From Desulfobulbaceae bacterium (lineage in GTDB: Bacteria > Desulfobacterota > Desulfobulbia > Desulfobulbales > Desulfocapsaceae), in the NCBI GenBank assembly GCA_008933635.1, contig WBUQ01000011.1, forward strand, positions 1-59,709: a stretch of DNA of 59,709 nt, in the 5' to 3' direction. The notes below the pieces were generated by a model. It saw nothing but the letters and a program-made list of their open reading frames with translations. It had not been told where the DNA came from and made no database searches. Position 1 is the first letter of the stretch. Each line of letters begins with the position of its first letter. Positions 1-59,709 of the stretch are shown here, in pieces. Both the position numbers and the translations under genes were made by a program.

Positions 1-1818
1 CATGTTCTGGCCGCTGCCCGGGAGCAGGGGCACTGCTACCTCACTGCCGGCCAGATCGACACCGAGGTCCGGCAGCTGCTGGATCTGGATTGCAGGGATC
101 GACTGGAAGCGGTGCTTGCGCAGATGCAGGTGGAAAATCTCCTCCGGATCAGGAACCTGACAGTCGGGGATGATCGCCCCGCTCCTTGTTATTACTCCAA
201 ATCATTGTACTACGATGAGGAATCAGTCGCGCTCAGGCTGAGGGGTTTGGGAGGAACGTTGCCGGTCGACCGGCAACGGGCAGCCGCCTGGATCGACAGC
301 TATTGCCAGGCCAGGGATATATCGCTCAGCGACGAACAGGCCAGCGCGGTGGAGCGGATCGTCGGGCAGCAGTGCTCGATACTGACGGGCGGGCCGGGCT
401 GCGGCAAGACCACGACGACGCTGGTCATTGTCCGTCTGCTCGAGTCGATGCGGCGGGAGGTCCTGCTCGCCGCGCCGACCGGCCGGGCGGCCCAGCGGAT
501 GAGCGAAGTGATCGGTCGCGAGGCGCGGACCATCCACCGTCTCCTCGAGTGGCAGAACGGCGGATTTCTGCGGAACGAGGAACATCCGCTGCAGGCCGAT
601 TTCCTGATCGTCGACGAGTGCTCGATGCTCGATATCAGCCTGACTGCCTCGCTGCTGAAGGCAGTACCTGCGGGCTGCCAGCTTCTCCTGATCGGTGACG
701 CCGACCAGCTGCCGTCGGTCGGTGCCGGCAACGTCCTCCGGGATGTGATCGCCTCCGGTGCCATTCCGGTGTTCAGGCTGACCAGGATCTTCCGCCAGGC
801 CGGCGAGTCGCTGATCATCCGTTACGCCCACCAGATCAACAGCGGCGAGATCCCGGCGATCGCCTCGCCGTTCAAGAACCCGGCGGTGTGGCAGGACGGC
901 AGCGACTGCCTGTTTCTCGATTCCGACGAAGCCACCCGCGAACAGATTGAGTTTATCACCCGGGTCAAACGGGCCTTCAACTGGCAGCTTCCCCAGTTTG
1001 AGGGCCTGGCGACCGGGAGCAGCCCCTTCGAGTTCAGGACTGCCGAGGCCGTCACCTCCAGCTCCGAACAGGATTTCGTCATCCCGGCACGGTTTCGCCA
1101 TGTCGACCTGGAGAAAGTGCGGCAGGCGGCAGGGCCGGTGGCGGAACTGAAGGCGGTGCTGGCCAGGGTCCACCCCTGGTCGACCCTGCATTACGGCCTC
1201 ACCGCCCTCGAGACGGTCGTGCGCCTTTACCGGGAGTGGATACCGAAATACCAGGGTGCCAGCGGCGAAATCCAGATCCTCTGCCCGATGGTCCGCGGCA
1301 CGCTGGGCACGGCCAATGTCAACTCGGTCATCCAGCGGGCGGTCAACCCGCCTCGTGAAGGCCGGCCCGAACTGCAGGTCGGCGAGCGGATCTTCCGCGT
1401 CGGCGACCGGGTGATCCATCGTCGCAACAACTACGACCTCGGGGTATTCAACGGCGATATCGGCAGGATCGTCGCCATCGACAATGAGGAACTGACCTGC
1501 ATCGTCCGCTTCTATCCCGATGACCGTGAGGTGGGATACCAGCGGGACGATATCGTCGAACTCGATCTCGCCTATGCCATCACTATCCACAAATCCCAGG
1601 GCAGCGAATTCAGCGCGGTGATCATTCCTGTACTGAACCAGCATTTCAAGATGCTCTACCGCAACCTGATCTACACCGGGCTGACCCGCGCTCGCCGCCT
1701 GGCTGTCTTCGTCGGCACACGCAAGGCGCTGGCGATGGCCATTCGTCAGCAGGACCCCCTGCGAAGGCAGACGGCGCTTGAACAGCTGCTGCGCCAGGGG
1801 TCGGGTGTGGACGGATGA
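1..1818 (+). CDS. recD2: RecD2-type SF1B ATP-dependent DNA helicase (5' end outside window)
   Basis: This is the C-terminal part of a RecD-like 5'-3' helicase. The frame is open from base 1, so the gene starts upstream and the internal GTG at 112 is not the real start. SF1 motifs appear in order: Walker A GGPGCGKTTTT (around 391-423), motif Ia APTGRAAQRM, Walker B LIVDECSMLD, motif III GDADQLPSVGAGN, motif IV FRQAGES, motif V AITIHKSQGSEFSAV and motif VI YTGLTRARRLAVF. The residues before Walker A match the N-terminal region of RecD2 proteins rather than E. coli RecD, and no recB or recC is nearby. RecD2 proteins act alone in DNA repair and replication-fork maintenance in bacteria without RecBCD. 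The family call is firm; the exact cellular role is inferred. Confidence 0.9.
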   Translation, partial: HVLAAAREQGHCYLTAGQIDTEVRQLLDLDCRDRLEAVLAQMQVENLLRIRNLTVGDDRPAPCYYSKSLYYDEESVALRLRGLGGTLPVDRQRAAAWIDSYCQARDISLSDEQASAVERIVGQQCSILTGGPGCGKTTTTLVIVRLLESMRREVLLAAPTGRAAQRMSEVIGREARTIHRLLEWQNGGFLRNEEHPLQADFLIVDECSMLDISLTASLLKAVPAGCQLLLIGDADQLPSVGAGNVLRDVIASGAIPVFRLTRIFRQAGESLIIRYAHQINSGEIPAIASPFKNPAVWQDGSDCLFLDSDEATREQIEFITRVKRAFNWQLPQFEGLATGSSPFEFRTAEAVTSSSEQDFVIPARFRHVDLEKVRQAAGPVAELKAVLARVHPWSTLHYGLTALETVVRLYREWIPKYQGASGEIQILCPMVRGTLGTANVNSVIQRAVNPPREGRPELQVGERIFRVGDRVIHRRNNYDLGVFNGDIGRIVAIDNEELTCIVRFYPDDREVGYQRDDIVELDLAYAITIHKSQGSEFSAVIIPVLNQHFKMLYRNLIYTGLTRARRLAVFVGTRKALAMAIRQQDPLRRQTALEQLLRQGSGVDG

Positions 1819-1941
1819 GCGATCCCATGGTATTCTGGGGAAACGATTCAATCCAGCCTGGTTGTATGTGCCAGGTCAGCCGGTTTGAAATACGCATGAA
1901 ATAGCTGCAGCCCTGGCCGGTAAGGTGAGTGGGAGTACACC

Positions 1942-2340
1942 ATGTATATCTGTGTTGATTTTGACGGTACGATCGTCGACCATCGCTATCCGGAGATCGG
2001 CGAGCCGGTGCCGATGGCGGTCAAGTGGCTGCTTCGCCTCCAGAGCTGCGGGGCGAAACTGATCCTATTCACCATGCGCTCCGATGATCCGCGTTTCGGC
2101 GCCCTCCTGACCGATGCAGTAGAGTATCTTGAGAAGAACGGCGTCAAGCTGTTCGGCATCAACTCCAATCCCGACCAGAAGGCCTGGACTGCCAGTCCCA
2201 AGGCCTACGGCCATGTCTATATAGACGATTCAGCCTTTGGCTGCCCGCTGATCCAGCCCAAAGGGTTCGCCCGCCCCTGCGTTGACTGGAAGAAGGTTGG
2301 CCCTCAGCTCGAACATATGTGTCTCAGCCGGGCCTGGTAA
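1942..2340 (+). CDS. Small HAD-superfamily hydrolase
   Basis: A 132-residue protein opening with the HAD motif I (VDFDGTIVD; Asp6 nucleophile and Asp8). A later YIDDSAFG segment fits motif IV, and LFTMRSD fits motif II with its Thr. It has no cap domain large enough to set substrate choice, and its length is that of minimal HAD phosphatases found singly in bacterial and phage genomes. The ATG at 1942 follows a purine-rich GTGAGTGGGAG stretch. It sits between the helicase and purL in the same direction, but gaps of about 90-120 bp argue against tight coupling. The substrate cannot be predicted. Confidence 0.75.
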   Translation: MYICVDFDGTIVDHRYPEIGEPVPMAVKWLLRLQSCGAKLILFTMRSDDPRFGALLTDAVEYLEKNGVKLFGINSNPDQKAWTASPKAYGHVYIDDSAFGCPLIQPKGFARPCVDWKKVGPQLEHMCLSRAW

Positions 2341-2360
2341 TGCCCCTGCAAGCCCGTTTC

Positions 2361-2409
2361 ATGATGAAGCATCATCCGTTTTGACAGCCAAACGGTATCC
2401 GTACCATTT
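2361..2409 (+). promoter_or_regulatory. Possible purL promoter and inverted repeat
   Basis: A perfect 6-bp inverted repeat ATGATG-aag-CATCAT (2361-2375) is followed by TTGACA at 2381-2386. The best -10 is weak (TACCAT, 2402-2407, spacer 15). The repeat does not resemble the enterobacterial PurR box. The position upstream of purL suggests a promoter, but this rests on the -35 alone. Confidence 0.3.
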
Positions 2410-2427
2410 TTCCAAAAGGACGAGAAA

Positions 2428-5400
2428 ATGTCGGCGATTGTCACGCAACTCTACAAATTGGTAGATCAAAATAAGGAATTTTGTTTCAACATCGAATCGG
2501 CCAGGCCGCTTGTCGGGGAAGAGTTGCTGTGTCTCCGCCAGATCCTGGCCGATGGCTTTGTTGCCGATACGGTGACGACGGAACCGGTCCTCGCCGGCGA
2601 CCGTGTAGTCGAGATCGGACCCCGCCTGAATTTCGCCACCGCATGGTCATCGAACATGGTCTCGATCTGCCGTGCCACAGGGCTAGAGGCGGTGACCCGG
2701 GTTGAGCGCTCGCGACGCATCCTGGTTCCGGAGGGAACCGATATCCAGGAATATATCGATCAGAACCATGACCGGATGACCGAATGCCGTTACCTTGAGC
2801 CGCTCCATACCTTTGAAACCGGCATCGTGCCGGAGGCAGTCTACGAGGTCGACCTGCAGGGCAAGGGGCCGGATGGTCTGCTCGGTATCCCCGGGATATC
2901 GATGGATGAGTGGGACCGGAACCTGTATTACGACTATTTCGTGAAACAACACGGACGCAATCCTACCATCGTCGAGATCATGGATCTCAACAACGCCAAC
3001 TCCGAACACTCCCGCCACGGCTTCTTCAAGGGTCAGCAGGTCATCGACGGCGAGGAGATGGCAGACTCCCTCTTCGGTCTGGTCATCGCCACCCTGACCG
3101 CCAATCCGAAGGGTTCGGTGATCGCCTTCAAGGACAATTCCAGTGTCGTCGAGGGATGCGAGCTGCAGACGCTGTTGCCGGAAAGCCCCGGTCAGCCGTC
3201 CTCCTTTACGGCAACAACCGTCAGATACCATCCTCTGCTGACCGCCGAGACCCATAACTTTCCCACCGGCGTTGCACCCTTTCCGGGAGCCGAGACCGGC
3301 ACCGGCGGCCGTATCCGCGACGTCCAGGGGACCGGCCGGGGCGGTTTCGTCATCGCCGGCACCGCCGGCTACTGTGTCGGCAACCTCCATATCCCCGGCT
3401 ACCCCCTCGAGTGGGAGGAGCGGTATCCATGCCCCGGCAATCTCGCCTCGGCCCTCGAGATCGAAATCGAGGCATCCAACGGCGCCTCGGACTACGGGAA
3501 CAAATTCGGCGAGCCATTGATCCAGGGCTTCACCCGTTCCTTTGACCTGCAGCCCGACGGTGGCGAGCGCTGGGGCTTTCTCAAACCGATCATGTTCACG
3601 GCGGGCATCGGCCAGATCGATGCCCGCCTGACCGAGAAGAATGCGGCCGAAAAGGGGATGCTGATCGTTCAGGTCGGCGGCCCGGCCTATCGTGTCGGCT
3701 TCGGCGGCGGGGCGGCTTCGAGCATGCTGCAGGGCGAAAACGCCACCGACCTCGATTTCGACGCCGTCCAGCGCGGCGACGCCGAGATGGAGCAGAAGAT
3801 GAACCGGGTCATCCGCGCCTGCAACGAGATGGGTGACAGGACCCTCATCGATGTCATCCACGACCAGGGGGCCGGCGGTCCAGCCAATGTCCTCAAGGAG
3901 CTGGTGGAAAAATCCGGCGGACGGGTCGAGATCCGAAATATTCGGGTCGGCGACCCGACGATGTCGGTGCTCGAGATCTATGTCGCCGAATACCAGGAGC
4001 GCAACGGTTTCCTGATCCGGCCGGAGAATATCGAACGTTTCCAGGAGATCTGCCGGCGGGAAAAGGTGGCCTGCGAAGTCCTCGGCGAAGTGACCGGCGA
4101 CCTGCGCTTCGTCGTCCATGACGATCGTGACGGCTCGACCCCGGTCGATATCGAGCTCGTTGCCCTGCTCGGCAACATCCCGCGCAAGACCTTTCGCGAC
4201 TGCCGTCGCAATCCCGGCCTCAGGCCCCTTGCCTTGCCAGCCGGGGTGACGGTGCGCGACGTCCTGCACCGGGTGCTGCGTCTGGTGTCGGTGGGTTCGA
4301 AACGTTTTCTCACCAGCAAGGTCGACCGGGCGGTGACCGGTCTGATCGCCCGGCAGCAGTGCTGCGGGCCGTTGCAGCTGACGGTGGCGGATGTGGCGGT
4401 GGTGGCGCAGAGCCATCTTGGCCTGACCGGCATCGCCACCGCCGTCGGCGAGCAGTCGATCAAGATGCTGGTCGATCCGGCGGCCGGGGCGCGGATGGCG
4501 GTCGGCGAGGCCATGACCAACCTGGTATGGGCCAGGATAGCCGATTGCGAACAGATCAAATGCTCGGCCAACTGGATGTGGGCACCGAAGCTGGCAGGTG
4601 AAGGCGCGGCGATCTACGACGCCGCCAGCGCCATGCGTGACGTGATGATTGCAGTCGGCATGGCAGTGGATGGCGGCAAGGACAGCCTGTCCATGGCGAC
4701 CATGGTCGGCAGCGAGACGGTCAAATCGCCGCGCGAACTGGTCATATCCGCCTACGCGGCGGTGCCCGATATTACCCGGGTCATCACCCCCGATATCAAG
4801 CATCCCGGGTCCTTCCTGGCCTTGATCGATCTCGGCAACGGCCGCCATCGCCTCGGCGGTTCGGCCCTCGCCCAGGTCTATCGCCAGCTGGGACACGAAA
4901 GTCCTGACGTGGACCAGCCGGAACAGCTGCGTGCAGCCTTTGCCGCGATCCAGGGACTGATAGACGGAGATCTGATCAGTGCCGGGCATGACCGCAGCGA
5001 CGGCGGTCTGATTGCCTGCCTGCTGGAGATGGCCTTCAGCGGCGACTGCGGCCTGGAAATAGCCCTCCAGGGAGAGGCCGGTGTCTTCGAGCAGCTCTTT
5101 GCCGAGGAGCTGGGACTGGTGGTCGAGATCCGCCCGGGACGGCTGGAGCAGGTCAGGGAGAGACTGGAGAAGGCCGGCGTGCCGCTGGCGGTGGTCGGTA
5201 CCTCCACCCCGGAAAAGCGGATCATAATCGACTGCAACGGGGAGCAGGTGCTCGATGAGGAGATGGTGCTGCTGCGGTCCTGGTGGGAGGAGACCAGCTA
5301 TCAGCTCGAGCGGCTGCAGATCGATCCGAGCTGCGCCGACGAGGAGAAGACAGCTATCCATGACCGCCGGGGGCCGACGTACCGCCTGCCGTTTATCCCG

Positions 5401-6231
5401 GAACCGGCGCCGCCGGCCCTCCTGGCCCTGACCGGCAAGCCGAAGGTGGCGATTCTGCGCGACGAGGGTTCAAACTCGGATCGCGAGATGACCTCGGCTT
5501 TTTATCTGGCCGGTTTTGAACCCTGGGATATCTGCATGCAGGATCTGCTGGACGGAACAGCCACCCTTGACGGGTTCCGGGGACTGGCCGCCGTCGGCGG
5601 CTTCTCCTACGCCGACGTGCCGGAGTCGGCCAAGGGCTGGGCGGCGGCGATCCGCTTCAACCAGCGGCTGCAGGAGATGTTCCGTGCCTTCTACAACCGT
5701 CCCGACACCTTCACCTTCGGGGTCTGCAACGGCTGCCAGCTCTTCGGTCTGCTCGGCTGGGTACCGCGTCTCGGGCTCGCCGACGAGCAGCAGCCGCGAT
5801 TTGTCCACAATCGTTCCGGTCGCTTCGAGTCCCGCTGGTCGACGGTCCGGGTGGAGAAAAGTCCAGCGATGATGCTCAGGGGCATGGAGGGCACGGTCTT
5901 CGGCATCCATGTCGATCACGGCGAGGGACGACTGCACTTTCCCGATGAGGAGATCCACCGGGAAATCCTGCGGGACAGGCTGGTGCCCCTCTCCTATGTC
6001 GACGACGACGGCAGGCCGACCGAGGCCTATCCCTTCAATCCCAATGGCTCGCCCGGCGGCATCGCCGGCCTCTGCTCCGCCGATGGCCGGCACCTGGCGC
6101 TGATGCCGCACCCGGAAAGAGTGTTCCTGCCCTGGCAGGCCCATTGGTTGCCTGAGGAAATGCGGCATCTGCAGGTGACGCCGTGGATGCAGATGTTCCG
6201 CAACGCCTACGACTGGTGCATGAAAGCCTGA
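2428..6231 (+). CDS. purL: Phosphoribosylformylglycinamidine synthase, single-chain form
   Basis: Catalyses ATP- and glutamine-dependent conversion of FGAR to FGAM, the fourth step of purine synthesis. At 1267 residues this is the long PurL in which the PurS-like, synthetase and glutaminase parts are fused, as in gammaproteobacteria, and not the split PurS/PurL/PurQ system. The N-terminal region carries NNANSEHSRH near residues 188-200; Gly-rich ATP-binding stretches follow (GTGGRIRDVQGTGRG, GVTVRDVLHRVLR). The C-terminal class I amidotransferase domain has its nucleophile Cys at about residue 1100 in GVCNGCQLFG and the His/Glu pair in MPHPERVF near 1228-1230. ATG 2428 is preceded by AAAAGGA with a 7-nt spacing. 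All key residues seen are intact. No other pur genes are in the window. Confidence 0.97.
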   Translation: MSAIVTQLYKLVDQNKEFCFNIESARPLVGEELLCLRQILADGFVADTVTTEPVLAGDRVVEIGPRLNFATAWSSNMVSICRATGLEAVTRVERSRRILVPEGTDIQEYIDQNHDRMTECRYLEPLHTFETGIVPEAVYEVDLQGKGPDGLLGIPGISMDEWDRNLYYDYFVKQHGRNPTIVEIMDLNNANSEHSRHGFFKGQQVIDGEEMADSLFGLVIATLTANPKGSVIAFKDNSSVVEGCELQTLLPESPGQPSSFTATTVRYHPLLTAETHNFPTGVAPFPGAETGTGGRIRDVQGTGRGGFVIAGTAGYCVGNLHIPGYPLEWEERYPCPGNLASALEIEIEASNGASDYGNKFGEPLIQGFTRSFDLQPDGGERWGFLKPIMFTAGIGQIDARLTEKNAAEKGMLIVQVGGPAYRVGFGGGAASSMLQGENATDLDFDAVQRGDAEMEQKMNRVIRACNEMGDRTLIDVIHDQGAGGPANVLKELVEKSGGRVEIRNIRVGDPTMSVLEIYVAEYQERNGFLIRPENIERFQEICRREKVACEVLGEVTGDLRFVVHDDRDGSTPVDIELVALLGNIPRKTFRDCRRNPGLRPLALPAGVTVRDVLHRVLRLVSVGSKRFLTSKVDRAVTGLIARQQCCGPLQLTVADVAVVAQSHLGLTGIATAVGEQSIKMLVDPAAGARMAVGEAMTNLVWARIADCEQIKCSANWMWAPKLAGEGAAIYDAASAMRDVMIAVGMAVDGGKDSLSMATMVGSETVKSPRELVISAYAAVPDITRVITPDIKHPGSFLALIDLGNGRHRLGGSALAQVYRQLGHESPDVDQPEQLRAAFAAIQGLIDGDLISAGHDRSDGGLIACLLEMAFSGDCGLEIALQGEAGVFEQLFAEELGLVVEIRPGRLEQVRERLEKAGVPLAVVGTSTPEKRIIIDCNGEQVLDEEMVLLRSWWEETSYQLERLQIDPSCADEEKTAIHDRRGPTYRLPFIPEPAPPALLALTGKPKVAILRDEGSNSDREMTSAFYLAGFEPWDICMQDLLDGTATLDGFRGLAAVGGFSYADVPESAKGWAAAIRFNQRLQEMFRAFYNRPDTFTFGVCNGCQLFGLLGWVPRLGLADEQQPRFVHNRSGRFESRWSTVRVEKSPAMMLRGMEGTVFGIHVDHGEGRLHFPDEEIHREILRDRLVPLSYVDDDGRPTEAYPFNPNGSPGGIAGLCSADGRHLALMPHPERVFLPWQAHWLPEEMRHLQVTPWMQMFRNAYDWCMKA

Positions 6232-6279
6232 TCGGGAAAAGGCGTTGCCATTTCCGCTTTTTCTGTGAGAGGATGAGCG

Positions 6280-6320
6280 AAGGCTGACCGGTCGCTTGCG
6301 GCTGGTCAGCCTTTCTTTTT
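6280..6320 (+). terminator. Rho-independent terminator after purL
   Basis: The arms AAGGCTGACC (6280-6289) and GGTCAGCCTT (6304-6313) form a 10-bp stem that runs directly into TTTCTTTTT. It lies 49 bp after the purL stop. Its 3' arm overlaps the last codons of the convergent desulfidase-like gene. Confidence 0.85.
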
Positions 6321-7631
6321 GGTGAGCTGCTTGTCGAGCATGATCCTGAGGATGGTCTTGTCGGTTTCGATCATGCCGTCTTGGCTCAATTCCCCCATGT
6401 TCCTGATCGTTTTCTCGGTGGATGCGCCGATGATGCCGTCGGTGTCCTTGACGTTGACCCCCTGCAGGGAGAACAGGGCGGCCTGGACAGCTGCCCCGGC
6501 GGCGGTGTTGAGTTTGAGGGCGCAGCCCGCCTTGGCCCCGTCGCAGATGACTCCGGCCAGGTCTTCCATGATGTTCTTGATCGCCCCCGCCATGTGGTGG
6601 ACGTCGCCGCCGACCAGGTAGGTGATGCCCGCGGTGGCCCCGGCGCCGGCTGCCACCGAACAGCCGCAGACGGCTGACAGCCGGCCGGTATGCGCCTTGA
6701 CATAGGCGGTGATGATATGGCTGAGGCCGATGGCGCGGAGCACGGTCTCCTGGTCGCAGTCGATGAAGTCCTTACTTGCCCAGATCGGCAGGATCGCGGT
6801 CAGTCCGTGATTGCCGCTGCCGGCGGAGCTCATTGCCGGCAGCTTGACTCCGCCCATTCTGGCGTCGGCTGCGGCGGAGGTCAGGCGCCTGGCCGATGTC
6901 GCCATGTCGTTGACCAGCAGCTTCTGTTTGAGCAGCCGGTCGATGGCCTTGCCGATCCCCAGGCCATTGCCGTATTTCAGGCCGTGCTCGGCGAGAGCCA
7001 GGTTATGCCGGACCCCTTCCTCGAGAAAGGCCAGGTCGTCGGCGTCCAGGTCGGAGACCAGCTCGAAGATGTCATCGAGGGTCAACCCCCTCAGCCATTC
7101 TTCAAGTTCTGCCAGTTTTTGGCCGCCGGTAGGCGATCCGCTTTTCGCGACCAGCGGTGAATCGGTGATTTCCGAGCCGTTCAGCTGCAGACTGACGATA
7201 TTGTTATGGGAATCGGTAATCAGTGACTCGGCGGTATCTGCGCCGGCGGTGATGCGGCAGCGGATGTACAGGCCGGTCTGTTCGCGCAGATGGACGGTGA
7301 CGAGGCCGTGTGCCAGGAGATTTCTGGCTTTGCCGACCGCCTGGACATCGAGGGCTTCAAGGACTTCGAGGCCTTTGCCGGGGTTGCCGCCATAGGCACC
7401 GAGCGCGGCAGCGGTGTCGAGACCGCTCATCCCGTCACTGCCGGGGATGGTGACCGCCAGTCCGTTCTTGTAGATATTCGGGTCGACCCAGATCTCGATG
7501 CTGTTCAAATCCCTTGCCGGCAACAGGCTGGCCGCGGCCGCTGCGCCGAGGGCGACAGCGATCGGTTCCGTGCAGCCCAGTGCCAGGGCGACTTCCATCC
7601 GCAGGATATCCTTGACCGTAAACGTGTTCAT
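6306..7631 (-). CDS. L-cysteine desulfidase / L-serine dehydratase-like protein (CyuA/YhaM, UPF0597 family)
   Basis: A 441-residue member of the UPF0597 family, which includes the iron-sulfur L-cysteine desulfidase of methanogens (CdsB) and E. coli YhaM/CyuA. These release sulfide from cysteine and leave 2-aminoacrylate, which decays to pyruvate and ammonia. Family marks are LALGCTEPIAVALG near the N-terminus, AVCGCSVAAGAGATAG, and a Gly/Ala-rich CDGAKAGCALKLNTAA stretch; the cysteines in these segments are the expected Fe-S ligands. The ATG at 7631 gives the conserved MNTF start; the frame stays open upstream but the extra 52 residues are Arg/Ser/Pro-rich and read antisense to ridA. It ends a three-gene unit (regulator, RidA, this gene) with only 13 bp to ridA. 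Desulfidase versus serine dehydratase activity cannot be settled from sequence. Confidence 0.85.
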   Translation of the reverse strand: MNTFTVKDILRMEVALALGCTEPIAVALGAAAAASLLPARDLNSIEIWVDPNIYKNGLAVTIPGSDGMSGLDTAAALGAYGGNPGKGLEVLEALDVQAVGKARNLLAHGLVTVHLREQTGLYIRCRITAGADTAESLITDSHNNIVSLQLNGSEITDSPLVAKSGSPTGGQKLAELEEWLRGLTLDDIFELVSDLDADDLAFLEEGVRHNLALAEHGLKYGNGLGIGKAIDRLLKQKLLVNDMATSARRLTSAAADARMGGVKLPAMSSAGSGNHGLTAILPIWASKDFIDCDQETVLRAIGLSHIITAYVKAHTGRLSAVCGCSVAAGAGATAGITYLVGGDVHHMAGAIKNIMEDLAGVICDGAKAGCALKLNTAAGAAVQAALFSLQGVNVKDTDGIIGASTEKTIRNMGELSQDGMIETDKTILRIMLDKQLTKKKG

Positions 7632-7644
7632 CGGTTGCCGGTGC

Positions 7645-8031
7645 TCAAGCTGGGGGGAGATGGAGAACCGCCTCGATCTCGATATTGGATCCGAGCGGGA
7701 GGGCGGCGACCTGAACGGTCGAGCGGGCCGGCGGGCTCTCCGGGAAATGTTCGCCGTAGGCACTGTTGACGGCCTGGAAATCGGCAAGGTCGGTAAGGAA
7801 GATGGTGGTCTTGACGATTCCCGCCAGATTCCCGCCGGCTTCCCGGGCGATTGCTTCGATATTGCGCATGATCTGGCGGGTCCGGTCGGCTATCGGAGCG
7901 TCGATCAGCCGGCCGGTGGCTGGGTCGATGGGCAGCTGGCCGGAGATGAAAACCAGTTCTCCACAGACGATGGCCTGGGAATAGGGACCGATGGCGGCGG
8001 GTGCCTGGCTGCTGGTGATGGCTCTTTTCAT
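7645..8031 (-). CDS. ridA: RidA-family enamine/imine deaminase
   Basis: A 128-residue YjgF/YER057c/UK114 protein. RidA hydrolyses reactive 2-aminoacrylate and related enamines made by PLP- or Fe-S-dependent dehydratases, protecting cytosolic PLP enzymes. The diagnostic segments are present: IGPYSQAIVCGELVFISGQ near the N-terminus, the NIEAIAREAG helix and PARSTVQVAALPLGSNIEIEAV at the C-terminus, which holds the Arg and Glu of the active site. It lies between the regulator and the cysteine desulfidase-like gene, whose expected product is exactly its substrate. AGAGG precedes the ATG by about 10 nt. Confidence 0.93.
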   Translation of the reverse strand: MKRAITSSQAPAAIGPYSQAIVCGELVFISGQLPIDPATGRLIDAPIADRTRQIMRNIEAIAREAGGNLAGIVKTTIFLTDLADFQAVNSAYGEHFPESPPARSTVQVAALPLGSNIEIEAVLHLPPA

Positions 8032-8070
8032 GATGCAAGACCTCTTTTCAATGGGATGGCTGGACGAGCT

Positions 8071-8718
8071 TTACGGAGTCCTGATCTTCCGCAGATAGTT
8101 GTAGACCGTATATCTTGATACGCCGACCAGACGTGCCACCTGTTCGACTGCACCTTTCAGGCGAAAGACTCCGTCCTGCTGGAGTAAGCCGATCAATCTG
8201 GTCTTTTCCTCGGTGGTCATGGTGGCAGGCTGTTTGCCGAGTGCGAGGATCGATCTGTTGACCAGGGATTCTATGGTCTCTTCGGCCACGAGGGCAAAGG
8301 TCTCACTTGTTTCGACCGACTGTTCGAGAGAGTTGACAAAGGGTTGCAGAGCCTGGCTGGCGTTGAAGAAATTGGTGGTGTCGAAGTTGATGCAGAAGGC
8401 GAAAAGCGGCTTGCCGGCGGCATCGCGGATGAACACCGTGCTGGATTTCAGGGCCCTGCCGTTTCCCGTGATCGTCCTGTAATTGTGCAGGTCCTCGACG
8501 CGTTGCTGCTGCAGGGCCCGGACCAGCAGGTCGGTGGCCGGGGCGCCGGGTTTTCTGCAGGTGACATCCCCGGTGATGTAGACCAGCGACCGCTGCAGGG
8601 AGCGGACATCGTGCAGGCAGACCTCGCAGCTGGGCCCGAAAAATCCGACGACGGCGTCGGCGAGCCGCTTCAGGTTGTCGACGGAGATGGTTTCTTCAAT
8701 GGCGATCGGTGAATTCAT
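8071..8718 (-). CDS. YheO/DauR-type transcriptional regulator (PAS-like plus HTH)
   Basis: A 215-residue protein with an N-terminal YheO-like PAS region (FFGPSCEVCLHDVRSLQRSL, about residues 22-41, and ALKSSTVFIRDAAGKPLFAF further on) and a C-terminal helix-turn-helix (EQVARLVGVSRYTVYNYL, last 25 residues). Members such as DauR sense a small amino-acid-related ligand and control amino-acid catabolic genes. It is first in the operon with ridA and the desulfidase-like gene, so local control is likely. ATG 8718 was chosen; an in-frame TTG at 8733 would add five residues. The paired direct repeats upstream (8796-8832) are a plausible operator. The ligand is unknown. Confidence 0.85.
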   Translation of the reverse strand: MNSPIAIEETISVDNLKRLADAVVGFFGPSCEVCLHDVRSLQRSLVYITGDVTCRKPGAPATDLLVRALQQQRVEDLHNYRTITGNGRALKSSTVFIRDAAGKPLFAFCINFDTTNFFNASQALQPFVNSLEQSVETSETFALVAEETIESLVNRSILALGKQPATMTTEEKTRLIGLLQQDGVFRLKGAVEQVARLVGVSRYTVYNYLRKIRTP

Positions 8719-8775
8719 GTCTCTGTGTCTCAAGAGATGGGGGAGATAATCGGATGTTGAGTGGTGTTTGTTTAT

Positions 8776-8832
8776 TGCATATGCACACCACGTCTGTCAA
8801 CAAAATATTTGAGGACGTCAACAAAATTTGAG
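8776..8832. promoter_or_regulatory. Candidate operator: palindrome plus direct repeats between divergent operons
   Basis: The region holds the perfect palindrome TGCATATGCA (8776-8785) and two direct repeats, GTCAACAAAATATTTGAG (8796-8813) and GTCAACAAAATTTGAG (8817-8832), whose starts are 21 bp apart, two helical turns. The placement between the PAS/HTH regulator and the prkA operon suits a binding site for that regulator, but this is inference from layout. Confidence 0.45.
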
Positions 8833-8881
8833 CAATCATCCGGGAACAGGGTGTCGCGTTGCCCGACCAAAGAACAATTCC

Positions 8882-8910
8882 TTGAATTCGGAAAGTGCAA
8901 TGCTGATAAT
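8882..8910 (+). promoter_or_regulatory. Sigma70-like promoter of the prkA operon
   Basis: TTGAAT (8882-8887), a 17-bp spacer and GATAAT (8905-8910) make a near-consensus promoter about 50 bp before the prkA start. It is read directly from sequence. In enterobacteria the related yeaGH operon depends on RpoS, and this -10 would also be accepted by RpoS-type sigma factors. Confidence 0.7.
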
Positions 8911-8964
8911 GTAAGAAAGGCATGAGCAGCAGTCTCACCTCTACCTGTCACAAGGAGGAGCATG

Positions 8965-11025
8965 ATGGCAGCGCCAAGAAGCAACACACTCACGCATCAC
9001 GTCGCAGCAGTTAAAAAAGGCGAGCGGGTCTTTGAAAATGCCTTCCAGAGTGTCAGCCGGATGATCCTGAGCAGGGAAATCGACAAGGTTGTCGTCAATG
9101 GCAAATCGACCTTTGATTTCCGCATATTCCGCGAGAGCAGGAAACATATCGTCGGCATGTACGACGAGATCAACTCCTTCGTCTCTTTCGTCAAGGATGC
9201 CTCGGAAGGGGGATCTTCGAAGGAGATGGCCTTTGTCCTTGTCGGCGAGCCCGGCAATGGCAAGACGTTTCTGGTTGAGTACCTCTGCGGGATGTACCGG
9301 AGTTTTCTCTCGCAGCCGGAGAACCGGAAATACACCTTCCGCTTCGTCAATCTCGACCAGCTCGGAAGTTATGGCAATATCAAGGTCATCGAATCGCAGA
9401 CCTATGAAGATCCGATGATCCTGGCCATGAATATCCACGAGAGCCGGAGTGAATCGGAGCAGTATCTGGTCAGGCGTTACCGGGTCGACGACACCCAGCT
9501 GCGCAGCTGGTACGACAACTACCGGCCGCTTGGCGCCTGTACGGCGTATATCTGGAATGATATCAAAAACTTTACCGACGGCAAGATCGATGATATGCTG
9601 GGTTTCGTCGAGGTCGTCCCGGTACCGCTGGTGGAGAGTCTGGGAACGGTCACCGGCAAGTACCCGGCCAAGGACAAGATCACCTCATCGGCCGTCGATC
9701 TGCTCGGCGAGGAGTCCATCCAGCGGCTGCTCCATATTTCCGACACCAACAATCCCTACCGCTTCGACCTGCGGCGCGGGGCGCTTGCCCGGGTGGCGGG
9801 CGGCGGCATCCACTTTAGCGACGAAATCTACAAGAACAAGAAAGACCTGGTTCAGGTCTATCTCGGCATCATCCAGAATCGCACCATTGAGATCGACGGC
9901 TACAAGTGGCCGATCGACACCCTGATCATCGCCACCAGCAACAATTCGGAATTCAACCGGTTCCTGGCCGAGAAGGAGGAGGCGCCGATCGTCGATCGCT
10001 GCCGCATCTGCTATGTCTCCCACAACACCAATTACCGGCTGCAGAGTGAGCTGACCGCTTACGCCATCGGCAACGAGTCGAAGACCACCCTGACCGGCAG
10101 CACCATGCACCAGGACCCGAATCTCAACTACGCCGCCTCGGTGGCGACGGTGCTGACACGTCTGCCGCGCTCGGAGAAACTGACGCCGATCGAGACGATG
10201 AAGCTGGCGGCCGGTGAGGTGGCCGGCGAGAAGAGCCTGAAGACGCTGTCAGAGGTCATCGACACCCTGAACCAGGACCACGACATCACGAAACGCTTCG
10301 GCCAGAAGGGACTGGGGCAGCGCAACCTCGGCAGGGCGGTGCAGTTGATGCTGGAAAGCTCGGAGACCAATGAAGGCAAGTGCATGTACGCCTACGACAT
10401 CTATCTGGCACTCGAGCGGGTGATCCTCGATTACGTGTCCGAGGCCGGCGACCGGGCCAAATTCCTTGACGACCTGAAAATCGCCAAAGGGTTGTACCGG
10501 GAGCGGATCATGACCGAGATGTTCAACGCCTACATGGATGAACCGCTGGCCATCCGCAAGGATGTGATCAACTACGTCAACATGATCATCGGCATCGATG
10601 CAGAGAATCTTGGCGCCGACAAGATGTGGAAATACAAGAATCCCCAGACCGGCGAACTGCAGGCCCTGAAGATCGACGAACGATATATAGACTCGGTCGA
10701 GGACTGCCTCGGCCTGAAGACCCGCGAGCAGAAGGACTCGTTCAGGACCTCGATTCGCAAGATCTACGGGCAGAAGATCTCGGTCAGACCAGATTATGAT
10801 TTCATGGACAACCTCGAACTGGTCAAGGCCGTCACCGACGTCCGTCTCAAATCGGATATCGCCGGTGCCGGCAGCCTGATCGGGGCCCTGGCCAACCGGA
10901 CGAACGAGGAGAACCAGAAACTCTATGACCGGATGATCGACACGATGCTGAAAAAACTTGGCTACTGCACCACCTGCGCCCAGAAGACCATAGAGTACTT
11001 CTGTACACAGGTCGATGAAAACTGA
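8965..11025 (+). CDS. prkA: PrkA-family serine protein kinase (AAA-type)
   Basis: A 686-residue homologue of B. subtilis PrkA and E. coli YeaG, cytosolic proteins with an AAA-like ATPase region and a C-terminal kinase-like domain, tied to stationary-phase, nitrogen-starvation or sporulation responses. Walker A is GEPGNGKTF (residues 94-102). Further family signatures are GGGIHFSDEIYKNKKDLVQVYLG (around 290) and TLIIATSNNSEFNRF. Start choice: ATGs occur at 8962 and 8965; AAGGAGG (8952-8958) leaves 6 nt to the second, so 8965 is preferred. The gene leads a plus-strand cluster with yhbH, spoVR and a second prkA-like gene. The family call is firm; substrates are not known. Confidence 0.95.
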   Translation: MAAPRSNTLTHHVAAVKKGERVFENAFQSVSRMILSREIDKVVVNGKSTFDFRIFRESRKHIVGMYDEINSFVSFVKDASEGGSSKEMAFVLVGEPGNGKTFLVEYLCGMYRSFLSQPENRKYTFRFVNLDQLGSYGNIKVIESQTYEDPMILAMNIHESRSESEQYLVRRYRVDDTQLRSWYDNYRPLGACTAYIWNDIKNFTDGKIDDMLGFVEVVPVPLVESLGTVTGKYPAKDKITSSAVDLLGEESIQRLLHISDTNNPYRFDLRRGALARVAGGGIHFSDEIYKNKKDLVQVYLGIIQNRTIEIDGYKWPIDTLIIATSNNSEFNRFLAEKEEAPIVDRCRICYVSHNTNYRLQSELTAYAIGNESKTTLTGSTMHQDPNLNYAASVATVLTRLPRSEKLTPIETMKLAAGEVAGEKSLKTLSEVIDTLNQDHDITKRFGQKGLGQRNLGRAVQLMLESSETNEGKCMYAYDIYLALERVILDYVSEAGDRAKFLDDLKIAKGLYRERIMTEMFNAYMDEPLAIRKDVINYVNMIIGIDAENLGADKMWKYKNPQTGELQALKIDERYIDSVEDCLGLKTREQKDSFRTSIRKIYGQKISVRPDYDFMDNLELVKAVTDVRLKSDIAGAGSLIGALANRTNEENQKLYDRMIDTMLKKLGYCTTCAQKTIEYFCTQVDEN

Positions 11026-11074
11026 GTAATTTCATGTTGCTGAATAATCAGTCGCTGGCTGGGGCACCGGGACG

Positions 11075-12457
11075 ATGAACCCAATGCAGAAGCTGTATAT
11101 CTCACTCAAGCAGAAGGGACTGACGGTCGAGCAGGAGAGGGTGATCGAGCTTGAACTGCGCCTTGCTGAGGAGCAGGGCGAAGGAGCTCATGCCCATCGT
11201 CCGCTCGAGGAACCGCGGGACAGGGGGCTTTATGCGTGGAGTGATCTGCAGCTGCAGCTCGATGCCTCACCCCCGCATGCTCTGCCGCTTTCTTCCCTCA
11301 ATACCCTTGATTCCCTCCTTGACAGGGACAGGCAGCGGGAAGAGGATGGTTTTCCGCGCAAGATCAGGATCGGCAGGATGATGAAACCCGGCAGGGATGG
11401 CGGCGACAAGGTGGTGGTGGTGCCGTCGACGGTTGAGGAGAAGTTTTTCCATGACCGGATCAAGATACAGGAGGAGGGTGACGGGGAAGGCGAAGCCGAG
11501 GGTGGGGCCGGCGAGGGCGAGGAGGGCGAGGTCATCGGCGAGCAGCCGGTGCGCGAGGAAAAAGGCCCGGGCGACAGCGGCGCCGGCCAGGGCGAGGGCG
11601 GATCCCATGAGCTCGAATCGAATGCCTACGATCTGGGCCGCATCCTTACCGAACAGTTTAAGCTCCCGAATCTGAAGGATAAGGGGAAGAAACGGTCGCT
11701 GACCAGGTATACATACGACCTGACCGACAAAAATCGCGGTTTTGGTCAGATCCTCGATAAGAAGGCGACCCTCAGACGCATCCTCCAGACCAATATCGCT
11801 CTGCAGCGCGTATCGGGCAGGGGACGGATCAACGCCCTGGATTTGGTGATCTCGCCGCGCGACCGGGTCTACAGGATTTTGTCCCGGGAAAAGGATTACG
11901 AATCCCAGGCGATGGTCTTTTTTGTCCGTGACTATTCTGGTTCGATGAGCGGCAAGCCGACCGATCTGGTTGTCAGCCAGCATGTACTGATCTACTCCTG
12001 GCTGGCCTTTCAGTATCAGAATCAGGTCAGGACGCGGTTCATCCTCCACGATACCGAGGCCAAGGAGGTCGTCAATTTCCATACCTATGCCAACCTGCGG
12101 GTGGCGGGTGGGACCCAGGTCGCTTCCGCCTACCGGTTGGTGAACAGGATTGTCGAAAAGGAGAATCTCGAACGGGATTACAATATCTACGTCTTTCACG
12201 GGACGGATGGCGACGACTGGGATACCAAGGGAGAAGAGGCGCTGCCCGAATTGCGGAGGATGCTCCGTTATGCGGCGCGGATCGGCATCACCATCGCAGA
12301 GAACGGCTATGGAATCTCCGGCAAGACTGAGGTGGAGCGCTATCTCCGTAATTCCGGGCTGCTGGACGAACGCAATGAACTGCTGCGGCTTGATGTGATG
12401 GACAAGGACAGCAACGAGGGGCGGGTGATCGAGGGTATTAAGCGCCTGATCTCATGA
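11075..12457 (+). CDS. yhbH: YhbH/YeaH family protein (DUF444, VWA-like)
   Basis: A 460-residue DUF444 protein, the regular partner of PrkA (YeaH next to YeaG in E. coli, YhbH in Bacillus). The C-terminal half is von Willebrand A-like with a MIDAS-type DYSGSMSG motif near residue 289 and a VAGGTQVASAY segment. The central part, about residues 135-175, is a Glu/Gly-rich acidic linker unlike the rest of the protein. The N-terminal part contains the FFHDRIKIQEE type segment seen in the family. At 460 residues it is somewhat longer than E. coli YeaH, mostly because of the linker. It follows prkA by 49 bp and precedes spoVR by 45 bp, so co-transcription is likely. A metal-dependent scaffold role is inferred; no enzymatic activity is established. 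Confidence 0.93.
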   Translation: MNPMQKLYISLKQKGLTVEQERVIELELRLAEEQGEGAHAHRPLEEPRDRGLYAWSDLQLQLDASPPHALPLSSLNTLDSLLDRDRQREEDGFPRKIRIGRMMKPGRDGGDKVVVVPSTVEEKFFHDRIKIQEEGDGEGEAEGGAGEGEEGEVIGEQPVREEKGPGDSGAGQGEGGSHELESNAYDLGRILTEQFKLPNLKDKGKKRSLTRYTYDLTDKNRGFGQILDKKATLRRILQTNIALQRVSGRGRINALDLVISPRDRVYRILSREKDYESQAMVFFVRDYSGSMSGKPTDLVVSQHVLIYSWLAFQYQNQVRTRFILHDTEAKEVVNFHTYANLRVAGGTQVASAYRLVNRIVEKENLERDYNIYVFHGTDGDDWDTKGEEALPELRRMLRYAARIGITIAENGYGISGKTEVERYLRNSGLLDERNELLRLDVMDKDSNEGRVIEGIKRLIS

Positions 12458-12502
12458 CGGGCATCCGTTACCGGGATCGGCTCCTATCTCTATGGCGATA
12501 CT

Positions 12503-14143
12503 ATGGAACTGTTAAGCCAGCATGCCAAGAAGATCATGGAAGGCTGCAAGGAGCGGGCCAGGGAGGCAGGTCTCAGCTTTCAGGATGAAAGCCTCGAGTA
12601 TATCGTCACCAACCGTGACATGCTCCAGCTGTCTCCGAAGCTGATGATCCCAACCCTTTACGATTACTGGGTACAGGACGTGGAAGTGCTGAAGGAACAG
12701 GGACGCTACGAGCTCTATCCCGGCAACCCCTACGAGACTGTCATCAATACCCGGCCGCCGATTTCGTATTACAACGACAACAACCCGGACTGGCTGAACG
12801 TGATGATTTTCTATCATGTGCTCGGCCATATCGATTTTTTCCAGAACAACATCTTCTTCCGTCATACCTGGGACTATGATTTCACCAGCCGGGCCCTCTC
12901 CGACAAGCGGATGATCGCGAAACTACGTTCCGAGAAGGGGCGCTGGGTGGATTATGTCATTGAATTTTCAAAGGCAGTCGATAACCTGGTCGGTTATTTC
13001 GACGTCCTTGCCGACCTCGAGAAACCAGATGCGAAAGGGCCGGAAGCGATGCTCGATTACTATTTCGATGTCTTCCTGCAGCAGGACGGGCATGCGATAA
13101 CACGGTATGTTCGCGAAATAGAGTTGTATAACACAATGCTGCACCAGCATGAAGCGGGAGCTGACAAGGCTTTCCTGGACTCGGTGCGAAGCCGCCACCC
13201 GGAATTCGAATCCCTCTACGACAAGAGTCGCAGGGAGAAAAAGCCGGCCAGGGGTGGCGATGTCCTCCAGTTCCTGATGGACAATTCGCCATTCCTGCAC
13301 CATGAGGAAAACCGCTGGATGCTCTCTGTCATGTCGATGATCCGCTCGACTTCCCTCTATTTTCAGCCTCAGATCCGTACGAAGATACTAAATGAGGGAT
13401 GGGCCAGCTACTGGCATGAAAAACTGTTTCTGGAAGATGACCGGATAGGCGGCCACGAGGTCGAGTACGCGATAGTCAATGCCAAAGTGACTTCTATGCC
13501 ACGGGTGGGGCTCAATCCCTATGCCCTGGGCATGCGTCTTTTCGATTATCTCGAGGACAAGGCGGAGAAAGGCAAGATATCGTACGATTACGACAGGATC
13601 GGCGATAAAAACACGCGTCGTCACTTTGACCGGAAAACGGGAAAGGGGCGTGAATTCATCTTTGCAGTCCGCGAGAATTCTGCAGATTCGATGTTTGTCA
13701 GTACTTTTATCGACCAGGATTTCGTCGACCTGCACCGGCTTTTTGTCGCCGGCAAGAGATTCAACAAGGAACGGATGACCTGGCAGTACTACGTGAAAAG
13801 CCGGCGGGCCGAGGATTACCGGGAAATGGTCGCGGATTCCCTGTATCATCCTCCGCTGATCAAGGTCAGCGCAGATGACAAAGGGACCCTGGTCCTCAAT
13901 CATGTCTTCGAGGGCAAGCCGCTGGTCCGCGAGTATATCGAGGCTACGATGATGGGGCTGGAGTTCCTCTGGGGCGGCCGGATCTGTCTGTACACGTCTG
14001 AACCGGTACCGGTAAAGACCACCGCCGAACAGGAGGAAGCGACGATGAAGTCCGAAAGACCGATACGGGAAATTGGCTGGAAACGCTTTCTCTATACAAT
14101 GAGCGGGAGAAAGCTTTCCCGGGAGCCAGTCAGCGAAATGTGA
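12503..14143 (+). CDS. spoVR: SpoVR family protein (YcgB-like)
   Basis: A 546-residue SpoVR homologue. In B. subtilis SpoVR affects spore cortex formation; in non-sporulating bacteria the family (YcgB in E. coli) is linked with PrkA and YhbH in stress responses. Conserved stretches include YNDNNPDWLNVMIFYHVLGH, FFQNNIFFRHTWDYDF, DNSPFLHHEENRWMLSVM, LNEGWASYWHEKLF and GLNPYALGMRLFDYLED. The many conserved His and Glu residues in these stretches are typical of the family. It is the third gene of the cluster with a 47-bp gap before the next start. The biochemical function is unknown. Confidence 0.95.
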   Translation: MELLSQHAKKIMEGCKERAREAGLSFQDESLEYIVTNRDMLQLSPKLMIPTLYDYWVQDVEVLKEQGRYELYPGNPYETVINTRPPISYYNDNNPDWLNVMIFYHVLGHIDFFQNNIFFRHTWDYDFTSRALSDKRMIAKLRSEKGRWVDYVIEFSKAVDNLVGYFDVLADLEKPDAKGPEAMLDYYFDVFLQQDGHAITRYVREIELYNTMLHQHEAGADKAFLDSVRSRHPEFESLYDKSRREKKPARGGDVLQFLMDNSPFLHHEENRWMLSVMSMIRSTSLYFQPQIRTKILNEGWASYWHEKLFLEDDRIGGHEVEYAIVNAKVTSMPRVGLNPYALGMRLFDYLEDKAEKGKISYDYDRIGDKNTRRHFDRKTGKGREFIFAVRENSADSMFVSTFIDQDFVDLHRLFVAGKRFNKERMTWQYYVKSRRAEDYREMVADSLYHPPLIKVSADDKGTLVLNHVFEGKPLVREYIEATMMGLEFLWGGRICLYTSEPVPVKTTAEQEEATMKSERPIREIGWKRFLYTMSGRKLSREPVSEM

Positions 14144-14191
14144 TCAACGACAGCGGAATGAGAAACCGGTAATCAGCGAGGGGACCAGTTG

Positions 14192-16492
14192 ATGCGTGAT
14201 CTCACCAGGGCCATGGGCAATCTCCGTAATCATGAGAGCGGCTGGCCGAAGCAGTCAATGCTTTCCTTTGCCGAATTTCTGCAGGAGGTCGTCGCTCAGC
14301 CGACACGGGTCATCCGGAATGTGCTGCAGGTCTATGCCGACATGGTTCATACCTTCGTCGCCGAGGGTATCGATGAATACAGCGACGACCCGGAGTCGAT
14401 CCGTTATCTGAGCTATGACTGCAGCAGGCTCTTCGTCGAGAACTCCGACCGGCCGTTTTTTGCCGACCGCCTTTTCGCCAATCGTCTGATGCGTCATGTC
14501 GAGGCCCTGTCGGTCGGGGCGCAGCAGAACAAGATCTACATCTTCGAAGGACCGCACGGCAGCGGCAAATCGACCTTCCTCAACAACCTGCTGCGCAAGT
14601 TTGAAGAATACGCCAACACTCCCGAAGGGATGCGCTATGAAGTTGTCTGGCGGCTGAAACGCGACCAGTTGGTGGGCGGCGTCCACTCGCTGGCGACATT
14701 GACGGAGAGGCTCGCCTGGGTGCTGGAGGGCAGAGAAGGACAGGGCAAGGCAGAGGGGGGAGCGGGTGGCGATTGCAGCGACGACAGCGATCCTTCGACC
14801 TATTTCGATGTCCCGTGCCCCAGCCATGACAACCCGATCCTGATCATCCCCAAGGATGTGCGCCGGCGGTTTTTCGACGATCTCTTTGAGAATGACAAGT
14901 TCAAATGGCGCCTGTTCACCGAGAAGCGGTATGAGTGGGTGTTTGAGGAGTCCTCCTGTACGATATGCACGTCCATATATCAGAATCTGTTGAAACAATA
15001 CAATGATCCGCTCAGAGTGCTGGATTTCGTGGCCGCGAGGCCGTTTACCATTGATCGCCGGCTGGGCGAGGGAATTTCCGTTTTCAACCCAGGCGATGCC
15101 CCCCTGCGGCAGAATGTCCATCATAACGAGATGATCCAGCGCAATCTCGACCAGCAGTTCTGCTCATCGCGGCCGATTTCCTATCTCTACTCCAGTTTTG
15201 CCAGGACCAACAACGGCATATACGCCCTGATGGATATCAAGTCGCACAATATGGGGCGACTCCTGGAACTCCACAATATCATCAGCGACGGGGTGCATAA
15301 GGTCGAGGATATCGAAGAGCGGGTCAACTCGCTGTTTTTTGCCCTGATGAACCCCGAGGACCGCAGGGTGATCACCGATCTGCAGGCCTTCTCCGACCGG
15401 ATCGAATTCATTAATATTCCGTATATTCTCGATCTCAAGACAGAAGTTGAAATTTACAGGGAAATATTCGGTCGACATATCAACGAAAGTTTTCTGCCGC
15501 GGGTGCTCCATAATTTTGCCCGGGTGATCATCGCCACCCGTCTCAGGACCAAGTCCGAGGCCATGCTCGAGTGGATACCCGATCCCAGTCGCTACGAACT
15601 GTTCTGCGACAGCCACCTGCAGCTGCTGAAGATGGAGATCTTTACCGGATATATTCCCCCATGGCTGAAGGAGGAAGATGTGGCGGCCTTCACTGCCAAA
15701 AGGCGGTTGAAGATTATCGCCGAATCAGAGAAAGATGGCTGGAAGGGTCTGTCCGGACGGGATTCGATCAAGATGTTCAACGAATTCTATTCGAAATATG
15801 CGCGGGACGACAAGCTCATCAACATGTCGATGCTGGGCAAATTCTTCCGCAAGTACTGCAAGGAGGACAGGGATATCCTGCCGATGGGCTTCCTCGATTC
15901 GCTGCAGCGCATGTACGATTATACGGTGCTGCAGGAGGTCAAGGAATCGCTCTACTACTACAATGAAGAGCAGATTTCCCGGGAGGTCCAGAACTATATG
16001 TTTGCCGTCAACTTCGAACCCGGGACGGTCGAGATCTGTACCTACACCGGCGAGCGGCTGGAGATCAGCGAGGCATTTTTTCAACGGGTGGAGTCACGCC
16101 TGCAGACCGACGGCAGAGATGCTGTCGCCTTCCGCAACAGCGTCCAGAAGACCTATGCCACTGTCACCCTGACCCAGGAAATACTTCGGGACAATCTCCC
16201 GATCGTCGAGACCTCGCTGTATCAGCATCTGTATGAACGGTATGTACACAACCTGAAGGAAAAAGTCCTCGAGCCATTCCTGAAGAATGAGAATTTCAGG
16301 CGGGCAATCAAGGATTACAACGAAGAAGCGTTCAAAACCTACGACAGCAAGATCCAGGACGATATCCACTTCCTGATGGAGAATCTCCATCGGAAACACG
16401 GATATTCACGTCAGGGGGCCAAAGAGATCTGCATCTACGTCATCGACAATAACCTGGCCGGGGCCTTCGCCGGCAAATCAGATCAACACTGA
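14192..16492 (+). CDS. Second, diverged PrkA-like AAA protein
   Basis: A 766-residue protein of PrkA type that is clearly not a recent copy of the first: Walker A is GPHGSGKST (near residues 120-128) instead of GEPGNGKT, and the two align poorly outside the ATPase core. It carries a Gly/Asp/Ser-rich insert (about residues 188-206), a CTIC pair near 260, and a PrkA-like SHNMGRLLELHNIISDGVHKVEDIEE segment. The C-terminal half resembles the kinase-like end of PrkA proteins. A TTG lies one codon before the ATG at 14192; the ATG is preferred, with GAGGGGA upstream. It closes the prkA-yhbH-spoVR cluster and its stop overlaps the convergent cbiK by 10 bp. Whether it has kinase activity is unknown. 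Confidence 0.82.
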   Translation: MRDLTRAMGNLRNHESGWPKQSMLSFAEFLQEVVAQPTRVIRNVLQVYADMVHTFVAEGIDEYSDDPESIRYLSYDCSRLFVENSDRPFFADRLFANRLMRHVEALSVGAQQNKIYIFEGPHGSGKSTFLNNLLRKFEEYANTPEGMRYEVVWRLKRDQLVGGVHSLATLTERLAWVLEGREGQGKAEGGAGGDCSDDSDPSTYFDVPCPSHDNPILIIPKDVRRRFFDDLFENDKFKWRLFTEKRYEWVFEESSCTICTSIYQNLLKQYNDPLRVLDFVAARPFTIDRRLGEGISVFNPGDAPLRQNVHHNEMIQRNLDQQFCSSRPISYLYSSFARTNNGIYALMDIKSHNMGRLLELHNIISDGVHKVEDIEERVNSLFFALMNPEDRRVITDLQAFSDRIEFINIPYILDLKTEVEIYREIFGRHINESFLPRVLHNFARVIIATRLRTKSEAMLEWIPDPSRYELFCDSHLQLLKMEIFTGYIPPWLKEEDVAAFTAKRRLKIIAESEKDGWKGLSGRDSIKMFNEFYSKYARDDKLINMSMLGKFFRKYCKEDRDILPMGFLDSLQRMYDYTVLQEVKESLYYYNEEQISREVQNYMFAVNFEPGTVEICTYTGERLEISEAFFQRVESRLQTDGRDAVAFRNSVQKTYATVTLTQEILRDNLPIVETSLYQHLYERYVHNLKEKVLEPFLKNENFRRAIKDYNEEAFKTYDSKIQDDIHFLMENLHRKHGYSRQGAKEICIYVIDNNLAGAFAGKSDQH

Positions 16493-17277
16493 TGCGTGGA
16501 TGAGGCTGGTCCGCCGGCTTCAGCCAGGGCTTCCCTGATGTGGGCGGTCAGCAGAGCAATAACCCCCGGCAGATGGCCCAGTCCCTGATCGACGCTTTCG
16601 ACGCTGAGGCCCAGCGACTCGAGCCGTGAACGCCAGGAAAGCGGACCAAGGCCATTGATGTCGCGCTCAAAGTGCATGCCGGTCGTCAGCAGCAGGGGAA
16701 TGAGGCAGACCCTTTTCCAGCCGGCGGCGATGATCTCGCCGGGGAGCATCGATGAGTCCGGGTTTTTCTCGATCACGCCAACGAACAGGCGATCGCCGAA
16801 CCGTTGCCGAAGGTACCGTTCGATGGCGTAATAGGCGATCCAGATGGGATGGCCTGTTCCGTGACCGATCAGCAGGATGGCCTGATCCGGCATGCCCTCG
16901 ATCATCGGTGCCAGGGATTCGGCAAGGTCGCGATAATCCTGGGGGGTGGTAAGGAGCGGTCTGCCGATATGGTACGGTATCGGCGATTGTCGGCACTCAC
17001 GCTGCAGCATATGGAACTCCTGGCCGGGAAGAAGCTGCAGCGGTTGGATGATTGCCCGGCTGATACCCTGGGCGGCGAAGGCTGCCAGGCACTCAGGTGG
17101 AGAGAGTGTTCTGTCCGGCAAGGATTCCCGTACTCCCTTTCCCGACCGTGCGGAAAAGGCCAGGGACAGGGGGGTATCCGCCATTGATGACCGTATTCCT
17201 TCCTCAATGAACCGGTAGGTCGAGGCTGTTTTCGCGGAAGCGGTTCCAAACGCGGCGAGGATGACAGGTGTCTTCAT
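16483..17277 (-). CDS. cbiK: Anaerobic sirohydrochlorin cobaltochelatase
   Basis: Inserts Co(II) (or possibly Fe(II)) into sirohydrochlorin for cobalamin, siroheme or alternative heme synthesis. The 264-residue length and the three metal-binding residues match CbiK: His139 in LIGHGTGH, Glu170 in GVIEKNP and His202 in TTGMHFERDI, equivalent to His145, Glu175 and His207 of Salmonella CbiK. AAFGTASAKTASTY at the N-terminus is the chelatase beta-1 signature. There is no signal peptide, so it is the cytosolic form, unlike the periplasmic CbiK of Desulfovibrio. ATG 17277 is preferred to the in-frame TTG at 17283. It stands alone, with no other cobalamin genes in the window; hemC lies 5 kb away. Confidence 0.93.
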   Translation of the reverse strand: MKTPVILAAFGTASAKTASTYRFIEEGIRSSMADTPLSLAFSARSGKGVRESLPDRTLSPPECLAAFAAQGISRAIIQPLQLLPGQEFHMLQRECRQSPIPYHIGRPLLTTPQDYRDLAESLAPMIEGMPDQAILLIGHGTGHPIWIAYYAIERYLRQRFGDRLFVGVIEKNPDSSMLPGEIIAAGWKRVCLIPLLLTTGMHFERDINGLGPLSWRSRLESLGLSVESVDQGLGHLPGVIALLTAHIREALAEAGGPASSTHQC

Positions 17278-17646
17278 CGGCAAGTTACGCTGTTGAGTGG
17301 GAAAGATGATAGGAAGATCGATTGGTGGGGATGGCTGCCAGTCTTTTCCTTCTACCGGAAACAGCCGAAAAGGTCCAGCGGGAGAGCTAACAGGCTATAA
17401 AGAAATGATTCTCTCGTCACAGGAGGTTGTCGGACATGTATTTTAGAAAAAAATTTTTTACTAAAATAGGAGGGCCTCTTGACAATGCGTAACAACTACG
17501 ATAGACATTGAGAACAGAGTAAAAATATTTGTACTTCTTGGTTGCGGTGGATTGCTTAAGAAGGAGAAAGAATTTCAAGGGGATGGAGTAGCAGTATGGG
17601 GCGGTTATCCTGGCCGCAGTCAAACTGAAACAAGGGAGGGCAGAGG
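17278..17646. other. AT-rich intergenic region with palindrome and possible leader ORF
   Basis: This 369-bp gap holds a near-perfect AT palindrome (17439-17468: TATTTTAG, a run of A then T, CTAAAATA). An 18-codon ORF (17436-17492, MYFRKKFFTKIGGPLDNA) has AGGAGG 9 nt before its ATG. TTGACA lies at 17479-17484 with only a weak -10 (TAGACA, 17502-17507). Together these look like the control region of the outer-membrane protein gene that follows. I see no other gene. Confidence 0.4.
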
Positions 17647-19155
17647 ATGGTAAAAAAAATTTCTGTTTTCGCACTGGCAGGATTGCTCGCGATTCCTGCC
17701 ATGGCAATGGCCAGCGCCGGGCCGAATGTCACTGATCTGGAAAAGAAGATCGAGGAGCTGAGCAGGGAACTGGATGCTCTGAAAGCGGCAATGGACGCCC
17801 AGAAGGAAGTCAGCGACAAGCTCTCCGACAGCGTCGACAGTCTCGATGAGCGCTCGGAGGACTGGGATCTTGCAGCCCGGATCAAATTCTATGGCGATTT
17901 CCGCAGTCGGCTCGATTACTATACCGCTGATACCGTCTTCGGCAGAGATCTTGAAAATGACACTCTCTGGACCAACCGTTTTCGGCTCAACATGCGGGTC
18001 AACGCGTCGGAGAACGTCGAGTTCAAGGGGCGTCTGGCAATGTACAAGACCTGGGGCAACCAATCCGCCTTCACCGATGATTCCGGAGCGATGTGGCCGG
18101 TCTTTGACGGCAACGTCACCCGGACCCCGGCCGAAGACAGTGCCCTGTATGTCGACCGGGCCTACGTCAACTGGAACAATATCGCCGGTCTGCCGATGTG
18201 GTTCTCCATCGGCCGGCGCCCGACAACCGATGGCCCGCCTGCCGAATTCCGCACCGGAGTCGATGGCGAAGCCACCCCGATGTCCTTCATGAACTGGCCT
18301 TTCGATGGCCTGACATTGGGATACGCCTGGAACTGGGGGTATGAGGCAATGGGTGACAGCCGGCTCCGCTTCTGCTATGGCCGCGGCTTCGAGGCCGGTC
18401 TGCAGAATGAAAATGGCACTGGCTCTATCGATGACATGGATTTCGCCGGCTTCAGCTGGGATGTCATGAAAAAGGATGAGATGTTCGCCTATTTCCAGAT
18501 ATACAATGCCTTCAACGTCATCAACTACCCGAATTTCCAGGATCCGATCATCAACTCCCAATTTGGAAACATATCCGGCATGGGAGACAGAAAGAACCTT
18601 GGCAGCATCCTCCATACTTCGGCGGTGTTCGAGAACAAGGTCGCCAATCTCAATTACTTCCTGGCCGGTGGCTGGTCGCAGACCAACCCGGATGCCGACG
18701 GCATGTTCAACGACTATGCGGCAATGGCAGCCGGACTGGCGGGCCCCAATACCAGTGAAGAAAACGGCTACAGCGTCTATGCCGGTGTCCGGTACGACAT
18801 GGACAATATCCGCCTGAAGCTCGGTGCAGAGTTTAACTACGGTTCGGAGAACTGGGTGGCGATGTCGCCGGGGCATGACGAGATCTACCAGGCAAAGCTG
18901 GCGACCCGTGGTCAGGTCTATGAGGTCTATGGCCTCTATGATCTACCGACTGGCGAGATGATTTCAAAATACGCCAAGACTTTTATCCGCTTCGGTTACC
19001 AGCATTACGAGTACGATTACTTCGGCTCTGGCGACTGGAATATGGCCGCCTATGACCTGAACGATCCGATGGATCTGATGAAGATGTCCATGATGGGAAT
19101 TGATTCGGTTGAGCAGGCCGATCAGATCTACCTGACCTTCGAGGCGTTCTTCTGA
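17647..19155 (+). CDS. DUF3373 family outer-membrane beta-barrel protein
   Basis: A 502-residue exported protein. A signal peptide (KK, then AGLLAIPAMAMASA) is followed by a short predicted coiled coil (about residues 28-70, LEKKIEELSRELDALKAAMD) and a long domain of alternating aromatic strands (YGDFRSRLDYY, NRFRLNMRVNASENVEFKGR, RFCYGRGFEAG, SVYAGVRYDMDN) that ends in Phe-Phe. That is the layout of porin-like barrels with a periplasmic coiled-coil stalk. It matches DUF3373 proteins of Desulfobacterota and Campylobacterota; the function is unknown, perhaps a porin. AGGGAGG precedes the ATG by about 7 nt. It is monocistronic, ended by a strong terminator. Confidence 0.85.
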   Translation: MVKKISVFALAGLLAIPAMAMASAGPNVTDLEKKIEELSRELDALKAAMDAQKEVSDKLSDSVDSLDERSEDWDLAARIKFYGDFRSRLDYYTADTVFGRDLENDTLWTNRFRLNMRVNASENVEFKGRLAMYKTWGNQSAFTDDSGAMWPVFDGNVTRTPAEDSALYVDRAYVNWNNIAGLPMWFSIGRRPTTDGPPAEFRTGVDGEATPMSFMNWPFDGLTLGYAWNWGYEAMGDSRLRFCYGRGFEAGLQNENGTGSIDDMDFAGFSWDVMKKDEMFAYFQIYNAFNVINYPNFQDPIINSQFGNISGMGDRKNLGSILHTSAVFENKVANLNYFLAGGWSQTNPDADGMFNDYAAMAAGLAGPNTSEENGYSVYAGVRYDMDNIRLKLGAEFNYGSENWVAMSPGHDEIYQAKLATRGQVYEVYGLYDLPTGEMISKYAKTFIRFGYQHYEYDYFGSGDWNMAAYDLNDPMDLMKMSMMGIDSVEQADQIYLTFEAFF

Positions 19156-19182
19156 TCTGAGCAGGGCGTATCTCTTCTCCTG

Positions 19183-19215
19183 AAAGGGGATGCCTCAGCG
19201 AGGCATCCCCTTTTT
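19183..19215 (+). terminator. Rho-independent terminator after the DUF3373 gene
   Basis: A perfect 10-bp stem GGGGATGCCT (19186-19195) / AGGCATCCCC (19201-19210) with loop CAGCG, followed by TTTTT and preceded by AAA. It is 28 bp after the stop codon. Confidence 0.95.
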
Positions 19216-19327
19216 GTATTCATCGCTCCCCACTTGTCCCCGTTCTGCTCCGTCTGCTATACTGCGAGACCTGCCCTCCCCAGGCAGGTTCGCTATCGGT
19301 TTGCCATCATCGTTCGGAGCGTGAGAC

Positions 19328-20104
19328 ATGCTTTATATGGAGAAAGACATCCTCTTCGGTTCGTTTGGACCGGAACATAATCCCGCCTGCCGGTACGCCA
19401 TGTTCAATCGTCATGGCGGGTTGAGTCGACCGCCATTTTCGTATCTCAACTGCAGCTATGCCGTTGGGGACGACCGTAAGGCAGTGGCTGCCAACAGGTC
19501 TGCGATGAAAGAGATCATAAAAGTGGATCGCCTCGTCTCGGTCGGGCAGGTGCATGGAGATGGTATCCACTGCCTGGAGGATTTTCCGGCAGATGATCTC
19601 GAGATAGCTGGTTATGACGCCATCGTCAGTCCCCTCCCTGATGTCGGCCTGATGATTCAGCATGCCGACTGCCAGGCCGTGCTGCTCTGCGACCCTGTCA
19701 GGAGAATCATCGCTGCGGTGCATAGCGGTTGGCGCGGCAGCGTCGGCGATATTCTCGGCAAGACGGTCAGACTGATGGCCGATCGTTATACTGCAAGGCC
19801 CCAGGATATGATGGCGGTGATAGGTCCGTCCCTCGGGCCCTGCTGCAGTGAATTCGTCAACCATCGTCTGGAACTGCCCGATCAGTTCCAAAGGTTCCGG
19901 ACCATGGACAATCATTTCGATTTCTGGCAGATTTCCCGGGAACAGCTGACGGCAGCAGGACTCCTGCCTTCATCGATTTCAGTCGCCGGGGTATGCACAT
20001 CCTGTTCTCTTGACTATTTCTCCTATAGACGGGCAAAAAGGGAGGGTAATGGGGTGACCGGTCGGAACGGTTCGGTAATTGTCCTGGGGAAAGCGACGGC
20101 CTGA
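19328..20104 (+). CDS. pgeF: Multicopper polyphenol oxidase-fold protein (YfiH/YlmD, PgeF)
   Basis: A 258-residue YfiH/LACC1-family protein. Members act as purine nucleoside phosphorylases/adenosine deaminases, and PgeF of E. coli has been described as a peptidoglycan-editing factor. The catalytic zinc-site signatures are present: SVGQVHGDGI, IQHADCQAVLLCD and AAVHSGWRGSVGDI, then IGPSLGPCCSEF and the C-terminal CTSCSLDYFSYRR. GGAG sits 8 nt before the ATG at 19328; a second in-frame ATG at 19337 is possible. It stands alone between a terminator and a decayed two-component system. Confidence 0.93.
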   Translation: MLYMEKDILFGSFGPEHNPACRYAMFNRHGGLSRPPFSYLNCSYAVGDDRKAVAANRSAMKEIIKVDRLVSVGQVHGDGIHCLEDFPADDLEIAGYDAIVSPLPDVGLMIQHADCQAVLLCDPVRRIIAAVHSGWRGSVGDILGKTVRLMADRYTARPQDMMAVIGPSLGPCCSEFVNHRLELPDQFQRFRTMDNHFDFWQISREQLTAAGLLPSSISVAGVCTSCSLDYFSYRRAKREGNGVTGRNGSVIVLGKATA

Positions 20105-20118
20105 AGGGAGAGAGGCCA

Positions 20119-20667
20119 TTGCGGATTCTGCTGATAGAAGATGACAGGAAAGCTGCCGCGTTCATCGGCAGGTGACCACGGGGAGTCTGGATGTACTGTC
20201 GAGGTTCGTCATGCTGGGGACGAGGGGCTGGAACCGGTGCTGTCGTCTTCTTTCGATGCCGCAGTCATCGATATCATGCTTCCGGAAACTGATGGCCTGA
20301 CGGTGATCGAACGGATGCGTCGCGCCGGTATCGCGACTCCCGTTCTCATCCTCAGCGCCCAGCCGACGATGCTGGACGTCGGCGATCTGGAAATGGACCT
20401 GCCCCACCATGAATGAAGTGACCAGGGCAGGAGTTAGGATCGACCTGCCCGCCAGGGAATACGCGCTGCTGGCATACCTGATGCGGCATAGCGGTGTGGT
20501 GTATTGAAAGCCACGATTCTCGAGAGGGTATCGACTATGATAGCGATCCCCGGACCAATGTCGTCGACATTCTAATCTGTAGAGTGCGCAACAGGATCGA
20601 TAAAGATTTCGAACCGAAGCTGATCCATACCGTCAGAGGCATGGGCTATGTTCTTTGTGAAAGGTAG
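20119..20667 (+). pseudogene. Decayed OmpR-family response regulator
   Basis: Three reading frames must be joined to recover a winged-helix response regulator. Frame 1 gives LRILLIEDDRKAAAFIGR from TTG 20119, then a stop. Frame 2 (about 20183-20416) gives ESGCTVEVRHAGDEG and AVIDIMLPETDGLTVIERM, with the phospho-acceptor Asp. It then jumps from ILSAQPTMLD to GDLEMDLPHHE, missing about 40-45 residues including the conserved Lys region. A TGAA duplication at 20412-20419 shifts to frame 3 ([24 protein letters not shown]), and a last shift gives [16 protein letters not shown] through [11 protein letters not shown] to the TAG at 20665. With three frameshifts and a deletion it cannot make a working protein. 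Confidence 0.85.
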
Positions 20668-21420
20668 TTCTTTCGCCCTTTCCCGCTGGCGGCGGCTGCT
20701 GTCGTTTGTTCTCTTGTTCTGGCTTGGGGCCGGGTGGTTTTTCTGACTTTTCTCTGGCTCGTACGGATTAATCTGCAAGATCGCGAACTGACCAAAGCGA
20801 ACGTGATACTCGATGCGTACCTGCAACAGAAACAGGTTGCCGGAATCGGCAGTGGGTCCGGAAAATGAGAACAGGAACCGGATGGTCTGCTGTTCATCAG
20901 GTTGATTCGAGGCGGCAGTCATGTTGTCATGATACACGAGCATGGGGGGCATGGTCTGGCGTTCAAGGACCTGATGCGTCTGGCACCCGATGAACCGAAG
21001 GCCTGGGAAAGTATCGGAGACGGCGATTTCCTGGTTGTTTTGAACATTGTTTCGCGACCTCTCGATGGTGGTGGCGTCATCCAGGTCGGGACTATTGCAG
21101 GCGAAGGATAGCAGCTGTACCGGTTGCTGGTCCGGGCGGTCCTGATCGGCGCCCACCCGGATGGTGAATGTCTGCGGGTCGATTCCTGCGATAATGGTTT
21201 CGGCATATCCCAGAACGAGATAGGCCGGATATGGGAGAGGTTGTACCGGGGAGATCGCAGCTGTTCGCAACCGGGGCTCGGTCTCGGTCTCAATTATGTC
21301 AAGGCCGTCAGAGAGGCCCATGGGGGCACGGTGCAGGTGAGAAGTGCCCTGCATCAGGGGAGTTGTTTCAGCATCCTGTTGCCCGCTGTGGCGGAATGCT
21401 TGCCTGAGGAGGCGGACAGG
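20648..21420 (+). pseudogene. Decayed sensor histidine kinase (partner of the broken regulator)
   Basis: The start overlaps the end of the regulator remnant (ATG 20648, [18 protein letters not shown], one TM helix). A shift in the TTTTT run at about 20741-20745 continues as LTFLWLVRINLQDREL; another frame (20902-21111) gives RGGSHVVMIHEHG and FKDLMRLAPDEPKAW of the sensor domain. After a stop at 21109 the reading resumes inside the ATPase domain: DNGFGIS (G1 box), an F-box-like IWERLYRGDRS and GLGLGLNYVKAV (G2 box). HAMP, the HisKA dimerisation domain with the phospho-His, and the N box are missing. The 3' end is uncertain because the convergent EEP gene overlaps it. Confidence 0.82.
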
Positions 21421-22148
21421 CAGCTGAAATCGCAGACCAATGGTGCATGGTCCGACAATTTGACGTCTGGGATAAAGAAATCGTCGATTCTGATGCCGGG
21501 CGAGTGGAGGATGTAGTCTATCTCGCGATATGGTGCATGACTGGGATGCGAGGGGGCGTTGCCGACGTTGGCGCTTTCCAGTCCTGTTGCCGCCAGGAAA
21601 AGCTTGAGTTCCTTGTCGCCCCAGAACGTGTTGAAATCGCCGGCGACGATGATCTCTTTTTGCGTTGCCTTGATCAGGCTGTAGAGTTGGCTCAGCTGGT
21701 TCTGCCGGTGTCGGAATTTCAGGGACAGGTGAACAACGAAAATCGCGACCTGTTCAAGTTCGGCCTTGATGATCAGGCGTTTGACCCCCTGGGAAAAGTA
21801 ATGGAAGCTGCAGTCAATGATTTCATCCCTGCTCAGCAGCGCGTTGGATTGCTGCCTGATAATCGGCATCCTGTGGACGAGCGACGTGTTGCTGTACTTG
21901 GTTTCGACGACGAAGTGATAATCGAGTTCCCGTGCGATCTGTTCCGCCTGGCAGGTATTGCTAGCACGGTATGAGCCGGAGTCGACTTCGACCAAACCGA
22001 TGATGTCGGGATTGACGGTCCGGATGAAATCGATGATCCGTTGCAGGTTGGTTGCTGTTTTCTTGAAGAAACCGGCATAGGGTATCGGCAGGTGAAAGCC
22101 CTTCTTGTGACCGGTACCGTAGCGGATGTTGTAGAGAAGTAATCGCAT
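21354..22148 (-). CDS. Endonuclease/exonuclease/phosphatase (EEP) family protein
   Basis: A 264-residue cytosolic protein with the metal-dependent EEP fold motifs: LLYNIRYGTG at the N-terminus, PDIIGLVEVDSG (metal-binding Glu), FVVHLSLKFRHRQNQL (catalytic His), IVAGDFNTF (Asp/Asn) and the C-terminal SDHAPLVCDF (Asp-His). The set could serve a phosphodiesterase, sphingomyelinase-like enzyme or nuclease; substrate choice is not visible. The core ends at CDF; about 25 further residues are read antisense to the end of the decayed histidine kinase, so the natural stop may have been lost as that locus eroded. Confidence 0.83.
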   Translation of the reverse strand: MRLLLYNIRYGTGHKKGFHLPIPYAGFFKKTATNLQRIIDFIRTVNPDIIGLVEVDSGSYRASNTCQAEQIARELDYHFVVETKYSNTSLVHRMPIIRQQSNALLSRDEIIDCSFHYFSQGVKRLIIKAELEQVAIFVVHLSLKFRHRQNQLSQLYSLIKATQKEIIVAGDFNTFWGDKELKLFLAATGLESANVGNAPSHPSHAPYREIDYILHSPGIRIDDFFIPDVKLSDHAPLVCDFSCLSASSGKHSATAGNRMLKQLP

Positions 22149-22312
22149 GCTGTATGATAGCTGATAGAGTCTCTGCCCGGCAATCTTTCATGCCCGGAAA
22201 AGAAGGATGGTTTGTTGTGTCAGCGGGCATAGGCCACAAACATGTCGTTGTCGAATGATATCCAGAAGCATAGAGACGGAGAACCGTCACTGATAAGAAG
22301 GAATTTTGTAAG

Positions 22313-23245
22313 ATGATAGTCATCGGATCACGCAAGAGCAAGCTGGCGATGTGGCAGACGGAGACAGTGGCCAAGGCCCTCAATGAAGCGGGCATGGCAA
22401 CGAGAATCTGTGCCATGGAAACGAAGGGAGACAAGATACTTGATACGTCAATCGCCAAGATCGGCAGTAAAGGGGTCTTCACCCAGGAACTGGAAGAGCA
22501 ACTGGCGAATGGCACGACCGATATCGCAGTTCACAGCGCCAAGGACATGCAGTCGCAACTGCCCGACGGCTTTTCACTGATCGCCTTCACCTGCCGGGAA
22601 AAGGTGAATGATGTGCTGGTCAGCGACTCGACGTCCCTGGATATCGAGGACAGCACAAAACCCCTCCGTATCGGCACCTCTTCTGTCAGGAGGCGCGCTT
22701 TGCTGCGGCACTACTATCCCCATGTCGAGACAGTCGAAATGCGGGGCAATCTGCAGACCCGTCTCCGCAAGATGCGGGAAGGTGCCTGTGACGCCTTGAT
22801 GCTGGCCTATGCCGGTGTAAAGCGGATGGAATACGATGACATGATCGTCAAGATCTTCCCTGAAGATCGGTTCGTGCCGCCGGTCGGGCAAGGCTGCATC
22901 GCCATTGAAGCCTCATCGGCTCTTCCGGAAGAGAAGAGGATCTTCGTCCGCAACTGTCTCAATGACAGTGGCAGTGAGACCTGCCTTACCGCGGAACGGG
23001 CTTTCCTCAGGACACTCGAGGGCGGATGCAGCATTCCTGTTTTTGCCCTGGCGGTTCTCGATGGCGGCGATGTCGTTCTCGATGGCGGGATTGTCAGTCT
23101 GGACGGCAGGCAGATGGTGCGAATGACCCAGCGCGGGCCGGCAGAGGAGGCAGCGCAGATTGGCATCGAACTGGGCTCCAGGGTTCTGGAGGCAGGCGGC
23201 CTCGCACTGCTGCTGGAGATCAGGGAGCAGCAACGACACGGCTGA
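22313..23245 (+). CDS. hemC: Porphobilinogen deaminase (hydroxymethylbilane synthase)
   Basis: Polymerises four porphobilinogens to hydroxymethylbilane in tetrapyrrole synthesis. The 310 residues include VIGSRKSKLAMWQTE, catalytic Asp78 in HSAKDMQ (Asp84 in E. coli), GTSSVRRRALL and RGNLQTRLRKM for substrate acetate groups, and Cys239 in EGGCSIPV, the dipyrromethane attachment point. Length and motifs are complete. No hemA, hemD or hemB is adjacent. Its product feeds siroheme, heme and cobalamin, relevant to cbiK at 16.5-17.3 kb. It converges on the hydrogenase operon with a 93-bp gap. Confidence 0.97.
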   Translation: MIVIGSRKSKLAMWQTETVAKALNEAGMATRICAMETKGDKILDTSIAKIGSKGVFTQELEEQLANGTTDIAVHSAKDMQSQLPDGFSLIAFTCREKVNDVLVSDSTSLDIEDSTKPLRIGTSSVRRRALLRHYYPHVETVEMRGNLQTRLRKMREGACDALMLAYAGVKRMEYDDMIVKIFPEDRFVPPVGQGCIAIEASSALPEEKRIFVRNCLNDSGSETCLTAERAFLRTLEGGCSIPVFALAVLDGGDVVLDGGIVSLDGRQMVRMTQRGPAEEAAQIGIELGSRVLEAGGLALLLEIREQQRHG

Positions 23246-23338
23246 TGCCCATGGACAGGTGGAGCGCCTGAGACCAGAATCCTACCTTTCAGCACTGTTG
23301 CTGGTGAACAGCGGGGAAAGGCAGGTCAATGGTTGCTG

Positions 23339-24133
23339 TCAGCGCCGCTTGGCTTTCATCGCAGCAACAAGTCCCCGCAGATAACCGAGCCAGCTTTCAA
23401 ATCCTTCGCCGCCTTTGGTGGCGCAGAGATCGATAACCTTCAGGTGGTGGTTGAGCTGCAGAGCCTCCCTGGTCGCTTCAGCAACCGGAAAATCAAAATA
23501 CGGCAGCAGATCTGTCTTGGTGATCAGGAAGGTATGGGAGCTGGTAAAGGCCTTCGGGTATTTCGCCGGTTTGTCAGGTCCCTCCGGCACCGATACCAGG
23601 ACCACCCGCTCATGCTCGCCGAGATCGAAGGTAGCTGGACAGACCAGGTTTCCGACGTTCTCAATGAAAAGGAGATCGATATTGTCCCCGCCTGCTTCCT
23701 TCTGAAGCTGGTGAAAACCGCGATGAATCATGGCCGCATCGAGATGGCAGGCTCCGCCGGTTGTCAGCTGGATGGCCGGTACGCCTTTTGCGCGGATTCG
23801 GTCGGCGTCCCGTTCGGTTTCGATATCCCCCTCGATGACACCGATCCGGATTTCTCCCTTCAGGGCCTCGATTGTATGTTCGAGGAGGGTGGTCTTTCCG
23901 GAGCCGGGGCTGCTGATAAGGTTGAGGGCCACAGCCCCCATTTCCTCGAAGTGGTCGCGATTGATCTTCGCCAGCGCATCGTTGGCGGCGAAAAGACTGG
24001 CATGGACGTCGACCGTACGGGTGCCGGAAGTGGCGTTGTGGTGGTGACCGTGGCTGTGACTGTGGCTGTGGCCGTCATGGTCGTGGCTGTAAGAGGTGGT
24101 ACCCGGTGAGGGGCATCCGCATGAATCGCACAT
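23339..24133 (-). CDS. hypB: Hydrogenase nickel-incorporation GTPase HypB
   Basis: A 264-residue GTPase that loads nickel into the NiFe hydrogenase large subunit with HypA. The N-terminus has the high-affinity nickel motif CDSCGCP (residues 2-8), followed by a His-rich stretch (HDHDGHSHSHSHGHHH) for metal storage. The G domain shows the P-loop SSPGSGKTTLLE, an internal low-affinity metal region around CHLDAAMIHRGFH, and the G4-like ITKTDLLPYF. It is the last gene of the hydrogenase operon, 38 bp after hypA. GAGGAC precedes the ATG. Confidence 0.96.
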   Translation of the reverse strand: MCDSCGCPSPGTTSYSHDHDGHSHSHSHGHHHNATSGTRTVDVHASLFAANDALAKINRDHFEEMGAVALNLISSPGSGKTTLLEHTIEALKGEIRIGVIEGDIETERDADRIRAKGVPAIQLTTGGACHLDAAMIHRGFHQLQKEAGGDNIDLLFIENVGNLVCPATFDLGEHERVVLVSVPEGPDKPAKYPKAFTSSHTFLITKTDLLPYFDFPVAEATREALQLNHHLKVIDLCATKGGEGFESWLGYLRGLVAAMKAKRR

Positions 24134-24171
24134 GGTAGTGTCCTCATGAATTGGAGTATTCGATGTCAGGC

Positions 24172-24516
24172 CTATTCCATTTCAACCTGACGTAAAACAA
24201 GATCATCGCCACTTTCCGGAATCAGCAGCCGGTTGCGGCATAGCGGGCATTGCTCGGTTCTGATCCCGCTTGACATCATGACGTGACCGCAGTCGGAGCA
24301 CCGGCAGACGGCGTCCGGCGTCCTGATGATCAAATTTGATTCACCCAGAAGCCTTTCGCCGGTGGTCAGCGTATCAAATCCGAACTGGAAGGAATCGATG
24401 ACGACGCCGGAGAGCGTGCCGATCTCCATCGTCACGGAGAGAACTTTCTCCACACCGTTCTCCACGGCCAGTTGTCTGAGCTGTCCGATCAGGTTCTGGA
24501 TAAGGTAAACTTCATG
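24172..24516 (-). pseudogene. hypA: hypA with apparently missing start codon (nickel metallochaperone)
   Basis: The frame encodes a full HypA: HEVYLIQNLIGQLRQL, TMEIGTLSGVVIDSFQFGFD and the zinc site CRCSDCG plus CPLC. HypA always begins Met-His-Glu, with His2 and the N-terminus binding nickel. Here the codon before His is AGG (24517-24519), and no ATG, GTG or TTG lies between the upstream in-frame TGA and this point. The only ATG near the AGGA ribosome site is in the wrong frame and stops after eight codons. A fallback GTG at 24465 would drop 17 residues including the nickel site. One T-to-G change explains it; with T the protease gene would end in TGA two codons later, overlapping ATGCATGA. 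It may be a true mutation or a sequence error. Confidence 0.8.
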
Positions 24517-24517
24517 C

Positions 24518-25027
24518 CTATCCTGAAATCGTCATTTTCTTTTTCACTTCGACACCAAGACCTTGCAGGCGCTTCAGGATCATGTCGGCAACTTCAACCA
24601 CCCGCTGACTGACTACGTCGGAGAGTTCGATGCTTTCGGTCAGTTCCTTGGGAATGACGGTATAGAATTCGACCTCCTGCGGCGCCGCATCACGAAGTTT
24701 GCATATCTCCATCACCTCAAGGAAGCCGAGCTGGTGGGGAGACATCCTGGTCTGGAAGTTGCCGGCCCTGACATCGGCCAGCGTGTAGAAATGAAACGAT
24801 CCGGGTTCCCCCGCGATATCGACGACATCGATGATCAGTACCGGGTCGCATTCTTCGAGAAAAGGCGACATGTAGATGCCGGCGGTGCCGATGTCATGGA
24901 TTTCAACATTCTCCGGGAAGATATAGTTGTTTTCGAGGTACTGGACTGTATGGACACCGAATCCCTCGTCCCGGAGGATCAGGTTGCCGATGCCGAAGAT
25001 ACCGATTTTTTTGGAGGGTAATGTCAT
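24518..25027 (-). CDS. NiFe-hydrogenase maturation protease (HybD/HyaD family)
   Basis: A 169-residue endopeptidase that clips the C-terminal tail of the large subunit once nickel is in place. It has GIGN at the N-terminus and the three expected nickel-sensing positions: Glu21 (LRDEGFG), Asp67 (IIDVVD) and His98 (SPHQLG). The target is HyaB in the same operon, cut after the His of DPCxxCxxH. Its TAG stop overlaps the expected hypA start position. It lies between hypE and hypA; placement of the protease within the hyp genes is common. Confidence 0.93.
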   Translation of the reverse strand: MTLPSKKIGIFGIGNLILRDEGFGVHTVQYLENNYIFPENVEIHDIGTAGIYMSPFLEECDPVLIIDVVDIAGEPGSFHFYTLADVRAGNFQTRMSPHQLGFLEVMEICKLRDAAPQEVEFYTVIPKELTESIELSDVVSQRVVEVADMILKRLQGLGVEVKKKMTISG

Positions 25028-25062
25028 AAGACTCTTTGTGGTACCGGATTTTTTGGAGGAAT

Positions 25063-26076
25063 TCAGCAGATACGGGGAAGCGGTTCCCCATGCAGTGGGG
25101 TCACCACCCGCAAACCGCCGACAGGAGTGTTGATCACCACCCTCCCGGCCTTGCCATTAAACATGCGACCGATTATCGTCGCCTCAGCGCCTTCAGCGGT
25201 TTCCCGCATGATCTGCAGCGCCTCTTCGGCACGATCTGAGGCGACGACTGCCAGGAGTTTCCCTTCGTTGGCCAGGTAGAGCGGTTCCAGGCCGAGCAGT
25301 TCACAGGCGGCCCGAACCTGTGGCCGAACCGGCAGGGATTCCTCGCGCAGCTCTATCCCGAGCTGGCTGTTGGCCGCGATCTCGTTCAGGGTGGTGGCAA
25401 CTCCGCCGCGGGTAGGATCGCGCAGGGTGCGGACACTTCCGGGCAGTTCCTTGAGCAGTCTTGCCACCAGGCGGTGCAGCGGCATGGTGTCGCTTTCGAG
25501 TTGACCCTGCATTGCGATACCGGCACGGCGGGTCATAATGGTGATGCCGTGATCCCCCATCGTCCCGGAAAGAAGGATAATGTCACCTTCCCGGGCGTTC
25601 TTCGACGAGATGTCGATGCCATCAGCGACAACGCCGATTCCAGAGGTATTGATGAAAATCTTGTCTCCCTTGCCTTTCGGCACCACCTTGGTGTCGCCTG
25701 TGACTATGGGGACACCGCTTTCCCGGCAGGCTTCGGCAATGGAGATAATGATCCGCTCGAGGTCGTCGAGCGGCATGCCTTCTTCCAGAATGAGTCCGAG
25801 ACTGAGGCAGAGTGGTTGCGCGCCGCGCATCGCCAGATCGTTGATGGTACCGTGCACCGCCAGCTTGCCGATATCGCCGCCGGGAAAGAAAATCGGGTCG
25901 ACGACGTAACTGTCTGTTGTAAAGGCAAGGCGGCCGTTCTGTCTGTCGAGCACGGCACTGTCTTCCAGACCGCGGAGGGTCGGGTTGTCGAGATGCTTGA
26001 TGAACAGGCTGCTGATCAGTTCCTGGCTGGCGAGACCGCCGCTGCCGTGGTCAAGAAGTATGCATTTTTCGGACAT
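25063..26076 (-). CDS. hypE: Carbamoyl-dehydratase HypE
   Basis: A 337-residue member of the AIR-synthase-like fold that dehydrates a carbamoyl group on its C-terminal Cys to a thiocyanate, the CN donor for the Fe(CN)2CO centre. It opens with CILLDHGSGGLASQELI, has ATP-binding FTTDSYVVDPIFFPGGDIG, and ends exactly in PRIC with the required terminal cysteine. The next gene (protease) starts 35 bp downstream. Complete and typical. Confidence 0.97.
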   Translation of the reverse strand: MSEKCILLDHGSGGLASQELISSLFIKHLDNPTLRGLEDSAVLDRQNGRLAFTTDSYVVDPIFFPGGDIGKLAVHGTINDLAMRGAQPLCLSLGLILEEGMPLDDLERIIISIAEACRESGVPIVTGDTKVVPKGKGDKIFINTSGIGVVADGIDISSKNAREGDIILLSGTMGDHGITIMTRRAGIAMQGQLESDTMPLHRLVARLLKELPGSVRTLRDPTRGGVATTLNEIAANSQLGIELREESLPVRPQVRAACELLGLEPLYLANEGKLLAVVASDRAEEALQIMRETAEGAEATIIGRMFNGKAGRVVINTPVGGLRVVTPLHGEPLPRIC

Positions 26077-26165
26077 CGTTGTGTGTATGATCGTTGGATG
26101 CGGTCGGAAAAGTGGATAATTGCCTGAACGGTCAGGGGCTCAGGGGAAGAGCATCAGGACCGCGG

Positions 26166-27254
26166 CTACTCGTCCATACCATATTTATGGAAGGCGGCGC
26201 AGGTCCCTTCACTGGAAACCATGCAGGGGCCGACAGGTGATGCCGGGCTGCATCGGGTTCCGAAAAGCGGGCATTCACGTGGTGTATTGATGCCCTTGAG
26301 GATATTGCCGCACATGCAGCCTTTTGGTTCACTGGCCGGGGTAAGGGGGATATCGAGTCGTGCTTCGGCATCGAACTCCCGGTATTTTTCCCGAATTTTC
26401 AAACCACTGCCGGGAATGCAACCGAGACCGCGCCATTCGGTATCGCAGGGCTCGAAAATTTCCTCGACCATCTTCAATGCCCGCATATTGCCTTCCCAGG
26501 CTACGACTCGGCCGTAGGTATTCTCGACTCTGGCTTCTCCGGCGCCGATCTGTCTCGCAAGCAGGATCAGGCTGGTAAGGAGATCGGTGGTCTCAAATCC
26601 GGCAATGACACAGGCTATCTTGTATTTTTCGGCAAATGGAACATAGGCACCGGCCCCGATGATAGCCGACACATGACCTGGACAGAGCAAGCCGTTCAAG
26701 CGCAGAGCCGGGTCCTCGAGCAGGGCAGTCAGTGGCGCGGGTATTGTTTTCTGGGTTGAGAAGACAACGAAATTACGGATGTTCTGGTTCTTGGCGGCAA
26801 GTATGGTGGCTGCAATGGTCGGCGTGGTCGTTTCGAAGCCGACTCCTAGAAAGACTATCAGGTCGTCAGGATGCTTCCTGGCCAGATCGAGCGCGTCCAT
26901 TGGAGAATACACTATATCGACCTTTGCTCCCCTTGAACTGGCATTGGCAAGGGAACCCTTGCTGCCGGGAACGCGGAAGAGGTCGCCGAAAATGGCCACC
27001 CGCACTCCAGGGCGGTCTGCCATGGCGATGAAGGCATCCATATGGGATGCGGAGGTGACGCAGACCGGACATCCCGGCCCGGAGATCAGCTCGAGGCCAT
27101 CCGGCAGGATGCTGCGGATTCCGTTGCGGAAAATTGCCATGGTGTGGGAGCCGCAGACCTCCATAATCCGCATTGGCCTGGTGACGGCTTTCTGCAGGTC
27201 GGCCACCAGAGCCCTGGCAATGGAGCCATCACGGTATTCATCGAAGTATTTCAT
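26166..27254 (-). CDS. hypD: Hydrogenase Fe-CN/CO cofactor assembly scaffold HypD
   Basis: A 362-residue iron-sulfur protein that, with HypC, assembles the Fe(CN)2CO unit. Conserved motifs: CGSHTMAIFRNGIR, the catalytic GPGCPVCVT, and GFETTTPTIA; the C-terminal 4Fe-4S cysteines appear in CIPGSGL, GCMCGNILKG and CPLFGTRCSP. It follows hypC by 13 bp. The 89-bp gap to hypE is the longest between the hyp genes. Confidence 0.97.
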   Translation of the reverse strand: MKYFDEYRDGSIARALVADLQKAVTRPMRIMEVCGSHTMAIFRNGIRSILPDGLELISGPGCPVCVTSASHMDAFIAMADRPGVRVAIFGDLFRVPGSKGSLANASSRGAKVDIVYSPMDALDLARKHPDDLIVFLGVGFETTTPTIAATILAAKNQNIRNFVVFSTQKTIPAPLTALLEDPALRLNGLLCPGHVSAIIGAGAYVPFAEKYKIACVIAGFETTDLLTSLILLARQIGAGEARVENTYGRVVAWEGNMRALKMVEEIFEPCDTEWRGLGCIPGSGLKIREKYREFDAEARLDIPLTPASEPKGCMCGNILKGINTPRECPLFGTRCSPASPVGPCMVSSEGTCAAFHKYGMDE

Positions 27255-27267
27255 ACCGAGGCCTTGT

Positions 27268-27531
27268 TCATGTTAACAGTTCCTGCGGCATATTGGCCGC
27301 CAGTTCCTTGAGGAGACTGATATTCTTCAGGGCCTCTTCCTCTATCAGGGAATGAATTGCGAACCCAGCATGAACAATGACGTAGTCACCGACATTCGGC
27401 CAGTGATCGACGACATCGAGCCGAACCTCCCGGCTGATGCCGTCGGCGTCGACAACAGCAATCTGGCTTGTGGAAAAATCATCCGGGTTTCCGTGAACCT
27501 CAGTTACTCTCATCGGAATCGCGAGACACAT
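27268..27531 (-). CDS. hypC: Hydrogenase assembly chaperone HypC
   Basis: An 87-residue OB-fold chaperone. The N-terminal MCLAIPMRV carries the essential Cys2 that binds the Fe unit, and YVIVHAGFAIHSLIEEEA near the C-terminus is the family signature. It ferries the Fe(CN)2CO group between HypD and the large subunit. Its start lies 32 bp inside the end of hypF, so its translation is likely coupled to hypF. Confidence 0.97.
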   Translation of the reverse strand: MCLAIPMRVTEVHGNPDDFSTSQIAVVDADGISREVRLDVVDHWPNVGDYVIVHAGFAIHSLIEEEALKNISLLKELAANMPQELLT

Positions 27532-29869
27532 GCTGCAAACCTCCTATAATTGTCTGTCCAAGAGAAATGGCGCCGTCATTGATCGGTACGTTTTCTCCTG
27601 TGTAAACTTCAAGGCCCTCATACCTGAAAACATGGATCAATCCCTCCAGCAGCAGACTGTTCTGCATACAACCACCGGCAAGGGCAATTTGACGGATGCC
27701 TGTGCGTTCCGCTAGAAGTCGGGTGAGTTCGGTGATACTGCGGATGAGGTGGAAATGAAACTCCAGAGCTGCCTTGCCGGGATTCTCGCCATGTTGCAGA
27801 GCCAAGGAAGCTATTCTAACAAATTCTTCGGAACATATCTCCAATTTTTCTTTATCCACCAGGTTTGAAGGGAAAACGTTCCTGGAAATCGTTTCCGTCA
27901 GTTCGTTTTTCCAGGTACTGGTGACACTTCTTCTGGCCAGGGATTCGAGTTCCATGGCCGCCTGCCCTTCGTAGCTCATATACTGTCTGACCCCGAGAAT
28001 GGAGGCAATGGCATCGAAGAGTCGGCCGCATGAGGAGGTGAGCGGCGTGTTGAAGGAGTGCTTCAGCATTGAAACAATGGCTTCACGATGTTCCGGCGGG
28101 ATGTTGGCCAGGGCTGGCGGTAATTTGGCTGTCGCTATACCCTCTTCACCATACAGTCGGTAGAGGGCTGAAACTGCCATGCGCCATGGTTCGACCGCAG
28201 CTTTGTCTCCCCCAGGCAGCTGCAGCGGCGAGAGATGCCCAAGACGGGAGTATGAGGTCAGGTCTGCGAGGAGAAATTCGCCGCCCCAGATTGTGCCGTC
28301 CGGGCCGAAACCGGTGCCGTCCATGACTACCGCAAGGACAGGTTCAGTCAGGCCGTGTTCGGCCATGATCGCAACGGCATGGGCATGATGGTGCTGGATG
28401 CGATAGAGAGGCAGATCGAGCTCTTCGGCGTAGCGAGTGCTGAGATAATCCGGATGGAGGTCGCAGGCGACGATTTCGGGTGTTATCTCGAATACCTGTT
28501 CCAGATGCCTGATCGATTCGGAGTAGAAGGTCAGCGATTCGAGGTTGAAGAGGTCTCCGATGTGCTGACTGAGGAAGGCTGATTGGCCACGACCGAGACA
28601 GAACGTGCTTTTCAGGCCGCCGCCGCAGCCAAGGATCTGCGGAAGCCGCCAGGGTATGGTCAAAGGAGCGGGGACATATCCTCTTGCCCGTCGGATAAGG
28701 CGGGTCATCCCGCTGACAACCCGACAGACCGAGTCATCAACCCTGGTGACGATTTCCCGGTTGTGCAGGAGGAAGAAATCGGCAATGGCGGCCAACCGTC
28801 TGAGGGCATCGCCGTTGTCGGTACAGATCGGCGCACCGCTGACGTTGCCGGAGGTCATTACCAGCGCCCGAGGGCAGGGATCTTCATGAAACAGCAGGAA
28901 GTGCAGCGGGGTGTAGGGCAGCATGACCCCGAGGACATCGATGCCAGGCGCGAGGTTGGCGGCGAGACCAGTCTGCCGGCGAGGGTGGAGCAGGACAATC
29001 GGATGCTCGGATGAAAGAAGCCGAACTCTCTCTTCCTGATTGACATGAAACAGCGACAGAGCAGCGTCGATATCCGGCAACATGACCGCCAGCGGCTTAT
29101 CAGGACGGCCCTTGCGCTGGCGCAGGGTCGCTACCGCCTCCGGCGATGTGGCATCGACTGCGAGGTGAAAACCTCCGAGGCCACGGACGGCAAGGATTTT
29201 CCCTTTACCGAGGGATACGGCCGCTTCTTTGACAGGATCGCTGCATTCCACCATTTCTCCATCCCGGCGGAACCAGAAAAGCTGCGGTCCGCAGACCGGG
29301 CAGGCGTTCGGCTGGGCATGGAAGCGCCTGTTCGCAGGATTTCGGTATTCCCTTTCGCATTCAGAGCACATCGGAAAGACCTTCATCGAGGTTTTTGGCC
29401 GGTCGTACGGTATTGTTTCAACGATGGTGAAACGCGGACCGCAGTTGGTGCAATTGATGAAAGGGTAGCGATAACGCCGATCCCTGGGATCAAGCATCTC
29501 CCGCCGGCAATCGTCACATATGGCAATATCCGGTGGGATTGCAGTGTTGGCGACAGATCCGGAGGTGCTTTCGAGGATTGTGAATCCGTCGTCTGTTATC
29601 GGATCGAGCAGCGGTTTTTTTTCAATGGAGATGATTCGAGCGAGCGGTGGGGGATGATGCTCGAGAATGTCAAGAAACGACGCAAGCCTGTCGCTTCGAG
29701 CCATGGCCCTGATGACCACGCCGTCACTGGTATTGGTGACCGTGCCGGAAATCTCGAAGCGAGAGGCGAGGTTGTAGATGAAGGGTCGAAACCCTACGCC
29801 CTGGACGATGCCGCGGACAAGGATTTCGACCCCGATCTGGTTATGCTTTGGTGTGTTTAAACTTATCAC
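27500..29869 (-). CDS. hypF: Carbamoyltransferase HypF
   Basis: A 789-residue enzyme that makes carbamoyl-AMP from carbamoyl phosphate and passes the carbamoyl group to HypE. Domains in order: acylphosphatase-like (RGIVQGVGFRPFIYNLA, residues 18-34), two zinc-finger repeats (CDDCRREM, CTNCGPRF, CSECEREY, CPVCG), a YrdC-like domain (KGKILAVRGLGGFHLAVDA) and a Kae1/TobZ-like C-terminal domain (HHHAHAVAIMAEHG, VMDGTGFGPDGTIWGGE, ALAGGCMQNSLLLEG). It starts with GTG at 29869, inside the last codons of the cytochrome b gene (29-bp overlap), which suggests translational coupling. All motifs are intact. Confidence 0.96.
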   Translation of the reverse strand: MISLNTPKHNQIGVEILVRGIVQGVGFRPFIYNLASRFEISGTVTNTSDGVVIRAMARSDRLASFLDILEHHPPPLARIISIEKKPLLDPITDDGFTILESTSGSVANTAIPPDIAICDDCRREMLDPRDRRYRYPFINCTNCGPRFTIVETIPYDRPKTSMKVFPMCSECEREYRNPANRRFHAQPNACPVCGPQLFWFRRDGEMVECSDPVKEAAVSLGKGKILAVRGLGGFHLAVDATSPEAVATLRQRKGRPDKPLAVMLPDIDAALSLFHVNQEERVRLLSSEHPIVLLHPRRQTGLAANLAPGIDVLGVMLPYTPLHFLLFHEDPCPRALVMTSGNVSGAPICTDNGDALRRLAAIADFFLLHNREIVTRVDDSVCRVVSGMTRLIRRARGYVPAPLTIPWRLPQILGCGGGLKSTFCLGRGQSAFLSQHIGDLFNLESLTFYSESIRHLEQVFEITPEIVACDLHPDYLSTRYAEELDLPLYRIQHHHAHAVAIMAEHGLTEPVLAVVMDGTGFGPDGTIWGGEFLLADLTSYSRLGHLSPLQLPGGDKAAVEPWRMAVSALYRLYGEEGIATAKLPPALANIPPEHREAIVSMLKHSFNTPLTSSCGRLFDAIASILGVRQYMSYEGQAAMELESLARRSVTSTWKNELTETISRNVFPSNLVDKEKLEICSEEFVRIASLALQHGENPGKAALEFHFHLIRSITELTRLLAERTGIRQIALAGGCMQNSLLLEGLIHVFRYEGLEVYTGENVPINDGAISLGQTIIGGLQHVSRDSDESN

Positions 29870-30482
29870 CTGTGAAAATCGAGGAGATAAGTCCTTCAGG
29901 ACCTTTCACGTCGTTCCAGATGCAGAGATAGACATGGATCATGGCGAAGATCATGAACCACCACATGAGCAGGTGATGGATGTAACGGGACCATTGCTGG
30001 TTGCCGAAAATCGCCACACCCCAGCCCTCCCAGAAGGCAGCTTCGGGATAGAGCATGTAAAAGCCGCTGATGATCTGGAAAATGGCGGCCAGTACAGTAA
30101 CCACATAGGTGAGGCCTGCAAGGACGTTATGGCCAAGGCGCTCATCATGTTCATCGCTGATGTAGCTGTACTGCAATAATGTTTTGAAAAGATTAACAAT
30201 ATTTCTTTTGGTTATCGGGAGCACATCCCAGATGCGCTCCTGCGCATTCCCGAAAATATATAGGAAAAGTCGAATAATAATCGCAGCCGAGAACACATAG
30301 CCGGCAACGAAATGCATGTAGCGCATCCAGGCCATCGGCCAGGACTGGCTATATTCGAGCATGGTGTTGGTCCATGGAGTGTTGATGTAGAACCCCGTTA
30401 CCACCAGAACGACGATGGAGAGGGCGAACATCCAATGGAACAGCCGAAGCAGTATGCTCCAGCAATAGTGTTTTTCATACAT
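29841..30482 (-). CDS. hyaC: NiFe-hydrogenase cytochrome b subunit
   Basis: A 213-residue membrane protein of the HyaC/HupC type that passes electrons from the periplasmic hydrogenase to quinone. Four hydrophobic segments are visible: LLRLFHWMFALSIVVLVVTG, MHFVAGYVFSAAIIIRLFLY, GLTYVVTVLAAIFQIISGFY and HHLLMWWFMIFAMIHVYLC. Candidate heme ligands are the His residues at FHW, YMHF, IHHL and MIHVY. It follows the large-subunit gene by 58 bp and overlaps hypF. This marks the hydrogenase as a membrane-bound, quinone-linked uptake enzyme of group 1. Confidence 0.93.
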   Translation of the reverse strand: MYEKHYCWSILLRLFHWMFALSIVVLVVTGFYINTPWTNTMLEYSQSWPMAWMRYMHFVAGYVFSAAIIIRLFLYIFGNAQERIWDVLPITKRNIVNLFKTLLQYSYISDEHDERLGHNVLAGLTYVVTVLAAIFQIISGFYMLYPEAAFWEGWGVAIFGNQQWSRYIHHLLMWWFMIFAMIHVYLCIWNDVKGPEGLISSIFTGDKFKHTKA

Positions 30483-30540
30483 TGTTCATACCTCCATATG
30501 GCTATTGCCGGGAAGAAAGATTGAGTACCTGAGTTGTCAA

Positions 30541-32241
30541 TTAGAGAGCCTTGACCTTCATTACTTCCTTTCCTTCCGGATCCAACATGTGGACAGCGCA
30601 GGCAATGCATGGATCGAATGAATGGATGGTCCGCAGAACTTCAAGTGGTCTTTCCGGATCGGCGATGGGGTTATCCATCAGAGAGGCCTCATACGGACCG
30701 AGCTGCCCTTCGGCGTCGCGCGGACCGGCGTTCCAGGTCGAGGGAACGACGCACTGGTAATTCTTGATCTTGCCGTCCTGAATGACGATCCAGTGGGACA
30801 GGGTGCCACGCGGGGCCTCGTGGTAGCCAACGCCCTTCTGTTCGCCTTTCGGGAAAACCGGCGGATTGAAAATCTCAAGATCACCCTTGCCGATGTTTTC
30901 CACCAACAGACCCCAGTGTTTCAGGGCCAGATCGGCCATCATGCCGGCGCGTACGGCGCGAGCGGCGTGGCGGCCAATGGTGGAGTGGAGTATCTCGGGA
31001 CCTACGGTAACGCCGGCGACTGCGCTGACGGTACCGAGAAATGCATCAACAGATTTGACGGTCATTTCATGACCCTGAGCGTAGCCTACAAGCATCTGAG
31101 CCAGCGGCCCGACCTGCATCGGTTTGCCCTGGAAGCGAGGAGCCTTCAGCCAGGTATAGCGTCCTTCATCCTGGAAATCGGTGAATTTCGGATCGGTGTC
31201 TTCCTCCCATGGATGTTTTGCCCAGTCGCCGTTGTACCACGCGCGGGCGATCGATTCCTGGACGTTTTCCTTGAAGTATGCGTCGTTGAGGCCGACGATC
31301 GGTTTGACCGACTTGAGGTCGCCTCCCATGATGGTGCCGCCGGGGAGATCGGCGGTAGTTGCCTTGGCATCCAGGAACATATCCTGGACTGCCAGGTAGT
31401 TGGTAACGCCGGCGCCATAGGGCAGCCAGTCTTTGTACAGTGCGCCGACGGCAGCAACATCGACCATGTAGACGTTCTTGATGAACCCGCTGACTTCCTC
31501 AACCAGACGTTTGATCTGATAGAGGCGGTGCATGTTCAGGGTCGAGTCGTTATCCAGGTTGATAGCGGTGGTGACGCCACCTACCGAGAGATTCTGAACG
31601 TGTGGGTTCTTGCCGCCGATGATACCGAGGGCCTGGGTGGCCTTGCGCTGGTAATCGAGGGCCTCGAGATAGTGCGAAACAGCCATGAGGTTGGCTTCGG
31701 GCGGCAGGGCCATTGCCGGGTGACCCCAGTAGGCGTTGGCAAAGGGACCGAGCTGACCGCTGGCGACGAGGGCAGCGACCTTTTCCTTGACGGCAGCAAA
31801 CCGTTTCGGACTGTTTCCTGGCCAGTTCGAGACGCTGTCTGCCAGAGCAGCGGTTTTGACCGGGTCAGCATCAAGGGCCGAAACGACATCAACCCAGTCC
31901 AATGCCGACAGGGCATAGAAATGCACGATATGATCGTGCAGGCAGTGGATGGATTGGACGAGGTTGCGGATGAGCTGGGCGTTGAGCGGGATTTCCAAAC
32001 CGAGCGCATTCTCAACCGAACGGACGGAGGCCAGGGCGTGGACGGTGGTGCAGACACCGCAGATGCGCTGAACAAACAGCCATGCATCGCGGGGATCGCG
32101 CCCTTTCAGGATGGTTTCCAGGCCACGGAACATCTGGCCGGATGACCAAGCCTTGGTAACTTTTCCCGCATCAACCTCGACATCAATTCTTAAGTGACCC
32201 TCGATCCTGGTGATCGGATCAATGGTGATTCGCTGAGCCAT
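30541..32241 (-). CDS. hyaB: NiFe-hydrogenase large subunit
   Basis: The 566-residue catalytic subunit. The NiFe ligands are all present: Cys61 and Cys64 in RICGVCTTVHALASV, and Cys545, Cys548 and His551 in DPCIACAVHML. Fifteen residues follow His551 and are the tail removed by the maturation protease encoded downstream. ATG 32241 has TGGAGG 7 nt upstream; the frame runs 16 codons further without a family match. It would be carried through the Tat system bound to the small subunit. The gene lies between the small-subunit and cytochrome b genes. Confidence 0.97.
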   Translation of the reverse strand: MAQRITIDPITRIEGHLRIDVEVDAGKVTKAWSSGQMFRGLETILKGRDPRDAWLFVQRICGVCTTVHALASVRSVENALGLEIPLNAQLIRNLVQSIHCLHDHIVHFYALSALDWVDVVSALDADPVKTAALADSVSNWPGNSPKRFAAVKEKVAALVASGQLGPFANAYWGHPAMALPPEANLMAVSHYLEALDYQRKATQALGIIGGKNPHVQNLSVGGVTTAINLDNDSTLNMHRLYQIKRLVEEVSGFIKNVYMVDVAAVGALYKDWLPYGAGVTNYLAVQDMFLDAKATTADLPGGTIMGGDLKSVKPIVGLNDAYFKENVQESIARAWYNGDWAKHPWEEDTDPKFTDFQDEGRYTWLKAPRFQGKPMQVGPLAQMLVGYAQGHEMTVKSVDAFLGTVSAVAGVTVGPEILHSTIGRHAARAVRAGMMADLALKHWGLLVENIGKGDLEIFNPPVFPKGEQKGVGYHEAPRGTLSHWIVIQDGKIKNYQCVVPSTWNAGPRDAEGQLGPYEASLMDNPIADPERPLEVLRTIHSFDPCIACAVHMLDPEGKEVMKVKAL

Positions 32242-32360
32242 GAGTGAAACCTCCAATAAATGAGATAAAATACCATGAAACGACTGCAACGTGCTGCAGC
32301 CAGTCCTGGCATGCTTTTATATGATTCGCGTCGTGTTTCAAGGCAATCGTGTCAAGAGTT

Positions 32361-33443
32361 TTATTCGTGATCCTTGCCTTTCCCCTTGATCAGACGCTTG
32401 CCCACTCCGACGGCGGCATGGATGCCGATGGCTGCGGCGGTTACGCCAAGCACCTTGGTGCCAACGCTGTCAGCGTCGGCGATGATGCCGCTGCCGGGAA
32501 TCTTGACCATTGGCAGCCTGTCGTAGAAGGGGGTCATGGTATCCCAGAAATTGGGTTCGGTGCAGCCGACGCAGCCATGGCCGACGCTAACCGGCCAGAC
32601 ATCGACATCGTTAAAACGAACTGCCGGACAATTGGAGAATGTTTCAGGTCCCTTGCAACCGACCTTGTAGAGGCAGTAGCCGGCTTTGTGGAATTCATCG
32701 CCGAACTGCTCGACAAAGCGGCCCTCGTCAAAATGAGGCCGTCTCTCGCAATGGTCATGAATACGGCGACCATAGGCGAACAGCGGACGGTTGAGGCTAT
32801 CCATGAGCGGAAGTTTCTTAAAGGTCAGGTAGTGGAGGACGGTGCCAAGGAAGGCCATCGGGTTGGGCGGGCAACCCGGGATGTTGACGACCGGAACACC
32901 GCTGACCAGATCCATGACGCCGACGGAGCCTGTCGGGTTCGGGCTGGCCGCTTGAACGCCGCCGAAAGTGGCGCAGGTGCCGATGGCGATTATAGCGGCA
33001 GATTTCGGGGCTACTTCAGCCAGTATGTCCATTGCGGTCTTGCCGGCGATCTTGCAGTAAATACCGCCGTCTTTGGTCGGGATTCCACCTTCGACGACCA
33101 GTATGAATTTGCCGGCATGCTCGGTGACGGTCTTGTGCAGCATCTCTTCCGCCTGGTGGCCGGCTGCCGCCATGACGGTCTCATGGTAGTCGAGCGAAAT
33201 GACATCGAGGATCAGGTGGGCCAGGTCGGGATGGGAAGCCCGAAGGAGGCTTTCAGTGCAACCTGTGCATTCCTGGAAGTGCAGCCAAACGACTCTCGGC
33301 CGTTCTGCCGATGCCGCAGCCTCAACCAGTTTGGGGATCATCGCGTCGGACAATCCCAATGCGGCTGCCGCCATTGTGCATCCTTTAAGGAAGCCACGTC
33401 GATTCAGCTGCGGTTCCAGGGTCTTGTTTACCGTGTCTGCCAT
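32361..33443 (-). CDS. hyaA: NiFe-hydrogenase small subunit, Tat-exported
   Basis: The 360-residue electron-transfer subunit. A twin-arginine signal (NRRGFLKGCTMAAAALGL, RR at 15-16) directs export; a C-terminal hydrophobic segment (VLGVTAAAIGIHAAVGVG) anchors it. Proximal cluster ligands are Cys59 and Cys62 in ECTGCTE with GTCATFGG and GCPPNP. The distal site is HDHCERRPHF with CLYKVGC, and the medial site is the three-Cys CPAVRF and CVGC pattern. The extra proximal cysteines of O2-tolerant enzymes are replaced by Gly (CTGC, FGGV), so this is a standard oxygen-sensitive type. ATG 33443 has AGGAGG 5 nt upstream; a longer open frame upstream has no family match. First gene of the operon. Confidence 0.97.
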   Translation of the reverse strand: MADTVNKTLEPQLNRRGFLKGCTMAAAALGLSDAMIPKLVEAAASAERPRVVWLHFQECTGCTESLLRASHPDLAHLILDVISLDYHETVMAAAGHQAEEMLHKTVTEHAGKFILVVEGGIPTKDGGIYCKIAGKTAMDILAEVAPKSAAIIAIGTCATFGGVQAASPNPTGSVGVMDLVSGVPVVNIPGCPPNPMAFLGTVLHYLTFKKLPLMDSLNRPLFAYGRRIHDHCERRPHFDEGRFVEQFGDEFHKAGYCLYKVGCKGPETFSNCPAVRFNDVDVWPVSVGHGCVGCTEPNFWDTMTPFYDRLPMVKIPGSGIIADADSVGTKVLGVTAAAIGIHAAVGVGKRLIKGKGKDHE

Positions 33444-33473
33444 ATCAACCTCCTGTTGCTGTAACAACAATTT

Positions 33474-33516
33474 TGCGCTCGGAGCGCGATTGATACCGGC
33501 ACTGCGCTGCCGGTAT
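33474..33516 (-). promoter_or_regulatory. Paired hairpins in the hyaA 5' UTR
   Basis: A perfect 9-bp stem ATACCGGCA/TGCCGGTAT (33493-33501 and 33508-33516, loop of 6) sits beside a short GCGCT-cgg-AGCGC hairpin (33475-33487). Both lie between the promoter and the ribosome site. Neither has a T-run, so they are more likely mRNA-stability or protein-binding structures than terminators. Confidence 0.4.
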
Positions 33517-33624
33517 GAAGAAAAACGGTATAAATACACCTTCAATAAACACCTTCCTCGACGACCCGGTACAGTGAAAGACCAGTAGGTTCCGGAAGGA
33601 TTGCTCTCCTGGTATAACGCGCCT

Positions 33625-33654
33625 ATACTAGAAAGAAACATGAATAAATGTCAA
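33625..33654 (-). promoter_or_regulatory. Sigma70-like promoter of the hydrogenase operon
   Basis: On the minus strand, TTGACA (33654-33649), an 18-bp spacer and TAGTAT (33630-33625). It would give a 5' UTR of about 175 nt. A second candidate reads TTCAAA, 16 bp, GATAAT, with its -10 at 33684-33679, inside the Fur box. Confidence 0.5.
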
Positions 33655-33670
33655 ATAAAATAAAGATAAA

Positions 33671-33685
33671 TGAGAATAATTATCA
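33671..33685. promoter_or_regulatory. Near-consensus Fur box upstream of hyaA
   Basis: TGAGAATAATTATCA differs at one position from the 7-1-7 Fur core TGATAATnATTATCA. It lies about 60 bp before the start of the downstream promoter candidate and overlaps the -10 of the upstream one. Iron control of a metal-rich hydrogenase would make sense, but AT-rich DNA raises the chance of a coincidental match. Confidence 0.5.
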
Positions 33686-33704
33686 CAAGATATGCTGATT
33701 TTTG

Positions 33705-33721
33705 AATCACCCGAAGTGATT
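33705..33721. promoter_or_regulatory. Inverted repeat upstream of the hydrogenase promoter
   Basis: AATCAC-ccgaa-GTGATT, perfect 6-bp arms within TTTTTGAATCAC...GTGATTAACA. It has a spacing similar to FNR/CRP-type sites but does not match either consensus fully. Possible operator only. Confidence 0.3.
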
Positions 33722-33853
33722 AACAGGCTAAGCAGAATATATGGAAATTTCACGCTACCTTTCGGCGTGGTTGTTGTGCAAAGGGTGCAAACATTTCTTT
33801 GGTGGAAAATGGTGGGTGTGGACGTATTTCGTGGGTGGCTGGAATGAGAGTGT

Positions 33854-35224
33854 CTACTTCTTGAAACCGAATACTCCGCCTTTGGCTTTAGGAGCGAAGG
33901 CAGGCCGCCCTCTTCTGTATTTGTCTCTGTCGAGGGGTGATTGTGGCGGTTCTTCGGAAACCTGGGGGAGAAGGTCAGAATGGTCGTCGAGTGAAGGAAT
34001 GTCGAAGGTTGCCTCCATATAACAGGAGTAGAGGAGAGAAGTTCTTGAAAAATAATTTTTGTTTTTCAGCCACTTGGGCCAAGATTCATTCTTTCGATGC
34101 TGTATCAGCAGAGAGAGGTTGGTAAGCATCGAGGTGGCTTCCTGTCGCAGGGAGCGTCTGAGGTTGAGCTGGATGCCGATCTCGCGGTCGATGTCATCGC
34201 GAATCCTTTTAGCCACTTGAAAAAGTGATGAACCGTTGAATTGTTGAGAAAAAATGTGATATCGGGACTCGACCCAGGGGATGAGCAGCAGAGTGAGGAG
34301 GAAGTAGTCCGGCAGCAGTCCCGATCGGGTAACGCCGTTGTCCCTGTTGATTCGGTCGAGAATCCTCAACAGGTTCAACAGGTGGGCTCTGGGGTGCAGT
34401 TTGCTTTCCGGTGGCCGGGAGAATGTCTTCTGGTACAGAGGGAAAAGAGCCAGGAAGATGCCGGAATCAATGGCCGATTGCAGCCAGGCGGCCGCATGGC
34501 CGCTGTAGAGGTCTTTCAGCAGTTCATCCCGAAGGCGCGAAGGCGGACAATGCTGCAGCATCTGGTGATTATCACAGATCGCCTTCCAGGTCTGTTCCTC
34601 GATGCGGAAATTGTTGCGGGCAGCGTGCCGTATCGCTCTGATCATCCGAACCGGATCCCGGTGAATCCGGCGTTCCGGGTCGCCAATCATCCGGATGACG
34701 GCGTTGTCCAGATCCTGGACACCATCAACATAATCGATGATAGTCAGGTCACGGATGTCGAAAAACAGGCCGTTGATGGTCAGATCCCGACGCTGGGCGT
34801 CTTCGGCAACGGTTCCGAAGGTATTGTTCGGGGCGAGAATCGCCTCCGGCCCTTCCAGATCGTGCTCGCTCAGAGAACGCAGGGTGGAAATTTCGATGAT
34901 CTTGCCATGGGGGAAAAAGACCTGAACCAGCCGGAATCGCCGCCCGATAACTGTGCTGTTGGGGAAGAGTTTGCGTATCTGCCCTGGTCTGGCATCGGTG
35001 GAGATGTCGAAATCCTTCGGAGTCTTTCCGAGGTAGAGGTCACGGACGCCACCACCGACAAGATAGCCTGAGAAGCCTGAGGCGTTCAGCTTCCTGAGGA
35101 CATAAAGGGCATCGTGATCGATCAGCTTGAGCGTGATCGGATGTTCTCCGGCGCGGAAAATACGGGGTGGCAGACCCTGAGGTCCGTTAATCGGGATGGC
35201 GGGACAATCAGTGGCTGGAGCCAT
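33854..35224 (-). CDS. pcnB: Poly(A) polymerase / tRNA nucleotidyltransferase family protein, PcnB type
   Basis: A 456-residue class II nucleotidyltransferase. The catalytic head is GYLVGGGVRDLYLGKTPKDFDIST (metal ligands in DFD), followed by RRDLTINGLFFD and the RNA-binding DPVRMIRAIRHAARN helix. The segment VIGRRFRLVQVFF fits the signature that separates bacterial poly(A) polymerases from CCA-adding enzymes, so polyadenylation is preferred. The C-terminus is basic and variable (RRGRPAFAPKAKGG), as in PcnB. No clear Shine-Dalgarno precedes ATG 35224, and it begins 16 bp after the upstream flavoprotein gene, so coupled translation is likely. Confidence 0.88.
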   Translation of the reverse strand: MAPATDCPAIPINGPQGLPPRIFRAGEHPITLKLIDHDALYVLRKLNASGFSGYLVGGGVRDLYLGKTPKDFDISTDARPGQIRKLFPNSTVIGRRFRLVQVFFPHGKIIEISTLRSLSEHDLEGPEAILAPNNTFGTVAEDAQRRDLTINGLFFDIRDLTIIDYVDGVQDLDNAVIRMIGDPERRIHRDPVRMIRAIRHAARNNFRIEEQTWKAICDNHQMLQHCPPSRLRDELLKDLYSGHAAAWLQSAIDSGIFLALFPLYQKTFSRPPESKLHPRAHLLNLLRILDRINRDNGVTRSGLLPDYFLLTLLLIPWVESRYHIFSQQFNGSSLFQVAKRIRDDIDREIGIQLNLRRSLRQEATSMLTNLSLLIQHRKNESWPKWLKNKNYFSRTSLLYSCYMEATFDIPSLDDHSDLLPQVSEEPPQSPLDRDKYRRGRPAFAPKAKGGVFGFKK

Positions 35225-35240
35225 AGGGTATATGAGATCT

Positions 35241-36227
35241 TCAGACTGCGGGGCAGAACCCCTTGCCTTCCTTATAAACCGATTCCGCCTGCTCGGTGAA
35301 CTGGCGGAAAATCTCGGCGACGGAAAGGATGTCTTTCATTTTGTAGGTGTTCTCACCGGAAAAGACCAGCCCTTCTTTGATGTTGCCTTCTTTGGCCAGC
35401 ATCAGGCGCTCGTTGATGCAATAGTGGTGATCGCATTTCTTCAGGCAGAGCTGCGGGCATTTTTTGGCGGTGAAGTCCTCGCCGGCATTCATCGCCTTGA
35501 CGAAGGGGGTATTGATTGCCCGGCCCGGGAGGCCGACCGGTGAGGAGGTGAGGACGATATCTTCTTTGTGGGCATTGAGATAGGCTTGCTTGAACGCGTC
35601 AGAAACCGGACATTCCTTGCTGAGGACGAAACGCGATGCGATCTGTATCCCGTCCGCTCCGTATTTGTCCATCATCTCGGCCATTTCGTAGCCGTTGGTA
35701 ATGCCGCCGGCAGCGATCAGCGGAATTTTTTTGATCACTTCCCGTATCGGTGGAAATATCTCGCGCAGAGGGCGGTCGGTGCCGAGATGGCCGCCCGCCT
35801 CCTTGGCCTCGACGATCACGGCCGCGGCACCAAGCTTTTCAGCCAGCTTGGCCAGGGTGGGAGAAGAGACGATCATAACGATCGGGGTGTTGTGGAGCTT
35901 GCCAATTTTGAATATGTCACGGGAGAAGCCGGCGCCGGTGATGATCATGTCGATTCCCGCCTCGATCGATCCCATCACCAGTTCGTAGAAGTTCTTCATC
36001 GCGTACATGATGTTGACGGCGATGATTCCATCGGTTGCTTTTTTGGCGGTACGGATATCATCCTGCAGTTCTTCCTTGGGGATGCCGGAGCCGCCGATGA
36101 CGCCGATCCCGCCACATTCGGCGACAGGTGCTGCAAGGGCCGAAGTGGATACGCGGATAGACATGCCGCCCTGGATAAGTGGGATGCGGGCCGTGAATTT
36201 ACCAATCGTCAGGGGGGGTAATTTCAT
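35241..36227 (-). CDS. Nitronate monooxygenase-like FMN protein (NMO/FabK family)
   Basis: A 328-residue TIM-barrel flavoprotein. MKLPPLTIGKFTARIPLIQGGMS is the family N-terminus; IKKIPLIAAGGITNG and GADGIQIASRFVLSKEC form the FMN phosphate site. The family contains nitronate monooxygenases and enoyl-ACP reductase II (FabK); the sequence alone does not separate them. The C-terminal part has four closely spaced cysteines (CPQLCLKKCDHHYC) and a last Cys at FCPAV, seen in a subfamily from anaerobes. ATG 36227 is preferred to the longer open frame from 36350. GGAG lies 11 nt upstream. Co-directional with pcnB. Confidence 0.82.
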   Translation of the reverse strand: MKLPPLTIGKFTARIPLIQGGMSIRVSTSALAAPVAECGGIGVIGGSGIPKEELQDDIRTAKKATDGIIAVNIMYAMKNFYELVMGSIEAGIDMIITGAGFSRDIFKIGKLHNTPIVMIVSSPTLAKLAEKLGAAAVIVEAKEAGGHLGTDRPLREIFPPIREVIKKIPLIAAGGITNGYEMAEMMDKYGADGIQIASRFVLSKECPVSDAFKQAYLNAHKEDIVLTSSPVGLPGRAINTPFVKAMNAGEDFTAKKCPQLCLKKCDHHYCINERLMLAKEGNIKEGLVFSGENTYKMKDILSVAEIFRQFTEQAESVYKEGKGFCPAV

Positions 36228-36398
36228 CGATGGAAAGACTCCTTCAAAGGTATTGTGTGACAAGTGAACCGGATAATGCCCACCTTCCTGCTTTTTGTCA
36301 AGAAGAGTATAGCGCAACTCAGGCACGTTCAACTTCTGCAGATGCAGCAATGGAGGGAGTTTGGCGGCAGGTCAGGGCTTGATTGGTACCGCCGAGGC

Positions 36399-36426
36399 TT
36401 GACAATTTGTCTGAAGTGCGTTTAAC
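36399..36426 (+). promoter_or_regulatory. Sigma70-like promoter of hisS
   Basis: TTGACA (36399-36404), a 16-bp spacer and TTTAAC (36421-36426), about 60 bp before the hisS start. The -35 is perfect and the -10 matches four of six positions. Confidence 0.5.
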
Positions 36427-36488
36427 TACATCCTTTTTTGATAAGGTTCGTCGCTCCAGCCAGGCGATCGGTTAATGGAGGTAGATGC

Positions 36489-37790
36489 GTGAAACTCAAG
36501 GCCTTGAACGGCTTCAAGGATATACTGCCGGGTGAAGTCGAGATCTGGCAGCATGTAGAGGCGACGGCGCGCCGTGTCTTCGCCAGATTTGACTTTGCCG
36601 AGATCCGTCTGCCGATACTGGAGCCGACGGAGTTGTTCGCCCGTTCAATCGGCGAAACCACCGATATTGTCGAAAAGGAGATGTATACCTTTGTCGACAA
36701 GCAGGTCACGATGCGGCCGGAGGCTACCGCCTCTTTGATCCGTGCCTTTATCGAACACGGACTATACGTTCAGAAACCGGTGCAGCGCCTGTTTACCATC
36801 GGGGCGATGTTCCGGCACGAGCGGCCGCAGAAAGGTCGTCTCCGCCAGTTCCACCAGCTGGACGTCGAGGTCCTTGGTTCGCAAAGCCCTCTGGTGGACG
36901 CGGAACTGATGGCAATGGGATCGATGGTGTTGCAGGAACTGGGAGTGCATGTCAGTCTCGAGATCAACTCCCTCGGCTGTCCACAGTGCCGGCCGGCATT
37001 CCGGGCTGAGCTGCTTCGCTTCCTGGCCGAACGGATGGAGCATCTCTGTGATGACTGCAAGCGGCGCAGTGCCTCCAACCCGTTGCGCGTTCTCGACTGC
37101 AAGAATTCCGGCTGCCGCAGGCAGGTGCAGGATGCGCCGTCGATTCTCGACCATCTCTGCCCTGATTGCGCCGAGCATTTTTCGGCGGTCCAGGATGGCC
37201 TGCGACGTCTGGAAGTGCCGTATACGCTCAACCGTTTCATGGTGCGGGGGCTGGATTACTACTGCCGGACTACCTTCGAGTTCATTACTACCAATCTCGG
37301 CGCCCAGGCGGCAGTCGGGGCGGGTGGCCGGTACGATGGTCTGGTGGCGCAGCTCGGCGGGCCGAAGGACGGCCCAGGTATCGGCTTTGCGATGGGAATC
37401 GAACGTCTGGTCCTGCTCCTGCAGCAGCGGGGAGGAGAGCAGGCATGGACGCTGAGCGTTCCCGATCTGTATGTCGCCGCACTCGGTCGGGAAGCGACAC
37501 AATCCTGCCAGCGGCTGGCCTATCTGCTGCGCGCTGGTGACCTGCGAGTGGCCATGGATTTTGAGGGCAAGAGTCTGAAGAGCCAGATGAAGCAGGCCGA
37601 CAAGAGTGGAGCCAGCTGGGTGCTGATCGTCGGCGAAGAGGAATTGAAGACCGGCGAGGGACTGCTGCGCAACATGCAGACCCAGGAGCAACAGCGGGTG
37701 GTACTGGATGCCGATTCGCTTTCCAGAATGGTGAGGCCGCCAGTCCGGCACCTGATAGCCGCGGATGATTCAGTTGTTCAACAGAATTAG
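36489..37790 (+). CDS. hisS: Histidyl-tRNA synthetase
   Basis: A 433-residue class IIa synthetase that charges tRNA-His. It begins KLKALNGFKDILPGE; motif 2 is FTIGAMFRHERPQKGRLRQF; histidine-binding RGLDYYCRTTFEF and GGRYDGLVAQLGGP are intact, and motif 3 is PGIGFAMGIERLVLLL. The C-terminal anticodon-binding domain follows. GTG 36489 is the start: GGAGG lies 7 nt before it, and the 17 codons upstream have no family match. An inserted CDDCKRRSASNPLRVLDCKN segment with four cysteines (two in the following SGCR and LCPDC) is the usual HisRS insertion. aspS follows 43 bp downstream. Confidence 0.97.
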   Translation: MKLKALNGFKDILPGEVEIWQHVEATARRVFARFDFAEIRLPILEPTELFARSIGETTDIVEKEMYTFVDKQVTMRPEATASLIRAFIEHGLYVQKPVQRLFTIGAMFRHERPQKGRLRQFHQLDVEVLGSQSPLVDAELMAMGSMVLQELGVHVSLEINSLGCPQCRPAFRAELLRFLAERMEHLCDDCKRRSASNPLRVLDCKNSGCRRQVQDAPSILDHLCPDCAEHFSAVQDGLRRLEVPYTLNRFMVRGLDYYCRTTFEFITTNLGAQAAVGAGGRYDGLVAQLGGPKDGPGIGFAMGIERLVLLLQQRGGEQAWTLSVPDLYVAALGREATQSCQRLAYLLRAGDLRVAMDFEGKSLKSQMKQADKSGASWVLIVGEEELKTGEGLLRNMQTQEQQRVVLDADSLSRMVRPPVRHLIAADDSVVQQN

Positions 37791-37833
37791 AGAATATTCA
37801 ATATCCTAACACCTTCATCGGGTACGAAAATTT

Positions 37834-39618
37834 ATGGAATCAATGGGAAACATGGTCAGGACGCACTCCTGCAACGATCTGGGTAAAGGCAATGTCGGCG
37901 AGGAGGTGGTCCTGATGGGCTGGGTCCTGCGGCGACGGGACCACGGCGGCGTCATCTTCATCGACCTGCGTGACCGCTGGGGCCTCACCCAGATCGTCTT
38001 CAATCCCGAAGTCGACGCCGAGGCCCACGCCAAAGCCCACCAGCTGCGCAGTGAATGGGTGCTGGCGGTCAGGGGGCGGGTTGCGGCGCGACCGGGTGAC
38101 ATGGCCAACCCCAAGCTGGCCACCGGCGAGATCGAGGTCATGGTCAACGAACTGCGCATCTTGAACAGCAGCGAGACGCCACCGTTCCCGCTCGACGAGG
38201 ACATCGAAATATCCGATAACCTTCGCCTGCAATACCGCTATCTCGATCTCCGACGTCCCGAGATGACCGCCAACATGGTCATGCGGCACAGGGCGGTGCA
38301 GGCGATACGCACCTATCTCAATGATCACGGCTTTCTCGATATCGAGACGCCGATGCTGACCCGCTCCACCCCGGAAGGGGCCCGTGACTACCTGGTGCCG
38401 AGCCGGGTTAACGCCGGCAAGTTTTATGCTCTGCCGCAATCGCCCCAGCTGTTCAAGCAACTGCTGATGATCGCCGGCATGGACCGCTACTATCAGATCG
38501 TCAAGTGCTTTCGCGACGAGGATCTGCGGGCCGATCGCCAGCCGGAATTCACCCAGATAGATATGGAGCTGTCCTTTGTCGACGAGGAGCAGGTCATCTC
38601 GGTGACCGAAGGGATGGTCTGCGCACTGTTCAGGGAGACCCTGGGGCTCGAGTTGACTCCTCCCTTTGGCCGGATGACCTACGACGAGGCGATGGGGCGA
38701 TATGGCACCGACCGGCCCGATACCCGCTTCGCCATGGAGATCGTCGATCTCACGGCGATAGCCGCCACCTGCGGTTTCAAGGTATTTCGCGAGGTTGCCG
38801 ACGGAGGCGGCACTGTGCGGGCGATCAACGCCAAGGGCTGCGGCTCCTTTTCCCGCAAAGACCTCGACGATCTCACCAGTTTCGCCGTTCAACTTGGTGC
38901 CAAGGGGCTGGCCTGGGTCAAGATGAAGGCCGACGGAGAATGGCAGTCGCCGATTGCCAAATTCTTCACAGACGAAGAGCGTACCGCAATTGCCGGCGAA
39001 CTCGATGCGGTCGACGGCGACCTGTTCTTCTTCGGTGCCGACAAGCCGGCCGCCGTTTGCCAGGTCCTCTCTGAACTCCGTCTTGAATTGGCTCGGCGTC
39101 TTGGCCTCTTGAAGAAAGATGTGTTCAATTTCACCTGGGTGACTGATTTCCCGCTGGTCGAGTACGACGACAAGGAAAAACGGTACCAGGCCCTGCATCA
39201 CCCTTTCACCGCCCCGCGCGAGGAGGACGTCGACCGGCTGGAAAGCGATCCGGGTTCGGTCTACAGCCGGGCTTACGATCTGGTGCTGAACGGCACCGAG
39301 ATCGGCGGCGGCTCGATCCGCATCCACCAGCGACAGATGCAGGCCAGGGTACTGCAGGTTCTCGGTATCGGCGAAGATGAGGCCAGGGACAAGTTCGGTT
39401 TTCTTCTGCGGGCGCTGGAACTGGGTGCGCCGCCGCACGGCGGTCTGGCATTCGGTCTCGACCGTCTGATGATGATCATCACCGGCAGTGACTCGATCCG
39501 CAGCGTTATCGCCTTTCCGAAGACCCAGAAGGCCACCTGTCCATTGACCGACGCCCCGGCGCCGGTGGCCCGCAAGCAGCTGACCGAGCTCTACCTCCGC
39601 CCGGATTGGAAGGAATAG
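37834..39618 (+). CDS. aspS: Aspartyl-tRNA synthetase
   Basis: A 594-residue class IIb synthetase of the bacterial type, with an OB-fold anticodon domain (LMGWVLRRRDHGGVIFIDL, residues 28-46), motif 2 (IVKCFRDEDLRADRQPEFTQ), the GAD insertion domain (about residues 300-420) and motif 3 (GLAFGLDRLMMIITG). The length is typical. ATG 37834 is used; ATGs at 37843 and 37852 are also possible because no clear ribosome site marks the first. No gatCAB genes are visible, so whether it also charges tRNA-Asn cannot be told. Confidence 0.97.
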   Translation: MESMGNMVRTHSCNDLGKGNVGEEVVLMGWVLRRRDHGGVIFIDLRDRWGLTQIVFNPEVDAEAHAKAHQLRSEWVLAVRGRVAARPGDMANPKLATGEIEVMVNELRILNSSETPPFPLDEDIEISDNLRLQYRYLDLRRPEMTANMVMRHRAVQAIRTYLNDHGFLDIETPMLTRSTPEGARDYLVPSRVNAGKFYALPQSPQLFKQLLMIAGMDRYYQIVKCFRDEDLRADRQPEFTQIDMELSFVDEEQVISVTEGMVCALFRETLGLELTPPFGRMTYDEAMGRYGTDRPDTRFAMEIVDLTAIAATCGFKVFREVADGGGTVRAINAKGCGSFSRKDLDDLTSFAVQLGAKGLAWVKMKADGEWQSPIAKFFTDEERTAIAGELDAVDGDLFFFGADKPAAVCQVLSELRLELARRLGLLKKDVFNFTWVTDFPLVEYDDKEKRYQALHHPFTAPREEDVDRLESDPGSVYSRAYDLVLNGTEIGGGSIRIHQRQMQARVLQVLGIGEDEARDKFGFLLRALELGAPPHGGLAFGLDRLMMIITGSDSIRSVIAFPKTQKATCPLTDAPAPVARKQLTELYLRPDWKE

Positions 39619-39627
39619 GAAGTGCAT

Positions 39628-39676
39628 CAGCCGGGAAGGCCGGATTGAGATACCTCTTCCGGCCGGGCTGTTCTTG
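39628..39676 (+). terminator. Possible terminator between aspS and hslO
   Basis: GGCCGGA (39638-39644) pairs with TCCGGCC (39658-39664), extended by CAGCC/GGGCTG across an internal loop, then TTCTTG. The T-run is poor. It may serve either convergent gene. Confidence 0.4.
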
Positions 39677-39680
39677 ACAT

Positions 39681-40565
39681 TCAATGTTGTCCCGCACCGA
39701 CCGCCAGCATCTTTTCAAGATCCTCACGCGCGAAGCGATAGCTGTCCCGGCAGAACTCACACTGCACCTCCACTCCCTCTTCCGAGGCGAGGAGATAGTT
39801 GATCTCGTCGTTGCCGAGAGAGAAAACCGCACGGCCCATTTTCTCCCGACTGCAGCTGCAGTTGTAGGTCAGCTGGGTGGCGCCGGTCAGATGGTAAGGT
39901 ACTTCGGCAAACAGCAACCGGATAAGTACTTCCGGGGATGTCCCCCGTCGGAACAATTCACTGATTGAACCGAGCCCGCCTATCTGCCGCTCGATGGTGG
40001 TCACCAGCTGTTCATCTGCCGGCGGCAGAGCCTGGACGAGGAAACCGCCGGAGGCCGCAATGCTGCCGTCAGGCTGAAGATGGACACCAATTCCGATCGC
40101 CGACGGCACCTGCTCCGATTCGCTCAGGTAATAGGCGATATCTTCAGCGATCTCGCTGGTGTAGAGTTGGATCGTGCCTTGGTACTTTCTCTCCATGCCG
40201 ATATCCTTGGTCACCGTCAGGAACCCGGCCCGCCCGAGACCGGCGGCGACATCGATTTTCCCCCCCCTGAGCGGCACCTCGGCCTTCGGCTCGGCCACAT
40301 ATCCCCTCACCCAGCCGGCATGGCCGCCTTCGGTTATGATCTTGCCCAGAGGGCCGTTGCCTTCGAATCTCAGCATCACGCTCTGGTCGTCCTTGAGCAG
40401 GGCGGCAAGCAGGGCGGCCCCGGTCAGGGCGCGGCCGAGCGCGGCGGCAGCCGTCGGACCGACGTCGTGACGTCGACAGGCCTCGCTGACGAGCTGGGTG
40501 GTATCGCAGGCAAAGACAAAAAATCGGCCGGAATCGGAGATGGCTCGTTGTAGATAGTCAGTCAT
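39681..40565 (-). CDS. hslO: Redox-regulated chaperone Hsp33
   Basis: A 294-residue holdase activated by oxidative stress. The C-terminal redox switch is complete: Cys236-x-Cys238 (YNCSCSR) and Cys269-x2-Cys272 (VQCEFCRD), which bind zinc when reduced. N-terminal family segments are LGRALTGAALLAALL and FEGNGPLGKIITEG. In an anaerobe it would guard against transient oxidant exposure. It converges on aspS and is separated from the next gene on the plus strand by 232 bp. Confidence 0.97.
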   Translation of the reverse strand: MTDYLQRAISDSGRFFVFACDTTQLVSEACRRHDVGPTAAAALGRALTGAALLAALLKDDQSVMLRFEGNGPLGKIITEGGHAGWVRGYVAEPKAEVPLRGGKIDVAAGLGRAGFLTVTKDIGMERKYQGTIQLYTSEIAEDIAYYLSESEQVPSAIGIGVHLQPDGSIAASGGFLVQALPPADEQLVTTIERQIGGLGSISELFRRGTSPEVLIRLLFAEVPYHLTGATQLTYNCSCSREKMGRAVFSLGNDEINYLLASEEGVEVQCEFCRDSYRFAREDLEKMLAVGAGQH

Positions 40566-40797
40566 GATTATTCGGAAAAATGGAAACAGAGGTGATGCCC
40601 CGGGGCGTTTTGCGACACTATAGCATAAAGGAAAGGGGTTGAATACCTTGCACTCCTATGTCGTTGACGTGAAAGTTATATGCCAGGAAGAGCAAAACGT
40701 TTGCCTTCCCTTTGTCTTCACGGGTATAAGGAGTGAACCGGGAAGCGTGGAGCCGGGAAATCCGTTCCCCCATCATCTGCACAGAGGAGGTAAAGCA

Positions 40798-41364
40798 ATG
40801 CGTATTATCCTGATGACCTGCTGTATCCTGATGTTCGCCCTGCCGGCGAAGGCCCTTGAGATTGCCGGTGTCTCCATTCCCGAATCGATCACCGGTGACG
40901 ATGGCACGGCCCTGGTGCTGAACGGCGCCGGGATCCGCTCCAAGTTCGTCTTCGATATTTATATTGCCCAGCTGTATCTGGAAAAAACCGCAGCAGAAAC
41001 CAGTGAGGTCATCGCTGCGGATTCCCGGAAGCGAATGGCCATGCACTTTCTCCACGATAAGGTGGAAAAGGCGAAACTGGTCGAGGCCTGGAACGAGGGA
41101 TTCAAGAACAATACGGCGGCAGAACAGGTCGCGGCCCTCCAGCCGCGCATCGACCAGTTCAATGCAATGTTCACCGATGCCAAAAAAGGCGATGTCATTC
41201 TGCTTGATTATATCCCGGGAACCGGGACCAGGGTAACAATCGCCGGCACGGAAAAAGGCGTGATCCCCGGCAAGGATTTCAACGATGCAATGCTGCTGAT
41301 ATGGCTCGGCGACAAACCGGTGAACAAGGACCTGCGGGCGAAGCTGCTGGCTGCGGGAAAATAA
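40798..41364 (+). CDS. Secreted chalcone isomerase-like protein
   Basis: A 188-residue protein with a signal peptide (MRIILMTCCILMFALPAKA) followed by a chalcone-isomerase-fold domain of the bacterial type (VSIPESITGDDGTALVLNG, KFVFDIYIAQLYLEK, HFLHDKVEKAKLVEAWNEGF, YIPGTGTRVTI, LLIWLGDKPVNKDLRAKLL). Bacterial homologues lack the plant catalytic set and their role is unknown. ATG 40798 has GAGGAGG upstream; the frame continues to 40639 without family similarity. The DUF401 gene begins 79 bp later on the same strand. Confidence 0.85.
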   Translation: MRIILMTCCILMFALPAKALEIAGVSIPESITGDDGTALVLNGAGIRSKFVFDIYIAQLYLEKTAAETSEVIAADSRKRMAMHFLHDKVEKAKLVEAWNEGFKNNTAAEQVAALQPRIDQFNAMFTDAKKGDVILLDYIPGTGTRVTIAGTEKGVIPGKDFNDAMLLIWLGDKPVNKDLRAKLLAAGK

Positions 41365-41443
41365 CGATTCAGGCAAGACAAGAGGGTGAAGGGTCGCTTC
41401 GCAAGCGGGTTCCGCCACCTGTCAGAGGTCAAACAGACAGAAG

Positions 41444-42730
41444 ATGGATGTGCTTGCAGCGGCCCTGCCGTTTCTCAAGGTGCTCGGGGCCTTTGCCCTG
41501 ATGCTGGTCGGTATCCGCAACCGGCTTGGCCTGGCCCTGTCGATTCTGCTGGGCGGGGTGGTGATGGGGCTCGTGTTCGGCCTGGATCTGGGAAGGCTGG
41601 TCGAGGTCAGTGTCATCGCAGTTGCCCGGGGGCAGTTTCTCTTCCTGGCGGCGATTGTCGGCCTGATCCTCATCCTCTCAGACGCCCAGGAGCGCTCCGG
41701 CCAGTCCCGTCGCCTGATGGAGGCAGTGTCGGGCTATCTCGGCGAGCCCCGGTTGCGGCTGGTTTTTTTCCCTGCCCTGATCGGTCTGCTGCCGATGCCC
41801 GGCGGCGCGGTATTCTCGGCCCCGATGGTGAAGATGGTCAGCCAAGGGATGGCGATCCATGACCAGGACCGGGCGTTGATCAACTACTGGTTCCGCCATG
41901 TCTGGGAGCTGGCGTGGCCCCTCTATCCCGGTGTCATCCTCACCGTTTCGCTGGCCGGAATTCCGGTGACTGCCTTCATTGCCTGTACCTGGCCAGGCAT
42001 CCTGGCGATGCTGGGTCTGGGCTGGTTTTTCTTCCTCCGCAGCGTCCCCCACGACGCCTGCGCGGCTGACGGATCTTCGACTGCGGTGCAATCCGCACCC
42101 TGGCTGACGGTCGTGCGGGCAGGTCTGCCGCTGATTGTGGCGATCGTCGGCGCGGTGGGTCTCGAAACCATCATCGCCAAAACCATGCCCGGAGTGCCGT
42201 TCGAGTGGGGGGTGATCATCGCCCTGGTCCTGGCGCTTGCGACGATCATCATGCAGAACCGGCTCAAGGCCGGATTTCTGCTTGAGGTGCTGGGCCAGAA
42301 GAGTCTGCGCAGCATGCTGCTGGTGGTTGCGGCGATTTTCATGTTCAAGGATATTATGCAAGCGGCCGGGGTTGTCGAGGCGATGGCCGGATTCTCCGGC
42401 GGTGGTCTGGCCCTGTTTGCCGCTTCCTTTTTCCTGCCGTTTCTAGTCGGGATGATTGCCGGCATCAACGTCGCCTTTGTCGGCGCCACCTTTCCGCTGC
42501 TCATCGGTCTGCTGGCGAACCTCGGTCTCCAGGATAAGACCGTCGCCTACCTGGTGCTGGCCTCCTTTGCCGGCTTTACCGGGGTGATGATTTCACCGAT
42601 CCACATCTGCTTCCTGCTCAACTGCCAGTATTTCGGTGTCGACCTGTCCCGCACCTGGCGTCGTCTGGTTCTGCCCTGCCTGCTCTTTGCCGTCAGCGGC
42701 GGCTTGCTTTTCTGGTATCTCCAAGCCTGA
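41444..42730 (+). CDS. DUF401 family membrane transporter
   Basis: A 428-residue integral membrane protein with about ten hydrophobic segments. It resembles the DUF401 family, related to the ion-transporter superfamily that includes gluconate and citrate carriers. Characteristic stretches are LLPMPGGAVFSAPMV, WFRHVWELAWPLYPGV, ATFPLLIGLLANLG and GFTGVMISPIHICFLL. The substrate is unknown; a small organic anion is possible. It is co-directional with the chalcone isomerase-like gene and converges on nhaB. Confidence 0.82.
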   Translation: MDVLAAALPFLKVLGAFALMLVGIRNRLGLALSILLGGVVMGLVFGLDLGRLVEVSVIAVARGQFLFLAAIVGLILILSDAQERSGQSRRLMEAVSGYLGEPRLRLVFFPALIGLLPMPGGAVFSAPMVKMVSQGMAIHDQDRALINYWFRHVWELAWPLYPGVILTVSLAGIPVTAFIACTWPGILAMLGLGWFFFLRSVPHDACAADGSSTAVQSAPWLTVVRAGLPLIVAIVGAVGLETIIAKTMPGVPFEWGVIIALVLALATIIMQNRLKAGFLLEVLGQKSLRSMLLVVAAIFMFKDIMQAAGVVEAMAGFSGGGLALFAASFFLPFLVGMIAGINVAFVGATFPLLIGLLANLGLQDKTVAYLVLASFAGFTGVMISPIHICFLLNCQYFGVDLSRTWRRLVLPCLLFAVSGGLLFWYLQA

Positions 42731-42753
42731 CTGAAAAGAAAATGGTTTGTGGA

Positions 42754-42783
42754 GACTCCGGCGGGGGTAGTCCCTCCGGAGTC
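42754..42783. terminator. Hairpin between convergent DUF401 and nhaB genes
   Basis: GACTCCGG (42754-42761) and CCGGAGTC (42776-42783) form a perfect 8-bp stem. On the plus strand it is followed by AGGTTTCTC; on the minus strand a T-rich stretch appears only some 15-25 nt after the stem. A bidirectional terminator is plausible given the convergent genes, but neither side has a strong T-run. Confidence 0.5.
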
Positions 42784-42796
42784 AGGTTTCTCAGAA

Positions 42797-44419
42797 TTAC
42801 AACAGAAAATACGTCGCCATCAGCCCGGTCAGGCTCATGGTGATGGTATAGGGCAGGGCCAGCAGGACCATCCTCCCATAGCTCAGCCTGATGACCGGGG
42901 CGAGAGCTGAGGTCAACAGAAAGAGGAAGGCCGCCTGGCCGTTGGGGGTGGCAACGCTGGGGATATTGGTGCCGGTGTTGATTGCCACCGCCAGCCTGTC
43001 GAATTGTTCCATGATCACTCTTGCCTGCTCGGACGCTCCCGGCGGCAGGGCGGCAAGTACTTCGGTGCGGGCTACGTTGGGATCGGTCAGCCGATCCATC
43101 AGTTGGGCTCCGGTCATGCCGATGTCGGGAATTCGCCCGAGGACCTCGGTCATGTGCATCTTCGTTTCTGAGATGTAGACCGTGGCGACAAAGACGTTAT
43201 CCGAGATCATTGACAGCACCCCATTGGCGATATAGTAGGCTGCCAGCTGGGCGCTTCCCTTGAGGCTGAGCACATAACCGATAACCGGAGCGAAGAGGTG
43301 CTGGTCGTGAATGACGGCGACAATCGCAAAAAAGACCACCAGCAGGGCAGTGAAGGGGAGGGCTTCCTGGAAGGCGTGGCCGAGCTGGTGTTCCTCGATG
43401 ATGCCGTTGAAGGCGGTCAGCAGGACGATGACCGACAGGCCGATTACGCCGACCGCAGCCAGATGGAGGGCCAGGGCGACAATCAGCCACACCCCGATAA
43501 GACCCTGGATAATCAGGCGGGCTGTGCCCTGGCGGCCCCGTTTCTCCTCGGTCCGTATCTCGGTTTCGAGCAGATGGGAGCGGATATTGCCCGGCATCTC
43601 CGCTCCGTAAGTAAAAAGCTTCAACTTTTCGACAACCACGCAGGTTGCAAGCCCGACGAACAGAACGGGAATTGAGACCGGTGCAGTCTTCAAGAAGAAG
43701 GGGATGAAGTGCCATCCCATCTCGCTGCCGATCAGCAGGTTCTGTGGTTCGCCGACCAAGGTGCAGACACCTCCGAGGGCGGTGCCGACCGCGCCGTGCA
43801 TCATCAGGTTCCTGAGAAAACTCCGGAACTCCTTCAGTTCCTGGCGTTGTATCTCCTTGAAGCTGGTATCGCAGCACAGATCATGGGTGCAGAGCGGGTC
43901 AGCTCCCGACGCAAAACGGTGGTAGACGTTGTAGAAGGCGTAGGCGACGGCGATAATTACTGCAGTCACAGTCAAGGCATCGAGGAAGGCGGACAGGAAG
44001 GCGCCGAGGAAACAGAAGATCAGCGAGATGGCGATCTTCGACTGCACCCGGACCAGCAGGCGGGTGAAGGTGAACTGAAGGAAATCCTTCATGAAAAAGA
44101 TACCGGCCACCATGAAGATCAGCAGCAGGATGACCTCGAAATTGTTGAGTGCTTCATGATAGACGGTTTCCGGGCTGGTCATGCCGATGATGACGGCTTC
44201 CATGGCAAGCAGACCGCCGGCCGGCAGAGGATAGCACTTCAGGGCCATCGCCAGGGTGAAGATGAATTCGCCGATCAGTACCCAGCCAGTGGCGAAGGGG
44301 CCGACGGTATGCAGGAGGATGGGGTTGATGACCAGGAAGATGATAATGGCGAGTTTATACCATCCGGGAGCGTTTCCGAGGAAGTTGCGGGCGAAGGCCT
44401 GGGGCAGGGTGGCTGTCAT
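42797..44419 (-). CDS. nhaB: NhaB-type Na+/H+ antiporter
   Basis: A 540-residue antiporter with about twelve membrane segments. NhaB signatures: [20 protein letters not shown] at the N-terminus, [38 protein letters not shown] (the conserved Asp), [20 protein letters not shown] and [20 protein letters not shown]. It exports Na+ for pH and salt homeostasis. AAAGGA precedes ATG 44419. Separated from the OFA carrier gene by a 405-bp gap, so it is likely its own unit. Confidence 0.95.
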
Positions 44420-44824
44420 GAGTTGTCCTTTAAGTGAAGATGAAGGGGAATACGATCGAGCTCATGGCAAGATCTGTCTCGGCGCGATGGCGGAAAAACC
44501 GTGAACACCGCTTTGCGTCTGGCAGAAAGTCCTCATAGATGTACCATGGGCGAAAAGGATGCTCAAGATAAACCGGACATCGTGGGACGATATGAACCCT
44601 GATGGCGTCGTTAAAGGCGCAAAGGTTTCGACGAGCGATACAAAATGAAACAATACGAGACTTGTCGCGGATAGCTTCTTTCCGTTTACCAGCACTTGGA
44701 GGAAGAAGCTTCCTTTCATTGTCAGGATCATGCTGCGTCATCTGTTGAAGCCTTTACTGACAGCCGGTGTGCCTGTCTGTTGCCGACTGGAGAAGAATTG
44801 TCTGTGCGGAATCGATGCAAGCAA
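44420..44824. other. Non-coding gap between nhaB and the OFA carrier gene
   Basis: 405 bp with several overlapping short open frames on both strands (longest about 100 codons), none with a ribosome site, recognisable motif or typical codon use. No clear promoter or hairpin was found by eye. It probably holds the nhaB promoter and the 3' UTR of the lactate-type operon. Confidence 0.4.
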
Positions 44825-46006
44825 TCAGGATGGAGAGATCGGTGCGGCTAAGGGGTGGCCGAAGGTCTTCCTGAATCTCAACGTGAGGACGATGGCGACG
44901 ACCAGCATGATCGCCAGGAGTCTGAGAAAACCGGTAAAGCTGTGGGTGTGATCGAAGATGAGACCGGCGATAAGCGGGGCAAGGGCTGCCGGGATGTTGG
45001 CGGAAAAGAGCCAGCCGTAGACCTGGCCGACATGGCGGTATCCCCAGGTACCGGCCACTGTTGCCGCATAGAGGACCAGGACGCCGCCGTAATTGAATCC
45101 TGTGAGCAGGGCAAAGAGCAGGAGGCCGTCATCGCCGGCGAGGATGAGCTGAGAACAGAACAGCGCCAGGGCCTGGGCCGCGAGGTTGAGACGGATGGCG
45201 GTCAGCGGCTGCAGACGGTCGGCGACAAAGCCCCAGATGACCCTGCCCAGGGCGTTGGCCAGGGCAAACACGGCTACCGCGGTGATACCCGTCTGCACCG
45301 TGCCTGCCGGAAAGAGTTCCTTGAGGTTGGCGTTGACGGTGAAACCGGCGGCCAGTCCGGTGATCATGGCCATGTAGAGGAGAATGAACTGCGGCATCCG
45401 GACAACTTCGCGGAAGGCCAGCGATGGAGTTCCGGCCAAGCCGTCTTCATCGGGATTGCGCATCATCACTCCGCCCAGGCAAATGGAGAACAGGAAGATC
45501 AGGCCGAAAAGGGAAAAGGTCGTAAACGGGGACCAACCCTGGCCATTCATCAACCAGCCGGCAGTCTTGCTGATCAGGGCGGCACCGCCGCCAAAGCCGG
45601 CTACCGCGACGCCGGTCACCAGTCCCTTGTTGTCGGGGAACCAGCGGATGCAGGTGGCGATCGGAACGATATAGGCGAAGCCGGCACCCAGTCCGGCACA
45701 GAGCCCGATGCCGGCAACGGTGAAGGCAAAATGAAGGCTGCCGAAGGAGGCGAGCAGCCAGCCGCCGCCAAAAAGGATCCCGCCGGCGATGGCACAGAAT
45801 CGGGGGCCGAGCCGATGCAGGAGACTGCCGGCGAACAGCATCGTTGCCGGGAAAACGAAATAAAAGACGGTGAAAGGCAGCTGCACCGGACCTTGCAGCA
45901 GTCCGGTGAGTTCCTTGAGTGGCCGGACGTAGACCGACCAGGAATAGGTTGCGCCGAGGCAGACCTGCATCAGCACGGCGGCGGCGAGGATCAGGTAGCG
46001 CTGCAT
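44825..46006 (-). CDS. OFA-type major facilitator carrier (oxalate/formate antiporter family)
   Basis: A 393-residue MFS protein with twelve hydrophobic segments. The first helix LAAAVLMQVCLGATYSWSVYVRPL and the AGLGAGFAYIVPIATCIRWFPDNKGLVTG segment are marks of the OFA family, which moves small carboxylates such as oxalate and formate. It follows the LutAB gene by 135 bp on the same strand. A role in carboxylate export or uptake with the lactate genes is inferred from position only. Confidence 0.85.
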   Translation of the reverse strand: MQRYLILAAAVLMQVCLGATYSWSVYVRPLKELTGLLQGPVQLPFTVFYFVFPATMLFAGSLLHRLGPRFCAIAGGILFGGGWLLASFGSLHFAFTVAGIGLCAGLGAGFAYIVPIATCIRWFPDNKGLVTGVAVAGFGGGAALISKTAGWLMNGQGWSPFTTFSLFGLIFLFSICLGGVMMRNPDEDGLAGTPSLAFREVVRMPQFILLYMAMITGLAAGFTVNANLKELFPAGTVQTGITAVAVFALANALGRVIWGFVADRLQPLTAIRLNLAAQALALFCSQLILAGDDGLLLFALLTGFNYGGVLVLYAATVAGTWGYRHVGQVYGWLFSANIPAALAPLIAGLIFDHTHSFTGFLRLLAIMLVVAIVLTLRFRKTFGHPLAAPISPS

Positions 46007-46035
46007 GGTTCTTCTTCAGGGGTGCGAGGCCGAGA

Positions 46036-46077
46036 GGGTGCTCCCCGGGTCACGTTTCACGTGACAGGGAAGCACCC
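46036..46077. repeat. Long imperfect hairpin between lutAB and the OFA gene
   Basis: GGGTGCT (46036-46042) pairs with AGCACCC (46071-46077), enclosing GTCACGT-ttc-ACGTGAC (46049-46065). There is no T-run on either side. It may be a transcript-processing or attenuating structure in the intercistronic space. Confidence 0.5.
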
Positions 46078-46141
46078 GGTCTCTGTGCTGGATATGTCTG
46101 ACTGATCCCTGCATGATCCAGCCATAATGGCGCATATACAC

Positions 46142-48301
46142 TCACTCCGGTTTCCGGCGCCGGGCGGCCAGGGCCTCGGCGGTGTGCTGGACGACGATCT
46201 GTGATCCGCGTTTCTTCAGGCCGCCGCGAAGCTGCATGACGCAGCCGGGACAGTCGGTGAGGAGGATCTCGGCACCCGTCACCTCCACATGGTCGAGCTT
46301 CTTGCGCAGCATTTCGGCCGAAAGTTCCGGGAACTTGGCCGAAAAGGTACCACCGAAGCCGCAGCAGACTTCCGACTCGTCGGCCTCGCGGTAATCGAGG
46401 CCGGCGTCGCGCAGCAGGGCGCGGGGGGCTTCATGGACGCCGAGGCCGCGACACAGGTGGCAGGGCGAATGGAAGGTCGCCGGTTTGCCGTCGCCGGAAA
46501 AATCCTCAGCTTTCAGGCCGAGGACATCGTGGGCGAACGAGGAAAAATCGATCACCTTGGCCGTAAAGGATTTTGTTTTTTCGAGCATTTTCTGATCGTC
46601 GCCGAGCAGCACCGGGTAGTTGTGCTTCAGGTGCGATGCGCAGGAGGCGCAGAGAGTGACGATATAATCGACGTTTTCCTTCTCGAAGGCCCGGACGTTC
46701 TGTACCGCCACATCCCGCGAGGCCTTGGCTTCGCCCATCATCTGCACCGGTAGACCGCAGCAGGACTGGGCCATCGGAAAGGACATCGCCACTCGATGCT
46801 CGGCAAAGAGGTGGAAGGCCGCTTCCATCTGCTCGGGATAGACAAAATCCTGGACACAGCCGGAAAACAGCCCGACCCGCAGGCGCGGGTTGTCGATGGG
46901 TCTGGCGAGTTCCTGCCAGCGGTCGCGGAAGGGCTTTTCGGCGACGGTCGGCAGGGCCTTGAAATCGTGCTCCTTGAAGAACATCATCGGCAGGTGGCGC
47001 ATGAAGCCGTCCTCGCCGCTTACCGGCCGCTGGGCCCATTTGGCGGTGCGCAGCAGGGTATGGAACAGCTTGCGGTTCTTCAGGATCTGGCCGAGCAGCA
47101 GGCTGGGCAGCGGGTGTCCCTTTTCGTCCTGAATCCGCACGTGAACCTGCTTGATCAACCGCGGCAGGTCGATGCCGCCGGCGCAGATATCCTTGCAGGC
47201 CTCGCAGTTGATGCAGTTCTGGATCAGGTTCTTGGCCTTTTCCGGGCCGTGGAAGAAATAGGTGAGGATCAGGCCGATGGCGCCGATGTAGATATGGCCC
47301 ATCTTGTGACCGCCGACCAGGCGGTAGACCGGGCAGACATTGGCGCAGGCGCCGCAGCGGACGCAGCGGAAGACCTGGGAGAAGAGGGGATCTCTGGCCA
47401 TCTCCAGCCGGCCGTTGTCGAGGACGACGAAGTGGATCTCTTTTTTCCGGTTGCCGGCCGCCGCGCACTCGTTGGCGCCGGTGATCCAGGTGACGTAGGA
47501 GGTGATCTGCTGGCCGGTGGCGTTGCGCGGCAGGACCTTGAGTATCCGGAGGGCGTCGGTAAGACTCGGTACCAGCTTGTCGATGCCAAGCAGAGCGACA
47601 TGCACCCGCGGCAGGGTGGTGACCAGGCGGGCGTTGCCCTCGTTGGTGACCAGGCCGATGGTGCCGGTGTCGGCGATGGCGAAGTTGGCGCCGGTGATGC
47701 CCATGTCGGCCTCGACGAACTTGCTACGCAGTTCGCGCCGCGCCACCTTGACCAGCTTCTCGATGTCCGGTTCCTGTTTTGCCCCGGTCACATCGGAAAA
47801 CAGGTCGCCGACCTGATAACGGGACAGGTGAATGGCCGGCATGACCATATGTGATGGCCCTTCGTGGCGGAGCTGGATGATCCACTCGCCGAGATCGGTC
47901 TCGGTCACTTCGAGGCCATGGTCCTCGAGGGTGTGGTTGAGCAGTGTCTCCTCGGCGGTCATCGATTTCGATTTGACGATCTTTTTCGACCCGGTGGCCT
48001 TGGCGATTTCGGCAATGATGGCATTGGCTTCTTCGGCGTCACGGGCGAAGTGGACCTGGACGCCGGCTGCCTCGGCGTTTTTGCGGAACTGGTCGTACAA
48101 TTCATCGAGTTTCGGCAGGACACTGTCCTTGGCGGCGGCGACCTCGGCTATCAGGCCGTGCACATCGATCTCGGCGAAGGCTTTCGCGCGGCTGGCCCGG
48201 TAGGCGACGGCAAAGGTGTCCAGGCTTTTGCGCAGGAATTCGTTATCCAGCGATTCCTGCATTTCCTTCCGGTATTCTTTCAGGTTCTTGGCGTCCTGCA
48301 T
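46142..48301 (-). CDS. Fused LutB-LutA-type iron-sulfur lactate dehydrogenase subunit (LldEF)
   Basis: A 719-residue protein joining two parts that are separate in Bacillus. The N-terminal LUD domain (about residues 60-300: KSMTAEETLLNHTLEDHGLEV, ITGANFAIADTGTIGLVTNEG) is followed by two 4Fe-4S motifs (CVRCGACANVCPVYRLVGG; CINCEACKDICAGG). The C-terminal half has two CCG domains (LFSGCVQDFVYP with SCCGLPVQMMG; CHLCRGLGV with EVCCGFGGTF). With LutC it oxidises L-lactate. Fusions of this type are known in sulfate reducers such as Desulfovibrio. ATG 48301 has GGAGG 6 nt upstream and lies one base from lutC, so the two are translationally linked. Confidence 0.92.
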   Translation of the reverse strand: MQDAKNLKEYRKEMQESLDNEFLRKSLDTFAVAYRASRAKAFAEIDVHGLIAEVAAAKDSVLPKLDELYDQFRKNAEAAGVQVHFARDAEEANAIIAEIAKATGSKKIVKSKSMTAEETLLNHTLEDHGLEVTETDLGEWIIQLRHEGPSHMVMPAIHLSRYQVGDLFSDVTGAKQEPDIEKLVKVARRELRSKFVEADMGITGANFAIADTGTIGLVTNEGNARLVTTLPRVHVALLGIDKLVPSLTDALRILKVLPRNATGQQITSYVTWITGANECAAAGNRKKEIHFVVLDNGRLEMARDPLFSQVFRCVRCGACANVCPVYRLVGGHKMGHIYIGAIGLILTYFFHGPEKAKNLIQNCINCEACKDICAGGIDLPRLIKQVHVRIQDEKGHPLPSLLLGQILKNRKLFHTLLRTAKWAQRPVSGEDGFMRHLPMMFFKEHDFKALPTVAEKPFRDRWQELARPIDNPRLRVGLFSGCVQDFVYPEQMEAAFHLFAEHRVAMSFPMAQSCCGLPVQMMGEAKASRDVAVQNVRAFEKENVDYIVTLCASCASHLKHNYPVLLGDDQKMLEKTKSFTAKVIDFSSFAHDVLGLKAEDFSGDGKPATFHSPCHLCRGLGVHEAPRALLRDAGLDYREADESEVCCGFGGTFSAKFPELSAEMLRKKLDHVEVTGAEILLTDCPGCVMQLRGGLKKRGSQIVVQHTAEALAARRRKPE

Positions 48302-48302
48302 A

Positions 48303-48944
48303 TCAGTCCTCCAGCAGCAGAATGTGCAGTTCAAGCGGTCCGTGCACACCGAGGGCGAGGACCCGTTCGATATCGGCGGTGCGACTGGCCCCGGTGATGA
48401 AGGCGGTGTAATCGGGGGTCTTGCGCATGAATTTGAGCAGGTGGCGGTCGGCGGCGAAGGCATCCTCGACGATGGTTGACCGGCGCAGGACACAGACGTG
48501 GTATTCGCTCAGCATGGTCGCCAGCCGCAGTTCCTCGTCTGGGCAGTTGATCACCAGGGTGCCGGTCTCGGCGATTCCGAAGTCGGCAACGGTAAACCCG
48601 ATGTCGACTCCGCTGAGGTGCTCCCGCATCCCGGAGCGGATGCAGGTCATCCCCTGCTCGCGGCAGCGCGCTGCGAGGCTGGCAAACTGGTCCTGGGTCA
48701 GGCCGGGGGCGGCGACGATCTTCTCCTGTTTCAGGTCGCAGAGGGTGTCAGCCGGCTGCGACAAGGCCTCGTCGCAGCCGGAGATCTTTATCCGGCAGGC
48801 TCCGCGTCGACCGCAGAGATCAAGGCAGTAGGCCATGGCCTGGTCGAGGTCGACGACGGGTTCGACGATCGCGGATACCGCCCGCGCTTTTTCGGTGAAG
48901 CGGTCGGCGAGATGGTCGCTCTGGGGCGTGTTGTTCTCAGACAT
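48303..48944 (-). CDS. lutC: LutC/LldG-type LUD domain protein
   Basis: A 213-residue subunit of the LutABC L-lactate oxidation system. The LUD domain ends in the typical FTVADFGIAETGTLVINCPDE and YTAFITGASRTADIERVLALGVHGP segment. The N-terminal part has a CLDLCGRRGACRIKISGC stretch. The start at ATG 48944 has AAGGAGG 9 nt upstream; the longer open frame from 48995 has no family match. It is one base upstream of the LutAB fusion gene. It lies 77 bp after glcF. Confidence 0.9.
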   Translation of the reverse strand: MSENNTPQSDHLADRFTEKARAVSAIVEPVVDLDQAMAYCLDLCGRRGACRIKISGCDEALSQPADTLCDLKQEKIVAAPGLTQDQFASLAARCREQGMTCIRSGMREHLSGVDIGFTVADFGIAETGTLVINCPDEELRLATMLSEYHVCVLRRSTIVEDAFAADRHLLKFMRKTPDYTAFITGASRTADIERVLALGVHGPLELHILLLED

Positions 48945-49021
48945 GGCGGCTAGCCTCCTTCTCCACTGCCGGAAGGGCAACGGCGGTAATTTCATTGATC
49001 ATGGCCGGCAGCTCCACTCTT

Positions 49022-50311
49022 TCAGTCAATGCTGTCGGCATAGAGCTCCACCACATGACGGACCCGGATACCCTTGTCGCGGCGGGAAAGCATGTCGGTC
49101 ATCTGCATCATGCAGGCCGGGCAGCTCGTGGCCACCGTCTCCGCCCCGGAGGCGACAATATTGTCGGCCTTGCGGTTGCCGATCTTCTTCGACAGTTCGT
49201 AGTGGGCGACATTGAAGCTGCCGCCGCAGCCACAGCATGTGCCGGCCTCGTTCATCTCGACGAAGTTGCCGCCGGCGGCCCTGATCAGGGTCCGGGGCTG
49301 ACGGGTGATGCCCAGCGAGTTTTTCAGGTGGCAGGGGTCGTGGTAGGTGATGACATCCTCCTTGGCGGGCGTCACTCCGAGACCGTCGAGACCCAGGCTG
49401 TCGACCATGAATTCGGTGATATCCCTGGTCCTTTCGCCAAGTCTGGCAATGTCGCCAGCGATATCCCGGCTGCCGCTGTACAGGTGCGGCCACAGTTCCT
49501 TGATGGTTGCGGTACAGGAGGCGCAGGGAGTGACCAGGTAATCGAAGGCTGCATTGCGGAACAGCTCGACATTCATTTCGATCAGGGTGTTGAAGGTCTG
49601 GCGGTCGCCGCTGGTCAGCACCGGGATGCCGCAGCAGGCCTGCCCGGCTGGCAGGAAGACACCGACCTCCTTATTCCTGAAGATCTTGACCGCCGCCTCG
49701 CCGATCTGCGGGAACATCTTGTCGACCACGCAACCGGGAAAGAAGGCCACTCTGAGGCCGCTGGCGCCGGCAGGGGTATCGAGCCGGGGGACGATTTTGC
49801 GGAATGGTCTGGTGGCCAGGGCGTTGAAATGGCGGTCGGCGACCACCGGGGCATTGAAGCGGGCGCAGGAAGAGCCGAGCAGATCGTCGACCTTCTTGGT
49901 AAAGATCCCCTGGAATTTCGAACCCATCGAGGTCAGGGCATTGAACAGCCTGGGGTTGGCCAGCATGCCGCGGAAGATGGCCTTCTTTACCGGCGAGAGG
50001 CCGAAATAGCCGGTCAGGATTGCCCGGGCTGCCAGGAAGATGTCGATGATCTGCACCCCGCTCGGGCAGTTGGCCTGGCAGGTGCCGCAGAGGAGGCAGC
50101 GATTGAGGGCGGTATCGATGCCCTGTGAATCTTGGAGGATTTCGGCGGCCAGGCCTTCCAGCAAAGCCAGCTTGCCACGGGTGACGTCTGTCTCGCGGCC
50201 GGTCTCCCGGAACAGCGGGCAGACGGCCTGGCACATGCCGCAACGCATGCAGTTGACCAGCTGGTCATCGAGGTTTTTGAACATCAGGGCGAGTTGCTGC
50301 AGATCTGCCAT
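49022..50311 (-). CDS. glcF: GlcF-like (Fe-S) subunit of a 2-hydroxyacid dehydrogenase
   Basis: A 429-residue protein with two 4Fe-4S motifs at the N-terminus (CMRCGMCQAVCPLFRE near residues 21-36; CLLCGTCQANCPSGVQ near 72-87) and two CCG domains (FFPGCVVDKMFPQIGE with ACCGIPVLTSGD; YHDPCHLKNSLG with TCCGCGGSFNVAHYE). It passes electrons from the FAD subunit to the membrane pool. It starts 6 bp after glcD. The pair is of the glycolate oxidase type and, in sulfate reducers, acts as D-lactate dehydrogenase. Confidence 0.92.
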   Translation of the reverse strand: MADLQQLALMFKNLDDQLVNCMRCGMCQAVCPLFRETGRETDVTRGKLALLEGLAAEILQDSQGIDTALNRCLLCGTCQANCPSGVQIIDIFLAARAILTGYFGLSPVKKAIFRGMLANPRLFNALTSMGSKFQGIFTKKVDDLLGSSCARFNAPVVADRHFNALATRPFRKIVPRLDTPAGASGLRVAFFPGCVVDKMFPQIGEAAVKIFRNKEVGVFLPAGQACCGIPVLTSGDRQTFNTLIEMNVELFRNAAFDYLVTPCASCTATIKELWPHLYSGSRDIAGDIARLGERTRDITEFMVDSLGLDGLGVTPAKEDVITYHDPCHLKNSLGITRQPRTLIRAAGGNFVEMNEAGTCCGCGGSFNVAHYELSKKIGNRKADNIVASGAETVATSCPACMMQMTDMLSRRDKGIRVRHVVELYADSID

Positions 50312-50317
50312 ACGCGT

Positions 50318-51706
50318 CTAACCTTCCATCTTCTTGGGGTTGAGGATATTTTTGGGGTCGAGGGCCTTCTTCATCCGGGCCGTGTAATCGATGGTTGCCT
50401 GACCGATTTCCTTGACGAGGAAATTCCGCTTGGCCAGGCCGATGCCGTGTTCGCCGGAGAGGGTGCCGCCCAGGGCCAGGGCGCGGTCGAAGATCTCCTC
50501 GATCGCATGTTCAACCCGCTGCCATTCCGCCTTGTCGCGTTTGTCGGTGAGGATGGTGGGATGGAGATTGCCGTCACCGGCGTGGCCGAAGGTGCCGATG
50601 GTCAGGTCGAATTTCCTGCTGATCTCGCCCAGGGCGGCTATCATCGCCGGGATCTTCGAGCGCGGCACCGTGGCGTCTTCCAGCACGCAGGTCGGTTTGA
50701 GCTTGGCCAGGGCCGGCAGGGCGTCCCGTCTGGCCTGCCAGATGGTGTTGCGTTCGCCGGCATCGTGGGCGACTTTGATTTCCCGCGCTCCCTGCCGGCG
50801 GCAGATTTCTTCCACCCGCGCCGCCTCGTCGGCAACCTGGCCGGGATGACCGTCGACCTCGATCAGCAGCAGGGCGGCGGCGTCGGTCGGCAGGCCCGCC
50901 TTGCGGAAGTTGTCGACGGTGCGGATGGTGAAATTGTCCATCATCTCCAACGTCGCCGGCACGATCTTGGCGGCGATGATGGCGGCGACGGTTTCGGAGG
51001 CTGCGGCGATCGAATCGAAGATCGCCATCATCGAACGGGCTGCCTGGGGAGGCGGGATCAGTTTGAGGATGATCTTGTCGAAGACCCCCAGAGTCCCCTC
51101 CGAAGCAACCATCAGGCCATGCAGGTTGTAGCCGGTAACCGATTTGACGGTGCGTGAACCGGAGCGGATCAGGTTTCCCTGTACATCCCAGAACTCCATG
51201 CCCATCACATAGTCCTTGGTCACCCCGTATTTCAGGCCGCGCAGGCCACCGGCATTCTCGGCGACATTACCGCCCAGCGTCGAGACGGTCTGGCTGCCTG
51301 GATCGGGCGGATAGAAGAGACCGCGCCGGGCGACCTCCTGGGCGAAGACGGCGGTGACGACACCGGGTTCGACGATGGCGTAGAGATCCTCCTCGTTGAT
51401 TTCGAGGATGCGGGTCAGTCCGTTGGTGAGGATCACCACCCCGCCGGGATGGGGGATGGTACCGCCGGAGAGGTTGGTGCCGGCGCCGCGCACGGTCAGC
51501 GGCAGGCCGTTGTCGTTGCAGAGTCTGGTCACGCGGCCGAGGGCCTCGGAGGTGGTCGGGCGGACGACGATACCCGGCATTACCGGTTCGAGAACCGCGG
51601 CGTCATAGGAATAGGCGTAGCGGTCGATTTCACTGGTCATCACATTGTCGCTGCCGACAATGGCGGAAAACTCGCCGACGAGGGCGGATGCTTGGGGCGA
51701 ACTCAC
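50318..51706 (-). CDS. glcD: GlcD-like FAD-linked D-lactate/glycolate dehydrogenase subunit
   Basis: A 462-residue flavoprotein of the VAO family. The FAD-binding region holds LPLTVRGAGTNLSGGTIPHPGG and PPDPGSQTVSTLGGNVAENAGG; the C-terminal FAD-oxidase domain has TFGHAGDGNLHPTI (metal-binding His) and LSGEHGIGLAKRNF. Substrate could be D-lactate or glycolate; the TRAP importer, LutABC proteins and adjacent sigma54 regulator favour lactate. It precedes glcF by 6 bp. A hairpin lies between this gene and the upstream universal stress protein gene. Confidence 0.93.
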   Translation of the reverse strand: MSSPQASALVGEFSAIVGSDNVMTSEIDRYAYSYDAAVLEPVMPGIVVRPTTSEALGRVTRLCNDNGLPLTVRGAGTNLSGGTIPHPGGVVILTNGLTRILEINEEDLYAIVEPGVVTAVFAQEVARRGLFYPPDPGSQTVSTLGGNVAENAGGLRGLKYGVTKDYVMGMEFWDVQGNLIRSGSRTVKSVTGYNLHGLMVASEGTLGVFDKIILKLIPPPQAARSMMAIFDSIAAASETVAAIIAAKIVPATLEMMDNFTIRTVDNFRKAGLPTDAAALLLIEVDGHPGQVADEAARVEEICRRQGAREIKVAHDAGERNTIWQARRDALPALAKLKPTCVLEDATVPRSKIPAMIAALGEISRKFDLTIGTFGHAGDGNLHPTILTDKRDKAEWQRVEHAIEEIFDRALALGGTLSGEHGIGLAKRNFLVKEIGQATIDYTARMKKALDPKNILNPKKMEG

Positions 51707-51803
51707 TCTATTCTCCTCGGAAAAGGCGGATCGGGGACGGCGTTGATGGTTCTTGAAACAGAATACAGCAGGCCGGACAGTTACACGGGTGTTTCCAATA
51801 TCC

Positions 51804-51844
51804 CCGGTACCTGGTCCGCAACGAAAGGACCGGGTACCGGTTTT
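51804..51844. repeat. Strong hairpin between usp and glcD
   Basis: CCGGTACCTGGTCC (51804-51817) and GGACCGGGTACCGG (51827-51840) form a 14-bp stem with one G-T pair and a 9-nt loop. TTTT follows on the plus strand. On the minus strand, which carries the genes, no T-run follows, so it looks like an mRNA segment boundary rather than a terminator of usp. Confidence 0.6.
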
Positions 51845-51888
51845 CAGCGATCAGGGTCGAAGTCGGTTGGTGGAGTTTATCGGGCTTG

Positions 51889-52395
51889 TCAGATCTCTTC
51901 CTCCATTCCTTTCGGCACCTTGACGACCAGCACCGGCTGGCTGGCGTCATGCAGGACCTTGCGGGTGGTGCTGCCGAGGATCACTTCTCCGACCATCGTA
52001 TGGCGCTGGGCTCCCATGACGATGACATCCGCCTTGTATCGGTTGGCGAACTCGACAATGGCCTGGGCCGGGTGCTCCTCGACGATGCAGATCTCGCTGA
52101 CCGCCGTGCTGCATTCCGGCTTGCCCTCGCACTCCCTGGCGCACAGTGTCGCCAGCCTCTCCCGCAGTCTGGCCGTTACGCTCTCCCTTGCCTTGCTGTG
52201 CAGGGCAGCGGATTCCTCCTCGGAGAGGTACTGCCCGACCAGGCTCTGGCCGAAGGTCGAAAGCGGCTCGATACAGTGCAGGGCGACGATCTTCGCCTCA
52301 TACTGTCTGGCCAGGCTCAGGGCATGGCGGAAGACATAGGGAGCCCGGGTGCCGAGGCCGGTGGCGTAGAGTATGGTGTTGATTTTTGGCAGCAT
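51889..52395 (-). CDS. Universal stress protein (UspA family)
   Basis: A 168-residue single-domain UspA protein. It opens with INTILYATGLGTRAPYVFRHAL and ends with ADVIVMGAQRHTMVGEVILGSTTRKVL and QPVLVVKVP. The ATP motif G-2x-G-9x-G-S/T is present except that the second Gly is Arg (GAQRH), so nucleotide binding is uncertain. It lies between dctM and glcD, 37 bp after dctM. USP genes embedded in TRAP operons are known and may tune transporter activity. Confidence 0.9.
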   Translation of the reverse strand: MLPKINTILYATGLGTRAPYVFRHALSLARQYEAKIVALHCIEPLSTFGQSLVGQYLSEEESAALHSKARESVTARLRERLATLCARECEGKPECSTAVSEICIVEEHPAQAIVEFANRYKADVIVMGAQRHTMVGEVILGSTTRKVLHDASQPVLVVKVPKGMEEEI

Positions 52396-52432
52396 CGTGA
52401 TTCTCCTGTGAAGTTACGTCATCGTTACGATT

Positions 52433-53773
52433 CTAGTCGCCGAAGAAGACCGAGGGCAGATAGGTGACAAGATCCGGGAAAACAACCATGCTGGCAACGC
52501 AAAGGAGCTGCAGGACGATGAAGGGAATAATGCCACGGTAGACTTCACCCATGGTGAATTCCGGCGGTGCCGCGCCCTTGAAATAAAACAGCGAGTAGCC
52601 GAATGGCGGGGTCAGAAACGACGTCTGCAGGTTCACGCAGAGGATCATTGCAAACCACAACGGGTCGAAGCCGAGATCCTGGGCGATCGGGGTGAAGATC
52701 GGCACCGTCACCAGCAGGATGGCGGCCCAGTCGATGAACATGCCGAGGATGAAGACCACCAGGTTCATCAGGAGGAGAACAACATACGGGCTGACATCCA
52801 TGCCGAGCAGCACGTCGGCGACCACGTCGCCGCCGCCGATGCTGAGGAACACCACGCTGAAGACCTTGCCACCGATGAAGAGGGCCATGACCATGCAGGT
52901 GGTGCGGGCGGTGGCCAGCGAGGCCCCGGAGATCATCTTCCAGGTACAGGTTCGTTTGAATACGGCCAGGACAAGGGCGCCGGTAGCGCCGAGGGCGGCT
53001 GCCTCGGTCGGGGTGGCGACACCGGCCAGGATGGTGCCCATGACGGCGAGGATCAGGCCGAAGGGCGGCACCAGGCTTTTGACGAACATGAAGCATTTCT
53101 GGCCGAGGGTGGCGGTCCGTTCCTCTGGCGGAATCGGCGGGCCGGCGTTGGGATTGAGGGCGCAGCGGATGCCGACGTAGGTCAGGTACAATGCGGAGAG
53201 CAGCAGGCCGGGCATGATGGCGCCGGCGAAGAGGTTGCCGACCGAGGTCTCCTTCAGGCCGGTCAGACCGGCATAAACGACCAGCATGATCGAGGGCGGG
53301 ATCAGGATGCCGAGCGTCCCCGAGGCGGTGATGATGCCGGCCGACATTGGCTTATCATAGCCGCGCTGCAGCAGGGCCGGACCAGCCATCAGGCTCATGG
53401 CGACGACGGAGGCGCCGACGATGCCGGTGGTGGCGGCAAAGACCGTCGAGACGACGATGACTGCCAGGCCCAGGCCGCCGCGCAGGCCGCCGAGGATGAC
53501 GTAGAGGGCGTCGAACAGCTCTTCCGAGACCTTGGCCCGGTCGAGGACCTGGGCCATGAAGATGAACAGCGGAATCGAGACCAGGGTGTAGTTGAGGAAG
53601 ATACCCCAGTTGTTGTTGGTGATCAGGTCGAACAGGGCCGGGATGTCGAAGCCGTTGTCGATCAGCCCGATCAGGGTTGCGGTGGCGGCCAGGGTGATCG
53701 CCAGGGGGTGGCCCAGGGCGATGGCCGCCATCAGGATGCCGAACATCAGGATGGTGAGTACTTCAGGTGTCAT
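52433..53773 (-). CDS. dctM: TRAP transporter large permease (DctM)
   Basis: A 446-residue protein with about twelve membrane segments. Family marks: LNYTLVSIPLFIFMAQVLDRAKVSEELFDAL, AVIVVSTVFAATTGIVGASVVAMSLMAGPALLQRGYD, GTLGILIPPSIMLVVYAGLT and QTSFLTPPFGYSLFYFKG. It forms the sodium-driven channel of the TRAP system with DctQ. It starts 21 bp after dctQ. Confidence 0.96.
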   Translation of the reverse strand: MTPEVLTILMFGILMAAIALGHPLAITLAATATLIGLIDNGFDIPALFDLITNNNWGIFLNYTLVSIPLFIFMAQVLDRAKVSEELFDALYVILGGLRGGLGLAVIVVSTVFAATTGIVGASVVAMSLMAGPALLQRGYDKPMSAGIITASGTLGILIPPSIMLVVYAGLTGLKETSVGNLFAGAIMPGLLLSALYLTYVGIRCALNPNAGPPIPPEERTATLGQKCFMFVKSLVPPFGLILAVMGTILAGVATPTEAAALGATGALVLAVFKRTCTWKMISGASLATARTTCMVMALFIGGKVFSVVFLSIGGGDVVADVLLGMDVSPYVVLLLMNLVVFILGMFIDWAAILLVTVPIFTPIAQDLGFDPLWFAMILCVNLQTSFLTPPFGYSLFYFKGAAPPEFTMGEVYRGIIPFIVLQLLCVASMVVFPDLVTYLPSVFFGD

Positions 53774-53794
53774 GTCGATTCTCCCGGCAGGTGG

Positions 53795-54292
53795 TTATTG
53801 GTTGGAACGGAGGGCCTGGAAGTCCTGGAGCAACTTCGAGACACCTGCCAGAAAAAAGAGGACGAAGCCGATGGCCATCACCGTTTTGTAGGGGTAGATG
53901 GCCGGCGACCAGGACGACGAGGCGCGTTCCCAGATTACCCAGGAGGTGGCCGCGTATTTGATCGACCAGATCGCCATGCAGGCCATGGTCGGTACGAAGA
54001 TCACCAGGTTGGTGATGATTCGGAGGATGGTCCGGGTTCTCGGCTGCAGTCGCGATTCGAAGATGTCGATACAGACGTGGGTGTTGGTGCGGTGGGCGTC
54101 GCCAAAACCGAGCATGTAGTGCATGCCGTAGAGAAACGTAGTCATTTCAAAACCCCACGAGGTGGGAGAGTTGAAAACGTAACGGACGATAACCTCGTAG
54201 ACCACCGCGATGATCAGCGGCAGTATCAGGTAGGAACTGTACAGTCCGGTTTTTTCATTCAGGGCATCGATGGCCCGGGAGATCGTCTGCAT
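53795..54292 (-). CDS. dctQ: TRAP transporter small permease (DctQ)
   Basis: A 165-residue four-helix membrane protein. Segments are LYSSYLILPLIIAVVYEVIV, WGFEMTTFLYGMHYMLGFG, RIITNLVIFVPTMACMAIWS and TVMAIGFVLFFLAGVSKLLQ. The NSPTSWGFEMTTFLYG stretch is typical of the family. It lies between dctP and dctM, in the usual gene order for periplasmic-binding-protein-dependent carboxylate uptake. Confidence 0.92.
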   Translation of the reverse strand: MQTISRAIDALNEKTGLYSSYLILPLIIAVVYEVIVRYVFNSPTSWGFEMTTFLYGMHYMLGFGDAHRTNTHVCIDIFESRLQPRTRTILRIITNLVIFVPTMACMAIWSIKYAATSWVIWERASSSWSPAIYPYKTVMAIGFVLFFLAGVSKLLQDFQALRSNQ

Positions 54293-54333
54293 AACGCGTC
54301 CTCTTGTCGACTGAGACTGTGAATCGTTGACAA

Positions 54334-54359
54334 GCGGCGGGGCGGATGTGCCCCGCCGC
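54334..54359 (-). repeat. Intercistronic hairpin between dctP and dctQ
   Basis: GCGGCGGGGC (54334-54343) and GCCCCGCCGC (54350-54359), a perfect 10-bp GC-rich stem with a 6-nt loop. It is 14 nt beyond the dctP stop, with no T-run. Such structures commonly protect the binding-protein message and lower expression of the permease genes. Confidence 0.75.
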
Positions 54360-54373
54360 GGTGAAGGTTGTTT

Positions 54374-55528
54374 TTACTGGAGGCGCTTGCCGTTGATGTA
54401 GTCGTCGATCGGCCAGGGAGCGAGGCCGCTTCTGATCTCACGCCACTCGGCGAAGTCCTTCTTGAACAGTTCCTGGGAGTCGAGGGTGGCCTTGACGCCC
54501 GGGTTCTTGGCCTTCAGATCTTCGAGGTAGGTCTTGGTCTGCTTGGCGAAGTTGGTGATGGCGTCATTATCCATCTTCACGAATTCGACCTTCTGCTTGA
54601 ACAGCTTGATCGCTTCGATATTCAGGTTTTCCTGCCAGGCGGTGGACCACAGCTGGGTCTCCTTGGCGGCGATGTCGACGATCCACTTCAGGTCCGCCGG
54701 CAGCTTGTTGTAGGCATCCTTGTTGAAGAACAGGGCGCACTGGACCGACGGCTGATGCACGCCGGGGGTGATGACGTACTTGGTGATTTCGTCGAAGCCC
54801 ATCGGGTAGTTCATCGCCGGGGTGCTGAACTCGGCGCCGTCGATGACACCGCGCTCCAGCGCCAGGTAGATCTCGCCGCCGGGCAGCGGGGTGACGGAGG
54901 CGCCGAGCTGGGTCATGATGTCCATGTACCAGCCGGGGGTGCGGACGCGCATGCCCTTGAAGTCTTCCATCTTGGTGGCTTTCTTGTTGGAGAAGAAACC
55001 CATCTCCTGACCGCCGTTGCCGCCGGGCAGGGCATAGAGATTATATTTTCCGTACAGTTCCTGCATCTGCTCGAGACCGCCGCGCTCATAGAGCCAGATA
55101 TTGTAGCCTTCGGTATCGAGGCCGAAGGGGACGGAGGCGAAGGAGACGAAGTTCTGATCCTTGCCCTGCCAGTAGCCCGGCCAGTCATGACCGACTTCGG
55201 CGGAACCCTTGCTGACGGCGTCGAACGACTCCATTGCACCCACCAGCTCACCGGCGGAGAACAGCTTGATCTCCAGGCGGCCGCCGGAGGCCAGGGCGAC
55301 GGAATCGGCGAAATGCTGGGCCATATCGTAGAACAGCAGTCCCTTGGACCAGGGCATGACCATCTTCCACTTGAAGGTCTCCTCACTCGGTTTGATGGTC
55401 CGCAGTTCCTTCTTCACAGCCTCGTGCCGTTTGTCGGCACCGAATTTCTCGCGGGCGGCATCGGCGTTGGTTACCGCTACCGACAGAGATAAAGCGGCAA
55501 CGGTGGTGATGATCCAGTTTTTCTTCAT
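54374..55528 (-). CDS. dctP: TRAP transporter solute-binding protein (DctP/TakP-like)
   Basis: A 384-residue periplasmic binding protein. The signal peptide is MKKNWIITTVAALSLSVAV ending near NADA. FKWKMVMPWSKGLLFYDMAQ is the domain start; FKGMRVRTPGWYMDIMTQLG holds the carboxylate-binding Arg, and ALERGVIDGAEFSTPAMNYP plus FDEITKYVITPGVHQPS resemble proteins binding 2-oxo acids or lactate (TakP and Thermus TTHA0766 types). Neighbouring lactate dehydrogenase genes favour lactate or pyruvate. ATG 55528 has GGAGGG upstream. It is the first gene of the operon and is preceded by the sigma54 promoter. The ligand is inferred. Confidence 0.92.
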   Translation of the reverse strand: MKKNWIITTVAALSLSVAVTNADAAREKFGADKRHEAVKKELRTIKPSEETFKWKMVMPWSKGLLFYDMAQHFADSVALASGGRLEIKLFSAGELVGAMESFDAVSKGSAEVGHDWPGYWQGKDQNFVSFASVPFGLDTEGYNIWLYERGGLEQMQELYGKYNLYALPGGNGGQEMGFFSNKKATKMEDFKGMRVRTPGWYMDIMTQLGASVTPLPGGEIYLALERGVIDGAEFSTPAMNYPMGFDEITKYVITPGVHQPSVQCALFFNKDAYNKLPADLKWIVDIAAKETQLWSTAWQENLNIEAIKLFKQKVEFVKMDNDAITNFAKQTKTYLEDLKAKNPGVKATLDSQELFKKDFAEWREIRSGLAPWPIDDYINGKRLQ

Positions 55529-55659
55529 GGTTCCCTCCTTCAAAGAAGTGGATGGTGTGGGCACCGGAGAATCCGGCACGATCGATATGGAAGATACTGT
55601 ACCACGCTGGTGATAAGAGCATCCGTACTGCCTGTGCAGTTCTCGACAGAAGGAAGACA

Positions 55660-55675
55660 AGCAACTGGCGTGCCA
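55660..55675 (-). promoter_or_regulatory. Sigma54 (-24/-12) promoter of the TRAP/lactate operon
   Basis: Read on the minus strand: TGGCACG-CCAG-TTGCT, a full match to the consensus TGGCACG-N4-TTGC(A/T). It leaves a 5' UTR of about 120 nt to the dctP start. A sigma54-dependent activator gene lies upstream in the opposite direction, which is the expected arrangement. Confidence 0.9.
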
Positions 55676-55756
55676 GTAGAGACGGTGTTGCTGCATTGTG
55701 AATTAGGTCGAAAATTCAGCGGATTGGTTTTTCGATGGGAAGGAGAGGGCCGGAGG

Positions 55757-55774
55757 TGTATGAAATTCTGGACA
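55757..55774. promoter_or_regulatory. Activator-binding site candidate, copy 1
   Basis: TGTATGAAATTCTGGACA, sharing 13-14 of 18 bases with the other two copies. It lies about 110-125 bp upstream of the predicted sigma54 start, the normal distance for an enhancer-type site. Confidence 0.6.
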
Positions 55775-55860
55775 GCAAGGTTGGCCAGATGGGCTCAATA
55801 CGTCGACGGAGTAGCTACCGATCAAATGTAACGCAGCGTGATATCTATACAAATCAAAAC

Positions 55861-55878
55861 AGTCCGAAATTGCGGACA
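55861..55878. promoter_or_regulatory. Activator-binding site candidate, copy 2
   Basis: AGTCCGAAATTGCGGACA, an inverted repeat (GTCCG...CGGAC). It is 104 bp from copy 1, close to ten helical turns, so both would face the same side of the DNA. Confidence 0.65.
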
Positions 55879-56117
55879 GAGGTGGCGACTGTTTTTCAAT
55901 TCAGAATGAAGGTTCATGAACGGGTGCCGGTGTGGGGATCAGAATTCATTGCGTACCTGTACAGCCGCCATGCCATGGTGCAATTAATGTCATTAATACA
56001 TATGAATAGACTATTCAATTGCCAAGGGTGATGGTGTCTCAGACAGATATTTCACCCAAACTGAACCGGCGAAATGATGTGGAAGGCAGGGGGAGGAAAT
56101 GATCATGGCACAATTCC

Positions 56118-56135
56118 TGTCCGATATTTTGGACA
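56118..56135. promoter_or_regulatory. Activator-binding site candidate, copy 3
   Basis: TGTCCGATATTTTGGACA, the most symmetrical copy (TGTCC...GGACA), matching copy 2 at 14 of 18 positions. It lies close to the activator gene and may also control that gene. Confidence 0.65.
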
Positions 56136-56303
56136 GCCAGTACAGCTGTCCTCCGGAACGTGATCGGGACGACTTTCCGGTGGACTTTGACAGGGTGAAT
56201 GTGTATCAATAAATATACATGTATCAAAATGTCACGCCTGCTGAGAGGCAGAGATGGGCTCTTCCGGGAAGATCCGGCTCAGGAAATCAACGAGGTGGCT
56301 GAA

Positions 56304-57719
56304 ATGACGGACAACCGATCGCAGGCCGGGACGGCGGCGCTGCTTGAGCAGCTGGAACTGTTCCAGCTGATCTTCGATAACATCCCGAGCGGAGCGATGA
56401 TCACCACTCCCGGTGGCATAGTCACGCACCTCAATAAGCCATACGCCCGGTTTCTCGGTATCGACGTTGCGAAGAGTATCGGCCGGCATTGCACCGAGGT
56501 GGTGGAAAACACCAGAATGCATGTTGTCGGGGCCACCGGGGTGGCGGAGATCAACCAGATCCAGATGATCCGGGGGCAGAACATCGTCGTCCACCGCATT
56601 CCGCTGAACAAGGGGGAGCGGGTGATCGCCGTATTCGGCCTGGTGATGTTCCAGGACATCAGCGAGATCGTCAAGCTCGCCCGTAAACTCCACTCCCTCG
56701 AATCGAAGGTCAAGAACTACGAAAAGGAGCTGATGAACCTGCGTTCCACCCGTTATACCCTGGACAGCATCATCGGCACCAGCACCGCCATCAATGCCCT
56801 GAAGCAGCAGGCGCTGGTGGCAGCCGGCAACACCTCGCCGGTGCTGATCACCGGTGAGAGCGGCACCGGCAAGGAACTCTTCGCCCAGGCTGTGCACAAT
56901 GCCGGTCCGCGCAAACTGCGGCCGTTCATCCAGATCAACTGCGCCGCCATCCCCAAGGATCTGCTCGAGTCGGAACTGTTCGGCTATGACCGTGGCGCCT
57001 TCACCGGCGCCCTTGCCGGTGGCAAACCGGGAAAATTCGAGCTGGCCGATCAGGGAACGATCTTCCTCGACGAGGTCGGCGATCTGCCGCTGGACATGCA
57101 GCCCAAGCTGCTGCGGGTTCTGGAGGAGAAATGCTTCGAGCGGATTGGCGGCAATACCCTCATCCGCTCCGACTTCCGGCTGATTGCCGCCACCAACCAG
57201 ACGCTCGAGGAGATGATCAGTCGCGGCCAGTTCCGCCGCGATCTCTATTACCGGCTGAATGTCATCGCCTTGAACATCCCTCCGCTGCGGGAGCGGAAGG
57301 AGGATATCCTGCCCCTGACCGTGCATCTGCTGGCGGAGCTGTCCCGCCGGAACGGCTGCAGTGCAGTCGGCATCAGTCAGGCGGCGATGGAGGCGCTGAT
57401 CGGCCGGACATGGCCGGGAAATGTCAGAGAACTGTCCAATGTGCTGGAGAGGGCCATGATAGCCATGCATGGCGAAGAGATTGAGGTGGCGGACCTGCCC
57501 TTCATGCCGAAGGCGGTCAGGTCGGAGAGGCCGGAGCCGGTGAATATCAGGTTCCGCGATGTCCAGGCCGACGCGGAGAAGTCGGCTCTGCTGGCAGCCC
57601 TGCGAAAAACCGGCTACAACAAGGCCCGGGCGGCAGCCCTGCTGGGCATCCACCGAACCTTGCTGTATAAGAAACTGAAGAAGTACGGTCTGCCGCTGCA
57701 GGGCCCACCGGCTATGTAG
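56304..57719 (+). CDS. Sigma54-dependent activator with PAS domain (LurR-like by context)
   Basis: A 471-residue enhancer-binding protein. An N-terminal PAS sensor (about 18-115: LIFDNIPSGAMITTPGGIV), a short coiled coil (125-150), an AAA+ domain with Walker A GESGTGKE (184-191), GAFTGA (231-236) that contacts sigma54, and Walker B IFLDEVGDLP, then a Fis-type HTH (NKARAAALLGIHRTLLYKKL) at the C-terminus. There is no receiver domain, so it senses a ligand directly. Divergent from the TRAP-lactate operon, which has a sigma54 promoter and three palindromes. In Desulfovibrio a sigma54 activator, LurR, controls lactate genes; this may be its counterpart. ATG 56304 follows GAGGTGG; in-frame ATGs at 56199 and 56229 are alternatives. 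Confidence 0.92.
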   Translation: MTDNRSQAGTAALLEQLELFQLIFDNIPSGAMITTPGGIVTHLNKPYARFLGIDVAKSIGRHCTEVVENTRMHVVGATGVAEINQIQMIRGQNIVVHRIPLNKGERVIAVFGLVMFQDISEIVKLARKLHSLESKVKNYEKELMNLRSTRYTLDSIIGTSTAINALKQQALVAAGNTSPVLITGESGTGKELFAQAVHNAGPRKLRPFIQINCAAIPKDLLESELFGYDRGAFTGALAGGKPGKFELADQGTIFLDEVGDLPLDMQPKLLRVLEEKCFERIGGNTLIRSDFRLIAATNQTLEEMISRGQFRRDLYYRLNVIALNIPPLRERKEDILPLTVHLLAELSRRNGCSAVGISQAAMEALIGRTWPGNVRELSNVLERAMIAMHGEEIEVADLPFMPKAVRSERPEPVNIRFRDVQADAEKSALLAALRKTGYNKARAAALLGIHRTLLYKKLKKYGLPLQGPPAM

Positions 57720-57744
57720 TCATTTTGCTACATAGCCGGTGGGC
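57703..57744. terminator. Perfect 17-bp hairpin across the activator stop codon
   Basis: GCCCACCGGCTATGTAG (57703-57719) and CTACATAGCCGGTGGGC (57728-57744) are perfect complements with an 8-nt loop. The left arm encodes the last residues and TAG stop. No T-run follows. It lies between convergent genes, so it may block read-through both ways. Confidence 0.6.
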
Positions 57745-57778
57745 TGGCTGGGCAACCGGGCGAAAGGGGATCCGCTGT

Positions 57779-59395
57779 TCAGAATTCCTGCCGCAGGCCC
57801 ATGGGCTGGTGCTGGAAGATCCTGGCGTCCATCAGTCTTGGCTGGGTGCGGATGAACGGCGGGAAATCCATCTGGGCGAGGATGTCCCGCTCCAGATCGA
57901 TGCCCGGGGCGATCTCCACCAGTTCCATCCCCTCGTCGGTCAGCATAAACACGCAGCGTTCGGTGATGTAGAGCACCGGCTGGCCCTTCGAGACCGCATA
58001 AGGACCGGAAAACGTTACATGCTCGACCTGATCGACGAATTTCCGGACACTGCCCTCCTTTTCAATCCGCAACGCGCCATCCCTGACCGAAATCTCCAGG
58101 CCGCCGGCGGTGAAGGTGCCGACGAAAACCACCTTCTTGGCGCTCTGGCTGATGTTGATGAAACCGCCGGCCCCGGCCAGCCGGGTCCCGAACTTGCTGA
58201 CGTTGAGGTTGCCGTGGCGATCGGCCTGGGCCAGTCCCAGGAAGGCCAGGTCCAGGCCGCCTCCGTCGTAGAAGTCGAACTGCGAAGGCTGGTCGATCAG
58301 GGCGTCGGTATTGAGGGCGGCGCCGAAGTTGAGGCCGCCGGCTGGAAGTCCGCCAATGACGCCGGGTTCGGCGGTCAGGGTAATGTAATCGAGGATCTGT
58401 TCCTCGGCTGCGACATTGGAAATCCCTTCCGGCATACCGATGCCGAGGTTGACGATGCCGTCGGCTGTCAGTTCGAGGGCCGCGCGGCGGGCGATGATCT
58501 TGCGGTCGCTCATCTCGATGGTCGGCAGGGCGTGCACCGGCATCTTGATTTCACAGCTGTAGGAGGGATTGTACTGGGTTCCGAAGGTCTGCCAGTGGTT
58601 GCGGGAATCGGAGATCACCACCCGGTCCACCAGGATGCCCGGGATCTTGACCTGACGGGCGTTGAGGCTGCCCCGTTCAGCGACCCGTTCCACCTGGACG
58701 ATGACGATGCCGCCGCTGTTGTGTGCGGCGGTGGCGATGGCCAGGGCCTCGAGGGTCAGGGCCTCGCGCTCCATGGTGATATTGCCGTCGGTATCGGCCG
58801 TCGTTCCCCGCAACAGGGCGACATGGATGGGAAATGTCTTGTAGGCCAGGTAGTCACGGCCGTCGAAGGTGATGTGTTCGACCAGGTCTTCGGTGGTGAT
58901 GCTGTTGATCTTCCCCCCGCCGTGGCGCGGGTCGACGAAGGTGTCGAGGCCGACGGTGGTGATGGTTCGCGGCTTTTTGGCGGCGATGTCCCGGTAGAGG
59001 TGGGAGATTACCCCCTGGGGAAGATTGTAGCCCTCGATCAGGTTGTCCAGGGCCAGTTTCTGCAGTTTCGGTACCAGCCCCCAGTGACCGCCGACTACCC
59101 GCCGCACCAGGCCGGGATGGCCGAGGTGATTGAGCCCCCGCTCCTTGCCGTCGCCCTGTCCGGCGGCATAGACGACCGTCAGGTCGCGGGGCTGCCCGTG
59201 CTGGACATAGTACTCCTCCAAGGCGATTGCCAGCTGTTCGGGAAAGCCGATGCCGACGAAACCGCCGGTGGCAATCGTGTCGCCGGTGCGGATCAGGCGG
59301 ACGGCCTCTTCGGCGGAAACGACTTTTTCCCGGCGAACATGTCGACGGGGGGAACTGGACTGCTGGCTTCGGGAGGTGGAGGCGTTGTTTTCCAT
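57779..59395 (-). CDS. Acyl-CoA:carboxylate CoA-transferase (propionate CoA-transferase-like)
   Basis: A 539-residue family I CoA-transferase in which the two half-domains are fused, as in propionate CoA-transferase. The N-terminal half has [22 protein letters not shown], and the C-terminal half has [17 protein letters not shown] and the active-site [14 protein letters not shown], whose Glu forms the CoA thioester. Exchange between acetyl-CoA and propionate, lactate or a similar acid is likely; the exact pair is unknown. ATG 59395 was chosen; the frame is open to 59461 but lacks family similarity. It converges on the activator gene and is divergent from the SDR gene. Confidence 0.88.
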
Positions 59396-59641
59396 GGAGA
59401 TGTCGGTGCTTGAAGGATAATGGTCTGTGGCAAGGCTGCATGCCGGAGTTGTTGTCCTCAAGGATTAGCAAGATAGATGCCAGATGGGAGAAAGGCGACG
59501 AACAGACCCTGGTTGTCTGCTGGCTTGGAATTTGCACGAAAGATCGGCGCGTCGCTGGTCGATGCAGCAGGACTGTCGGCAGAGGCGGTTGCCAACTCCC
59601 ATCAACCACGCATCGGTGAGGTCACCGAAAAGGAGCGGATC

Positions 59642-59709
59642 ATGCTGAAAATCGAAGGTTCAACAGCCGTCATTACCGGCGGCGGCAGTGGTATCGGCAG
59701 GGCTTTGGC
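59642..59709 (+). CDS. Short-chain dehydrogenase/reductase, N-terminal fragment
   Basis: The first 22 residues, MLKIEGSTAVITGGGSGIGR onwards, show the Rossmann beta-1 strand and the SDR cofactor motif TGGGSGIG. AAAGGAG lies 7 nt before the ATG. The gene runs off the window end, so substrate cannot be judged. It is divergent from the CoA-transferase, and a shared acyl-CoA or hydroxyacid role is only a guess. Confidence 0.8.
   Translation, partial: MLKIEGSTAVITGGGSGIGRAL

Follow-up and report, generated by a model that had tools for sequence, protein, structure and literature searches.

In D. vulgaris, lactate oxidation is regulated by the LurSR two-component system, of which LurR is the sigma54-dependent response regulator (PMC6456213). 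In Desulfovibrio, LurR corresponds to DVU3023 and the operon to DVU3025-3033 (PMC3333781, PMC6456213). Promoters of this regulon carry one to four LurR sites, mostly three, upstream of the first gene, and the published 16-bp sites include GTCCGCTTTTCAAGAC, GTCTGCAATGTCGGAC and GTCCATTTTTTCAGAC (PMC6456213). A por or lactate permease gene in first position is usual for the published set but not strictly defining. LurR sites are also bound in D. vulgaris by NrfR (PMC6456213), a nitrite stress-activated regulator which targets nrfHA and for which a very similar site motif has been published. Sigma54 activators of another kind, namely six one-component EBPs with PAS, are known from D. vulgaris as well (PMC4641369).

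The window analysed here is the whole stretch of 59,709 nucleotides from a Desulfobulbaceae bacterium (genome G000). On its minus strand lies an operon which was annotated as lactate-type, and this assignment holds by gene content and Pfam domains. The operon begins with dctP, which encodes a TRAP solute-binding protein (54374..55528; DctP, E 2e-47), followed by dctQ (53795..54292) and dctM (52433..53773), both assigned from position as the small and the large TRAP membrane subunit. The next gene encodes a UspA-like protein (51889..52395), named by eye, and this order is conserved in relatives. Then follow genes for a GlcD-type FAD D-lactate/glycolate dehydrogenase subunit (50318..51706; FAD-oxidase_C, FAD_binding_4), a GlcF-type Fe-S/CCG subunit (49022..50311; CCG, Fer4_8), a LutC-type LUD-domain protein (48303..48995; LUD_dom) and a LutB/LutA-type fusion of the L-lactate dehydrogenase type (46142..48493; LUD_dom, Fer4_8, CCG), the true start of which is probably further in. 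After the lactate genes, an MFS transporter (44825-46006) and an NhaB-like antiporter (42797-44419), both named by eye, are encoded on the same strand.

The dctP operon is preceded by a sigma54 -24/-12 promoter, TGGCACGCCAGTTGCT (55660..55675, minus strand), which shows zero mismatches to TGGCACGN4TTGCW. This element had been noticed before; no other in the window has the full sigma54 consensus. Upstream of it three 18-bp LurR-type sites are found on the plus strand, the proximal site 1 with the sequence TGTATGAAATTCTGGACA (55757..55774), the middle site 2 with AGTCCGAAATTGCGGACA (55861..55878) and the distal site 3 with TGTCCGATATTTTGGACA (56118..56135). As read from the sequence they are imperfect palindromes, in which 5/9, 7/9 and 7/9 pairs are symmetrical. 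The first-pass annotation had described them as such at these three positions, and its consensus, with up to three mismatches allowed, matches seven times on both strands of the window compared to 0.49 expected matches, a number which is reached by none of 100 shuffles. Site 1 had been placed at about -110 to -125, and its computed centre, 104 bp from the GC of the -12 part, is at approximately -116. Within the window the spacing is 104 bp between sites 1 and 2 and 257 bp between sites 2 and 3. As a separate observation, a short conserved hairpin, GCCRGA...YCYGGC, precedes the ribosome-binding site in the dctP leader (55528-55648, minus strand). In three of the six sequences one of its pairs is A-U instead of G-C, both sides having changed.

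Relatives were found via orthologues of the PAS activator encoded next to the operon, and the gaps between dctP and the activator gene were read in seven genomes (G000, G002, G017, G168, G169, G176 and G177). The sigma54 element followed by the three sites in the same order recurs in all seven gaps, that is in six relatives besides the window, which bears out the description of a sigma54 promoter with three conserved enhancer-type sites. The sigma54 element has no mismatch in G002, G017, G168, G169 and G177 and a single one in G176. A matrix trained without the window ranks sites 1-3 first in their own gap (24.2, 20.6 and 20.2 bits), and with leave-one-out matrices, each built from the other six genomes, the three sites outrank all other positions in each of the gaps, the 21 scores going down to 9.0 bits. 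Even the odd left arm of the proximal site, GTAY, is kept in all seven genomes. When five whole genomes were scanned with a sequence model of the site, the matches at E <=10 were confined to the array and to lurR loci, and site 3 is the best genome-wide match in G000. One near-perfect extra genome match (C126:33500) was set aside as a chance match, as it is surrounded by densely packed coding sequence and no connection to lactate or sigma54 was seen there. The inter-site spacings range from 104 to 114 bp and from 160 to 267 bp across the seven genomes, and because of this variation no fixed helical phase is kept. The 104 bp between the first two copies noted earlier are therefore correct for the window, but the suggested ten helical turns are not maintained in the relatives (109-114 bp), and fixed phasing was rejected.

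The first-pass annotation knew of no published motif of this sequence. However, GTCCATTTTTTCAGAC and GTCTGCAATGTCGGAC, among others, had already been described as LurR sites (PMC6456213). With the matrix from the seven gaps, restricted to its 16 core columns, the published sites reach 11.7-18.0 bits, and random positions attain 12 bits or more at a frequency of about 1e-5 to 2e-5. The locus shares with the Desulfovibrio LurR regulon the upstream sigma54 promoter, the 16-bp palindromic motif and the usual number of three sites, found here in all seven genomes, as well as lactate dehydrogenase genes in the operon and lurSR genes close by. The latter are near the operon in G002, G017 and G177; for G000 the proximity follows solely from the abutting contigs. 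In contrast to the Desulfovibrio regulon, the first gene is dctP of a TRAP transporter and not por or a lactate permease gene, the sites stretch over approximately 380 bp, and a CoA-transferase gene together with a second sigma54 activator gene separates lurSR from the operon.

For the distribution of LurR a protein from a Desulfovibrionales-type lurSR-por locus (G407) was used as query, which was identified by por synteny and not by name. A first pattern-based lookup of such a reference gave chance matches only; a search with the promoter sequence then led to the locus, and two of its three hits were not LurR loci. All 11 genomes in which the array lies at dctP encode full-length LurR orthologues (58-62%), and the same search found none in G028, G180, G173 and G006. 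In G002, G017 and G177 lurR is part of the operon's locus and adjoins the CoA-transferase gene. The G000 genes are located on contig C107 (lurR 2078-3541, lurS 3545-6286). When aligned to G002, the head of this contig takes up where the window tail stops, apart from a gap of about 30 bases, and the adjacency to lurSR spans this contig break. By comparison with G002, lurSR of G000 would thus follow the CoA-transferase gene, shortly after the end of the window. Positions 1-2064 of C107 (L215) contain SDR-like and thiolase-like frames, named by eye, which are divergent from the CoA-transferase gene and precede lurR. The recognition helix SRSHFY/SRSHLY is shared from the Desulfovibrio-type protein to the LurR of G000, while that of the PAS activator reads HRTLLY.

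Several genomes uncouple the array from the PAS activator. In G004, G018, G020 and G032, in which LurR is present and the PAS activator was not detected, two to three sites are found at the junction of lurR and the operon. In the congener G004, whose lurSR locus contains no TRAP genes, the sites are at -228, +41 and +150 when counted from the lurR stop. They are followed by a perfect sigma54 element and by glcD, glcF-type, lutC and lutB genes 82-93% identical to those of the window. The G004 spacings of 109/269/104 (the last one to the -12 element) compare to 104/257/104 in the window. In G005 and G022 the three-site array is at dctPQM beside lurR, and the PAS activator gene is located elsewhere with no array beside it. 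G028, G180 and G173, which have TRAP genes and the PAS activator but no full-length LurR, show no array. In G171 all three are present, yet the PAS-adjoining TRAP operon has no array and weaker sites adjoin lurR. G003 encodes LurR, and no site was found within the 433 bp after lurR, where the contig ends. In a second group of genomes (G029, G016, G166 and G165) the activator gene lies downstream of dctPQM, and dctP is nevertheless preceded by all three sites. The dctP promoters of that group (L049, L052, L168, L169) also contain a sigma54-like element with GTGTA as its -12 part in three of four cases. Between this promoter and site 1 they have a further conserved palindrome, of the GAAAACCAGGTTTC type.

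The distal site is located inside lurR in most LurR-linked loci (L184 and others), 192-228 nt before the stop. G002 retains this intragenic site; G000, G017 and G177, whose lurR is no longer adjacent to the operon, lack it. Site 3 of the window therefore looks like the moved counterpart of the site in the 3' end of lurR. Since lurR is directly upstream in the relatives without a PAS activator and carries the distal site in its 3' end, the operon with its array was probably split from lurR by the segment of the CoA-transferase and PAS activator genes. Autoregulation of the neighbouring activator gene through site 3, as suggested in the first-pass annotation, was rejected as its main role, because the four genomes of the second group keep all three sites upstream of dctP and the distal site lies within lurR in LurR-linked loci.

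Taken together, we assign a probability of roughly 0.88 to the reading that the three palindromes are enhancer sites for the LurR orthologue, which would activate the sigma54 promoter at 55660-55675. The sites, their conservation, their co-occurrence with lurR and their motif match are the basis from which binding, phosphorylation and the response to lactate are predicted. LurS would sense lactate or a related signal and then phosphorylate LurR, oligomers of which would occupy the sites approximately 116, 220 and 477 bp upstream of the start. By looping to the sigma54-RNA polymerase, LurR would then remodel it at the dctP promoter.

The adjacent divergent gene (56304..57719, plus strand; start probably at 56304) encodes a PAS-AAA+-Fis sigma54 activator (PAS_8, Sigma54_activat, HTH_8), which has the same domain plan as the one-component PAS-type activators of D. 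vulgaris. Its predicted operator is a TGTA-N10-TACA element and differs from the palindrome of sites 1-3, which is not conserved at its own promoter; a TGTATCA-type motif is found there instead. Nearly all orthologues have an 18-bp TGTATCA...TCTACA element upstream of the gene, in many cases as a head-to-head pair. The copy in the window, TGTATCAATAAATATACA, lies just upstream of the activator gene (56202..56219, plus strand) and has the best window score (22.5 bits, matrix trained without G000). A second palindrome of this type, TGTAGTCATTTTGCTACA (57715..57732, plus strand; 21.6 bits), is located where the activator and CoA-transferase genes converge, between their 3' ends; 9/9 group-A genomes keep its core with changing flanks. 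Further copies of this separate, conserved operator family tied to the PAS activator are seen in L046 (4227), L047 (5672) and L048 (7815). The genome-wide scan with a model of this operator was weak (E >=1.3) and gave only the loci already known in G002 and G005 and nothing in G000, so that we claim no wider regulon. A scan of the named genomes with generic AAA+ patterns gave one close orthologue of the activator only (L059). The near-constant neighbour of the PAS activator gene is the CoA-transferase gene (57779..59461, minus strand; CoA_trans), which is preceded by the sigma54-like element TGGCATCTATCTTGCT (59467..59482, minus strand, two mismatches); such elements are also found before this gene in relatives. 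The divergent sigma54-like element TGGCTTGGAATTTGCA (59521..59536, plus strand, two mismatches) faces the SDR/thiolase-like frames that lie past the end of the contig. These operator copies and sigma54-like elements suggest that the PAS activator probably controls itself and the CoA-transferase/acyl-CoA genes.

Both kinds of sites are present within one gap, and the dctP promoter could integrate two signals, from LurR via sites 1-3 and from the PAS activator via 56202-56219. This would be an addition to LurR binding and not an alternative to it. G005 has tandem PAS-type operators (18.2 and 19.7 bits) upstream of its LurR-linked dctP, which fits such an arrangement, but in most genomes it is the PAS gene, rather than a LurR-linked operon, that carries the PAS operator, and the operator at 56202 is explained equally well by autoregulation of the PAS gene. 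We regard this extension as possible but rather doubtful.

It is improbable that the PAS-AAA+-Fis neighbour itself binds the three sites, activates dctP and regulates its own gene via site 3, as had been assumed earlier. The activator is the divergent neighbour in the seven-genome set and the sites are in the shared gap; however, there is no array beside the PAS gene in G033, G178, G005, G022 and L059, in which the gene does not adjoin the operon, or at the PAS-adjoining TRAP operons of G028, G180, G173 and G171, and the array occurs without this activator in the four genomes named above. An array which is kept where the activator gene lies elsewhere, and which is absent beside the activator elsewhere, does not follow the PAS activator, and its distribution across the genomes follows LurR instead. 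The different operator at its own promoter and the different recognition helix also speak against the neighbour as reader.

As NrfR binds LurR sites in D. vulgaris, a second response regulator with LurR-like specificity could be thought of as the main reader here, and G000 does encode a LurR paralogue on C231. Its recognition helix, SKARLYQLLGKY, is unlike that of LurR, and no LurR-type sites were found in its 14-kb locus, which leaves this reading very unlikely. No link to nitrite stress or nrfHA is seen here. That the sites, given their short and degenerate motif, are chance repeats or a non-regulatory element can practically be dismissed in view of the shuffle controls, their top genome-wide ranks and their retention in seven genomes with gap lengths of 734-899 bp.

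Since the sites match the published LurR motif and lurR is close by, the switch in the window is probably another LurR regulon, one headed by TRAP transporter genes, and is probably not read by the neighbouring activator. More speculatively, a single gap containing operators of two sigma54 activators, with the PAS protein encoded between lurR and the operon, may couple lactate uptake to acyl-CoA metabolism. On the LurR reading, an activator gene beside a sigma54 promoter need not encode the protein that reads the enhancers of this promoter, and the PAS neighbour gains a predicted operator that can be tested separately. The experimentally studied LurR lactate switch would be extended to a version with a TRAP transporter in another lineage.
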